A stretch of DNA of 64,000 bases, taken from assembly GCA_018292915.2 (NCBI GenBank), contig JACVVK020000496.1:181001-245000 (forward strand). The letters are read 5' to 3'. Positions within the stretch are counted from its first letter, which is position 1; each line of letters opens with the position of its first letter. The stretch comes from Batillaria attramentaria (lineage: Eukaryota > Mollusca > Gastropoda > Batillariidae). This document shows, one piece after another, positions 1 through 64,000 of the stretch. The notes under the pieces were generated by a model. That model was not told where the DNA came from, did not search any database, and saw only the letters and a list, made by a program, of their open reading frames with translations. The translations under genes and the position numbers were made by a program.

Positions 1-680
1 GTGTCGGACTAGTAATAATATGCACGCACAGCCTTGCAGTCAAAGACGTTTTCAAATGAATGGACATCGTTTTCAAGAGTGTGTTCGGTAACCATAGGAG
101 CAACAAGTCTTAAAGGCGTACCCTGCACACGAACCGCGTCTATGGATAAGTTAGAGGGTGGGTGGGTGTTCAGATCGAGATCTCTGTCAATACTGGCCTT
201 CATTTACAGGCCGTCTCAAATAGTGTGCGTTGTGAGCACTTTCTCTCACCATGATAGTACTCTTGACATAAAACCCAAACAAACAAACAAACAAACAAAG
301 GAGTCAGTGAATCAGATACAATGCTCTAGCCCTTTACTCTTCACAAAATGTATGGGTCTTGGCGGACCCACATCGTCGGGATAGGTATATACATTGAAAT
401 CGCTCTTTGAAAAGTATGGATCCTGGAGGTCCCACATAGTAATTTGTGTGTAGTTAAAATTAAGGGATTGTTTACTTGTTTACTTGTTCATCAATAATTA
501 TACAATTTTAGCATGACGTAGCCTTTAAGGGGTTTGGAAAACTCCTAAAATGTCAGTGAAAAAGGTCCAATAGTTTATGAGATATTTGAAGTTAATCACC
601 CTTCTGGGTCCTGATAGTGCGGTAAAGGTTGGCCATACTTCAGACAGAACCGGCTGTCACGTTCCCCATTTGTCACTCAG
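1..680. other. Gene-free left edge
   Basis: No coding frame, RNA gene or element is recognised here. A short (CAAA)n run lies near 276-300. The 116-codon open frame at 34-384 has no recognisable domain and no counterpart upstream of the other units, so it is treated as chance. Confidence 0.4.
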
Positions 681-689
681 TCAGTGATC

Positions 690-1290
690 CGGCGACAAAA
701 ACACACTACTAAGTTATAATACAGAAATTGACTATATCAAAGGCCGCGGTAGTTCTGCTTCATTGAACACGCGGATCGTTCTTTGCTTTACGTTCCGTGC
801 ACACCACTAAGGTAAACATTATCCAGTTGCTTTTGTCGCTCTAGAGCGGATAGGGCATGACGACACTAGCTGTGTGTCATGTTTAACCTGTAACCGGCGG
901 ACAAAAACGTTCAGTACAGATACCCCACCCTCTGTCAACCCACCTCTCAACTTGTTTCTCCGTCATGAGAGATAGGAGTGAAGGGAGGAGGGTGGGTCAG
1001 TGGGGACAGTATGAATTACCCGTGCTAAGTTTGGCACAGTCAGTAAAGACACTCGCGCTACGATCATTACAGTACTTCAGCTCAAGTTAAGCCAGCGGGA
1101 CATGGTTGTGTATGTATATTGTACATGTTGTTTCAGGCATTATTTCACTGTGAGGAAGTTTCTCAGTCGGACAGCGAGACTTGCTGACGCACAAACTGAC
1201 ACGGATAAAACTGTTTGATAGACATGAGAGATGGAATGAACCCTTTACAACATGTTTCTGAATTGCAGCTTAGGACGTCAAAGTCTATGA
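690..1290 (+). promoter_or_regulatory. Conserved 5' flank of unit 1
   Basis: This block is shared with the regions upstream of unit 2 (about 21310-21880) and unit 4 (about 56080-56620), including a stretch around a CACACCACTAAGG core and a later purine-rich AGGGAGGAGGGTGGG segment. Its repeated position just upstream of exon A suggests promoter or 5' UTR sequence. No clear TATA box or initiator could be assigned. In unit 1 the block joins the repeat-coding part of exon A abruptly, so the usual start region seen in units 2-4 is missing. Confidence 0.35.
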
Positions 1291-1291
1291 A

Positions 1292-3142
1292 ATGAACTTG
1301 GATTACTTCTTCTTACCAGTCACCACCTCACCAGCAGTCATCGCCCAAGTCACCACCTCACCAGCAGTCACCACCCCAGTCACCACCTCACCAGCAAATA
1401 CCGCCCAAATCACCACCTCATCAGCAGCCACAACTGCAGTCACCACCTCACCAGTAACTACTACTATAGTCACCACCTCACCAGTAACTACTACACCAGT
1501 CACCACCTCACCAGTAACAACTACACCATCTACCACTTCAAGCACAGCGACTACACGACAGACTTTGGAGAATGAGTGGAGACGCGTGGTGACGTCACTA
1601 TACCGTGACCTTGACACCCGGACTTACTGTGTACCGCCCTGCATCATGAACCGTGTGCCGTATGATAGAGACACTGTTGCCGGGCAACCGGCCCTGGTGT
1701 TGCGACCTTTACCGGGATTTGTAACGTCGGGCAGTCGTCCGATGTTCACGGTCTCACCTCCAGGCAACAGACCTAGCGCGATGGGACAACACTCATCACA
1801 TAGAATGTGGAGCCGGGAGTATAACTGTACTGAGCTGACTACGACAAAGAGAGACCAGAAGCCGTCACTACAGACAGCTAGGAAGACATGTCAAGAAACA
1901 GTTCAACACACGTCTCGTGCAACACCAAGTCACTCAGCATACAGCATGTGGACACGGGAATATGTCCCCATTACCCAGCCAATCAACATACCGCAAACTG
2001 ACCACAGTCTGTGGAGCCGAGAGCAGCATCCAGTCGCTCAGATAAGCCATCACACACGTCAAGGATCAGCCCAGCAGGCAAGCCAAAACACACCTCAAGG
2101 ATCAGCCCAGCAGACAAGCCAAAACACACGTCAAGGATCAGCCCAGCAGACAAGCCAAAACACACCTCAAGGATCAACCCAGCAGACACGCCAAAGCACA
2201 CCTCAAGGATCAGCCCAGCAGGCAAGCCGAAACACACCTCAAGGATCAGCCCAGCAGACAAGCCAAAACACACCTCAAGGATCAGCCCAGCAGACAAGCC
2301 AAAACACACCTCAAGGATCAACCCAGCAGACACGCCAAAGCACACCTCAAGGATCAGCCCAGCAGGCAAGCCAAAACACACCTCAAGGATCAGCCCAGCA
2401 GGCAAGCCAAAACACACCTCAAGGATCAGCCCAGCAGACAAGCCAAAACACACCTCAAGGATCAGCCCAGCAGGCAAGCCAAAACACACCTCAAGGATCA
2501 GCCCAGCAGGCAAGCCAGAACACACCGCAAGGATCAGCCCAGCACACAAGCCAAAACACACCTCAAGGATCAGCCCAGCAAACACGCCAACACACACCTC
2601 AAGCAACTCCGAGTCACTCGTCAACGCACAGTCTGTGGACCCAAGAGCAGCATCCAGTCGCTCAGCCAATCAACGTGCAGGAAACCGACTCACGTGACGA
2701 CTTCGCCCAACAGCACGTGCTGTACTGTCTACAGACGCTAGGAGAGCAGCGACAGGAAGCCATGTTTGTGATGTCGGCACTAAACTTCACTGACTACCTG
2801 AAGAAGCTGGATGCTACCCACGCTGCTCAGTTCCCGCTACCCGGGGATCTTCCCGCCACACAGCGGGAGGGCGACTTTGACGTCATTGTCATACACCGCA
2901 AATACGGCGTCCTGCTCGGGGAGATCAAGTCAGTGGGTATCCATGGCAACAACCCAACAGACAAAGCTGTGGCTGACAAGGTCAGCAAGGCCGTGAAACA
3001 GCTGGACAAGTGTGAGAGGGTTGTGAATCACGTGATGAGTGACGTGGCGCCGGGAGTGAGTGTCCGCAAAACGCTGATCCTGCCCTACATCAGCAGGACG
3101 CAGCTACAGCACGTGTTGGATGGAGACAGTCAGCTGGCACAG
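1292..3142 (+). CDS. Unit 1 exon A: repeats plus PD-(D/E)XK nuclease
   Basis: The exon has 617 codons and ends at a CAG/GTCAGA donor in phase 0. Residues 9-90 are Thr/Ser/Pro repeats (TTSPVTTTPV type). They are followed by a conserved segment (NEWRRVVTSLYRDLDTRTYC ... PLPGFVTS), then four copies of a short [ML]W[ST][RQ]E motif. Next come about 15 copies of the 12-residue repeat QGSAQQTSQNTP (near 2050-2605), then the nuclease with GDFD and GEIK (2872-2930). It shares the segment between the conserved domain and the repeats with unit 2 rather than with units 3 and 4. The frame is open up to the donor; reading past it stops at 3211. Confidence 0.75.
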
Positions 3143-3979
3143 GTCAGAAACTCTCTTTGTCTGCACAATTTATCATCATACATGTACTTTATTGTACATA
3201 ACGGAGGCTGACACATAACAAGTTCATTTCGCAGACTCCGTAACTTGTACACCGTTCAGACGAACACGCTCCTATTACATTGTATTACAGAAACACGGCT
3301 TCCTTTCAACGTGCCGTGCTTTTCATGCTTTAACATGTCCGTGAAAGTTTCTATAAATAGACCAGCCACCCAGACTTTGCCGCAAAGCAAATAGGTATTA
3401 CGCTGACACGCGTCCCGTTATGTTAAATCTTGTCAAGTGTCAAATGCACGGGCTAGGTGCATTCACTCAAACAAAAATATCCCTTTTTTCACGGGTCCAC
3501 GCTATATCCAGGGGCATTCAGGCCCCCTCACAAACCTATGACGTCAAACGCGTCATGGGTTTGTGCCCCCCCCCCCCCCCCCTCGCGCTGCTGCCTCGCC
3601 ACGCGGCGGTTCGCTCGCTTAAATCGAACGCATCCCTGTAATTTAGCCTCATCCTGCTATGTCAGAAAGGTAATTCCTACGTTCCTCCACCGTGCGCGTG
3701 GTAGTATAATATATCAATTCAGCAACGCGAATAGGTCTAATAAGAGACCGTGACCGTACTGCCGAGACGCTTTGTACTAAAAGCTGCCCGGAAACAAACG
3801 AACGCTTCCATGGGCTGGATGAGTCTGGAATGTCAATGATTTTGGCGGAACTGAACAACCATTTTTGCTCGGGGGGGGGGGGGGGGGGGGGTGAGTGTGT
3901 GTGTCACATACATACTTTACATTTCTTGCTTCTTGCACGGTTGTTTGAAATGTAAACAGGTGGCTGATGCGTTGATTTA

Positions 3980-3983
<4 letters not shown>

Positions 3984-4043
<60 letters not shown>
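3984..4043. repeat. (CA)n microsatellite
   Basis: Uninterrupted CA dinucleotides inside the foldback element. A second tract lies at about 4200-4246. Confidence 0.95.
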
Positions 4044-4051
<8 letters not shown>

Positions 4052-4199
4052 TGGCGTTTCACGTGTTTTTCGTCACATATCGCGAAACGGCGGCGAGACC
4101 AGAAAACATTTACATGACAGGTCACATCACTGGCCATGGTGCTCTAAGATGTCTTTTCACTTGAAAAAAAAACTTGACAGCAACAACAACAACAACAAC

Positions 4200-4246
<47 letters not shown>

Positions 4247-5873
4247 TGTGCTTTATTCTCTTTTTTTCACAAAACGGGGAGACTAGAACAAAAAAACCCT
4301 TACAACACAGATCACATCATCAACAAAGCAGCTATTAGATGTCTGTAAAATTCGCGCACCTGGCACAACTGCTCCAAGTCTTATGCGTCTTAATACTGTC
4401 GTCATCAGTCTCTCAAGACGCTTTCTCGCGTTGTTGAATTTATCAACGATGCATTCATGTACATGCAGGGCCATTTGTTGGAATTATATGTACGCAGGGG
4501 CACTGATATACCTTATGTAGAGGTACTGACTCGGGTTATTGCAGGGGCACTGATATACCTTATGTAGGGGTACTCGGGTTATTGCAGGGGCATTCATGTA
4601 CCTGACACATGATGTGTTTTGGCATGTCATATATCCCACCAACCACACTGATTTCCGTCTTCACGTGTTTTATTATCTATTATCATGATACCGCTTACTA
4701 ATAATGTACATGCAGGGCCATTTGTTATATGCACAGAGGGCTCTGATATACATTATGTAGGGGCACTCGGGTTACTGCAGGGGCATTCATGTACCTGACA
4801 TTTGATGTGTTTTGAGCATGCCATATGTCCCACCAATCGCCCTTCTTGTCGTCTTCAAGTGTTTTATTGTTTTTATCGTGACAGCGCTTACGAATAATGT
4901 ACATTCTATTCTAAACAGAGAGGCCTCTACGTTACGATGGGTTCCAGGGTGGTCACAGTGACTTGATCTGTACACGCACGTATGAAAAATAAAACACTGA
5001 AAACAAAAGAACCACGAGTACAGACACACACTCGGTAAATTGGTCTTTCCGGCCACCACATATCGCGAAACAGAAACAAACTTAAAAGACAGATCACATC
5101 CCTGGGCAAGGAGCTATCACTGAGTAGGTTGGGGGTCTTTCAATGTCACGCACGTGGCACAACTGTTCCGAACCTATTGCGTTTGAATACTGTCGTGATC
5201 TCTCACGATGCTCTCTTGTATCAGTTGTGGAATTGATCAACGATTCAATCACTCATGTTCATGCAGGGCCATTTGTTAGATTTATAATTATGTTTTTACA
5301 CACGCAGGGGCACTGACATCCCTTTTGTAGGGGCAATCGGGTTCATGCAGGGGCGGCCGGGCATTCATGTACCTGACACAAGGCGTGTTTTGGGCATGTC
5401 GCATTTCCGCCAACCACATTTCCCGTTGTCTTCAGGTGGTTTTTTATCTGGTTTCATGATAGCACTTACTAATAATGTTCATTCGTGTACACACAGGGCC
5501 ATTTGTTAGCATTATATGTACGCAGGGGCACTGACATACCTTATGTAGGGGCACTCGGGGTCATGCAGGGGCATTCATGTACCTGACACCCGATGTGTTT
5601 GGGGCATGTCATGTGTCCCACCAACCAACCTTCCTTTCGTTTTCAGGTGTTTTATTGTTTTTTTTTTCCATAATAGGGCTTACTGATAAATGTAGATTTT
5701 ACTTTAAACAGAGAAGCCTTAACCTTTCTTTCACATTCAGTTATCTCACATGGCACACCTGATCACAAGACATTGCGTCTCCGTGCTGCCATGATTTTGT
5801 ACGATGTTCTCCAGGGTGTTTAACATGTCTTTGCATGCACGTATGACAAAAAAAAAAAAAAACAAAAAAACCG

Positions 5874-5894
5874 CACACACACACACACACACGC

Positions 5895-5952
<58 letters not shown>
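5874..5952. repeat. (CA)n microsatellite
   Basis: CA dinucleotides with two CG interruptions, preceded by an A-rich stretch. Translations in both directions are artefacts. Confidence 0.95.
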
Positions 5953-5954
<2 letters not shown>

Positions 5955-6826
5955 GGAAAATTAGTCGTTATTGTCCTTTCCCATCACGCATCGCGAAACA
6001 GGGAGACCCGGCAGAAAACACTTACAAGACAGATTACATCACTGGCCAAGGAGCTATTAGGTGTCTTTTAAAATCACGCACGTGGCACAACCAGTGTTCC
6101 GAGGCTATCCAGTGTTATGATCTCTCGTAATAATATCATGATAACACAGCAGGAAATGTGGTTTGTAGGACATATGACGTGCATAAGAACGCAGCATGTG
6201 TCGGGTACATGAATGCCCCTGCAGGAACACGAGTGCCCCTGTGTGCATATAATGCTATCAAATGGCCTTGCATGTACATGAATGCTTTGTTTATGAATTG
6301 AACAACACGAGAAAGCATCAGTGGTGAGGGATCGCGACAGTATTAAGATGAAGTGGGCTTGGAACTTTTAATTCCTGCAAAATCGTGCGACTAGGCAAGG
6401 TTTGCCATGCCCGGGGCAGGTTTTAGTACGACATGCCAGTACTGCATCTCCGTAGTACTGTCATGGCCTATTACGATGGTTTCTCATGTTGTTGAGTTGA
6501 TTTACTGCAACGCGTACGGTGGAGGAACATCGGACTGACATAGCAGAGTAACGATAAACGAGCGCCTGCACAAACGATCGAACGAACCGAGCTGGTGAGA
6601 GAAAGAAGGATCGCACAAACCCATGACGCGTTTGACGTCATAGCTTCGTGGGGGTGCTCCAATGCCCCTGGAAACAAACACCACCTTTTTCACGAATTGA
6701 GACTTTATTTAAAGGCCACCTTGACCTGTATGTTTACTCTACACATGTTGACCTCAGCAGCCAGTCAACCATTTGCTTTAGAGTCAGTGTAAACTGTCGC
6801 GTGACGATGAATACGAACTTTTTCAG

Positions 6827-7029
6827 CGGGTGTGTGGGTGTGTGGGTGCTCCAGACGTGAGAGCGGCCGTGGCGCTGTGTGTGTGTAGTGACGTCATGTC
6901 TGACCGCACCACGCCCTGGCACGTGGACGCCGCTGTACTCGGGAAACTGGACAGTTGGTGGACACAGCGCGTGGCGTGTAGAACGGACCCCACAATGTCA
7001 CGTGATCTGTATGAAACACTTGTCAGCAG
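6827..7029 (+). CDS. Unit 1 exon B
   Basis: The exon is 203 bp, from a TTTTTCAG acceptor to an AGCAG/GTGAGG donor, phase 0 in and phase 2 out. It encodes the linker between nuclease and helicase (VGAPDVRAAVALCVCSDV ... WHVDAAVLGKLDSWW). It is almost invariant between units, in contrast to exons C-E. Confidence 0.75.
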
Positions 7030-7156
7030 GTGAGGAAGCCTATCATACAATATTCCAGGCGTTAGTTAGTTTGTGCTGAAGCAGGAAACGTGAAGTTAGT
7101 TGACTGTACAAAGTATATACGTGTTTGAATAGAGATTACTTTCATTGTACAGTTAC

Positions 7157-7224
7157 AAGTAGTAGTAGTAGTAGTAGCAGTAGCAGTAGCAGTAGCAGCA
7201 GTAGTAGTAGTAGTAGTAGTAGTG

Positions 7225-7255
<31 letters not shown>

Positions 7256-7310
7256 TAGTAGTAGTAGTAGTGGTAGTAGTAGTAGTAGTAATAGCAGCAG
7301 CAGCAGCATT
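7157..7310. repeat. (GTA)n/(GCA)n microsatellite
   Basis: Trinucleotide array in intron B-C of unit 1 that opens all six frames and yields spurious poly-Ser, poly-Thr and poly-Val translations. Shorter versions occupy the same place in unit 2. Confidence 0.9.
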
Positions 7311-7481
7311 CATCCAAAATAGGATAATGTCCCTTATAGTTTTTCTCGCGATTCATACAACAACAACAACAACAGTATTTTGTCGATACGGGGAGTGGGA
7401 TATGAGTGCACAACGCTTCATACCTTAAAAATTATTATTATTATAATTATCATTATTACTGTGCATATTATTATTATTGTT

Positions 7482-7984
7482 TTTTTTTTTTTTTTTGGCT
7501 GCCACAACTCTTTGCCGACTCCAGTGGTGTTCTTCCCTGGTAATGGGTGGAATCCACGGAGGGCTCGGAAGCTAGGGCAATTTTTTTTTTTATTATGCAT
7601 GATGATGGAGATGAGGATGATGGTAAGATGATGCTATGGAGGTCCATGTGGTTTGGGACTGCGGGACAGGGCCGCATTCCACGCTTCCTGTCATAAATAT
7701 CCCGGCATTAACCAGGCCCGGGAACTACGGCACCTGCGGTGCCGGCCGTGTAATCATCCACATCATAGGACGTGTCATACCAAGGGAAACACCCCCAAAG
7801 TCGTACCCGTGAAGTGGGTGAAGCTCGGCTGTGTGGCAACAGCCTCCCCATTGGGCCCATAGCACACCCGCTCAGGGTAGGAGCCGACCTAGGTAGGAAA
7901 AATCCCGCTTGCCTCGGCTGGGACTCGAACCCGGGTCTCCCGGTCCATAGTCCGAAGTGCTAACCACTACACTACGGGGGCCGG
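7482..7984 (-). mobile_element. tRNA-derived SINE, type a
   Basis: On the - strand it carries an internal B-box-like GGTTCGA-type element (complement near 7920-7945) and ends in a T/A-rich tail. A 16-bp duplication TATTATTATTATTGTT flanks it (7466-7481 and 7985-8000), although this lies in TAT-rich sequence. The closest relative in the window is 49570-50106. The site is empty in units 2-4. Confidence 0.75.
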
Positions 7985-8146
7985 TATTATTATTATTGTT
8001 GTTGTTGTTACTATGCATTACAATCTTTCATATACATGCACAGTGTAGTTATTTTCGTTATAAACATTTATAAAAAATATTTCATTTTTGTTTCACTGAA
8101 CAAACATACTGTAAACAATTGAAATAAGTGCAATTTAAAAACAAAC

Positions 8147-8149
8147 TGT

Positions 8150-8189
<40 letters not shown>

Positions 8190-8190
8190 C
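8147..8190. repeat. (CAA)n before exon C
   Basis: A CAA run precedes the exon C acceptor in every unit, with different copy numbers (long in units 1 and 2, short in units 3 and 4). Confidence 0.85.
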
Positions 8191-8217
8191 TTGTTTGCCT
8201 TTTCTGTATGTTGACAG

Positions 8218-8709
8218 GTTTGTGGGCCCGGCAACAACAGTCCGTGTTCACTGCGTCATCCCCCCGCGCGTGGAGGTGCGGACACTGGGGGAGGCCGTGT
8301 CAGAACTCGGCCGGCGACTTGCGCTTCTCGTCCTCACCCCCGGGCAACTCGACCTGCTCACCAGATCACCAGCACACGTCTGTCTGACCGGCCCCCCGGG
8401 CACCGGCAAGACTGTAGTGCTGGTCGTGAAGGGGCTGGTCGGGGCGCGTCAGGGACATCCTGTGGTTGTACTCTGTCTCGATCCTGGCAGCCTTGCGGTG
8501 TCACGCCTGATACAGCAGCAGCTGGTGATGACCCTGCAGGCAGACCCCACAACACAACAAGCGGCCGCCGCCGTGCACTTCCTGTACTATGACCTGTACA
8601 ACCGGCCTGGAGATGTGGAGGCGGCGCTTCAGACACTTCAGTCACTGGTGCCGACAACACGGGAACAACAGCTTCACGTGCTGATAGACGAGGCCGGCTT
8701 TACAGAGAG
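8218..8709 (+). CDS. Unit 1 exon C: helicase Q motif, Walker A, Walker B
   Basis: The exon is 492 bp, from a TTGACAG acceptor to a GAGAG/GTAGGT donor, phase 2 to phase 2. It encodes LTPGQLDLL (Q motif), GPPGTGKT (Walker A), a motif Ia region reading VVVLCLDPGSLA, and HVLIDEAGF (Walker B). The residues next to motif Ia and after DEA differ from the other units, while the catalytic GKT and DE are kept. Confidence 0.8.
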
Positions 8710-9697
8710 GTAGGTGACTACAGTACTGCACGTGTAGGTGTGACAGGTGACAAGATATAGGTAAAATGTCACGCTACACTTGTGTTACCCATAACGTGAC
8801 AGAGACGGTACGTGGAAATGACAAAACATGAATCATTTATGATCGAGTCTTTTTCACCAACAAGACGATGATGAAGAGTTTATTACTGGAGTGATACTGG
8901 TGTCGTCATGACAACAGCCAGTTCCTGCAGCACGTTCTGGTTTCTCAAAAAAAAACAAAAAAAAAACAACCTGTTTATTTGTGATAGTCTCCGGAGAAAT
9001 GTTATTGTTAATTTAACATGTAAAGAACGACAACTGAGGTTCGACCTTGGTGACGCATATAACCTGGTTCTCTCCCTCACTTTACTCCATCCAAGTATTA
9101 TAACAGTTGTTATGTTTTCCTGGTAATCAGCTCTTTATGTTTTCAAATCTCTTTCAATGTCTCAATATTGGACGCACAATATTTTGTTTTTCTGTTGAAT
9201 CAAAACACCATAATTATCTTGTGCGCATACGTGATGCTGTCTACATCAGTTGTGACACGTGATCACGGCTGACGTCAGGTGTTTCGTTTTCCCTGTGAAA
9301 TGAAGCGAGTATCGATGATTGGCTCCTTTCAGTGATCGACTGACCAGACAACTTGACTGTTTCCTATAAACACTAGACAAGGTTCACAATCGAAGTTGTG
9401 AAACCATTATTTATCTCCCCTCTCGTAATGCTTGTTACTCGTACGTCTTATGTCGCCGGAAGTGTGTAGCGGGGTGTGTGTAGTGGCGGATAGCTAACAT
9501 GCGCAGACTGGACACACAAAGGGTTCAACTCAAGGCTTGGAGAACAGTTGTAAGCTGATCTTTTAATGGTGAAGTCGGGACCATTAGCATAACATCTTCA
9601 TCATCATCATGATCACGTTCATGTTCACGTTCACTTTTACGTTCACGTTCAAGTTCAAGTTCAAGTTCAAACCCTGAAATATAAAGTCAAGTAATCA

Positions 9698-10117
9698 GTG
9701 TCTAGACTAACAGTTACAACTGAACTTTTGAACAGTTACAAAATACAAGTTACAAACAATCCCATGTACAATGATCAGTCTTATGACAATAAATTTGATG
9801 ACAGTGTATATAAAATCATTCCTAATTACAATAGTACTAAAGATACAGTTGAACATTGCTTTATTGACAATTTAGTACATTTGGTACAGTGGCACATACG
9901 TTATTTGTGGAACAAGAAGTTACAACAAAATCAGTTCAGGTGGTTCATGACAGCAGAACCTTTCCTGAAGCAGGCTGTGACTCGAATGGTATACAGAGCT
10001 GATACTCAGTATGCTGTATCAGTGAGTACTAGTACAGTGATTACATCTCAAGATGCAGAAAGCATGCTGTCTGTGGAGCAAAAGAAAGGCAAGACCGGTT
10101 TACTCTGTCTTTCATAA
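9698..10117 (+). CDS. Open frame of 139 codons, unknown function (copy 1)
   Basis: The frame begins at GTG; the first ATG is near 9761 (MYNDQSYDNKF), giving about 118 residues. The composition is polar and protein-like (LVHLVQWHIRYLWNKKLQQN), but no family is recognised and no signal peptide or membrane segment is visible. It is repeated at 45443-45862 and 62011-62430 with one difference (Pro here, His in the others). The surrounding non-coding DNA is equally conserved, so identity alone does not show coding. It might be an exon of a nested gene or part of an old mobile element. Confidence 0.3.
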   Translation: MSRLTVTTELLNSYKIQVTNNPMYNDQSYDNKFDDSVYKIIPNYNSTKDTVEHCFIDNLVHLVQWHIRYLWNKKLQQNQFRWFMTAEPFLKQAVTRMVYRADTQYAVSVSTSTVITSQDAESMLSVEQKKGKTGLLCLS

Positions 10118-10212
10118 ATCTACTGCCAGTCACCGTCATGCTTGAATGAATACTACTGATGTGTGATGCACATGTTTCTAGCTATGTGAGCTGTGCTGGG
10201 CTTTGTGCAATG

Positions 10213-10213
<1 letters not shown>

Positions 10214-10280
<67 letters not shown>
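10214..10280. repeat. (TG)n microsatellite
   Basis: TG dinucleotides in the 1-kb block; also at about 45959-46013 and 62527-62585 with different lengths. Confidence 0.95.
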
Positions 10281-10283
<3 letters not shown>

Positions 10284-10571
10284 GACTTATCACTTGTACT
10301 TCTTTATACACTATACTTATATACCGCTTCAGATTCTTATCATTTAAAGTAAACTAATTAACACTAATACTAATTAACTAATACTAATACCACGCATGTA
10401 ACTAATAATAACTCATCTCACTAATATAGTACTAACTATGTGACTTTCACTCTGCTACAAGTGCTGTCTATTGATCGTGATGTACATAACGATAGTGTAC
10501 AGTCCCTGACAAAAAGTAAACGACAGTGGTCGATACAAGTGTCGTGACTCCCTCCCCGTTCTCTGTAACAG

Positions 10572-10936
10572 GAACGTCGGCCCGGCCACACAGAGACTGG
10601 TGAGAGAACTGCTGGCAGCCTGTGGACCGCGCCTCTCTCTCTGGGCCGCTAGTGTGGGCAACACCAACATCCCTACAGAACTATAGGCCGAGCCGGTCAC
10701 GGTGCCCCTAAGATCATGTCCGGCTGTTGTTAGAGAAGTGGCGAGGGGAGTCAGCAGCTTTAGTAGCGTCCACAACTACAGTGACAGCGGCACGCCTTCC
10801 CCCAGTGACGGGCCCCGGGTCATCCGGTTACGTCATGAAGGCGGGGACCACAGCGGACGATGGCCCGTGGAGTGCTGGAGATGTGGAGCGATGGTGGCGC
10901 GAGTGTTGACGGAGGACCTCCATGTGGGTGTGACGG
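10572..10936 (+). pseudogene. Unit 1 exon D with in-frame TAG
   Basis: Acceptor GTAACAG and donor ACGG/GTATGT match the other units, and the length (365 bp) is unchanged. TAG at 10684-10686 replaces CAG after IPTEL. Downstream the frame remains intact through the motif IV-like LRSCPAVVREVAR and the segment CWRCGAMVARVLTEDLHVGV, so the stop looks recent. Confidence 0.75.
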
Positions 10937-11320
10937 GTATGTGTGTGTTGTGGCTGTCCTTTCAGGTACCAAGAACAGAGCATTGCATTAATTTGTATAT
11001 CCAAACGTTGTATCAGTTCACACATTTTGTAATTAAATCATCAAACAGCTTCACTTTCTATATCAAGTTTAACCCTTCCGTCCCTTTCTCGCCCAAGGAG
11101 CCGAGTATGCAACCAACCAAGTAAACAAGCCCCCCCCCCCTTCCTCTGCTGTGAGTAAAGAAAGAAATCTTCATTACTCACTGTACATGTTCATCATACG
11201 TGGGCACACAACATCATTCCATTTTCTGACCGTGCATAGTGAGTAAGGTTGATACGAGTTCTGCACGTAGATATCACGTGATCAGCACGTGTTTTATGTG
11301 TTGTCGTTGTCTGACGGCAG

Positions 11321-11778
11321 GTGCCAACATCAACCCCACCAGTGTCGGCACAACCACCAGTCCCCCGCGTCTCCAGTGCCGTGACGTCCTCGTGGTGACG
11401 CGTAGTGAAGAGCTTCGTGAGGAGACGAGAGACGTCAGAGGTCAGGTGACGTCTCAAGCCTGTGGTGTGGTGCGCGGCCTTCGCTCTGCCGGCCTCCCGG
11501 TGGGAGTTATTGGACGGAGGAGAGACGATGAGGCGAGGTGGGAGAGAGACGTGTGTGACGTGGCACTGGCTGACAGTGACAGAGTGACGGTGGCAGTATG
11601 GGGAAGTGTACAAGGCCTAGAGCGGAGGGTCGTGGTCTGGTTGCCGTGCAGGTTGCAGGAAGATGATGATGCCGGGTACACTGACGATTATGTGGAGGCG
11701 TCCGACAGAGTGCACTTGATTTCCCGCTGCAGCACCCAGCTGGTGATAGTTGACGTCCCGCGTGATGAAAATAAATAA
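11321..11778 (+). pseudogene. Unit 1 exon E: helicase motifs V and VI
   Basis: The exon begins after CTGACGGCAG in phase 1 and ends at TAA. It encodes RDVLVVTRSEE, the motif V-like QGLERRVVVWL and motif VI-like ISRCSTQLVIV. It lies downstream of the exon D stop. The AATAAA at 11770-11775 overlaps the last two codons and may be the poly(A) signal. Confidence 0.7.
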
Positions 11779-11994
11779 CACTGACGACGCCGGCGATGTG
11801 GAGTACAGACTGTGAAAAATACAGCAAAACAAACCACCACCACCACCACCACCACAACCCCCACCAACAACAACAACAACAATAATAACAACCACCACCA
11901 CCAACAATAGCGACAGTAACGATGCCGACACTACAGGACTAATTCACCAATGATGATCAACAACGATTGACAATGCCTGTAACTCATGTGTCAC

Positions 11995-12026
<32 letters not shown>

Positions 12027-12137
12027 ACAAGTGTGTAAAGATGACAACGTGACTATGTAAGACACAGACCGGTCTGAATGACTTTGTTCATCATGTAGGA
12101 TCCCTTTGTTGTATGAAAAACTGTGGGTGCAACCAAC

Positions 12138-12292
12138 ACTCTCGACTTCATCAAGTGTTGATTATCAGACTCTCGACTTCATCAAGTGTTGATTATCAGA
12201 CTCTCGACTTCATCAAGTGTTGATTATCAGACTCTCGACTTCATCAAGTGTTAATTATCAGACTGTCGACTTCATCAAGTGTTGATTATCAA
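12138..12292. repeat. 31-bp minisatellite, 5 copies
   Basis: The unit contains CGACTTCATCAAGTGTTGAT. It lies about 360 bp downstream of the unit 1 stop codon. The same array recurs behind the exon E fragment (6 copies) and behind unit 3 (2 copies), so it is part of the duplicated 3' flank. Confidence 0.95.
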
Positions 12293-12299
12293 TCGCAAC

Positions 12300-13046
12300 T
12301 CTGTCTGTCATGACTAACTTGTGTTCCCATTTCCATTCACTGCATTTCTCCAAGCAGTTGTTTGTATACAGGTAGTTTTGTGTATACATCGTTTGTGTTT
12401 ACTCACATGAATTAGCGATTATTCATTGACAAATGGTTTACACTGAGGACACAAACAACTGAATGTCTACTAGAGACGCCATTGCGGGCGTGGTGTAAGG
12501 ACTATTGACAGTGACTCACAACGGATTTAGCTGTATATGGTGGGAAAACAATAGGAATGACCAGCGCTAGCTTGATGAGGGAAACATTGTAACTCTGGAA
12601 CTGTTTTCCCCCCGCATCGTCAGCTGACAACGACAGAACAATCCGGGAAGAAAGATCAACATTTACGACAACTTGTCTGCTGTAAACCCAAAGCAGTGAT
12701 GAGTTTGTTGCGTGGTATCATTGCTGTGTAGTTTGTACTCGGGATAACCTGAACGTGAATGTTACGGACAATGTCCAGCGCCTAAAGAATACTGACATAG
12801 ACAGTTGTGATGTTGTGCAGGCACTACCGGAGAAGTGTGTGTGTTAGATTCTGCGTGTTTCCTGGAGAGTCAGTGTACAACATGTAGCCTCATTTATACC
12901 ATGCACGTTGCTTGACAATATTGACATGTACTTAGCTGTACATCTGTCAGCTTTATCGTTATTGTTTTTATCCTTCCTGATGGTGATGGCGGCCTTTGGA
13001 TTTTTCTCCTTTGGCTGAAATCTCTTTTTCTGCTTTGTCTTTTTAG
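12300..13046. other. Gene-free spacer
   Basis: No gene or element is recognised. About 585 bp of it (near 12380-12965) is missing from the corresponding place behind the exon E fragment (around 35480). Confidence 0.4.
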
Positions 13047-14107
13047 GTGAACAATTTCTTTTTGTCTGCTTTGCCTGTTTAGGGGTGTGTATGTGTGTGT
13101 GTGTGGAAAGGGGGGGGGGGGAGATATGTCAGGAACTAGACTGCTGTATTTTAGAAAATCATTATAATTTATTTCATAACAAGCATAACAAGTATTACTG
13201 TCCGTCATACAGACAGGTTCCTCGGTTCCTGCCATAATAATTGTGAGTTGTGTTGACCAGTGTCCATGCAGTGAGAGAGCCACGCTGACCTCGTATTGCA
13301 CGGGCAGCGACTGCAGTCTCGACGTTTCTGTCAGCTCAGTAGTCAGTGGGTATAACAGTGCTCAGTCCCTGGTTTAGAACGCCACATTGAATAGCCCTTC
13401 TGACGCGGGTTGTCACTACTGCCGGTGTATTCGCCCTTTTGTAGGGGTAAACTTTGACTGTTATATGTGAAATGATGTTCTATTTTGCGGCGAGTATTTT
13501 TACTGTTCATAACGTTGAAGTTACATCGCTTCTTGCATTTTTACTCGGCTTTGTAACCATTGCCAGAAAAGATAAACAGTTGTCTAACATGTAAATGCTG
13601 TAGTAGTTCAGTCTGTTGTGGCTCAACTATTGTAAGACAGAAGGGGTTTACTTTGAGTTTGAGTATACGATGTATGTGGACAATTGTACATGCGTATCAA
13701 CTGTGTTCACAGCGGTCCAGTCCGGACGAGTTTGGGTTCAGGTCCCCAGTGGCAGTACGGGTGTTCCAACTGGGTTGCTGAGGGCCTCGATGTAGCGCCG
13801 CAACGCCAGGAAGTAGCTGTCGGACTCTCCTACTGGCTACGACAGTCTCTACTTCAGGACGAAGGACTTCTTCGCCTCGGTCTTCGTGGAACTGTTCGCC
13901 TTCTTGGGCCTTGTATACCAGACTCATAAGTATACCCCAACTGTCGTTAGAGCCACATTCGTAAACAGTCAAGGAGTGAAATAGTGTAATAGGAACTAAA
14001 GTCTTCATTTTCATACTTTTCTTGACAGCACTGACAGTGTGTTTCATTAGTCGGGTTTCAGTAGCCGTGATAGACGGTTAGGAACCGCGCACCTCTCTCA
14101 TAAATAC

Positions 14108-14250
14108 TGTACTTGTATGGGGCAATAAATGTGTGTGTGATTGTACTTGTATGGGGCAATAAATGTGTGTGTGATTGTACTTGTATGGGGCAATAAATGT
14201 GTGTGTGATTGTACTTGTATGGGGCAATAAATATTTGTGTGATTGTACCC
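14108..14250. repeat. 34-bp minisatellite
   Basis: About four copies of a unit containing TTGTATGGGGCAATAAATGT; the counterpart at 51478-51550 has two. Confidence 0.9.
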
Positions 14251-14389
14251 TTGTATGCCCCTGTGTAAGTGTGCACGATTGCGTATGGTATGTGCGTGAA
14301 TGTGATTGTGAGTGTGAATGTGTGAGTACATGGAACGCAAGACAGGGTCGTGACAAGATACTTATCTTGTTACTAGTAGTGTGTTCGCC

Positions 14390-15295
14390 GTGTTTCTGTA
14401 ACTATATGTGTGTTTACTCTGTATATATATTCAAATACTGATCTTTTTAGTATGTTCGCGGCGTGTCTATCACTATATGTGTGTTTACTCTGTATATATA
14501 TTCAAATACTGATCTTTTTAGTGTGTTCGCTGCGTGTCTGTAACAATCTGTGTGTTTACTCTGTATATATATTCAAATTCTTATCTTTTTAGTATGTTCG
14601 CGGCGTGTCTATCACTATATGTGTGTTTACTCTGTATATATATTCAAATTCTTATCTTTTTAGTATGTTCGCGGCGTGTCTATCACTATATGTGTGTTTA
14701 CTCTGTATATATATTCAAATTCTTATCTTTTTAGTATGTTCGCGGCGTGTCTATCACTATATGTGTGTTTACTCTGTATATATATTCAAATTCTTATCTT
14801 TTTAGTATGTTCGCGGCGTGTCTATCACTATATGTGTGTTTACTCTGTATATATATTCAAATTCTTATCTTTTTAGTATGTTCGCGGCGTGTCTATAACT
14901 ATATGTGTGTTTAATCTGTATATATATTCAAATACTGATCTTTTTAGTATGTTCGCGGCGTGTCTATCACTATATGTGTGTTTACTCTGTATACATATTC
15001 AAATACTGATCTTTTTAGTATGTTCGCGGCGTGTCTATCACTATATGTGTGTTTACTCTGTATATATATTCAAATACTGATCTTTTTAGTATGTTCGCGG
15101 CGTGTCTATCACTATATGTGTGTTTACTCTGTATATATATTCAAATACTGATCTTTTTAGTATGTTCGCGGCGTGCCTATCACTATATGTGTGTTTACTC
15201 TGTATATATATTCAAATACTGATCTTTTTAGTATGTTCGCGGCGTGTCTATCACTATATGTGTGTTTACTTTCTCTCTATATATATTCAAACGTG
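14390..15295. repeat. 71-bp minisatellite, about 13 copies
   Basis: The unit contains AGTATGTTCGCGGCGTGTCT and TATATATATTCAAA. Two or so copies remain at 51665-51815 and diverged copies at 36605-36790. A period of 71 is not a multiple of three, and the overlapping 60-68 codon frames are artefacts. Confidence 0.95.
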
Positions 15296-15317
15296 AAAAG
15301 AAAAGAAATGTCAGTAA

Positions 15318-15446
15318 CATGAGAGAGAGAGTGAGGGGAGAGAGGGGGGGGGGAGGGGAGAGAGAGGGGAGGGAAAGAGGGAGGGGGGATGGAGAGGGGA
15401 GAGAGAGAAGGGGGGGGGGGGAGAGAGAGAGAGAGAGAGAGATAAA
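15318..15446. repeat. Polypurine tract
   Basis: Nearly 130 bp of almost only G and A on the + strand, just after the 71-bp array. A shorter version lies at 51845-51932. Confidence 0.9.
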
Positions 15447-15539
15447 ATGACATGAAACTTATTGAAATGAAACGTTATTTGCCAAAGGTAAAAGACATTG
15501 GTCTAGTAGTCCAGGTTACATTCTTGCTGTTGCTAATGT

Positions 15540-16590
15540 CACGCACACACGCACACGCACACGCGAGAGAGCTGTAGACACCCGACCTTCTAAACACACT
15601 TCTCGTACCACTGAACTCGGATCAATCTTATCTGCAGTTTTTTTTTTTTTTTTTTTTTACTGTGCATGGTTTGAATGGGCTTTTGAGAGCGTGCACAAAG
15701 TATGCGTGTTTGCGGGTACAGAAATGCGCAGAACTCCGGTCTAAATACGGTTACTGTTAGACAAGACATGCATTGTTGACATACTGAAATTTCACACTAA
15801 TCGGAATGATGCTTCCTGGATAATTGCGGCCATTAGTTTGGCCATTGATTCAAAGGGCCCTGTAAACCGACTGCATTTGATGCTTGTACATTTGGCAAGT
15901 CACTGCAGGTGACATGTATCGCGGAAAACATTTACGAACATTGAACAGTTTAGTCAGAAAACGTTTCTTTGATGTTGCGAAGTTTTTGTCATCGCATGTG
16001 CAAGTAAGCATGGAATATGATATCCAAGTGAGCACTTTTTTTCGGTAGGGATATTTTGAGGGTGTACTTGTTAAAGAAGTTGCTGCGTTGTGAGTAGTGA
16101 ACGGTTTTTCTCAAAGAATAGTGCACACGCAAAAATAGCGGTATCCCAGTTGCGTCATATCAAAAGTTCATTGAAATGGCTTTGGTACTTTTGTCACAAA
16201 CAGCAATCGAAAGTGCAGTCTGTTTAATAATGACGGAATACGCGTAATGATGATAAATACAAACAAGCACGTCGTCTTTACGGCGGTCATCAAGTTTCCC
16301 CATTTTGTTCACTTGCTCCCTTACATGCTGCGTTGGGGGTAGGTTTATATTTTGCTGCTATTAACTACCACTATTAACTTGTCATTGTTTTACATATTGG
16401 AAAAAAAATAGAGTGATCCCAGCGGAAGGAAAACGTGCATCCCACATCAAATTTCATGAACTCTTCACTGCTTGAAATAGGTGGCTTCAAATGCCTTTTT
16501 CTAATTAAACAGATCCTTAAGTATTTATTATGAAGCAGTGGTTAACACCGCCACAAAAGCCGGACGCTTGCATCGTCTAATGTGTTGATC
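15540..16590. other. Gene-free spacer
   Basis: No recognisable gene. A T run lies at 15639-15658. Most of the sequence is repeated nearly unchanged at 52000-53230. Confidence 0.4.
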
Positions 16591-16629
16591 TCTTGGTTGA
16601 TACATGTGATCACCGGTTGATTTATTCAT

Positions 16630-16800
16630 CCATTTGTCATTCGCTCATTTATTCATCCTTCATCCGTTCATCCTTCCTTCATCCGTTCACTCATCCTTCA
16701 TCCGTTCACTCATCCTTCCTTCATCCGTTCACTCATCCTTCCTTCATCCGTGCTTCATCCTTCCTTCATCCGTGCTTCATCCTTTCATTTAATCGTTTCG
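16630..16800. repeat. Imperfect CATCCGTTCACTCATCCTTC repeats
   Basis: Pyrimidine-rich imperfect tandem repeat; the shorter counterpart is at 53310-53440. The frame at 16593-16907 arises from it. Confidence 0.8.
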
Positions 16801-16984
16801 TCTTTATATATTTATTCCTCGTTGTGAGTGTGTCATGCCCCGTGTCTTGTAGTGAGAGTGTGAATAAACGTGTTGTGAACGTTTCTTGTGTGTTCGTTGG
16901 GTGCTAGAGTAGGTAGTGCGGGTGCGTGCGGGAGGGGTTTTGTGCACAGCCCCCCTTAAGGGGCGTGACATTAACATTAACTAA

Positions 16985-17340
16985 GGGGCGAAACATCCCG
17001 CACTCTCCGCTCATCCTCAGAAAAGCTACTTAAGGTCCCCCGGGTCAGCCTCGAAACATGTGGTCAACGTTCTTTCCGTTATAGTGCCGCCCACGTTTGG
17101 AACTCCTTGCCATCTTCTGTGAGAAACATCCCTTCCCTTTACAGTTTAAAGCAGAACTCAAAACACATCTTTTCAAACTAGCTTTTAATCTTTAAGTTCA
17201 AGTTAAACTCCACCGCCTGTATTGATGTGTATAAATGTGTGCGTGTGAATGTTGTGTGTGTGCGTGAGCAAAAGCGCATTGAGTGCTTTTCGAAGCAGAA
17301 CTCCGCGCTCTACAAGTGTAATATATTATTATTAACCTCT
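16985..17340 (+). mobile_element. 3' end of a LINE (CR1/L2-like)
   Basis: Conceptual translation with frameshifts recalls the C-terminal tail of CR1/L2-type reverse transcriptase proteins (AAHVWNSLPSSVRNIPSL followed by a KTHLFK-like end). It is followed by a 3' end with GCGCTCTACAAGTGTAATAT and an ATT-rich tail. It is strongly 5' truncated, and the copy at 53655-53995 comes from the spacer duplication. Confidence 0.6.
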
Positions 17341-17412
17341 ACGGGGGTAGGTTGCCAAGTACCCTGATATGAAGACCACTGTGTACACAGCGTTGGTTTT
17401 TTATTTTTATTT

Positions 17413-17997
17413 TTTATTTACCAACTTTTAGAGGAGAGGCTTGGCACTTACGTGTTACTAGCCCACCCACAATGTCCCTTTGGCTGTGAGTGGTAATGAG
17501 GGGAATCCGTATTGTGATTGGGTTCAAATATTGACTATACACAGCAACTATTACAAATGACGCCGCTGCAGCAGGTACTGTGCACACACTTCAAGTTTGA
17601 CTACTGGATATGTTAGGTCAAACACCCTGCGGTGGTCCAAGGAAATGACCAGAGATTTGCCTGTAGCGGCCCTCGGGTATCAAATCTTCCTTTTTCCATA
17701 TAGACGCCAATTCTCTTACTGATGGGGACCGGGCTGACATATAGACGCCAATTGTCTTACTGATGGGGACCGGGCTGACATATAGACGCCAATTGTCTTA
17801 CTGATGGGGACCGGGCTGACATATAGACGCCAATTGTCTTACTGATGGGGACCGGGCTGACATATAGACGCCAATTGTCTTACTGATGGGGACCGGGCTG
17901 ACATATAGACGCCCATTGTCTTACTGATGGGGACCGGGCTGACATATAGACGCCAATTGTCTTACTGATGGGGACCGGGCTGACATATTATGCTGCT
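17413..17997 (+). repeat. Left arm of a large inverted repeat
   Basis: This arm is an inverted copy of 20519-20862, for example GAGGAGAGGCTTGGCACTTA here against its complement at 20822-20842. It includes the 41-bp minisatellite, present once in the right arm and seven times here. The two arms enclose about 2.5 kb, suggesting a foldback-type element. Confidence 0.65.
17698..17989. repeat. 41-bp minisatellite, 7 copies
   Basis: The unit contains TTACTGATGGGGACCGGGCT and ATATAGACGCC. The duplicate at 54351-54845 has 12 copies, while the inverted arm near 20540-20582 holds a single diverged unit. Confidence 0.95.
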
Positions 17998-18218
17998 GCA
18001 GCTGCTACATACACATGTTTGCCGTGTGATTAGCATACGTCATAACACTTGAAATGAATTCAGCCACTAACTACTGTAGACTTAAGGTTGTGTTCTACAT
18101 ACTTTCCATCACACTTTGCCAGTAATGTACTTCATTCTTAAATTTAAAAATATCAAAAAAAAAAGAAGGCAAAATAAACGGCGTTTGTTCCGAAGGAAAT
18201 ACAAAAAGCCACTAAATA

Positions 18219-18282
18219 CTTACTACTGTAAATACTTACTACTGTAAATACTTACTACTGTAAATACTTACTACTGTAAATA
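18219..18282. repeat. Short (TACTTACTACTGTAAA)n repeat
   Basis: Four to five copies of a 16-bp unit; the duplicate near 55080-55115 has about two. Confidence 0.85.
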
Positions 18283-18670
18283 GTACGCAATCTGCAGCAG
18301 TCTCGCGCCTAGCGGGAATGTCCACACCTTTCGTTATGTATATTGGCTTGAAGTGGCACCTACTGGTGATCACTGGCTTGTTCTGTTTAAGCAGTCTTAC
18401 CATACCGTGGGCAGGGGGCGGTGGGACTTGGGCGCTTAAGAATTAAACCACATAAAAAAAACAAATGCTCGGTTACACAATACCTAAGACGGGGCAACAG
18501 GTGGGAACAAAGCAGAGATTAAGGGGATCAGCAACATGTCTCAACTTCCACCTCAAGCTACAATCTGTATCGTGTCAGTTACACGCGTATTGTTGGGGAA
18601 CGCTGGAGAGGAATCGCTCAGAACTGGGAGCGGCTTAGGTTTGTGAGTGCTCAAGAGAGAGAGAGAGACT

Positions 18671-18739
18671 GACTGACTGAAACTTTATTTTCCAAGGATG
18701 AGAACATAGACGCACAGGTCTCTCTAACTGTCTGTCCTT

Positions 18740-18837
<98 letters not shown>

Positions 18838-19111
18838 GCATACATAACGTTACATACATAGCATAAGACATACATGTGATTACCCACAGTATCACACATA
18901 CAGCACATAGCTACAGCACGTGACACTATACAGCGCAAGAGTAATACACTACTCAGTAAAACGTTAACATATGAAATGGGACTACAGAATAAAAGCATGG
19001 AAAAGCTGTAGGAAAAATTATAGAGAAATAGTTAACACTTAGTTCGTAGAAAGGTAATGATAAACTTTACCTTTAAAGATATGAGAGGAGTAAGTAGACT
19101 GAACATGAAAT

Positions 19112-19112
<1 letters not shown>
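18671..19112 (-). mobile_element. 5'-truncated CR1-like LINE 3' end
   Basis: It matches the 3' part of the element at 28341-29725. Read on the - strand it ends in AATAAAGTTTCAGTCAGTC and contains a (TG)n tract. It sits inside a (GA)n array, with GA on both sides; the duplicate spacer at 55484-55510 has the array without this insert, giving an empty site. Confidence 0.7.
18739..18834. repeat. (CA)n microsatellite
   Basis: Tract within the CR1-like 3' UTR; the related element at 28341 has one in the same position, so the array is part of the LINE. Confidence 0.95.
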
Positions 19113-19156
<44 letters not shown>

Positions 19157-19292
19157 GGGGGCTGGCAAGTGGATTCATGAAGATACCAGCTTCCATTTAG
19201 GATTCAGCATTTTTTTCAGGATGTGCATAATATTTTCTTTGAATCGTGTCTTGGTTATGTCTACAGAATCACAAGCTCATGAGATAATTATG

Positions 19293-20518
19293 CCATATTG
19301 AATGAAAAAGCCCGCATTCTGATAATTGTTTTTACTTTGGCCAAAATGGAGGTTTTCCAGCAAACGTCTTACGTCTGGTACACATTAGATTTTAAAGATA
19401 AAGCAAGAACGAGCTCTGAATAAAAAATATGAATAAAACACGCGCGTTCTGGGAAACACTTAAAGCCGTGAGATTAGTGTCCGCACGAATTCATTTGCCA
19501 TCTTGTAACCCAGAACCATGACAATCTTTGGAACAAAAGATTTGTGGATAATCAGAATGACCTCTTTGTCTCTGAAACTGGCAACTGATTTCTGACAGGC
19601 CAATTTATTTCATGTGGCTTTTTAGGTTCTTGTAAATTTAGAGAAAACAAAGAATTTACGTCGTTGTCATCACGCGTAAAGGAAACAAGTACCAATCGAA
19701 CTAAAAATATTATTTACATCTCTTTTTGAAACCGATATTACGATATAATGGCTCCTCTTTCAGTTGTAGTCACGCCTACCTCGTACAGCGAACTCAGGCC
19801 ATAAAAGATGGATTTCGAATCTAAAATGGCCGACTGGTGTTTTACGCCGTTGGATGAAAACTGGCTTTTTGGGGGTGCCTCTGTTCCTGAGCCTACACAG
19901 AAACGGATGCTCCGGCAAAATGTTTCTCGGGGGCTTACATTACGGACTCGTTTTATAGTCACGCCCGTTACCTCCACGCATAGACACGCCGGACAGAAAT
20001 GCAACAATATTATGGTTTTAGTTTATTCAATTAACCAACTAATTTCAACTCTGTAAACCAGAAGGTACATTTCTCATGTCAGTGATTCGAAAACGCGAAA
20101 AGAGAAATGTTACCCCCCTCCCCTCCCCCTTTGGGGTATGGCAAATGTGTAACAGAGATAGAGGGTTCAGCCGGGGAAGGTTTAGTCACGCCACCTGGAT
20201 CATGTTTCTAAATAAGGAGCGGGACTATACAATAACAATCCACAACACTGAAAGAAGCAGGTGGTAAAGCACACAAGTGCAAACATGCTAAGTCAGGGCT
20301 GGACATGGAACATAGAAGATAAGGGTTGATTAAAGTTAGACAATATCCCCTGCAATTATACCGAACCTTTTATCAGAGATGATACCCAATGTTTCTTTGA
20401 TTCGTGTTAAATAACTGGTTTCAGAATGCCACTAATAGCGAAAAATCACACAGAGATAACAAATATATAAATATTGTGGGCATTACTTATATCTTATGCT
20501 ACTGAACGTTTATCGCTC
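19293..20518. other. Interior of inverted-repeat element, no gene assigned
   Basis: Deleted from the duplicate spacer (55671). A frame of 82 codons at 19808-20056 (MDFESKMADWCFTPLDENW) has no recognised domain. Confidence 0.4.
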
Positions 20519-20973
<455 letters not shown>

Positions 20974-21309
20974 GCTGTGGCGGACTGACACACCAACAAC
21001 TTGACCCTAACCTTAACCACTTAACCACTTAATCGGAGACAACTGACCGAAGACCGACGTCGAGGCATAATGACAACTGCCTGAGTTATAATCATAGTTC
21101 ATGCAAATTCAGCCAGTCACTGAATCTACGGCCGCGCGGCCACTACTTCACTGACCGAACTGTTCCGGCCCCGCGGACCCACTGAGTTGAGTCCTGCGTT
21201 GTCGTCTGCGACAACTGAAAACAGTTTCTATGAGACAGCTGTGGCCATAGAGATGTGTAGCTACGTATAGCTAATTGTACTACAAGGGAAATCGGATGAA
21301 ACATCAGTC

Positions 21310-22410
21310 TCGAGTTCAACTTATAACTGAATACAGAAAATGACTATATCAACGGCCGTGGTAGTTCTGATTCACTGAACACGCGGATCGTTCTTTGCTC
21401 TTTATTTTTACGGTCCGTGCACACCACTAAGGTAACATTATCCAGTTGCTTTTGTCGCTCTGGAGCGGAGTTGGCAAGACGACACTAGCTGCATGTCAGT
21501 TTAGCCTGTAACCAGGAAAAATCTGGCTTCAACTGATACACATACCCCACCCTCTGTCAACTCATCTCTCAGCTTGTTTCTCATGAGAGATAGGAGCGAA
21601 GGGAGGAGGGTGGGTCAGTGGGAACAGTATTAATTACATTGGGCACAGTAAAGACACTCGCTCGCGCTACTATGATTACAGTACTTCAGCTTACGCCAGC
21701 GGGACATGACTGTGTTTGTATATTGCACATGTTGTCTCAGGCATTATTCTACTATGAGGAAGTTTCTCAGTAGGGCAGAGAGACTTGCTGAAGCACAAAC
21801 TGACACGGATAAAACTGTTTGATAAACATGAGAGATGGAATGAACCGTTTACAACATGTTTCTGAATTGCGGCTTAGGACGTCATGGATTATTTCTGGAA
21901 CTGTTGTCAAATGGTGAGATCGAGTTGGGAGTCATAGTGCCGGCGTCTACAGCGTGCGGACCTGTTGCGGAAAGAAGACTTCAGATTTCTTCTCCAACAA
22001 CGTTGTATCAACACTTCGATTTTCACTTTCCTGGTAAACTGAGAAAAACACCTGTACAGAGTTACTCATCTTGTCTGTAAGAAGCTGGCAATCTGCTGAT
22101 GTAAATTTCTTTGTCTTTATGTTCACCCAGGACTGTATCATGGCCATAACTAGAGTTTTCAGTCGTTAGAACAATCATGACACAACATGACGCCAGAATG
22201 ATAAAAAAAATGTGGTCCAGCCAACGAGATCATAATTATGTGTCTGGCGCGGTACGTACAACATTCACAAATCCAAAAGGACTCTGTCTTAATCACGTGA
22301 CTCTTTCACTCACTCTGTAGACAGTGCACAAAGTGCTCACAAAGTCTGAATCTGTCACATTAAAAAAAGTCAGTAGCCAAATCGTGACGCCGGACACATT
22401 TCGTGAAAAA
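21310..22410 (+). promoter_or_regulatory. 5' flank of unit 2
   Basis: The first 570 bp match the flanks of units 1 and 4. The part from about 22240 matches the flank of unit 3 (around 40370-40480), including CACGTGACTCT and a GACAGTGCA..AAGTGCT segment just before the start. A 74-codon frame at 21856-22080 lies between and is not recognised. Promoter function is inferred from conservation and position. Confidence 0.35.
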
Positions 22411-23754
22411 ATGTCGGAAAGACCTCCAGCATCAGATCCTGGACCAGGGAACACTCACCCTGCCACGGTCACCAACTCCACGTCACTCACGTCCCAAGTC
22501 ACCACCTCACCAGCAGTCATCGCCCAAGTCACCACCTCAACAGCAGTCATCGCCCAAGTCACCACCTCACCAGCAGCCACCACTCCAGTCACCACCTCAC
22601 CAGCAAATACCGCCCAAATCACCACCTCATCAGCAGCCACAACTGCAGTCACCACCTCACCAGTAACTACTACACCAGTCACCACATCAAGCTCAGTGGT
22701 CACCCGACAAACTTTACAGAATGATTGGAGACGCGTGGTGACGTCACTATACCGTGACCTTGACACCCGCACTTACTGTGTACCACCCTACATCATGAAC
22801 CGTGTGCCGTATGATAGAGACACTGTTGCCGGGCAACCGGCCCTGGTGTTGCGACCTTTACCGGGATTTGTGACGTCAGTCAGTCGTCCGATTTTCACGG
22901 TCTCACCTCCAGGCAATAGTCCCAGCGCAATGCCAATGGGACAAGACTCATCACATAGAATGTGGAGCCGGGAGTATAACTGTACTGAGCTGACTACGAC
23001 AAAGAGAGACCAGAAGCCGTCCCTACAGACAGCTACGAGGGCATCCCAAGATACAGTTCAACACACGTCTCATGCAACACCAAGTCACTCAGCATACAGC
23101 ATGTGGACACGGGGATATCTGACCCTCCACCACGTAATGAGTCTTCTTGTGCTATTTGTTCATTTTATGAGACGACTCATTTCATGGTGGAGGGTCACAG
23201 TCCCCATTACCCGGCCAATGAACATACCGCAAACTGACCACAGTCTGTGGACCCGAGAGCAGCATCCAGCCGCTCAGCCAATCAACGTGCAGGAAACCGA
23301 CTCACGTGACGACTTCGCCCAACAGCACGTGCTGTACTGTCTACAGACGCTAGGAGAGCAGCGACAGGAAGCCATGTTTGTGATGTCGTCACTAAACTTC
23401 ACTGACTACCTGAACAAGCTGGATGCTACCCAGGCTGCTCAGTTCCCGCTACCCAGGGATCTTCACGCCACACAGCGAGAGGGCGACTTTGACGTCATCG
23501 TCATACACCGCAAATACGGCGTCCTGCTCGGGGAGATCAAGTCAGTGGGTATCCATGACAACAACCCAACAGACAAAGCTGTGGCTGAGAAGGTCAGCAA
23601 GGCCGTGAAACAGCTGGACAAGTGTGAGAGGGTTGTGAATCACGTGATGAGTGACGTGGCGCCGGGAGTGAGTGTCCGCAAAACGCTGATCCTGCCCTAC
23701 ATCAGCAGGACGCAGCTACAGCACGTGTTGGATGGAGACAGTCAGCTGGCACAG
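22411..23754 (+). CDS. Unit 2 exon A
   Basis: The exon has 448 codons. It shows shorter Thr/Ser/Pro repeats, then the conserved segment (QNDWRRVVTSLYRDLDTRTY), [ML]W[ST]RE motifs at three or four places, and the nuclease (EGDFDVIVIH ... GEIKSVG). Where units 1, 3 and 4 have 14-16 Gln-rich repeats, this copy passes directly from QHPAAQ to PINVQETDS. Confidence 0.8.
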
Positions 23755-25155
23755 GTCAGAAACTCTCTTTGTCTGCACAATTTATCATGATGATGCGATG
23801 ATGCGTGTACTTTATTGTACACAACGGAGGCTGAGACATACCAAGTGACTATTTTTGGTTTATTTTGTTTCATTTTATTTTCATTTCGTAGACTCTGTAA
23901 CTTCTACCCCGTTCAGACGAGCAGCTCCTATTACACTGTATTACGGTTGGTTGGCTACCTGGGGTTTATCGTCCACGCCACAACGAGATGATTGCAGACG
24001 GCTCTAGGGGGCAGGATATGGGGGATAGGGATAGCTACTTTAACTGTACAGTCCAGCTGAACACGAATTCAATCCAGTCAGATTGCCAAGTCGGCCCCAT
24101 TTTATATATATCCTTGACTGTATTGGACAAGTTGCACAAACAGATTCATCTCACAGTCAGTGGAAGCGGGGCAACGTGAAAAAGGCCTGTACGAATTTTG
24201 GCCCTGTCGGGATTCGAACCCGGGACCTTTCGATCTCGAGTCCAACGCTCAAACCGTTGAGCCACCGACTTCATCACCATTTGCTTTTGAGTGTAAACTG
24301 TCAAGTGACGATGAATACGATCCGTTTTTCAGCTGGTGTGTGGGTGTGTGGGTGCTCCAGACGTGAGAGCGGCCGTGGCGCTGTGTGTGTGTAGTGACGT
24401 CATGTCTGACCGCACCACGCCCTGGCACGTGGACGCCGCTGTACTCGGGAAACTGGACAGTTGGTGGACACAGCGCGTGGCGTGTAGAACGGACCCCACA
24501 ATGTCACGTGATCTGTATGAAACACTTGTCAGCAGGTGAGGAAGCCTATCATGCAATATTCCAGCCGTTAGTTAGTTTGTGCTGAAGCAGGAAACGTGAA
24601 GTTTGTTGACTGTACAAAGTATATACGTGTTTGAATACAGATTACTTTCATTGTACAGTTACAGACATTGTATTGTACTTTGTCCACACGGCCACAAGCC
24701 TATCAGTGTGCAGCGCTTCATACAACTAGTAGTGGTAGTAGTAGTAGTAGTAGTCGCGGCAGCAGTAGTAGAAGTGGTATTTATCGAAAAAATGATAAAA
24801 ATCTTTTATTTTTTTTCTCGGAGTGAACGTTTACTGCGTTTCATTTTCCGCTCAGCAAACAGACTCCGACCAATTCAAACAACAACAGCAACAACAACAA
24901 GAGCAACAGCAACAACAACAACAACAACAGTTGTATTTTGTCGATACGGGGAGTGGCATATGAGCGCACAACGCTTCATACCTTGAAAATGTTTATTATT
25001 ATTATTATTATTATTACGCATCACAATCTTCTTTCATATACATGCACAGTGTAGTTCTTCTCGTTATAAACATTTATCAAAATATTTCATTTTTGTTTCA
25101 CTAAACAAGCATATTGTAAACAATTGAAACAATCACAATTTAAAAACAAACTGTT

Positions 25156-25188
<33 letters not shown>

Positions 25189-28176
25189 CTTGTTTACCTC
25201 TTCTGTATGTTGACAGGTTTGTGAGCCCGGCAACAACAGTCCGTGTTCACTGCGTCATCCCCCCGCGCGTGGAGGTGCGGACACTGGGGGAGGCCGTGTC
25301 AGAACTCGGCCGGCGACTTGCGCTTCTCGTCCTCACCCCCGGGCAACTCGACCTGCTCACCAGATCACCAGCACACGTCTGTCTGACCGGTCCCCCGGGC
25401 ACCGGCAAGACTGTAGTGCTGGTCGTGAAGGGGCTGGTCGGGGCGCGTCAGGGACATCCTGTGGTTGTACTCTGTCTTGATCCTTGCAGCCTTGCGGTGT
25501 CACGCCTGATACATCAGCAGTTGGTGATGACCCTGCAGGCAGACCCCACAACGCAACAAGCGGCGGCCGCCGTGCACTTCCTGTACTATGACCTGTTGAA
25601 CCGGCCTGGAGATGTGGAGGCGGCGCTTCAGACACTTCAGTCACTGGTGCCGGCAACACGGGGACAACAGCTTCACGTGCTGATAGACGAGGCCGAGTTT
25701 ACAGACAGGTAGGTGACTACAGTACTGCACGTTTAGGTGTGACAGGTGACAAGATATAGGTAAAATGTCACGCTACACTTGTGTTACCCATAACGTGACA
25801 GGGACGGTACGTGGAAATGACAAAACATGAATCATATTGGATCAAGTCTTCTTCACCAACAAGGTGAGTCGGGATGGCCGAATACTGTAGTAGCGTTCGG
25901 CTCCCAATGCTCGAGCCGTGAGTTCGAATCCCGGCTGGGGCCAAATATTTGTGCTGGCCTTTTTCTCGTTGCCCCGTCTTTGATATCACCCTTACGTGGT
26001 GGAAAAGGACGTTAAACTGGCAAACACCCACCTACCCTTCTTCACCAACAAGACGATGATGTAGAGTTTATTACTGGAGTGATAGTGGTGTCGTCATGAC
26101 AACAGCCTGTTCCTGCAGCACGTGCTGGTTTCTCAACAAAAAACTGTTTATTTGCGATAGTCTCCGGAGAAATGTTATTGCTACTTTAACCTACTCTTTT
26201 ACACCTGTGATCATCGTTGTAGGGAGCCGGGAAAGCCGACATGTAGAGCGTTGGACTTTAAATGCTCGGGTCGTGAGTTCGGATCCCGGCTGGGGCCGAA
26301 TATTTGTGCTGACATTTTTCTCGTTGTCCCACCTTTGATATCACCCATATGCGGTGGAAAAGGACGTTAAACTCCAGAACATCCCCCATCCCTCCAATCA
26401 GTGATAATCCTGAAGAACGACAACTGTGGTTTGACCTTGGTGACGCACATAACCTGGTTCTCTCCCTCACTTTACTCCATCCAAGTATTATAACAGTGGT
26501 TATGTTATCCTGGTGATCAGCTCTTTATGTTTTCAAATCTCTCTCAATGCCAGTCTAAGATTGGAGGCACAATTGTTTTTTCTGTTGAGTCAAAACACCA
26601 TATCGTGTACACATACGTGATGCTATCTATATCAGTTGTGACACGTGATCACGGCTGACGTCAGGATTCTGGTTTTCCCTGTGAAATGAAGCGAGTATCG
26701 ATGGTTGGCTCCTTTCAGTGATCGACTGACCAGACAACTTGACTGTTTCCTATAAACACTAGACAAGGTTACAATCGAAGTTGTAAAACGATTATTTATC
26801 TCCCCTCTCGTAATGATTGTTACTCGTACGTCTTATATCGCCGGAAGTGCTGTCGACTGATGGTGATGTACATAACAATAATGTACAGTCCCTGACAACA
26901 AGTAAACGACAGTGTTCGATACAAGTGTCATGACTCCCTCCCCGTTCTCTGTAACAGGAAAGCCGGCCCGGCCACACAGAGACTGGTGAGAGAACTGCTG
27001 GCAGCCTGTGGACCGCGCCTCTCTCTCTGGGCCGCTACTAATGGCAACACCGACATCCCTACAGAACTACAGGCCGAGCCGCTCACGGTGCCCCTGAGAT
27101 CCTGTCCGGCTGTTGTTAGAGAAGTGGCGAGGGAAGTCAGCAGGTTTAATGAGATCCACAACTACAGTGACAGCGGCACGCCTTCCCCCAGTGACGGGCC
27201 CCGGGTCATCCGGTTACGTCATAAAGGCGGGGACCACACCGGACGATGGCCCGTGGAGTGCTGGAGATGTGGAGCGATGGTGGCGCGAGTGTTGACGGAG
27301 GACCTCCATGTGGGTGTGACGGGTATGTGTGTGTTGTGGGTGGCCTTTCAGGTACCAAGAACAGAGCTTTGCCTTAATAAAATGTTGTATCAGTTCACAC
27401 ATTTTGTAATTAAATCATTAAACAGCTCCACTCCCTATATCAAGTTTAACCCTTCCGTCCCTGTCTCGCCCAAGGAGCCGAGTATACAACCAACCAAGTA
27501 AACAAGCACTCCTCCTCCTTCCCCTGCTGTGAATAAAGAAAGAAATCTTCATTACTGACTGTACGTGTTCATCATACGTGGACACACATCAGTCCGTTTT
27601 CTGACCGTGCATAGTGAGTAAGGTTTATACGAGTTATGCGCGTAGATATCACGTGATCAGCACGTGTTTATGTGTTGTCGTTGTCTGACGGCAGGTGCCA
27701 ACATCAACCCCACCAGTGTCGGCACAACCACCAGTCCCCCGCGTCTCCAGTACCGTGACGTCCTCGTGCTGACGTGTAGTGACGAGCTTCGTGAGGAGAC
27801 GAGAGACGTCAGAGGTCAGGTGACGTCACAAGCCTGTGGTGTGGTGCGTGGCCTTCGCTCTGCCGGCCTCCCGGTGCGAGTTATTGGAAGTAGAAGAGAC
27901 GCTGAGGCGAGGTGGGGGAGAGACGGTGTGGCGAGTTGGGAGAGCTTTGTGTGTGACATGGCGCTGGCTGACAGTGACAGAGTGACGGTTGCAGATGCGG
28001 CAAGTGTATACGGCCTCGAGCGTCCTGTCCTGGTCTGGTTGGTGGGCAGGACGCGGTTTGATGAGAATGCCGGGCTCACTCACGATGTTGCGGAGGCGGC
28101 CGACAGAATTGCTTTTATTTCCCGCTGCAGCACCCAGCTGGTGATAGTTGCTGACCCGCGTGATGAAAATAAATAA
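22411..28176 (+). CDS. Unit 2: nuclease-helicase gene, intact (961 aa)
   Basis: Join of 22411-23754, 24333-24535, 25217-25708, 26958-27322 and 27695-28176. The start MSERPPASDPG is shared in form with units 3 and 4; an upstream in-frame ATG at 22324 is less likely because that part is not conserved. Predicted activities are DNA or RNA cleavage by a NERD-like PD-(D/E)XK domain and ATP-dependent strand separation or translocation by a UvrD-like helicase. Subcellular location is unknown: no signal peptide is visible. It is the only unit lacking the 12-residue Gln-rich array, and it has a unique 27-residue in-frame insertion in exon A. Intron C-D lacks the 1-kb block but carries two SINEs. Exon E has eight more codons than units 1 and 3 and is the most diverged. 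Confidence 0.8.
23119..23199. mobile_element. 81-bp palindromic insertion in unit 2 exon A
   Basis: Absent from the same place in unit 1 (between GGAATAT and GTCCCC near 1960). The ends are inverted: TGACCCTCCACCA at the left, TGGTGGAGGGTCA at the right, with further pairing of AATGAGTC and GACTCATT. The length is 27 codons exactly with no stop, so the reading frame is kept. It adds a hydrophobic stretch (VMSLLVLFVHFMRRLISWW). A miniature inverted-repeat transposon is the likely source; no clear target duplication is visible. Confidence 0.7.
23947..24275 (-). mobile_element. tRNA-derived SINE, type c
   Basis: On the - strand a tRNA-like head with CCCGGGTTCGAATCCCG (complement near 24209-24228) is followed by a body that ends near 23947. 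It lies in intron A-B of unit 2 and is absent from the other units. Confidence 0.7.
24333..24535 (+). CDS. Unit 2 exon B
   Basis: 203 bp, identical in encoded protein to units 1 and 3 except the first residue (Leu for Arg). Acceptor TTTTTCAG, donor AGCAG/GTGAGG. Confidence 0.8.
25217..25708 (+). CDS. Unit 2 exon C
   Basis: 492 bp with Q motif, GPPGTGKT and LIDEAEF. Variable positions read CLDPCSLAVSRLIHQQ, DLLNRP and EFTDR. Flanking introns hold the (CAA)n tract and SINEs. Confidence 0.82.
25864..26036 (+). mobile_element. tRNA-derived SINE, type b, with perfect 16-bp target duplication
   Basis: CTTCTTCACCAACAAG lies on both sides (25848-25863 and 26037-26052) and once only in the other units. 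The head has a B box GAGTTCGAATCCCGG; the tail contains GGTGGAAAAGGACGTTAAAC. The clean duplication indicates recent insertion by LINE machinery. Confidence 0.9.
26222..26400 (+). mobile_element. tRNA-derived SINE, type b
   Basis: Older copy shared with units 3 and 4 and absent from unit 1. It has a B box (GAGTTCGGATCCCGG) and the same GGAAAAGGACGTTAAAC tail region. Confidence 0.8.
26958..27322 (+). CDS. Unit 2 exon D
   Basis: 365 bp. It encodes ATQRLVRELLAACGPRLSLW (helicase motif III region), LRSCPAVVREVAR (motif IV-like) and CWRCGAMVARVLTEDLHVGV. Variable residues are ATNGN after LSLW and EVSRFNEI after VAR. Confidence 0.8.
27695..28176 (+). CDS. Unit 2 exon E
   Basis: 160 codons including stop, carrying the motif V-like YGLERPVLVWL and motif VI-like ISRCSTQLVIV. 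An internal insertion (GRDGVASWESF region) makes it longer than in units 1 and 3. AATAAA at 28168-28173 overlaps the last codons. Confidence 0.8.
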
Positions 28177-28406
28177 CACTGACGACTCCGGCGATGAGGA
28201 GTACAGACTGTGAAAATTACAACAAACCAAACACCACCACCACCACCTCCACCACCACCACCACCACTACCACCAATGATGATTAACAACGATTGACAAT
28301 GCCTGTAACTCATGTGTCACAGAGAGAGAGAGAGAGAGAGACTGACTGACTGAAACTTTATTTTCCAAGGATGAGAACATAGACGCACATGTCTCTCTGT
28401 CTGTTC

Positions 28407-28407
<1 letters not shown>

Positions 28408-28485
<78 letters not shown>
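28408..28485. repeat. (CA)n microsatellite in LINE 3' UTR
   Basis: Same position in the element as the tract at 18739-18834. Confidence 0.95.
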
Positions 28486-28487
<2 letters not shown>

Positions 28488-28685
28488 GGCATACATAACA
28501 TTACATACATAACATAAGACATACATGTGATTACCCAAAATATCACACATACAGCACATAGCTACAGCACGTGACACTATCCAGCGGAAGAGTAATACAC
28601 TACGCTGTAAAACGTTAACATATGAAATGGGACTACAGAATATGCAAATATCAAAAGCATGGAAAAGCTGTAGGAAAACTAATAG

Positions 28686-28867
28686 GGTGGGTGGGTGGGT
28701 GGGAGTTTGGGAGTTTAACGTCCTTTTTCCACCAAATACGGGTGATATCAAAGACGGGGCAACGATGAAAAGGCCATCACAAATATTTGGCCCCTGCCTG
28801 GATTCGAACTCATGACCCGAGCATTGGAAGTCCAAAGCTCTACCATTCGGCCACCCCAGCTCCCCTG
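28686..28867 (-). mobile_element. tRNA-derived SINE, type b, nested in LINE
   Basis: GGAAAACTAATAG is repeated at 28673-28685 and 28868-28880; the related LINE fragment near 19011 has the site uninterrupted. The tRNA-like head is on the - strand (complement of a GAATCCAGG-type B box near 28799-28815). Confidence 0.85.
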
Positions 28868-29875
28868 GGAAAACTAATAGAGAAGTAGTTAATACTTAGT
28901 TCGTAGAAAAGTAATGATGAACTTTGGCTTTAAAGAGATGAGAGGAGTAAGTAGACTGAACATGAGATGGGAGATTATTCCATAACTGTGCTCCTGAGTC
29001 AGAGAGACTTGATTTGAACAAGTCTAGCCTGGGGCGTGTAACGAAGAGACCGTTCCTCGAAGTGCTGTACCCGCTGTTGCAAGGTCTAATCAGTTTAGAC
29101 AAGTAGTTGGGCGCTTTACCATTGACAATTTTGTGCATCATGATGCATTTATTTAAAGACCAGATGTTTATCAAGTGTTAGACAGTCTAAAGCCGTGATC
29201 TTTTCATCAGTGGTTAGGGAGATGTCAGGGAGGATGAGTTTCATAGCGCGTCGGTACAGAGAATTCAATTTTTTGAGATGGAGATCTCCACAGTTATCCC
29301 AAAGGGATGAAGAATAATCAACATGTGGTTTTACATATGCATTAAAAAAATAGCTTCCGCGTCTTCAGGTCAATGATTGTCTTTAACTTAGATAACAGAA
29401 AGAGTTTTTGAGAGACAGTTTTGCATACATTATCGAGGTGAGGCTGCCATTTAAACTGGTCATCCACTGTTACCCCTAACAGGCAGTGTTTACTAACCTG
29501 TTCTGTTCTGACTGTGTCATAAGAAAGGTCAAGATGTAAAGGATGGAGCTGGTGTTTTTGGCGCGTTGTAAGTACCATGCTTTTTGTTTTAGATGGATTG
29601 ACTATCATACTATTATGGTCACACCAGCGAGAGATATCGTGAAGATTCTGCTGTAAACTACTGTTTATTTTTGACATGCTAGTGCCAGATGAGTGGATGG
29701 TAGAATCGTCAGCGAACATTCCCCCCCCCCCCCCCCCCTTTTTTTTTCTTTTTCTTTCTGGAACCTCAGTTGCATGCAGGCCACTCAAAACCACTTTTTT
29801 TTTTCAATTTTTTTTTTTTGGCTGATCGGCCTCTCTTCAATGGTTCCACACTGTTTTAAATTAATGCGTTTGTAA

Positions 29876-32800
29876 TTAGTACATGGACAGATGTCTTAAC
29901 TGAGTTTCCTTTTCGAACATGCTTATTATGTTTGTAGGTGTACCGTATCTGTATTTACTTATACACATTTTGCCAATTAAAATTACATGATTAAGAAACT
30001 GACATTTCTCCTTAGAGATGCCGCCCTTGTCCGTTATACCAGATAGTACATGTACAGCATTCAGAACAATACAATGCCCAAATTTACAATTAATAATATT
30101 TTCAATGTGTTTCCATAATGCCTTCACACGCTTACATTCAAACAGAAAATGCTCAATATAGTCGAGCTGTTCTGGCTGGTTTTCACTTTCGGTTATTCCT
30201 ATTTTATACAGAAGGATATTAGTAGGATAAATATTGTGAAAACTTTTCCATTGTAACTCATGTAATCTTGTTTCAGTTGTAGTCTGATATGCGAGTTTCC
30301 AGTGGGCTTGGTTAATATCGGTATTAAACTTGTAACGCCAAAAGTGAATAACACAAGGTGGGCTGTAACGTTTCTGTACAATCTGTTTACGAATAATTTT
30401 GGCTGAGGTAATCTTTTCTCCATTGAGACAAAGACCCAATTGCCTTTCTGTTTGCATTTGTGCATAGTCTGGGTTTTCTTTTCAGAAGTTTGTAACCGCG
30501 GAAGATACTACTATATATTCTAAGCATAAGCTAGGCAGTGGACCAATTAGCTCTTCAATTTGTAACAGAGACATAATTCTATTTGCCAGTAGTAAGTCAT
30601 TTACATAGGTAATACCTTTCTTGGCCCACCTTCTAAAGTAAATAGGTATGGATTGATACAATATACGACCATTGTTCCATATGCATGTCATATTAAATTC
30701 AGTACTTGTCTTTGGAGTTGTGTTGTGCGTTAGCCAGGTTCGTATTACTGAGGACCAGAAAGTTGATTTCACATACTCAAGCCCTTTAAATCTGGAGTAC
30801 TCAATGGGATTATTAAAACATGCTAAATTTACCCCAAAATTGCTCAACCATATATTTGGAATCTGTGTCCATGTAGTGTCAGGATTTGTGTTGGAGAGTT
30901 TTATCATCCAATTGCAGAGAAACGATTCTTGCATGATGCACATGTCGATCATTTTTATACCTCCCTTTTCTGTTTCGCTGTTAATTAACACTCTTTTAAC
31001 TTTTTCAAATGCTTTTTTGTTACAGTTCTTTTTTCTCCATAGGAATCTGTATAAAACAGTATTTCTTTCTTTCAAAGCGCCCTCAGGAATACGAATTGCT
31101 TGCATTACACGTATCAACTGAGATATGAGATAGCACTTGATAATGCATAATTTTGCTGAAAGTCCCAAGTTCCTTTTTTCCCAGCTTGATATAATCTGCT
31201 TAATTTTTTTTATCATTCGTTCCTTCCAGTTGAGTTCAATTTCCGAAGCACAGCAGTTGCTGCTAAAGTATATACATGTACCCCAAATTTTAATCTGTTC
31301 CCACCACCACCAAGCCACATGGCTTCCGTTTTATGTTTGTTTAACCTTAATCCTGAAAATACTGAAAATATTTCTAGTGTTTGTAAGACACTCTGTATGT
31401 CCTGTATGTCTCGCAGGAACATAGTAACGTCATCTGCGTAAAGCAGGGTCTTTATTATACGTTGTGTGTCGAAAGCTAGACCTTTGACGTTTTCACTTTG
31501 CCTAAACCGTATTGCCAGAAGTTCTATGCCGATAGTGAAGGCAAGACATGAAAATGGGCAACCCTGTCTAATTCCGGATTTAATTTCGAAGTCGTCAGAC
31601 AGCCATCCGTTGTAACCAATACAGCTTCCTGTTTGATTAAATAATGTATAGACCCAATGAATGAAGTTTTCACCAAAGCCAAATTTTCTAAAAGCATACA
31701 GCATGTATTTTTGGAGATACTGTCAAAAGCTTTTTGGAAATCCAGCGCTAGTAAAATACCAGTCTTTTTTTTAATCTTACAGTATTCTATCACATCATCA
31801 ATAGTTCGTATAGTAGTTGATACATTTCTTCCTTTGATGTACCCAACCTGATCTCCATGTACCAACTTGTCAATAACTTTACACACTCTACTAGCAAGAC
31901 ATTTTGCCAGGATTTTATAATCTGTATTAGTTAATGAAATTGGTCTCCAATTTGAAAGCTTGTTTTTCGGAAGATTTTTACCTTTGTGTATCAGTGTCAG
32001 AACTGCAGATGTTTGGGTGTATGACAAGGATCCTTTTTGGAAGGATTCGTTAAAGACTGGACGATAACGTTTCTGAGTTTTGACCAAAAGAACTTAAGGA
32101 ATTCTGTGGTGAGTCCATCTAAGCCTGGGGAAGAACCATTTTTTAACATTTTTAAAGCCTGTGAGGCTTCTTCAACTGTTATCAAACCCTCACAATTTTT
32201 CATTTCCTCTTCTGATAAGCATGGGACATTACAGTCTTTTATAAATGCATCAACCTTGTTTTCAATCGGAGCGTCAGACGTATCTCGATTGTACACAGTT
32301 TCAAAAAAACGTTTTTGTTCTGTTAAAATGTCTAATTGGTCAGTCAAAAAAGTTCCATTTTCCGTCTCAATGCTAGAAAATAATTTTGCATTTGCACGAG
32401 ATTTTTCTAGATTTAAGAAATATTTTGTGTTTTTTTCCCCCTCCTCAATCCATTTTACTTTGGATCTGGTCTGAGCACTCTTTAGACGTTCATGTTCCAA
32501 AAGATCTAATGAAAATTTCAGATTTTCCCGATTTTGTAGCAAAAGGGCGTTTTGGGGTTCTTTCGCTAAACGGGTCTCACATTCATTAAGTTTTGCTGAT
32601 AACTCAACTATATCTATTCTTTTTGTGGATTGCACGATTTTTGCTATATTCAATTGATTCAGTTTTAATTTTTAATTTCAGCATCTCCCATTTTTGTTCT
32701 GCTGTTTCGTAGATTTCACAATTGAGAAAAGTGTCAATAACTAGATTCATTTTATCAATAAATTTTTTCTCTCTGAGTAAGGAGTTATTGAACTTCCAGT

Positions 32801-33538
32801 AGCCTGGACCTCTTTTTATTTTATCAAATCGTAAACAGAGAAAAATTCCCCTATGGTCCGACGTAGGTACAGAGAAAAAATTAATCTCCGATGCTTTGTC
32901 CAAAGCTGCGTCATTTACGAATATGTAGTCCAATCTCCGGGCGACGAAATTGTCATTAGTTTTTCTCGACCAGGTGTACTCCCGGGTGTCTGGGTTATTT
33001 ACTCTCCATAGATCAGTGAGTTCGCACTCATTTTTAAAACTATTGAAATCATTTACCACGGCCGAGGGATGTTTCTCTCCACTTATTATGTCGAGATCAT
33101 TGTTCATGACTGCATTAAAATCGCCACATACAATAATGCGCTCATAGTTGCAATTTTGTATTGTTCTTGTTAAGAAGTGAAAAAAATCTCTATTGTCTTT
33201 TTGACTGGGTGCATATACATTAAAAACACAGGTTTCTTCGTTTTCAACTCTCACGTTGATTGCCAAGATCCTGGAATCAGTAACATGAGAGGACCATTCA
33301 AACGGAAAGTGCTTTCTTATCAATATTACTTGTCCTTTGCTGTGTGTAGCCCCAACAGAATACACTAACTCCCCTCCCCATTCATTCTTCCATGCATCTG
33401 CTACATTCTGGGTAATATAAGTTTCTTGTTTCATATTATATCATACTTTTTTTCCTTGAAAAGTCTAAATAGCTTTTTTCGTTTCACTCTATTTCGTAGT
33501 CCACGTACATTCAACGAAATGATTTGAAGGATGTCCAT
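29876..33538 (-). pseudogene. LINE ORF2 (endonuclease-reverse transcriptase), frameshifted
   Basis: The frame starts with ATG at 33538-33536 (MDILQIISLNVRGLRNR), the first endonuclease motif. It shifts by one base near 33434. Further endonuclease motifs are VCGDFNAVMNNDLD and SDHRGIFL. The reverse transcriptase includes NWRPISLTNTDYKILA, LALDFQKAFDSI, GIRQGCPFSCL and LLYADDVTMFL. The C-terminal region (about 29876-30457) has HFLFECKRVKALWKHIENI, typical of L1/Tx1-type proteins. Breaks occur near 32640, 32060, 31620, 31270 and 30470. About 1220 codons in total, normal for the class. Confidence 0.85.
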
Positions 33539-33635
33539 TTAAAGTAAATAAAGTAAATAATTACATCACAAATCAATCGGAATGTCCGGGGGACGGGCTT
33601 GGGTCGTCAGGAAGTCAAGAGATAATTGGGCAAGA

Positions 33636-34676
33636 TCACTTCACGGAGTCGTCGTCGTCGTCGTAGTCATCGTGATCGTTTGCAAGAGCGGTAAGTCGGT
33701 CAGAGATGCGTCGCTGAGCGTGCAGGGCCTGACGTGAATGCTTGTGACTCTCTGGGCTGCTCTTGTCTGTCGGTCGGCGGCGTTTCACGGACTCCGAACG
33801 GCTACGCGGCGGGACGATACCGAGCGATGAGGAGATGCTACTCTGTCGCAGCTTCGCACGTGCGGACTCTCGGGCGTCACTGTTTAAAGCTGTATTTTCG
33901 ACAGCCGCATTAGACGTCTCCACCGCCCCTGACCCCTGACCTACACCCTCTACGTCGGGCCTCTCGCTACCTGCTTCTGTCTGCTGCAGCACTGGCGAAA
34001 TGATGTCCGTGCGTGTAGCAAACTCACATGCCGGGTCACCTCGCTTGTGTCCACTCTCTCTGCATGCTCGGCACACAACCTTGTTCGTGCACCCTGATAC
34101 ATGGTGCCCTTCTTCCAAACACTTTGAGCAAACCAATTTGCGCTTTGCTTGCTCTTTGTGGTAAACGGATGCCGAGAAGAAGCTGACAGTCATAGTCTTT
34201 TCAAGGGGGGTTGTTGGCACTGTTATGAAAACGAACCTTCGTCCTGTTAGAAACCGGGTGAGCTTGTTGTCATTGTCCCTCGCTCTCTCATGTTTTATTT
34301 CGGACCTCAACTCACACCCTATAGCAGAGAGAGAATGTTCAATCTCCGAGTCGGCTACAGAAATGGGCAACCTGTCTATGTACACTTTTGTGGAGGGTTT
34401 TTCTTCTCCGGTGTTGTCTCGGAGTGTGTAAGGGTTATTTTCACATACCTGCAGAGTTACGTTCCGTAACCGTATGCCTTTGATTAGAAGCTCGTTCCTT
34501 GCCTCACGGGTGGTAGGGTAGATTCTCCACAAACCTCTAATCTCTTGTGCGCCGACGACGGTGCCCACACCGGCGGTACGCTATGCGGCTAGACACATTT
34601 CCAAGACTGTAGGACGCTGCTCCATCGCATCTGGAATATCTCGCCTTTTCAGGAAAACAGGCAGTGCTGTAGACAT
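33636..34676 (-). pseudogene. LINE ORF1 (nucleic-acid binding), one premature stop
   Basis: The natural start is ATG at 34676-34674 (MSTALPVFLKRR). After 31 codons there is TAG (34583-34581), then the same frame stays open to 33636. The protein has an N-terminal fold region, two CCHC-type zinc knuckles (CSKCLEEGHHVSGC and CRACRESGHKRGDPAC) and a polar, basic tail ending in an Asp-rich stretch. It would bind element RNA in the ribonucleoprotein. Confidence 0.8.
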
Positions 34677-34885
34677 CTTGCTTTACTGGTAATGTCCAAG
34701 GTAAAACGAAACAAGAAACAAGAAAAACAGTACAAACCGACCGGCGAAAGAAAACGTAGCCGGGCTCAGTATCGGTGCGTGAATACTGCAAACTCAGCGG
34801 TCAACACAGCTCAGCACTGACCCGCTTGCTGCAGTCAGAGAGCGCAAAAAACGTGACCGCTCGCCACGAAGTGCGCTCACCCAGC

Positions 34886-35093
34886 TGACGTGGCGCTGGC
34901 TGACAGTGACAGAGTGACGGTGGCAGAAGTGGGAAGTGTAGCCGGCCTAGAGCGGAGGGTCGTGGTCTGGTTGCCGTGCAGGAGTCAGGATGATGATGAT
35001 GCCGGGGACACTGACGATGTTGTGGAGGCGAACGACAGAGTGCTTGTGATTTCCCGCTGCAGCACCCAGCTGGTGATAATTGAGACTGGGTGA
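34886..35093 (+). pseudogene. Exon E fragment of a lost unit
   Basis: It begins in the middle of exon E (VALADSDRVTVAEVGS), immediately after the 5' end of the LINE. Motif V-like AGLERRVVVWL and motif VI-like VISRCSTQLVII are kept. The last codons are replaced because about 230 bp of 3' flank are missing (IIETG then stop). The variable codons differ from all other units (S, D, D, V, N and L where unit 1 has L, E, Y, Y, S and H). It is a remnant of a fifth gene between units 2 and 3. Confidence 0.85.
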
Positions 35094-35203
35094 CAAGTGT
35101 GTAAAGATGACAACGTGACTATGTAAGACACAGACTGGTCTGAATGACTTTGTTCATCATGTAGGATCCCTTTGTTGTATGAAAAACTGTGGGTGCCATC
35201 AAC

Positions 35204-35389
35204 ACTCTCGACTTCATCAAGTGTTGATTATCAGACTGTCGACTTCATCAAGTGCTGATTATCAGACTGTCGACTTCATCAAGTGTTGATTATCAGACTT
35301 TCGACTTCATCAAGTGTTGATTATCAGACTGTCGACTTCATCAAGTGTTGATTATCAGACTGTCGACTTCATCAAGTGTTGATTATCAA
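35204..35389. repeat. 31-bp minisatellite, 6 copies
   Basis: Same unit as at 12138-12292; marks the 3' flank of the lost unit. Confidence 0.95.
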
Positions 35390-35522
35390 TCGCAACTCTG
35401 TCTGTGATGACTAACTTGTGTTCCCATTTCCATTCACTGCATTTCTCCAAGCAGTTGTTTGTATACAGGTAGTTTTGTTTGTATCCTTCCTGATGATGAT
35501 GGCGGCCTTTGGGTTTTTTTTC

Positions 35523-36405
35523 TGAGACCGGGTCGTAGCCGGCCCCTATTTAGTGATATTTTTGTTTACAATGCTTGTATCACTGTATCTCCTTTTTGTT
35601 CTTCTTAGTCCCGCCGTCCCTCTCGCCACCCGTTCTTACGCGTCCCCGGCCACCCCTGTACATCAGCCTTTGTTCCCTGGCCAGCCCTGTACATCAGCCT
35701 TTGTTCCCTGGCCAGCCCTGTGCACTGCCCACTGGCCGCACGCGCGCAGTGTTGCGTATCCGCGATGGCGCGTGTGTCAATTAGTCGTGTTTGTTTGTGT
35801 CTGTTTAGTGTCAAATATCTACGTAGTCCCTTCACTTAGAATAATTCTGTAAACTGCAGTAGTTTCATGACAGTTTGTACATTTTAATTATGTTTTGTTG
35901 TTAGCGATAACTTAAAGTTTAACGGGTGTAAGTTAGCATTTTGTCCCCTTTTCAAGACTGTTGTCCTGGTTTTTCTGCTCTTTGGGTGGCTGTAGAATAT
36001 TTTCTGTTTTTCATTAAGATTGCGTATCATTTTCGCCGCTACGGGTACATCTTCCCTCTTATCTGCTGTGAGCAGCCGTTGTCTTCTTTGCGGGCCGCGC
36101 TGGGCGCATAAAGAGCCGCGAGCCACGGTTCGCTGGAGCCAAAGTCACTCGGCCAGCCAAGCAGCCAAAGACACATGCCAGGAACAACTTGTCCTTAGTT
36201 AAGGGCTAAACGCCATAGGACGTAAAGCAAGCTAATGATGAGTCGATGGACACTCTCGCTCTCAGCCCTGCCGCATGTGACTGGACTCTGCGTTTGTCTT
36301 GTATCCTGCTTGTTACTGTTTTCCTACCAATAAAACTCATGTCATAGCGACCTCTGTGTTTGGTCTCCCTGCCTGCACGAACCAGACCCCTGGCACCCGG
36401 TTACA
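35523..36405. mobile_element. Candidate solo LTR
   Basis: The 883-bp segment begins TGAGACCGGGT and ends ACCCGGTTACA, and TTTC is duplicated on both sides (35519-35522 and 36406-36409). The unit 1 spacer (near 12995) has the site without it. An AATAAA lies near 36328, about 80 bp from the 3' edge, as expected for a + strand LTR. A 34-bp direct repeat sits near 35656-35725. No internal region or coding sequence is attached. The superfamily is not determined; a 4-bp duplication would suit some Gypsy-like elements. Confidence 0.65.
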
Positions 36406-36446
36406 TTTCTACTTTGGCTTATATCTCTTTTTCTGCTTTGCCTTTT

Positions 36447-36449
<3 letters not shown>

Positions 36450-36492
<43 letters not shown>
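36450..36492. repeat. (GT)n microsatellite
   Basis: Follows the LTR; a second simple tract (T-rich, then G-rich) is at 36500-36580. Confidence 0.9.
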
Positions 36493-36493
<1 letters not shown>

Positions 36494-36604
36494 TCAGTTT
36501 CTTTCTTTCTTTCTTTTTTTTTTTTTTGCTTTGCTTGTTTAGGGGTGTGGGTGTGTGTGTGTGGAAAGGGGGGGGGGGGTCGGGGATACTTATCAATAAT
36601 TTTT

Positions 36605-36723
36605 ACCTGTAGTATGTTCGCGGTGTTTCTGTATCTATATGTGTGTTTACTCTGTATTATATATAATCAATTACTTATCTTTTTAGTATGTTTGCGGCGT
36701 GTCTATAACTATATGTGTGTTTA

Positions 36724-36783
<60 letters not shown>

Positions 36784-36790
36784 ACAAACT
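36605..36790. repeat. Diverged 71-bp repeats and (TA)n
   Basis: Two or three copies related to the array at 14390-15295, with (CT)n and (TA)n expansion at 36726-36778. Confidence 0.8.
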
Positions 36791-36989
36791 TCGAAAGAAA
36801 AGAAATACAAACAATATGGGATGTTGAAATGAGGTAACACTAACTGATGTGGTTTCAGTTGTTTGTAACTGTAGTGAAGCGCCGTCTTGTATGCTACATG
36901 TAGTTTGTCTAAGAAAACGGCTTTATCACAAGTAGGACTGCAACATCCATTTGAAACTGGAAAACAGTCACGGTTTATATATAAGTCTC

Positions 36990-36991
<2 letters not shown>

Positions 36992-37059
<68 letters not shown>

Positions 37060-37060
37060 G
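36992..37060. repeat. (CA)n microsatellite
   Basis: Expansion in the same position as the short ACGCACACACG stretch at 15541-15565. Confidence 0.9.
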
Positions 37061-37149
37061 AGCTGTAGACACCCGACCTTCTAAACACACTTCTCGTACC
37101 ACTGAACTCGGATTGAAATCTTATTTGCATGTTTTACTGTGCATGGTTT

Positions 37150-37613
37150 GCACAAGCTGCCCTCTGACCCGCCCAGCTAGTGACGTATCGGTCGGTATGT
37201 CAACAACTTCAAATTCACGGGTCTAGTCAGACGAATGTGTGCCGATATATTTGACTTCCTTCTTGCAACAAGCACGCCATATTGTCATGGACATTCGTCC
37301 TATACAGATGGAGGTTAGAGGGAGACGTGTTGGTCACTCAGCTTCCGCCTGGTGATGTCTGATGTCCGTGAAAGGTAAAGAGAAATGTCATTGGCTATTG
37401 CTAGCTATAGTAGTACTGACACAATTGTATGTATTATATGACATATACGACACGTCATTCTACTTCTGATCTAATCAGCTGCACTGACTCGATATTGTTC
37501 CTTTCACATGTACACGTCAGTTATTCTCAGAGTATGTCAGTAACATTATCTCTCTACTAATTCAAAAAGGAGCAAAACAATATCGGTATCAATGTCACTT
37601 CCTACATACAGTC

Positions 37614-37678
<65 letters not shown>

Positions 37679-38730
37679 CCGGCCCCAAACAAACACTTGA
37701 TGACCCAGTTACAGAGCAGTTGCTTTACAACAGATCGAGCGTCTCTTATCAGTGTTTTGGCGACGACGGGTAAAACGATTGTCAACAGTGTTCAGTGTTT
37801 ATAAGATAAGTACAAGTGTCTTTCTCCCCGATGTCATGAACCTTCTAACGTGTCCGAGTTCATGAGTACTCACACACACAAGCATACACTCGCAATTACA
37901 CGCACCAGCACATACAAGCAAGACACACGCACTCAGTCGTACACTCTACACGAGAACAATGAACATTTTTCCACATTTACTACAACTAGCTACTAGTAGC
38001 ACGAACAGATACAACGCAACATAAAGTGCACAGTTGGCGCGTTACAGCCTGTCACTGTTGCCAACAGTGTCTTTACATATTTGCCACTGGCATAACGGAT
38101 GACAGTCCTGGGGCGACCATAGTCGAGGTAGCGCTGAACCTCCTACGTAGCGTTGTGGAGCCACAGCCGGACGCCAGCTCTTGCAGCTTGAGAGCCTTGG
38201 GTCTTACACCGCTGCGCTCAGCCAGACACCCATCTTGCAGGCGTGTCTTGGTCCCTGCCCATGTCCCAGACCACTTTCAACCAGTGGGACTCGAACCTGT
38301 CTCCGCCAGCCGCTCCGCTTCGTGGCGCGTCTCAGGAGGGAGTGTTCGCCTGCACTCACTGTATTCCTAACATAACCTGCATGAGTAGTGTTCACATACT
38401 AGCGGTTACTTGCATGAGAAGTGTCCCGGCACGAGGCACACATGCCTTTACAAATGCTCGTGCCGTTCAGGTGTCCACGCACGAGGCACAGGCACATGCC
38501 CTTACAAATACTCGTGCCGCTCAGGTGTGCACGCAGGACACAGTTCAACCGGTGATAGTTAAAGATCTTCTGCTCTGCAATTGTTGATATGAACAGGTTA
38601 AATGACAGTGAAATTATATGTCAATTGGCTCTTGACACCCGAGACATACAACTTGAGTTACTACACTGTGTCTCTGTGTGAAGTTTGTTAGGCTATGGGA
38701 ATAAGTGCGTGCGTGCGTGCGTGCATACTG

Positions 38731-38768
<38 letters not shown>

Positions 38769-38920
38769 TTTTCCCAATGATGAACTGTTTGTCCCAGAAA
38801 GCAGCTCAGTATACTTGTACTGTCGGTACATTACCATTTGTCCTGACATGTACGGAAACTGAAAGACATGCATGTAGCTAACGTATACTGCCGTATATGT
38901 TGCTCCCCCCCCCTCCCCAC

Positions 38921-38960
<40 letters not shown>

Positions 38961-39060
38961 CCAAACCTCGTCCTAGCTTGTGTTTATGTTTCTTTATCTT
39001 TTAAATATTTCCTGTTGCAGATAGAACCTCAGTTATGACCGTTCGATGAACGGATGGTGT
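37150..39060. other. Gene-free spacer with simple repeats
   Basis: No gene recognised. It contains (GT)n/(GA)n at 37616-37677, (TGCG)n and (TG)n at 38705-38767, and (TG)n at 38925-38959. A tRNA B-box-like GTGGGACTCGAACCTG at about 38284-38300 hints at a decayed SINE on the - strand. A 47-bp near-repeat with CACGAGGCACA is at 38428-38530. Confidence 0.4.
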
Positions 39061-39064
39061 AACG

Positions 39065-40268
39065 GTTTACCTGTCTATACACAAATAACAGTTTCCTGAT
39101 GTCTCTTTGTCTTCGTGTTTACCTGTATATACACAAATAACAGTTTCCTGATGTCTCTTTGTCTTCGTGTTTACCTGTCTATACACAAATAACAGTTTCC
39201 TGATGTCTCTTTGTCTTCGTGTTTACCTGTCTATACACAAATAACAGTTTCCTGATGTCTCTTTGTCTTCGTGTTTACCTGTCTATACACAAATAACAGT
39301 TTCCTGATGTCTCTTTGTCTTCGTGTTTACCTGTCTATACACAAATAACAGTTTCCTGATGTCTCTTTGTCTTCGTGTTTACCTGTCTATACACAAATAA
39401 CAGTTTCCTGATGTCTCTTTGTCTTCGTGTTTACCTGTCTATACACAAATAACAGTTTCCTGATGTCTCTTTGTCTTCGTGTTTACCTGTCTATACACAA
39501 ATAACAGTTTCCTGATGTCTCTTTGTCTTCGTGTTTACCTGTCTATACACAAATAACAGTTTCCTGATGTCTCTTTGTCTTCGTGTTTACCTGTCTATAC
39601 ACAAATAATAATAATAATAATAATGGTATTGTATAGGCGCTTTACCCAATTTCATGAATCGGCTCAAAGCGCCGCGAACTGAACCCAACACGCACGCTCA
39701 CGTGAATCACACGCATTCTCTCACACACTGGACATAAACACATTACAATCACGTGGTGCGAAGGGTCAGCTCAGCTATTGAAATATCGGAATTTAGAATT
39801 GCATTTATTCTTCAAATTTGGTGGGCTGAACATTTCCAAAGCAGAGGGGGAGGAAGCCGGAGTACCCGGAGAGAACCCCCGACGATCGGCCCGAATTAAC
39901 GGTGCCACATACGAGAAGGAAACATTCTTTGCCCCGAGTGGGACTCGAACCCCCCACCTCTCGCATTGGTGACAGGTCTCATAACCGCTAGACCACCGAC
40001 CGCCCCGACTGTCTATGCACAATAACAGTTTCCTGATATCTCTTTGTCTTCGTGTTTACCTGTCTATACACAAATAAGAGTCCCCTGATGTCTCTTTGTC
40101 TTCGTGTTTACCTGTCTATACACAAATAGCAGACCCCTGATGTCTCTTTGTCTTTGTGTTTACCTGTCTATACACAAATAACAGCCCCCTGATGTCTCTT
40201 TGTCCTCGTGATTACCTGTCTATGTACAAATAACAGTTTCCTGTTGTCTCTTTGTCTTCATGTTTACC
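39065..40268. repeat. 52-bp minisatellite split by a SINE
   Basis: About ten nearly identical copies (39065-39606) of a unit containing TTTACCTGTCTATACACAAA, then the SINE, then about five more diverged copies (40010-40268). The array ends about 270 bp before unit 3 exon A. The homogeneous left part has probably expanded recently. Confidence 0.95.
39607..40009 (-). mobile_element. tRNA-derived SINE, type d
   Basis: On the - strand the tRNA-like head (complement of GGGACTCGAACCCCCCACCT, near 39939-39958) is followed by a body with the complement of GGAAGCCGGAGTACCCGGAG and a (TTA)n tail. It is inserted in the 52-bp array; imperfect CTGTCTATRCACAA copies on each side may be a target duplication or just the array. 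Confidence 0.75.
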
Positions 40269-40269
40269 C

Positions 40270-40541
40270 GGGAGATCAAACCACAATATGGCGCCAGCAA
40301 ACACTGCATTTCTACAACCAAGACAAGAAGAACACGTGTCAGCCAAACATAGGTCATGCGTGGTACCGACAATATGTATAGAGCATCCACAAATCCAGCA
40401 GGAATCTGACTTAACCACGTGACTCTCACTCAGTCTGTAAGCCTTCACCACAGACAGTGCATAAAGTGCTAACATTGTCTGGATCCGCCATATGTAATGT
40501 AATGCCAGTGGACAACTCGTGACGTCTTGACCGGGATAAAC
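40270..40541 (+). promoter_or_regulatory. 5' flank of unit 3
   Basis: It matches the last part of the unit 2 flank, including CACGTGACTCT at about 40418 and the GACAGTGCATAAAGTGCT segment. The longer block seen before units 1, 2 and 4 is replaced by the minisatellite. Start ATG at 40542 gives MSETPPASD. Confidence 0.4.
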
Positions 40542-42206
40542 ATGTCGGAAACACCGCCAGCATCAGATGTGGAAACTGGACACACTCGCCCAGCCACGGT
40601 CACCGGCTCAACGGCACTACTTTCCCCAGTCACCACCTCACCAGCAGCCACCACCCCAGTCACCACCTCACCAGCAGCCACCACCCCAGTCACCACCTCA
40701 CCAGCAGTCACCACCCCAGTCACCACCTCACCAGCAACCACCACCCCAGTCACCACCTCACCAGCAACCACCACCCCAGTCACCACCTCACCAGCAACCA
40801 CTACACCAGTCACCACCTCAAGCTCAGTGGCCACGGGACAGACTTTGCAGAATGAGTGGAGACGCGTGGTGACGTCACTATACCGTGACCTTGACACCCG
40901 AACTTACTGTGTACCGCCCTACATCATGAACCGTGTGCCGTATGATAGAGACACTGTTGCCGGGCAACCGGCCCTGGTGTTGCGACCTTTACCGGGATTT
41001 GTGACGTCAGGCAGTCCTCCGTTTGTCTCACCTCCAGCTAACAGTACTAATGCGACGGGACAACAAGCAACTCTCACAACAACGACTTCACAACAACCAA
41101 CTCCGCCGCAGCAAGCTTTACACCAAAAGCAGCCAGTGTCTGCAATCCCAAACACACCTCAAGGATCAGCCCAGCAGACAAGCCATCACACACCTCAAGG
41201 ATCAGCCCAGAAGACACGCCAACACACACCTCAAGGATCAGCCCAGCAGACAATGCAACACACACCTCAAGGATCAGCCCAGAAGACACGCCAACACACA
41301 CCTCAAGGATCAGCCCAGCAGACAGGCCAACACACACCTCAAGGATCAGCCCAGCAGACACGCCGTCACACACCTCAAGGATCAGCCCAGCAGACACGCC
41401 ATCACACACCTCAAGGATCAGCCCAGCAGACACGCCAACACACACCTCAAGGATCAGCCCAGAAGACACGCCAACACACACCTCAAGGATCAACCCAGCA
41501 GACAATGCAACACACACCCCAAGGATCAACCCAGCAGACACGCCGTCACACACCTCAAGGATCGGCCAAGCAGACAAGCCAACACACACCTCAAGGATCA
41601 GCCCAGCAGACAAGCCAACACACACCTCAAGGTTCAACCCAGCAGACAAGCCAACACACACCTCAAGCAACTCCGAGTCACTCGTCAACGCACAGTCTGT
41701 GGACCCGAGAGCACCATCCAGTCGCTCAGCCAATCAACGTGCAGGAAACTGACTCACGTGACGACTTCGCCCAACAGCACGTGCTGTACTGTCTACAGAC
41801 GCTAGGAGAGCAGCGACAGGAAGCCATGTTTGTGATGTCGTCACTAGACTTCACTGACTACCTGAACAAACTGGATGCTACCCACGCTGCTCAGTTCCCG
41901 CTACCCGGGGATCTTCCCGCCACACAGCGAGAGGGCGACTTTGACGTCATTGTCATACACCGCAAATACGGCGTCCTGCTCGGGGAGATCAAGTCAGTGG
42001 GTATCCATGGCAACAACCCAACAGACAAAGCTGTGGCTGACAAGGTCAGCAAGGCCGTGAAACAGCTGGACAAGTGTGAGAGGGTTGTGAATCACGTGAT
42101 GAGTGACGTGGCGCCGGGAGTGAGTGTCCGCAAAACGCTGATCCTGCCCTACATCAGCAGGACGCAGCTACAGCACGTGTTGGATGGAGACAGTCAGCTG
42201 GCACAG
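40542..42206 (+). CDS. Unit 3 exon A
   Basis: The exon has 555 codons with 14 copies of the Gln-rich repeat (41153-41660), in which residues eight and nine vary most (SH, RQ, MQ, GQ, RR, RH). Ends at CAG/GTCAGA. Confidence 0.85.
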
Positions 42207-45200
42207 GTCAGAAACTCTCTTTGTCTGCACAATTTATCATGATACATGTACTTTATTGTACACAGCGGAGGCTGACACATACCAAGGGACTATTTTATTT
42301 TATTTTATTTTATTTGTGTATTTTTGATTTTTTTTTTTTCGTTTTGTACACTCTGGGCCTTGTACAGCCTTCAGACGAACACGCTCCTTATGCTGTAACA
42401 CTGTATTACAGAAACACGGCTTCCTTTTACAGTGCCGTGCTTTTCTTCGTGAAAGTGTCTATAAATGGACCAGCTACCAAAATCCTTCGTTAAAAAAAAA
42501 AAAGAAAGAAAAAAAAAAAACTTTTCAATTGTTTCAACGTTTTGAGATTTTATTAAAAGGCCACCTTGACTTGTATGTTTACTCTACGCATTGTGTACCT
42601 GTCAACCATTTGCTTTTGAGTGTAAACTGTCACGTGACGATGAATACGCTCCCTTTTTCAGCGGGTGTGTGGGTGTGTGGGTGCTCCAGACGTGAGAGCG
42701 GCCGTGGCGCTGTGTGTGTGTAGTGACGTCATGTCTGACCGCACCACGCCCTGGCACGTGGACGCCGCTGTACTCGGGAAACTGGACAGTTGGTGGACAC
42801 AGCGCGTGGCGTGTAGAACGGACCCCACAATGTCACGTGATCTGTATGAAACACTTGTCAGCAGGTGAGGAAGCCTATCATACAATATTCCAGGCGTTAG
42901 TTAGTTTGTGCTGAAGCAGGAAACGTGAAGTTAGTTGACTGTACGTAGTATATACGTGTTTGAATACAGATTACTTTCATTGTACAGTTACAGACATTGT
43001 ATTGTACTTTGTCTACACGGCCACAAGCCTATCAGTGTGCATCGCTTTATACAATCATGATGATAATGATAATATTAATTATTATTATTCATCGAAACAA
43101 ATGATAATGCTGTTTTATATAGTTTTTCTCGGAGTAAACATTTGCTACATTTCATTTTTCCCTCAGCAAACAAACTGTGACCAATTTAAATAATGACAAA
43201 AATTTCAAAAACTAACAACAACCACAACAACAACAACATCGGTATTTTGTCGATTCGGCGAGTGGCATAATTATAAGTGTACAACGCTTCATACCACGAA
43301 AATTATTATTATTATAATAATTATTATTGTTGTTGTTGTTGTTGCTGTTACTATGCATCACAATCTTTTGTATACATGCGCTGTGTAGGTCTCGTAATAA
43401 ACATTTATCAGATTTTTTTTCACTGAACAAGCACATGATACTGTAAACAATCGAAACGACTGTTTAAAACAAACTGTAACAACAACAACAACAACAACAC
43501 TTGTTTACCTTTTCTGTATGTTGACAGGTTTGTGGGCCCGGCAACAACAGTCCGTGTTCACTGCGTCATCCCCCCGCGCGTGGAGGTGCGGACACTGGGG
43601 GAGGCCGTGTCAGAACTCGGCCGGCGACTTGCGCTTCTCGTCCTCACCCCCGGGCAACTCGACCTGCTGACCAGATCACCAGCACACGTCTGTCTGACCG
43701 GCCCCCCGGGCACCGGCAAGACTGTAGTGCTGGTCGTGAAGGGGCTGGTCGGGGCGCGTCAGGGACATCCTGTGGTTGTACTCAGTCTCTGGCCTGCCAG
43801 CCTTGCGGCGTCACGCCTGATACATCAGCAGCTGGTGATGATCCCGCAGGCAGACCCCACAGCACAACAAGCGGCCGCCGCCGTGCACTTCCTGCACTAT
43901 GACCTGTGGAACCGGCCTGGAGATGTGGAGGCGGCGCTTCAGACACTTCAGTCACTGGTGCCGACAACACGGGGACAACAGCTTCACGTGCTGATAGACG
44001 AGGCCGACTTTACATACAGGTAGGTGACTACAGTACTGCACGTGTAGGTGTGACAGGTGACAAGATATAGGTAAAATGTCACGCTACACTTGTGTTACCC
44101 ATAACGTGACAGGCACGATACGTGGAAATGACAAAACATGAATCATTTTTGATCAAGTCTTCTTCACCAACAAGACGATGATGTAGAGTTTATTAATGGA
44201 GTGATAATGGTGTCGTCATGACAACAGCCTGTTCCTGCAGCACGTGCTGGTTTCTCAACAAAAAACTGTTTATTTGCGATAGTCTCCGGAGAAATGTTAT
44301 TGCTACTTTAACCTACTCTTTTACACCTGTGATAATCGTTGCAGGGAGCCGGGATAGCCGAAATGTAGAGCGTTGGACTTTAAATGCTCGGGTCGTGAGT
44401 TCGAATCCCGGCTGGAGCCGAATATTTGTGCTGGCATTTTTCTCGTTGCCCCGCCTTTGCTATCAACCATACGCGGTGGAAAAGGACGTTAAACTCCAGA
44501 ACATCCCCCATCCCTCCAACCAGTGATAATCCTGAATGGGTTGGCATGTAAAGAACGATAACTGTGGTTCGACCTTGGTGCCGCACATAACCTGGTTCTC
44601 TCCCTCACTTTACTCCATCCAAGTATTATAACAGTGGTTATGTTATCCTGTTATCAAATCTCTGTCAATGTCTAAGATTGGAGGCACACATTTTTTTTTT
44701 TCTGTTGAGCCACACCACCATATCGTGTACGCATACGTGATGCTGTCTACAGACTTCAACATGTCAAGGACCACTTGCAAATTTGGCTAAAATTCCTGGA
44801 AGATGTCCGTGCAGCACATGGTGGTTTTTCAGCTTCAGCAAGCTTTGCAGGATGCATTGTTAACCCTTTAACACTTTCACAGCAAAAAAAAAGAAAGATT
44901 CCTTGATCTCTATTTTTTTGTGAATTCTTAAAAATTAGACCTGTCTGTCAAGGTGGTCCTTGACTTATATTGAAGTCTGTACATCAGTTGTGACACGTGA
45001 TCACGGCTGACGTCAGGATTTTCGTTTTCCCAGTGAAATGAAGCGAGTATCGATGATTGGCTCCTTTCAGTGATCGACTGACCAGGCAACTTGACTGTTA
45101 CCTATAAACACTAGACAAGGTACACAATCGAAGTTGTAAAACCATTATTTATCTCCCCTCTCGTAATGATTGTTACTCGTACGTCTTATGTCGCCGGAAG

Positions 45201-45957
45201 TGTGTAGCGGGGTGTGTGTAGTGGCGGATAGCTAACATGCGCAGACTGGACACACAAAGGGTTCAACTACAAGGCTTGGAGAACAGTTGTAAGCTGATCT
45301 TTTAATGGTGAAGTCGGGACCATTAGCATAACATCATCATCATCATCATGATCACGTTCATGTTCACGTTCACTTTTACGTTCACGTTCAAGTTCAAGTT
45401 CAAGTTCAAGTTCAAACCCTGAAATATAAAGTCAAGTAATCAGTGTCTAGACTAACAGTTACAACTGAACTTTTGAACAGTTACAAAATACAAGTTACAA
45501 ACAATCCCATGTACAATGATCAGTCTTATGACAATAAATTTGATGACAGTGTATATAAAATCATTCATAATTACAATAGTACTAAAGATACAGTTGAACA
45601 TTGCTTTATTGACAATTTAGTACATTTGGTACAGTGGCACATACGTTATTTGTGGAACAAGAAGTTACAACAAAATCAGTTCAGGTGGTTCATGACAGCA
45701 GAACCTTTCCTGAAGCAGGCTGTGACTCGAATGGTATACAGAGCTGATACTCAGTATGCTGTATCAGTGAGTACTAGTACAGTGATTACATCTCAAGATG
45801 CAGAAAGCATGCTGTCTGTGGAGCAAAAGAAAGGCAAGACCGGTTTACTCTGTCTTTCATAAATCTACTGCCAGTCACCGTCATGCTTGAATGAATACTA
45901 CTGATGTGTGATGCACATGTTTCTAGCTATGTGAGCTGTGCTGGGCTTTGTGCAATG

Positions 45958-46016
<59 letters not shown>

Positions 46017-47515
46017 GACCTATCACTTGTACTTCTTTATACACTATACTTATATACCGCTTCAGATTCTTATCATTGAAAGTAAACTAATTAACACTAA
46101 TACTAATTAACTAATACTAATACCACGCATGTAACTAATAATAACTCATCTCACTAATATAGTACTAACTATGTGACTTTCACTCTGCTACAAGTGCTGT
46201 CTATTGATCGTGATGTACATAACGATAGTGTACAGTCCCTGACAAAAAGTAAACGACAGTGGTCGATACAAGTGTCGTGACTCCCTCCCCGTTCTCTGTA
46301 ACAGTGATGTCGGCCCGGCCACACAGAGACTGGTGAGAGAACTGCTGGCAGCCTGTGGACCGCGCCTCTCTCTCTGGGCCGCTAGTGTGGCCAACACCGA
46401 CATCCCTACAGAACTACAGGCCGAGCCGCTCACGGTGCCCCTAAGATCATGTCCGGCTGTTGTTAGAGAAGTGGCGAGGGCAGTCAGCAGCTTTAGTGAC
46501 ATCCACAACTACAGTGACAGCGGCACGCCTTCCCCCAGTGACGGGCCCCGGGTCATCCGGTTACGTCATGAAGGCGGGGACCACAGCGGACGATGGCCCG
46601 TGGAGTGCTGGAGATGTGGAGCGATGGTGGCGCGAGTGTTGACGGAGGACCTCCATGTGGGTGTGACGGGTATGTGTGTGTGTTGTGGCTGTCCTTTCAG
46701 GTACCAAGAACAGAGCATTGCATTAATTTGTATATCCAAACGTTGTATCAGTTCACACATTTTGTAATTAAATCATCAAACAGCTTTACTTCCTATATCA
46801 AGTTTAACCCTTCCGTCCCTTTCTCGCCCAAGGAGCCGAGTATACAACCAACCAAGTAAACAAGCACCCCCCCCCCCTTCCTCTGCTGTGAGTAAAGAAA
46901 GAAATCTTCATTACTCACTGTACGTGTTCATCATACGTGGGCACACAACATCATTCCGTTTTCTGACCGTGCATAGTGAGTAAGGTTGATACGAGTTCTG
47001 CACGTAGATATCACGTGATCAGCACGTGTTTTATGTGTTGTCGTTGTCTGACGGCAGGTGCCAACATCAACCCCACCAGTATCGGCACAACCACCAGTCC
47101 CCCGCGTCTCCAGTACCGTGACGTCCTCGTGCTGACGGGTAGTGAAGAGCTTCGTGAGGAGACGAGAGACGTCAGAGGTCAGGTGACGTCACAAGCCTGT
47201 GGTGTGGTGCGCGGCCTTCGCTCTGCCGGCCTCCCGGTGGGAGTTATTGGATGGGAGAGAGACGATGAGGCGAGGTGGGAGAGAGACGTGTGTGACGTGG
47301 CGCTGGCTGACAGTGACAGAGTGACGGTGGCATCATGGGGAAGTGTATCCGGCCTAGAGCGGAGGGTCGTGGTCTGGTTGCCGGGCAGGGGGCAGGGTGA
47401 TGATGATGCCGGGCTCACTGACGATGATGTGGAGGCGTTCGACAGAGTGGTTTTGATTTCCCGCTGCAGCACCCAGCTGGTGATAGTTGATGTCCCGCGT
47501 GATGAAAATAAATAA
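40542..47515 (+). CDS. Unit 3: nuclease-helicase gene, intact (1060 aa)
   Basis: Join of 40542-42206, 42662-42864, 43528-44019, 46305-46669 and 47058-47515. Layout by residue: Thr/Ser/Pro repeats about 27-95; conserved segment about 103-160; Gln-rich array about 205-372; nuclease about 395-550 with D466 and D468, E482 and K484 as the likely metal-binding and catalytic set; Q motif near 662; Walker A 681-688 with K687; DE at 780-781; motif V-like GLE at 1007-1009; motif VI arginine 1044. The nuclease-then-helicase order resembles bacterial NERD/UvrD fusions. Its role may be nucleic-acid surveillance, but that is inference. An ATG five codons upstream (40527) is also in frame; 40542 is preferred because MSxxPPASD is shared with units 2 and 4. 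Confidence 0.85.
42662..42864 (+). CDS. Unit 3 exon B
   Basis: 203 bp, same protein as unit 1. It is preceded by a TTTTTCAG acceptor. Confidence 0.82.
43528..44019 (+). CDS. Unit 3 exon C
   Basis: 492 bp with GPPGTGKT and LIDEADF. Compared with unit 1 over the segment after Walker A, about 13 codons change the amino acid, including a three-base change (Asp to Trp, SLWPASLA) and Tyr to Trp (DLWNRP). Confidence 0.85.
44344..44520 (+). mobile_element. tRNA-derived SINE, type b
   Basis: Orthologous to the insertions at 26222 and 60910; B box GAGTTCGAATCCCGG is intact. Confidence 0.8.
44750..44979. mobile_element. 230-bp MITE with TA target duplication
   Basis: The ends CAGACTTCAA and TTGAAGTCTG begin inverted repeats of about 30 bp sharing TCAAGGACCAC. 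TA lies at 44748-44749 and 44980-44981; units 1 and 2 have a single TA at this place. A TA duplication points to the Tc1/mariner superfamily. Unit 4 carries the same insertion. Confidence 0.85.
45206..46197. other. 1-kb block in intron C-D (unit 3 copy)
   Basis: Same block as 9464-10462, nearly identical, with a shorter TG tract. Confidence 0.6.
45443..45862 (+). CDS. Open frame of 139 codons, unknown function (copy 2)
   Basis: Differs from copy 1 only by His for Pro in KIIHNYN. No family recognised; coding status is unproven. Confidence 0.3.
   Translation: MSRLTVTTELLNSYKIQVTNNPMYNDQSYDNKFDDSVYKIIHNYNSTKDTVEHCFIDNLVHLVQWHIRYLWNKKLQQNQFRWFMTAEPFLKQAVTRMVYRADTQYAVSVSTSTVITSQDAESMLSVEQKKGKTGLLCLS
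46305..46669 (+). CDS. Unit 3 exon D
   Basis: 365 bp. The junction codon gives Ser (AG/T) instead of Arg as in the other units. Glutamine is present where unit 1 has TAG. Variable stretch ARAVSSFSDI. Confidence 0.82.
47058..47515 (+). CDS. Unit 3 exon E
   Basis: 152 codons plus stop boundary as in unit 1; seven codons between motifs V and VI differ in amino acid from unit 1, with a single silent change (GAC/GAT). AATAAA at 47507-47512. Confidence 0.85.
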
Positions 47516-47722
47516 CACTGACGACACCGGCGATGAGGAGCACAGACTGTGAAAACTACAGCAAACCCACCACCACCACCACCACCACCACTGACCACCA
47601 CCAAAAAGAACAACAGTAACAACAACCAACAACAACAACAGCGACAGTAACGATGCCGACACTACAGGACTAATTCACCAATGATGATCAACAACGATTG
47701 ACAATGCCTGTAACTCATGTGT

Positions 47723-47726
<4 letters not shown>

Positions 47727-47771
<45 letters not shown>

Positions 47772-47972
47772 ATTCAAATTGTTGTTTACAACAATATTGC
47801 TTAGTGTATATATATGGCTAGTAATACTGACAAGCTGTACAGTCTTGCACAGTTTGTGTACAAAGCCTCAAAGCGACAGGCGTGTGCATCCGACTAACAT
47901 GCACCTAACATGTAAACGACCAGTATTTAAGCTTACTTTGAATCTACGGTATTTTAAAAGAGACTCGTATCT

Positions 47973-48043
<71 letters not shown>
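47727..48043. repeat. (GA)n arrays
   Basis: Two GA tracts (47727-47769 and 47977-48043) flank about 200 bp that is absent from the unit 1 flank, where a single tract lies at 11997-12020. The intervening piece may be an insertion into the GA array, but no element is recognised. Confidence 0.8.
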
Positions 48044-48046
<3 letters not shown>

Positions 48047-48137
48047 AGTGTGTAAAGATGACAACGTGACTATGTAAGACACAGACAATTCATTATGTAG
48101 GATCCCTTTGTTGTATGAAAAACTGTGGCTGCAATCA

Positions 48138-48200
48138 ACACTCTCGACTTCATCAAGTGTTGATTATCAGACTGTCGACTTCATCAAGTGTTGATTATCA
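48138..48200. repeat. 31-bp minisatellite, 2 copies
   Basis: Shortest version of the array behind each unit. Confidence 0.9.
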
Positions 48201-49197
48201 GTCGCAACTCTGTCTGTCATGACTAACTTGTGTTCCCATTTCCATTCACTGCATTTCTCCAAGCAGTTGTTTGTATATGTTACAGTGAATTTGTGTAATC
48301 AGGGATTTCATGAAATCCCTGAAATTTTCAGTAAGTTCATGTAATTACTGTTTCACTCGGGGATTTCATGAAATCCCTAAAATTTCCAGGGATTTCAGGA
48401 AATCCCTGATTTCAAGGGCCAGGGATTTCAGGAAATCACTGACCCATAATTTTCTTAAGCCGAACACAGGAGTGCATCCCGTTCAACTAACCTTTTGTGG
48501 GTTTTTTTTTAAGGACAGACATGGTAAAGAAAGTAAACACATAGAGGTACATCTCGAACAACTCAAATATTTGAGATAATCACAGTGAAAATAATAAATA
48601 CATGCAAGTGTATCTGACGGAACTCTAGATCTAAGACAGCCACAGTATAAAACAAAACATACAAGTTCTCACAGTAGAAGATACAAAATAAATAAAAAAT
48701 GCAAGTACATTTCGCGCAACCAATATGTAAGATAGTTACAGTAAAAGAAGAAAAAATGTGCAAGTTCATTTCGCACAACTCATACGTGTACGATGACCAT
48801 AGTTAGTTTTTTTTTTTTTTTAAATGATAAAACAAGCGAGTACATTTCGCGCAACTCATACATGTATGTAAGATGTCACAGTAAAATCCATCTTCGAAAA
48901 CCATGCACTAGCGTAGGACTTGGGGAGGGGTGGGTGGGGCGAGAGTATCTGTTCGTCCCCTCGTATTCTTGGTGCTGAAAATGTTGTCAGAATAATTTTA
49001 TGTGTACCTCAAATACTGGAAATGACGTAATAGATCTCCTCAGGTGAAAGATATTTATTGACTGAAATGGAATAATGAAAATCCCCGCGCCCCTGTTGTT
49101 AGAATTTTCGAGCCTCTCCTACCCCCCCCCCCCCCCCCACCACCACCACCACACACACCCCTTCCCATCCCCCCTTCCGTGAAGCAAATTTACTTGG

Positions 49198-49443
49198 TCA
49201 GGAGATAATAGTCGTTCTGCTCTTTCTCTGACCACCAGCAGCAGCACATTTCACACTCTCCACGAGTTTGTAGTAGTCTTCTTTTGGAATCAGATATTTG
49301 TGTTTGGTAGCGTGCAAACAGCTCCGCTTTGAAAGTCTCTTCCGTGCTGGATTGAGACATGCTTGCAGTGGAGTGGTAGGCAGTTGTAAGTACATGTAGC
49401 AGACTGCAGTGTTAGTGTACCCTCGTGAAACATGCAGTTTCAT
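49198..49443 (-). pseudogene. Possible transposon protein fragment
   Basis: 81 codons inside the inverted-repeat element, with a lysine-rich KHKYLIPKEDYYKLVESVK stretch. The pattern is like the N-terminal region of some transposon-derived integrase proteins, but the match is from memory only. It ends in a stop and no integrase core follows. Confidence 0.3.
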
Positions 49444-49569
49444 CAGTCAAAAGAAATTACTGTTTGTGTACAGAGTTGTCACATGGTGAGAATGCTGTGG
49501 TGAGCTGCTGCTAAGACTGAATTTTCAGGATCTAGGCAATTCTGAACTTGGCATCTGATCTACGAGTGA

Positions 49570-50106
49570 TTTTTTCTGCCCTAACTCTTTGCCAGCGTCC
49601 ACTGGGATACTGCGCTATATAAAAGCAATTTATTATTATTATTATTATTATTCAGTGATGTTCCTCCCAGGTCATGGAGTGGAATTTACGGAGGGCACGA
49701 AAGCTGGGGCATTTAAAAAAAAAAATGATTGTGCACTGATGATGATGGAGATGAGGATGATGGTAAGATGATGCTATGGAGGTCCGTGTGGTTTGGGACT
49801 GCGGGACAGGGCTGCATTCCACGCTTCCTGTCATAAATATCCCGGAGTTAACCAGGCCCTGGAACTACGGCACCTGCGGTGCCGATGTGCAATTATCCAC
49901 TTCATAGGATGTGTCATACATCCCGAAAGTCGCACCCGTGAAGTGGATGAATCACGGCTGTGTGGCAACGGCCTCCACATTAGACACACCTTCTCTGAGT
50001 AGGAGCCGACCTAGGTAGGAAAAATGTCTCTTGCCTCTGCTGGGACTCGAACCCGGGTCTCCCGGTCCATGGTCCGAAGTGCTAACCACTACACTGCAGG
50101 GGCCGG
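49570..50106 (-). mobile_element. tRNA-derived SINE, type a, with nested tail
   Basis: TACGAGTGA is duplicated at 49561-49569 and 50107-50115. Related to 7482-7984. It contains an extra GCGCTATATAAAAGCAATTT plus (TTA)n piece near 49605-49651 that the other copy lacks, probably the 3' end of another retroelement. Confidence 0.75.
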
Positions 50107-50343
50107 TACGAGTGAAATTTCAGGGTCTAGGCACCGGTTGTCTGATCTTACACAAATTCACTAAACTCAGCCAGTAAGATAGTGTAAAAACCATGACAAA
50201 AACTTAGGGATTTCATGAAATCCCTGGAAATTTTAGGGATTTCATGAAATCCCCGAGTGAAACAGTAATTACATGAACTTACTGAAAATTTCAGGGATTT
50301 CATGAAATCCCTGATTACACAAATTCACTGTAACATATACATG

Positions 50344-50344
<1 letters not shown>

Positions 50345-50408
<64 letters not shown>
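50345..50408. repeat. (GT)n microsatellite
   Basis: Adjoins the right end of the long inverted-repeat element and the start of the duplicated spacer. Confidence 0.9.
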
Positions 50409-50410
<2 letters not shown>

Positions 50411-53400
50411 CAATTTCTTTTTGTCTGCTTTGCCTGTTTAGGGGTGTGTATGTGTGTGTGGAAAGGGTGGGGGGATATGTCAGGAACCAGACTGCTGTAT
50501 TTTAGAAAATCATTATAATTTATTTCATAACAAGCATAACAAGTATTACTGTCCGTCATACAGACAGGTTTCTCGGTTCCTGCCATAATAATTGTGAGTT
50601 GTGTTGACCAGTGTCCATGCAGTGAGAGAGCCACGCTGACCTCGTATTGCACGGGCAGCGACTGCAGTCTCGACGTTTCTGTCAGCTCAGTAGTGAGTGG
50701 GTATAACAGTGCTCAGTGCCTGGTTTAGAACGCCACATTGAATAGCCCTTCTGACGCGGGTTGTCACTATTGCCGGTGTATTCGCCCTTTTTGTAGGGGT
50801 AAGCTTTGACTGTTATATGTGAAATGATGTTCTATTTTGCGGCTAGTATTTTTACTGTTCATAACGTTGAAGTTACATCGCTTCTTGCATTTTTACTCGG
50901 CTTTGTAACCATTGCCAGAAAAGATAAACAGTTGTCTAACATGTAAATGCTGTAGTAGTTCAGTCTGTTGTGGCTCAACTATTGTAAGACAGAAGGGGTT
51001 TACTTTGAGTTTGAGTATACGATGTATGTGGACAATTGTACATGCGTATCAACTGTGTTCACAGCGGTCCAGTCCGGACGAGTTTGGGTTCAGGTCCCCA
51101 GTGGCAGTACGGGTGTTCCAACTGGGTTGCTGAGGGCCTCGATGTAGCGCCGCAACGCCAGGAAGTAGCTGTCGGACTCTCCTACTGGCTACGACAGTCT
51201 CTACTTCAGGACAAGTGTCGACAGCCACGAAGGACTTCTTCGCCTCGGTCTTCGTGGAACTGTTCGCCTTCTTGGGCCTTGTATACCAGACTCATAAGTA
51301 AACCCCAACTGTCGTTAGAGCCACATTCGTAAACAGTCAAGGAGTGAAATAGTGTAATAGGAACTAAAGTCTTCATTTTCATACTTTTCTTGGCAGCACT
51401 GACAGTGTGTTTCATTAGTCGGGTTTCAGTAGCCGTGATAGACGGTTAGGAACCGCGCACCTCTCTCATAAATACTGTACTTGTATGGGGCAATAAATGT
51501 GTGTGTGATTGTACTTGTATGGGGCAATAAATATTTGTGTGATTGTACCCTTGTATGCCCCTGTGTAAGTGTGCACGATTGCGTATGGTATGTGCGTGAA
51601 TGTGATTGTGAGTGTGAATGTGTGAGTACATGGAACGCAAGACAGGGTCGTGACAAGATACTTATCTTTTTACTAGTAGTATGTTCGCCGTGTTTCTGTA
51701 ACTATATGTGTGTTTACTCTGTATATATATTCAAATACTTATCTTTTTAGTATGTTCCGGGCGTGTCTATCACTATAATTATGTGTGTTTACTCTCTCTC
51801 TATATATATTCAAACGTGAAAAGAAAAGAAATGTCAGTAACATGAGAGAGAGTGAGGGGAGAGAGGGGGGAGAGAGAGGGGAGGGAGAGAGGAAGGGGGG
51901 ATGGAGAGGGGAGAGAGAGAGAGAGAGAGAGATGAAATGACATGAAACTTATTGAAATGAAACGTTATTTGCCAAAGGTAAAAGACATTGGTCTAGTAGT
52001 CCAGGTTACATTCTTGCTGTTGCTAATGTCACGCACACACGCACACGCACACGAGAGAGCTGTAGACACCCGACCTTCTAAACACACTTCTCGTACCACT
52101 GAACTCGGATCAATCTTATCTGTAGTGTTTTACTGTGCATGGTTTGCACAAGCTGCCCTCTGACCCGCCGAGCTAGTAAGGCTAGGATAATTAGGCTTTC
52201 TATATAGCGGAACGTAGAACAAATTTGATCCTAACTTTTTATTACAGAAATCGTAGAGCACAGGTCCCTAATGCTGTGGTGGTCTCCGTGAATTTATTCT
52301 CCGTCCGCGTCACCGTTAAAAACGACCGTTTATCTTGCCATTCTTGCCATGAATGGGCTTTTGAGAGCGTGCACAAAGTATGCGTGTTTGCGGGTACAGA
52401 AAAGCGCAGAACTCCGGTCTAAATACGGTTACTGTTAGACAAGACATGCATTGTTGACATACTGAAATTTCACACTAATCGGAATGATGCTTCCTGGATA
52501 ATTGCGGCCATTAGTTTGGCCATTGATTCAAAGGGCCCTGTAAACCGACTGCATTTGATGCTTGTACATTTGGCAAGTCACTGCAGGTGACATTTATCGC
52601 GGAAAACATTTACGAACATTGAACAGTTTAGTCAGAAAACGTTTCTTTGATGTTGCGAAGTTTTTGTCATCGCATGTGCAAGTAAGCATGGAATATGATA
52701 TCCAAGTGAGCACTTTTTTTCGGTAGGGATATTTTGAGGGTGTACTTGTTAAAGAAGTTGCTGCGTTGTGAGTAGTGAACGGTTTTTCTCAAAGAATAGT
52801 GCACACGCAAAAATAGCGGTATCCCAGTTGCGTCATATCAAAAGTTCATTGAAATGGCTTTGGTACTTTTGTCACAAACAGCAATCGAAAGTGCAGTCTG
52901 TTTAATAATGACGGAATACGCGTAATGATGATAAATCCAAACAAGCACGTCGTCTTTACGGCGGTCATCAAGTTTCCCCATTTTGTTCACTTGCTCCCTT
53001 ACATGCTGCGTTGGGGGTAGGTTTATATTTTGCTGCTATTAACTACCACTATTAACTTGTCATTGTTTTACATATTGGAAAAAGTAGAGTGATCCCAGCG
53101 GAAGGAAAACGTGCATCCCACATCAAATTTCATGAACTCTTCACTGCTTGAAATAGGTGGCTTCAAATGCCTTTTTCTAATTAAACAGATCATTAAGTAT
53201 TTATTATGAAGCAGTGGTTAACACCGCCACAAAAGCCTGATGCTTGCATCGTCTAATGTGTTGATCTCTTGGTTGATACATGTGATCACCGGTTGATTTA
53301 TTCATCCATTTGTCATTCGCTCATTTATTCATCCGTTCATTCATCCTTCATCCGTTCACTCATCCTTCCTTCATCCGTTCACTCATCCTTCCTTCATCCG

Positions 53401-53654
53401 TTCACTCATCCTTCCTTCATCCGTGCTTCATCCTTTCATTTAATCGTTTCGTCTTTATATATTTATTCATCGTTGTGAGTGTGTCATGTCCCGTGTCTTG
53501 TAGTGAGAGTGTGAATGAAAGTGTTGTGAACGTTTCCTGTGTGTTCTTTGGGTGTTAGAGTAGGTAGTGCGGGTACGTGCGGGAGGGGTTTTGTGCACAG
53601 CCCCCCTTAAGGGGCGTGACATTAACATTAACTAAGGGGCGAAACATCCCGCAC

Positions 53655-53995
53655 TCTCCGCTCATCCTCAGAAAAGCTACTTAAGGTCCCCCGGGTCAGC
53701 CTCAAAACATTTGGCCAACGTTCTTTCAGTTATAGTGCCCCCCCCCCCACGTTTGGATTTTCTTGTCATCTTCTCTGAGAAACATCCCTTCCCTCCTACA
53801 GTTTAAAGCACAACTCAAAACACATCTTTTCCAACTAGCTTTTGATCTTTAAGTTTAAACTCCACCGCCTGTATTGATGTGTATAAATGTGTGCGTGTGA
53901 ATGTTGTGTGTGTGCGTGAGCAAAAGCGCATTGAGTGCTTTTCGAAGCAGAACTCCGCGCTCTACAAGTGTAATATATTATTATTAACCTCTACG
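53655..53995 (+). mobile_element. 3' end of a LINE (CR1/L2-like), duplicate
   Basis: Duplicate of 16985-17340 with a C run inserted near 53739-53748. Confidence 0.6.
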
Positions 53996-54350
53996 GGGGT
54001 AGGTTGCCAAGTACCCTGATATGAAGACCACTGTGTACACAGCGGTTTTGTTGTTGTTGTTGTTGTTATTTACCAACTTTTAGAGGAGAGGCTTGGCACT
54101 TACGTGTTACTAGCCCACCCACAATGTCCCTTTGGCTGTGAGTGGTAATGAGGGGAATCCGTATTGTGATTGGGTTCAAATATTGACTATACACAGCAAC
54201 TATTACAAATGACGCCGTTGCAGCAGGTATTGTGCACACACTTCAAGTTTGACTGCTGGATATGTTAGGCCAAACACCCTGCGGTGGTCCAACGAAATGA
54301 CAAGAGATTTCCCTGTAGCAGCTCTCAGTTATTAAATCTTCCTTTTTCCA

Positions 54351-54845
54351 TATAGATGCCAATTCTCTTACTGATGGGGACCGGGCTGACATATAGACGC
54401 CAATTGTCTTACTGATGGGGACCGGGCTGACATATAGACGCCAATTGTCTTACTGATGGGGACCGGGCTGACATATAGACGCCAATTGTCTTACTGATGG
54501 GGACCGGGCTGACATATAGACGCCAATTGTCTTACTGATGGGGACCGGGCTGACATATAGACGCCAATTGTCTTACTGATGGGGACCGGGCTGACATATA
54601 GACGCCAATTGTCTTACTGATGGGGACCGGGCTGACATATAGACGCCAATTGTCTTACTGATGGGGACCGGGCTGACATATAGACGCCAATTGTCTTACT
54701 GATGGGGACCGGGCTGACATATAGACGCCAATTGTCTTACTGATGGGGACCGGGCTGACATATAGACGCCAATTGTCTTACTGATGGGGACCGGGCTGAC
54801 ATATAGACGCCAATTGTCTTACTGATGGGGACCGGGCTGACATAT
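54351..54845. repeat. 41-bp minisatellite, 12 copies
   Basis: Nearly perfect copies; the array at 17698-17989 has seven, so copy number has changed since the spacer duplicated. Confidence 0.95.
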
Positions 54846-55484
54846 TATGCTGCTGCAGCTGCTACATACACATGTTTGCCGTGTGATTAGCATACGTCAT
54901 AACACTTGAAATGAATTCAGCCACTAACTACTGTAGACTTAAGGTTGTGTTCTACATACTTTCCATCACACTTTGCCAGTAATGTACTTCATTCTTAAAT
55001 TTGAAAATGTCCCCCCCCCCCCAAAAAAAAAGGCAAAATAAACGGCGTTTGTTCCGAAAGAAAAAGAAAAAAGCCACTAAATACTTACTACTGTAAATAC
55101 TTACTACTGTAAATAGTACGCAATCTGCAGCAGTCTCGCGCCTAGCGGGAAGGTCCACACCTTTCGTTATGTATAGTGGCTTGAAGTGGCTCCTACTGGT
55201 GATCACTGGCTTGTTCTTTTTAAGCAGTCTTATCATACCGTGGGCAGGGGGCGGTGGGACTCAGGCGCTTAAGAATTAAACAATATAAAAAACAAATGCT
55301 CGGTTACACAATACCTTAGACGGGGCAACAGGTGGGAACAAAGCAGAGACTAAGGGGATCAGCAACATGTCTCAACTTCCACCTCAAGCTACAATCTGTA
55401 TCGTGTCAGTTACACGCGTATTGTTGGGGAACGGTGGAGAGGAATCTCTCAGAACTGGGAGCGGCTTAGGTTTGTGAGTGCTCA

Positions 55485-55520
<36 letters not shown>

Positions 55521-55668
55521 GGGGGTGAGGAGGCTGGCAAGTGGATTCATGAAGATACCAGCTTCAAGTCCATTTAGGATTCAGCATTTTTTCAGGATGT
55601 GCATAATATTTTCTTTGAATCGTGTCTTGGTTATGTCTACAGAATCACAAGCTCATGAGATAATTATG

Positions 55669-55671
<3 letters not shown>

Positions 55672-55729
<58 letters not shown>
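55672..55729. repeat. (CA)n at deletion junction
   Basis: Left flank matches 19292 and right flank matches 20970, so about 1.6 kb including the right inverted arm was lost here relative to copy 1. Confidence 0.85.
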
Positions 55730-55732
<3 letters not shown>

Positions 55733-56079
55733 GCTGTGGCGGACTGACACACAACAACTTGACCCTAACCTTAACCACTTAACCACTTAATCGGAGACAA
55801 CTGACAGAAGACCGACGTCGAGTCATAATGACAACTGCCAGACTGAGTTTACAATCATAGTTAATGCTAATTCAGCCAGCCACTGAGTCTACGGCCGCGC
55901 GGCCACTACTTCACTGACCGAACTTTTCCGGCCCCGCGGACCCAATGAGTTCAGTCCGGCGTCAGTTGTCGTCTGCCACAACTCAAAACACACCACTTTG
56001 TATGAGACAGCTGTGGCCATATAGATGTGTAGCTTTGTGTAGCTAATTAATTGTACTACAAGGCAAATCGGATGAAACA

Positions 56080-56716
56080 TTAGTTTTGAGTTCAAGTTAT
56101 AATACAGAAATTGAATATATCAACGGCCGTGGTAGTTCTGCTTCACTGAACACGCGGATCGTTCTTTGCTCTTTATTTTTACGGTCCGTGCACACCACTA
56201 AGGTAACATTATCCAGTTGCTTTTGTCGCTCTAGAGCGGAGTTGGCAAGACGACACCAGCTGTGTGTCATGTTTAGACTCGGCTGTAACCGGCGGACAAA
56301 AACGTTCAGTACAGATCGATACCCCACGCTCTGTCAACCCACCTCTCAACTTGTTTCTCCGCCATGAGATAGGAGTGAAGGGAGGAGGGTGGGTCAGTGG
56401 GGACAGTATGAATTACCCGTGCATTGGGCACAGTCAGTAAAGACACTCGCGCTACGATCATTACAGCACTTCAGCTCAAGTCAAGCCAGCGGGACATGAT
56501 TGTGTATGTATATTGTACATGTTGTTTCAGGCAGTATTCCACTGTGAGGAAGTTTCTCAGTCAGTGAGACTTGCTGACGCACAAATTGACACGGATAAAA
56601 CTGATAGACATGATAGACAGTGCTCACGCTGTCTGGATCTGTCGCATGTTTGTTTGTTTGTTTTTTAAGTCAGTAGCCAAATCGTGACGCCGTGACCGGA
56701 CACAGTTCGTGACAAA
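56080..56716 (+). promoter_or_regulatory. 5' flank of unit 4
   Basis: Matches the flanks of units 1 and 2 over about 540 bp, then GACAGTGCTCACGCTGTCTG and a (TTTG)n run before the ATG at 56717. Promoter role inferred. Confidence 0.35.
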
Positions 56717-58729
56717 ATGTCGAAAAGGCCTCCAGCATCAGATCCTGGACCAGGGAACACTCACCCTGCCACGGTCACCAGCTCCACGTCACTCCCGTCC
56801 CCAGTCACCACCTCACCAGCAGTTACCTCCCATGTCACCGCATCACCAGCAGTTACCGCCCTTGTCACCACCTCACCAGCAGCCACCACATTACCAGCAG
56901 CCATCGCTTCTGTCACCACTTCACCGGCAGTTACAGCACCAGTCACCATCTCACCAGTAGTTCCCGCGCCAGTCACCATCTCACCAGCAGCCATCAGATC
57001 CATCACAACATTACCAGCAGACACCGCCTGTGTTACCACTTCACCAACAACCAACGCCCCTGTCACCACCTCACCAGTAACTACTACACCAGTCACCACC
57101 TCACCAGCAACTACTACACCAGTCACCACCTCACCAGTAACTACTACACCAGTCACCACCTCACCAGTAACTACTACACCAGTCACCACCTCACCAGTAA
57201 CTACTACACCAGTCACCACCTCACCAGTAACTACTACACCAGTCACCACCTCACCAGTAACTACTACACCAGTCACCACTTCAAGTACAGCGACTACACG
57301 ACAGACTTTGGAGAATGAGTGGAGACGCGTGGTGACGTCACTATACCGTGACCTTGACACCCGGACTTACTGTGTACCGCCCTGCATCATGAACCGTGTG
57401 CCGTATGATAGAGACACTGTTGCCGGGCAACCGGCCCTGGTGTTGCGACCTTTACCGGGATTTGTGACGTCAGGCAGTCCTCCGTTTGTCTCACCTCCAG
57501 CTAACAGTACTAATGCGACGGGAAAACAAGCAACTCCCACAACAACGACATCGCAACAGCCAACTCCGCCGCAGCAAAAACAGCCAGATTCTGCAATCCA
57601 ACACACACCTCAAGGATCAGCCCAGCAGACAAGCCATCACACACCTCAAGGATCAGCCCAGCAGACAAGCCAACACACACCTCAAGGATCAGCCCAGCAG
57701 ACAAGCCATCACACACCTCAAGGATCAGCCCAGCAGACAAGCCATCACACACCTCAAGGATCAATCCAGCAGACAGGCCATCACACATCTCAAGGATCAG
57801 CCCAGCAGACAGGCCAACACACACCTCGAGGATCATCCCAGCAGACAGGCCAACACACACCTCAAGGATCAGCCCAGCAGACAAACCACCACACATCTCA
57901 AGGATCAGCCCAGCAGACAGGCCAACACACACCTCAAGGATCAGCCCAGCAGACAAGCCGTCACACACCTCAAGGATCAACCCAGCAGACAAGCCAACAC
58001 ACACCTCGAGGATCATCCCAGCAGACACGCCAACACACACCTCAAGGATCAGCCCAGCAGACAAGCCAACACACACCTCAAGGATCAGCCCAGCAGACGA
58101 GCCAACACACACCTCAAGGATCAACCCAGCACACAAGCCATTACACACCTCAAGGATCAGCCCCGCAGACAAGCCAACACACATCTCAAGCAACTCGGAG
58201 TCACTCGTCAACGCACAGTCTGTGGACCCGAGAGCAGCATCCAGTCGCTCAACCAATCAACGTGCAGGAAACCGACTCACGTGACGACTTCGCACAACAG
58301 CACGTGCTGTACTGTCTACAGACGCTAGGAGAGCAGCGACAGGAAGCCATGTTTGTGATGTCGTCACTAGACTTCACTGACTACCTGAAGAAGCTGGATG
58401 CTACCCACGCTGCTCAGTTCCCGCTACCCGGGGATCTTCCCGCCACACAGCGAGAGGGCGACTTTGACGTCATCGTCATACACCGCAAATACGGCGTCCT
58501 GCTCGGGGAGATCAAGTCAGTGGGTATCCATGACAACAACCCAACAGACAAAGCTGTGGCTGACAAGGTCAGCAAGGCCGTGAAACAGCTGGACAAGTGT
58601 GAGAAGGTTGTGAATCACGTGATGAGTGACGTGGCGCCGGGAGTGAGTGTCCGCAAAACGCTGATCCTGCCCTACATCAGCAGGACGCAGCTACAGCACG
58701 TGTTGGATGGAGACAGTCAGCTGGCACAG
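56717..58729 (+). CDS. Unit 4 exon A
   Basis: 671 codons beginning MSKRPPASDPG. TTSP(V)TTTPV repeats number about eight in perfect tandem (57061-57285). Its conserved segment is closest to unit 1 (LENEW, PPCIMN) but the next part is closest to unit 3 (FVSPPANSTNATG). Confidence 0.85.
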
Positions 58730-61700
58730 GTCAGAAACTCTCTTTGTCTGCACAATTTATCATGATACATGTACTTCATTGTACACAACTGAGGCTGACA
58801 CATACCAAGTGACTATTTTTATTATTTTTTTTTTCAATTTCGTAGAATGTAACCTGTACCCTGTACACCGTTCAGACGAGCACGCTCCTGTTACATTGTA
58901 GTACAGAAACACTGCTTTCTTTCAAAGTGCCGTGCTTTTCATGTATGAACATGTCCGTGAAACTTTCTATAAATAGACCAGACACCCAGAGCCTTCGCCG
59001 CAAAGCAAATAGTTATTACGCTGACACGCGTCCCGTTATGTTAAATCTTGTCAAGTGTCGAATGCACGGGTTTAGTGCATTCATTCATTCATACAAAAAT
59101 ATCCCTTTTTCACGAATTTTTATTTAAAGGCCACCTTGACCTGTATGTTTACTTTACACAGGTTGACCTCATCACCCAGTCAACCATTATTTTGCTTTTG
59201 AGTGGAAACTGTCACGTGACGATGAATACGCTCCCTTTTTCAGCGGGTGTGTGGGTGTGTGGGTGCTCCAGACGTGAGAGCGGCCGTGGAGCTGTGTGTG
59301 TGTAGTGACGTCATGTCTGACCGCACCACGCCCTGGCACGTGGACGCCGCTGTACTCGGGAAACTGGACAGTTGGTGGACACAGCGCGTGGCGTGTAGAA
59401 CGGACCCCACAATGTCACGTGATCTGTATGAAACACTCGTCAGCAGGTGAGGAAGCCTATCATACAATATTCCAGGCGTTAGTTAGTTTGTGCTGAAGCA
59501 GGAAACGTGAAGTTAGTTGACTGTACAAAGTATATACGTGTTTGAATACAGATTACTTTCATTGTACAGTTACAGACATTGTATTGTACTTTGTCCAATG
59601 TCCACACGGCCACAAGCCTATCAGTGTGCAGCGCTTTATACAACGATGATGATACTGATAATAATAATAATTATTATTCATCGAAACAAATGATAATACT
59701 GTTTTATATAGTTTTTCTCGGAGTAAACATTTGCTACATTTCATTTTCCCCCAGCAAACAAACTGTGACCAATTAAAATAATGATGACAATTTCAAAAAC
59801 TAACAACCACCACCACAACAACAACAACATCGGTATTTTGTCGATTCGGCGAGTGGCATAATTATAAGTGTACAACGCGTTATACCACGAAAATTAATAT
59901 TATTTTTGTTGTTGTTGTTGTTGTTGTTGTTGCTGTTACTTTGCATACTTTGCTGTGTAGTTCTCGTAATAAACATTTATTAGATTTTGTTCACTGAACA
60001 AACACATGATACTGTAAACAATCAAAACAACGACACTTTAAAAAGAAACTGTAACAACAACAACACTTGTTAACCTTTTTTCTATGTTGACAGGTTTGTG
60101 GGCCCGGCAACAACAGTCCGTGTTCACTGCGTCATCCCCCCGCGCGTGGAGGTGCGGACACTGGGGGAGGCCGTGTCAGAACTCGGCCGGCGACTTGCGC
60201 TTCTCGTCCTCACCCCCGGGCAACTCGAACTGCTCACCAGATCACCAGCACACGTCTGTCTGACCGGCCCCCCGGGCACCGGCAAGACTGTAGTGCTGGT
60301 CGTGAAGGGGCTGGTCGGGGCGCGTCAGGGACATCCTGTGCTTATACTCTGTCTCCATCCTGCCAGCCTTGCGGCGTCACGCCTGATACAGCAGCAGCTG
60401 GTGATGACCCTGCAGGCAGACCCCACAACACAACAAGCGGCCGCCGCCGTGCACTTCCTGTACTATGACCTGTACAAGCGGCCTGGAGATGTGGAGGCGG
60501 CGCTTCAGACACTTCAGTCACTGGTGCCGACAACACGGGGACAACAGCTTCACGTGCTGATAGACGAGGCCAACTTTACATACAGGTAGGTGACTACAGT
60601 ACTGCACGTGTAGGTGTGACAGTTGACAAGATATAGGTAAAATGTCACGCTACACTTGTGTTACCCATAACGTGACAGGCACGGTACGTGGACATGACAA
60701 AACATGAATCATTTTTGATCAAGTCTTCTTCACCAACAAGACGATGATGTAGAGTTTATTACTGGAGTGATAGTGGTGTCGTCATGACAACAGTCTGTTC
60801 CTGCAGCACGTGCTGGTTCCTCAACAAAAAACTGTTTATTTGCGATAGTCTCCGGAGAAATGTTATTGCTACTTTAACCTACTCTTTTACACCTGTGATA
60901 ATCGTTGCAGGGAGCCGGGATAGCCGAAATGTAGAGCGTTGGACTTTAAATGCTCGGGTCGTGAGTTCGAATCCCGGCCGGAGCCGAATATTTGTGCTGG
61001 CATTTTCTCGTTGCCCCGCCTTTGCTATCAACCATACGCGGTGGAAAAGGACGTTAAACTCCAGAACATCCCCCTCCCTCCAACCAGTGATAATCCTGAA
61101 TGGGTTGGCATGTAAAGAACGACAACTGTGGTTTGGCCTTGGTGCCGCACATAACCTGGTTCTCTCCCTCACTTTACTCCATCCAAGTATTATATTTATA
61201 ACAGTGGTTATGTTATCCTGTTATCAAATCTCTGTCAATGTCTAAGATTGGAGGCACACAATTTTTTTTTTCTGTTGAGCCACACCACCATATCGTGTAC
61301 GCATACGTGATGCTATCTACAGACTTCAACATGTCAAGGACCACTTGCAAATTTGGCTAAAATTCCTGGAAGATGTCCGTGCAGCACATGGTGGTTTTTC
61401 AGCTTCAGCAAGCTTTGCAGGATGCATTGTTAACCCTTTAACACTTTCACAGCAAAAAAAATTTGAAAGATTCCTTGATCTCTATTTTTTGTGAATTCTT
61501 AAAAATTAGACCTGTCTGTCAAGGTGGTCCTTGACTTATATTGAAGTCAGTTGTGACACGTGATCACGGCTGACATCAGGATTTTCGTTTTCCCTGTGAA
61601 ATGAAGCGAGTATCGATGATTGGCTCCTTTCAGTGATCGACTGACCAGACAACTTGACTGTTTCCTATAAACGCTAGACAAGGTTCACAATCGAAGTTGT

Positions 61701-62525
61701 GAAACCATTATTTATCTCCCCTGTCGTAATGCTTGTTACTCGTACGTCTTGTGTCGCCGGAAGTGTGTAGCGGGGTGTGTGTAGTGGCGGATAGCTAACA
61801 TGCGCAGACTGGACACACAAAGGGTTCAACTCAAGGCTTGGAGAACAGTTGTAAGCTGATCTTTTAATGGTGAAGTCGGGACCATTAGCATAACATCTTC
61901 ATCATCATCATGATCACGTTCATGTTCACGTTCACGTTCACTTTTACGTTCACGTTCAAGTTCAAGTTCAAGTTCAAGTTCAAACCCTGAAATATAAAGT
62001 CAAGTAATCAGTGTCTAGACTAACAGTTACAACTGAACTTTTGAACAGTTACAAAATACAAGTTACAAACAATCCCATGTACAATGATCAGTCTTATGAC
62101 AATAAATTTGATGACAGTGTATATAAAATCATTCATAATTACAATAGTACTAAAGATACAGTTGAACATTGCTTTATTGACAATTTAGTACATTTGGTAC
62201 AGTGGCACATACGTTATTTGTGGAACAAGAAGTTACAACAAAATCAGTTCAGGTGGTTCATGACAGCAGAACCTTTCCTGAAGCAGGCTGTGACTCGAAT
62301 GGTATACAGAGCTGATACTCAGTATGCTGTATCAGTGAGTACTAGTACAGTGATTACATCTCAAGATGCAGAAAGCATGCTGTCTGTGGAGCAAAAGAAA
62401 GGCAAGACCGGTTTACTCTGTCTTTCATAAATCTACTGCCAGTCACCGTCATGCTTGAATGAATACTACTGATGTGTGATGCACATGTTTCTAGCTATGT
62501 GAGCTGTGCTGGGCTTTGTGCAATG

Positions 62526-62588
<63 letters not shown>

Positions 62589-62871
62589 GACTTATCACTT
62601 GTACTTCTTTATACACTATACTTATATACCGCTTCAGATTCTTATCATTTAAAGTAAACTAATTAACACTAATACTAACTAACTAATACTAATACCACGC
62701 ATGTAACTAATACAGGGCTCCCTAAAAGCCACAGACCTAAAGGGTCCACTGACCCCCAGTTCAAAATTTTAGGGGGTCTTTGTACCTCCACTTTCAATTT
62801 TTAAAGGGTCAGAATCATTTCTCAAGTTTTTAGTGCATGGAATTATGAATTCAGTAAATACTGCTGAACAG

Positions 62872-62955
<84 letters not shown>

Positions 62956-64000
62956 AAAACTGAATTTTATCAACTTCAAATCATATAATTAAATGAAGTG
63001 GGTACAATTCAGTTTTGAAAGTTGGAAACTCCGACTTTTTGCCGCTGCTCTGTGCCGACTCTGATGCGACGTCTGAATCGTAGCTATGCGACGCCGAAGT
63101 GCACCCGCTGCCGGCGGGGCGAGGGCTCGAGCCCCTCCACAACTTTTCCACTGACGAAAAAGTCCATAGACGGTCTTTTGAACTTTCACTTTTTTCGGTG
63201 GCATGATTCGTCACAGAGAAAGCGAATCCGATCGGTAACAAGAGCACTGACTCTAAAATCTTTCGTCCATAGTTTCGAGCGCAGAAGCGGAAAAAGATGG
63301 GGCACGTTCATTACGCGAGAGTGGCTGTAGTAGCCGCCGATCTGCAGCAATAGACAGTTAACGCCTGCGAGCGTTAAACAGAACCAAAAACAGAACCGAA
63401 CTGAACGCGGCCAAGGCAAGGGAGAACACTCACTCGATCACAACAACAAGCCTATAGGCGTACGCACGGTAGTGCAGAGGTAGTGCGTCAAGCTAAGCAC
63501 AGATCGCGTTCATAATGCTTCAACGTACCCCCTCGAATTTTTTTTAGTACGTAAATTTTTACTTCAGTGCGTAAATTACGCACAGACGCACAGTTTAGGG
63601 AGCCCTGTAATAATAACTCATCTCACTAATATAGTACTAACTATGTGACTTTCACTCTGCTACAAGTGCTGTCTATTGATCGTGATGTACATAACGATAG
63701 TGTACAGTCCCTGCCAACAAGTAAACGGCAGTGTTCGATACAAATGTCATGACTCTCTCCCCGTTCTCTGTAACAGGAACGTCGGCCCGGCCACACGGAG
63801 ACTGGTGAGAGAACTGCTGGCAGCCTGTGGACCGCGCCTCTCTCTCTGGGCCGCTAGTGTGGCCAACACCGACATCCCTACAGAACTACAGGCCGAGCCG
63901 CTCACGGTGCCCCTAAGATCATGTCCGGCTGTTGTTAGAGAAGTGGCGAGGGGAATCAGCAGGTTTAGCGTCCACAACTACAGTGACAGCGGCACGCCTT
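56717..64000 (+). CDS. Unit 4: nuclease-helicase gene, 3' end outside window
   Basis: Exons at 56717-58729, 59244-59446, 60094-60585 and 63777 to beyond 64000. All frames are open. It has the longest Thr/Ser/Pro region and 16 Gln-rich repeats. Intron C-D carries a SINE, a MITE, the 1-kb block and an 895-bp transposon, which push exon D to the window edge. The encoded helicase keeps GPPGTGKT and DE. Exon E is not visible, so completeness cannot be judged. Confidence 0.8.
59244..59446 (+). CDS. Unit 4 exon B
   Basis: 203 bp with one amino-acid change against unit 1 (AAVELCVC). Confidence 0.82.
60094..60585 (+). CDS. Unit 4 exon C
   Basis: 492 bp with GPPGTGKT and LIDEANF. In the last 245 bp it differs from unit 1 at nine codons, all amino-acid changing and none silent. 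Confidence 0.85.
60910..61082 (+). mobile_element. tRNA-derived SINE, type b
   Basis: Same insertion as in units 2 and 3; B box GAGTTCGAATCCCGG is intact. Confidence 0.8.
61320..61548. mobile_element. MITE, Tc1/mariner-like, copy in unit 4
   Basis: Same insertion as 44750-44979. The right end has lost about eight bases between GAAGTC and CAGTTG, including the flanking TA. Confidence 0.8.
62011..62430 (+). CDS. Open frame of 139 codons, unknown function (copy 3)
   Basis: Identical in translation to copy 2. It lies in the 1-kb block (about 61765-63680 in this unit, interrupted by the transposon at 62713). Confidence 0.3.
   Translation: MSRLTVTTELLNSYKIQVTNNPMYNDQSYDNKFDDSVYKIIHNYNSTKDTVEHCFIDNLVHLVQWHIRYLWNKKLQQNQFRWFMTAEPFLKQAVTRMVYRADTQYAVSVSTSTVITSQDAESMLSVEQKKGKTGLLCLS
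62713..63607. mobile_element. 895-bp DNA transposon, hAT-like ends
   Basis: Terminal inverted repeats CAGGGCTCCCTAAA and TTTAGGGAGCCCTG (14 bp, perfect) are flanked by TAATA at 62708-62712 and 63608-63612. Units 1 and 3 show the empty site. CAGGG ends suit hAT elements, some of which make 5-bp duplications; the assignment is inference. A - strand frame at 62989-63204 starts MPPKKVKVQKTVYGLF and may be the remnant of a transposase N-terminus. A (TG)n tract fills 62874-62954. Confidence 0.85.
63777..64000 (+). CDS. Unit 4 exon D (partial)
   Basis: Acceptor GTAACAG, frame open with glutamine at the unit 1 stop position. The variable stretch reads ARGISRFSV, one codon shorter than in other units. 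It continues beyond the window. Confidence 0.8.

Follow-up and report, generated by a model that had tools for sequence, protein, structure and literature searches.

Diversifying selection within the helicase-like motor of a massively duplicated nuclease-helicase-like gene of the snail Batillaria attramentaria

Why should two copies of one gene in Batillaria attramentaria differ at several amino acid positions of a single exon and at none of its silent positions? The copies lie in a window of 64,000 nucleotides (contig JACVVK020000496.1, hereafter C496, positions 181001-245000; coordinates below are those of the window) and were compared over the second half of exon C in unit 1 (8464-8709) and unit 4 (60340-60585, + strand), the part that carries motif Ia, motif II and most of the variable codons of the exon. 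Across these 246 bases we found 11 base differences in nine codons (V/L, V/I, D/H, G/A, V/A, N/K, E/G, G/N, and E/Y, with G/N and E/Y being double-base changes) and zero silent differences, as originally noted. A further nonsynonymous difference, D/E, lies upstream in exon C and brings the count for the whole exon to 10 to 0. The exchange of Asp (GAT) in unit 1 for Trp (TGG) in unit 3 through three base changes was also confirmed. The pair formed by units 1 and 4 is extreme, not unique: 102 of 1035 pairs among 46 open copies are without a silent codon difference, and nonsynonymous differences outnumber synonymous ones in 1033 of the 1035 (medians 15 and 3).

Organization of the gene units

Units 1-3 are composed of five exons each, all on the + strand and separated by GT/AG introns; start codons were assumed. 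The predicted product of each unit has an N-terminal part rich in repeats, followed by a nuclease-like domain of the PD-(D/E)xK kind and then by an ATPase resembling SF1 helicases. In unit 1, exon 1 (1301-3142, 5' end not fixed) is followed by exons B (6827-7029), C (8218-8709, the comparison partner of unit 4), D (10572-10936), and E (11321-11778). The exons of unit 2 lie at 22411-23754, 24333-24535, 25217-25708, 26958-27322, and 27695-28176, and those of unit 3 at 40542-42206, 42662-42864, 43528-44019, 46305-46669 (exon D, motifs III and IV), and 47058-47515 (exon E, motifs V and VI). The joined frames are clean in unit 2 (961 residues) and in unit 3 (1060 residues), each ending in exon E. 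Unit 4 begins with exon 1 (56717-58729), which encodes a Thr-rich stretch and 12-residue repeats followed by the nuclease-like domain, and continues with exon B (59244-59446) and exon C (60094-60585), an open frame with AG/GT borders that encodes a Q-motif-like LTPGQ, Walker A, motif Ia, and a motif II DEA; the window end cuts this unit inside exon D (63777-64000, motifs III and IV).

Unit 1, as assembled, may be a pseudogene, because exon D contains an in-frame TAG at 10684-10686; units 2 and 3 are without this stop codon. Unit 2 differs from units 1 and 3 in exon E (27695-28176), where eight added codons, GVASWESF, precede motif V. The 36-bp (12-residue) repeat of exon 1 is present in 15.7 copies in unit 1 (2039-2603), 14.5 in unit 3 (41148-41667), and 16.6 in unit 4 (57594-58190); the repeat search of the window reported no such array in unit 2 exon 1. 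A 30-bp Thr-rich repeat in exon 1 also varies in number.

Size of the family

Judged from its genomic matches, the gene is massively duplicated. A protein search of the genome (715,342,989 bases, 863 contigs) with exon C yielded 545 candidates, of which 150 were scored, all at E ≤9.1e-10. At least 48 are near copies, 46 with open frames, and about 100 (102) further matches are more distant, some of them fragments. The near copies are distributed over contigs C496 (18), C334 (18), C277 (6), C454 (2), and C848, C279, C296, and C356 (one each). For the exon C set, 47 near copies were taken and one frameshifted copy (L073) was removed, giving 46; the 48th, on C277 and with 7 stops, was left out. 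These 46 copies are 84-100% identical to unit 3 at the protein level. With exon E as the query, the corresponding search returned 367 candidates, of which 150 were scored. Proteins of B. attramentaria with BaRGS names match the family locally at up to 99%. At one locus (L054, C496:278700-286200), exons D and E are each matched a second time in part, which may reflect an internal duplication.

Three unnamed records (P0093, P0107, and P0121) are contigs of 2.6-3.5 kb whose coding content covers 99-100% of the multi-exon query, pointing to spliced transcripts in some snail. A tblastn search of phage records with exon C gave no match. The words "helicase" and "expanded" are absent from the main text of the Batillaria genome paper (PMC10382545), and among the literature retrieved, mostly in the form of listings and abstract openings, no paper was recognised as describing this nuclease-helicase family.

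Selection on exon C

The strong diversifying selection originally proposed for exon C was borne out by site models on the 46 paralogs, by null simulations, and by sites defined in Littorina. Pairwise dN/dS among the 46 copies is 1.60 over the whole of exon C; it is 0.50 in the first 78 codons and 2.11 in codons 79-163. In codon site models run on the same 46 open copies, M2a was favored over M1a with ω2 far above 1: 2ΔlnL was 534 (ω2 16.8, 7.4% of sites) with an all-site tree and 995 (ω2 40.7, 5.6%) with a tree built from non-hypervariable sites plus intron, the ω values being rough because the in-house implementation fixes branch lengths up to scale and uses naive empirical Bayes. Nine codons reach a posterior of 1.0 under both trees, namely 86, 88, and 90 (in unit 4, 60350-60352, 60356-60358, and 60362-60364), 99 (60389-60391), 127 and 128 (60473-60478), 160 (60572-60574), and 162 and 163 (60578-60583). 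They overlap in part with the nine codons that separate units 1 and 4: codons 88, 90, 128, 160, and 163 exceed 0.9 under both trees and codon 84 does so under one, and codons 83, 94, and 149 do not reach that level. Invariance of Walker A, also noted originally, holds in most of the set: 44 of the 46 exon C copies have GPPGTGKT unchanged, and all 46 have the DE of motif II.

The 18 copies on C496 alone give a 2ΔlnL of 205, or 200.8 in the run that included the simulations. Null simulations mimicking this set reached 0.2-2.8 (4 runs) against the real 200.8, and those with forced recombination (four blocks with different genealogies) reached 0-7.5 (4 runs). A PHI-like recombination test on exon C was not significant (0.25). 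Since 44% of the informative site pairs are incompatible, the exon C tree is unreliable, and we therefore rely more on comparisons between pairs of copies and between species. In 23 disjoint closest pairs, exon C shows 268 nonsynonymous and 66 synonymous codon differences, which divide into 118 and 0 at the nine sites and 150 and 66 elsewhere; the nine sites were picked from the same Batillaria data, which favors nonsynonymous counts, and for this reason we used a site definition from Littorina only (see below).

Mutational hotspots, or gene conversion from donor copies, could in principle produce such a pattern without selection. The incompatible site pairs are in keeping with this, and per-site synonymous divergence in exon C (0.034) is lower than that of the downstream intron (0.092) and the upstream intron (0.21, with simple repeats inside), as homogenising conversion could cause. 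We consider the explanation very unlikely, however, in view of the distinct one-step codon pairs at the variable codons: 111 are nonsynonymous and 9 synonymous, whereas the opportunity ratio is 3.45. The excess persists (84 to 8) without codon 163, the third base of which is perhaps held by the splice donor. Nonsynonymous divergence at the eleven most variable exon C codons is 0.39, above both introns, the recombinant null simulations did not exceed 7.5, and the Littorina-defined sites stand at 134 to 1.

Selection on exons D and E

In exons C, D, and E, roughly 6-8% of the codons have dN/dS far above 1. Exon D (20 sequences) gave ω2 17.6 and 2ΔlnL 190, with positions 1, 2, 27, 29, 59, and 63-65, and exon E (20 sequences) gave ω2 16.4 and 2ΔlnL 314, with nine positions. 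These sets come mostly from C496, with 6 exon E copies from other contigs; one partly masked locus (exon D) and two frameshifted C496 copies (exon E) were left out beforehand, and the unit 1 exon D stop codon was scored as missing. The exon D and E sequences so selected all retain motifs IV, V, and VI, with PLRSCPAVV, GLER, and SRC.TQL each found in 20 of 20. A C..CG pair, a possible metal site in the second domain, is also kept in all 20 exon D sequences (for example 46305-46669), and exon D has a sub-threshold match to the PknG rubredoxin domain (E 0.002, 18.5 bits against a cut-off of 28.5).

Broken copies do occur: exon C is disrupted in 2 of 48 near copies, exon D in unit 1, and exon E by frameshifts in two C496 copies. 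The published assembly was made from PacBio reads and polished with Pilon (PMC10382545). One might thus invoke a relaxation of constraint on duplicates that are decaying, or errors made when a repetitive array was assembled and polished. Relaxation would bring ω near 1, not to 17-41, and the exon C frame is open in 46 of 48 copies, with motifs IV-VI intact in every evaluated sequence and the variable sites recurring in Littorina; we regard this alternative as exceedingly improbable. Assembly error in particular is an unlikely source of the differences, because largely the same positions vary in Littorina and 46 of the 48 near copies keep exon C open. Relaxed constraint and hotspots were accordingly rejected as main causes by the codon counts, the site models, the Littorina-defined sites, and the simulations.

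A parallel expansion in Littorina

Among the best 120 of 161 homologs, from a search that detects only relatives with shared exact words, the named ones belong to Littorina, Batillaria, Babylonia, Nucella, and Pomacea. We aligned 57 proteins, 56 from Littorina and one from Babylonia, and defined a Littorina cluster of 39 sequences, each >75% identical to >8 rows. Most Littorina proteins are 50-54% identical to unit 3; divergence among them is overstated, because the set includes isoforms and partial models and the database was thinned at 90% identity. The 39 Littorina sequences group as a clade (support 0.98) in a 121-row tree, as do the 46 Batillaria sequences, with weakly supported monophyly in the latter case (node support 0.17).

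Over 502 positions of exons B-E, site entropies in the two snails have a Spearman correlation of 0.32, and 18 of the top-30 variable sites are common to both, compared with 1.8 expected. Sites 389, 578, and 605 are variable in Batillaria and nearly fixed in Littorina, and sites 421 and 577 are strongly variable in Littorina and little so in Batillaria. On this protein evidence, Littorina saxatilis has an expansion of the gene separate from that of Batillaria, with largely the same positions varying.

Littorina-only sites were defined by entropy >2 bits (18 sites) or >1.5 bits (30 sites) and applied to disjoint closest Batillaria pairs (23, 10, and 10 for exons C, D, and E). At the 18 sites, these pairs have 134 nonsynonymous differences and a single synonymous one, and at the rest 464 to 133; the counts are 184 to 7 at the 30 sites and 414 to 127 at the rest. 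The remaining sites are mildly above the neutral expectation (1.48 and 1.39), so that some selected sites fall outside the Littorina set. To the extent that sequence evidence allows, strong diversifying selection on the family is established, and the combination of tandem expansion with ω above 1 at a subset of sites is that of a diversified repertoire.

Position of the variable sites in the helicase-like motor

Sites were numbered from INVQETDS of unit 3, and motifs were named by eye. On this map the nuclease-like domain spans approximately 1-158, followed by the Walker A Lys 290, motif Ia (~312-320), the DE of motif II (383-384), motif III (~413-420), motif IV Arg 437, motif V Gly 610, and motif VI Arg 647. 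Variable sites of the first half are 312, 314, 316, 325, 353, 354, 386, 388, 389, 391, and 392, and those of the second half are 417, 419, 449, 452-455, 578, 604, 605, 609, 623, 625, 631, 635, 639, and 643. They fall on, or next to, motifs Ia, II, III, V, and VI, with the catalytic residues conserved; Walker A, D476 and E477, R530, G693, E695, R696, and R730 (numbering of P0055, a Littorina homolog) are all at least 90% conserved in 33 homologs. Many of the variable sites come straight after predicted strands bearing SF1 motifs, and the edge after such strands is the ligand-binding edge of RecA-like folds. Sites 631, 635, 639, and 643 show the i+4 spacing of one helix face before motif VI. Compared with the rest of exons B-E, the top 20 variable sites are rich in Tyr and Phe (about 9-fold), Asn (3.9-fold), and His (2.3-fold), as binding surfaces often are.

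The best PDB profile match is to the SF1 helicase SMUBP-2 (E 2.3e-5), covering profile positions 366-468 only and placing 314-316 on the motif Ia APS. The match reflects mainly the P-loop region, since the arsenite ATPase ArsA, next in the same search, scores almost as well (E 2.8e-5). No curated Pfam helicase model passes for unit 3 and 7 homologs, the best being AAA models below the cut-off, and hhalign of the family with T4 Dda aligned 19 P-loop columns and no more. The order of SF1 motifs Ia and III-VI with their conserved Gly and Arg residues is accordingly a by-eye assignment, with no profile match over the second half.

SF1 helicases hold the single strand at motif Ia, at the end of the next strand, just after motif II, at motifs III and V, and along one helix face ahead of motif VI. 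Because the variable positions appear to match these places, we propose that the nucleic acid groove of the motor, as inferred from the motifs, is the variable recognition surface. PMC6451128 places H555 and F573 of PIF1 in its ssDNA channel; anchored on the motif V Gly, H555 would fall on site 606 and F573 beside sites 623 and 625. Site 606 itself has 2.25 bits in Littorina and is weakly variable in Batillaria, where the motif V sites are 604, 605, and 609. An equation of site 325 with PIF1 H269 by equal distance from Walker A was dropped, as the motif Ia alignment shifts by four residues.

The selection signal and the enrichment in Tyr, Phe, Asn, and His would suit any binding surface, including one for proteins. 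The variable surface might bind recognised pathogen proteins, or pathogen antagonists that occupy the groove, as in the arms races of restriction factors. That the sites track SF1 motifs and form no single outer patch would be easier to reconcile with a ligand in the groove, a point that is not decisive, and we judge protein binding to be somewhat unlikely while giving it appreciable weight.

The nuclease-like domain

The N-terminal part carries a GDFD...GExKS signature ahead of the SF1-like ATPase, and its putative catalytic-type residues D168, E182, and K184 (P0055 numbering) are at least 90% conserved in the 33 homologs. Among the four units of the window, this domain shows 3-7 residue differences in 158 per pair and 1-4 silent changes, far fewer differences than the helicase exons, yet with no strong constraint. 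In Littorina, four of its sites (3, 93, 100, and 106) exceed 2 bits. Variation is thus not confined to the helicase, given that the nuclease-like domain varies in Littorina and shows no strong constraint in the window units. The NERD model (PF08378) has no match in unit 3 and 0 matches in the genome search; one relative, P0134, is the sole homolog of the 7 scanned to pass the Pfam NERD cut-off (25.2 against 22.1 bits). PADLOC returned only weak P-loop and NERD-like matches, in three homologs.

Comparison with known systems and proposed role

On the by-eye motif assignment, the snail proteins would resemble SF1B helicases (UPF1/SMUBP-2, PIF1/RecD) in having a Q-like motif, Walker A, Ia, DE, the motif IV Arg, the motif V Gly, and the motif VI Arg in order. 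SF1B helicases keep their strand-contacting positions fixed, whereas the snail positions assigned to them are hypervariable, and no Pfam helicase model passes. NERD or PD-(D/E)xK nucleases are joined to helicases in bacterial NERD-helicases and, in eukaryotes, in DNA2. The GDFD...GExKS signature followed by an SF1-like ATPase, and the passing score of P0134, are likenesses to NERD-helicases; the differences are that unit 3 is without a NERD match, that PADLOC matches are weak, and that the snail has a multigene repertoire under diversifying selection. The Schlafen proteins SLFN11 and SLFN13, which according to PMC8875196 have antiviral roles, with positive selection on SLFN11 in primates, likewise combine a nuclease and a helicase within one protein, but they form small families with another N-terminal domain, and the SLFN-g3 helicase model (PF09848) did not exceed 15.1 bits, far below its cut-off of 24, in Pfam scans of the family proteins. 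Expansion in tandem clusters is shared with the lophotrochozoan RIG-I-like receptors (PMC8998645), as is positive selection, and with sea urchin SpTransformer (PMC10887614), as far as the available portions of these papers describe them. In contrast to these immune families, it is a limited set of sites inside an SF1-like motor that varies in the snail. RIG-I-like receptors are SF2 helicases with separate signalling domains.

From the expansion, the selection, and the nuclease-helicase make-up, we tentatively propose a repertoire of nuclease-helicases diversified in the groove and probably acting in defence, a reading that, taken as a whole, we hold at somewhat less than an even chance. Each paralog would bind its own target, most likely the nucleic acid of a virus or transposon; binding would drive the ATPase, and the nuclease would then act on the target. 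New copies would arise by tandem duplication and be pulled apart by selection, and the outcome would be a germline-encoded repertoire of nuclease-helicase receptors. The strand-contacting residues of SF1 motors are normally sequence-blind. In a bolder form, which we consider rather unlikely, these residues would have become a target-reading code in caenogastropods, forming a protein-only immune system, based on a helicase, that discriminates nucleic acids by sequence or structure, paralog by paralog.

Expansion and diversifying selection also mark genes of non-immune recognition, and a non-LTR-retroelement-like stretch lies within the array. The family could hence serve self/non-self or gamete recognition, or germline genomic conflict such as the control of transposons or rival paralogs. 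No adhesion or receptor domain passes the Pfam cut-off in the unit 3 protein and 7 homologs, and transposon control overlaps with the defence reading; a non-immune role appears distinctly unlikely.

To our knowledge, it is dedicated recognition modules that vary in large immune repertoires. Selection here lies inside an enzyme motor, at positions that are fixed in other helicases and that are largely the same in two snail lineages. If the groove reading is true, the family offers a natural collection of helicases whose specificities have changed, and the ability of an SF1 motor to read sequence or structure becomes a directly testable question. Molluscs are without antibodies, and the defence repertoire, if true, would provide them with a candidate new class of diversified intracellular sensors.

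Other features of the window

Between units 2 and 3, open frames resembling a non-LTR retroelement occupy 29342-34580 on the minus strand in several frames, with stretches that by eye resemble a zinc knuckle, an endonuclease, and a reverse transcriptase. A stray fragment of exon E (34886-35083) stands alone between the same units, with 91% identity over 198 bases to exon E of unit 3. The spacers also contain satellite-like arrays at 14377-15270, 17697-17988, 39065-39608, and 54349-54845, with periods of 71, 41, 52, and 41 bp, respectively; the 41-bp array is present in two spacers in unequal copy numbers.
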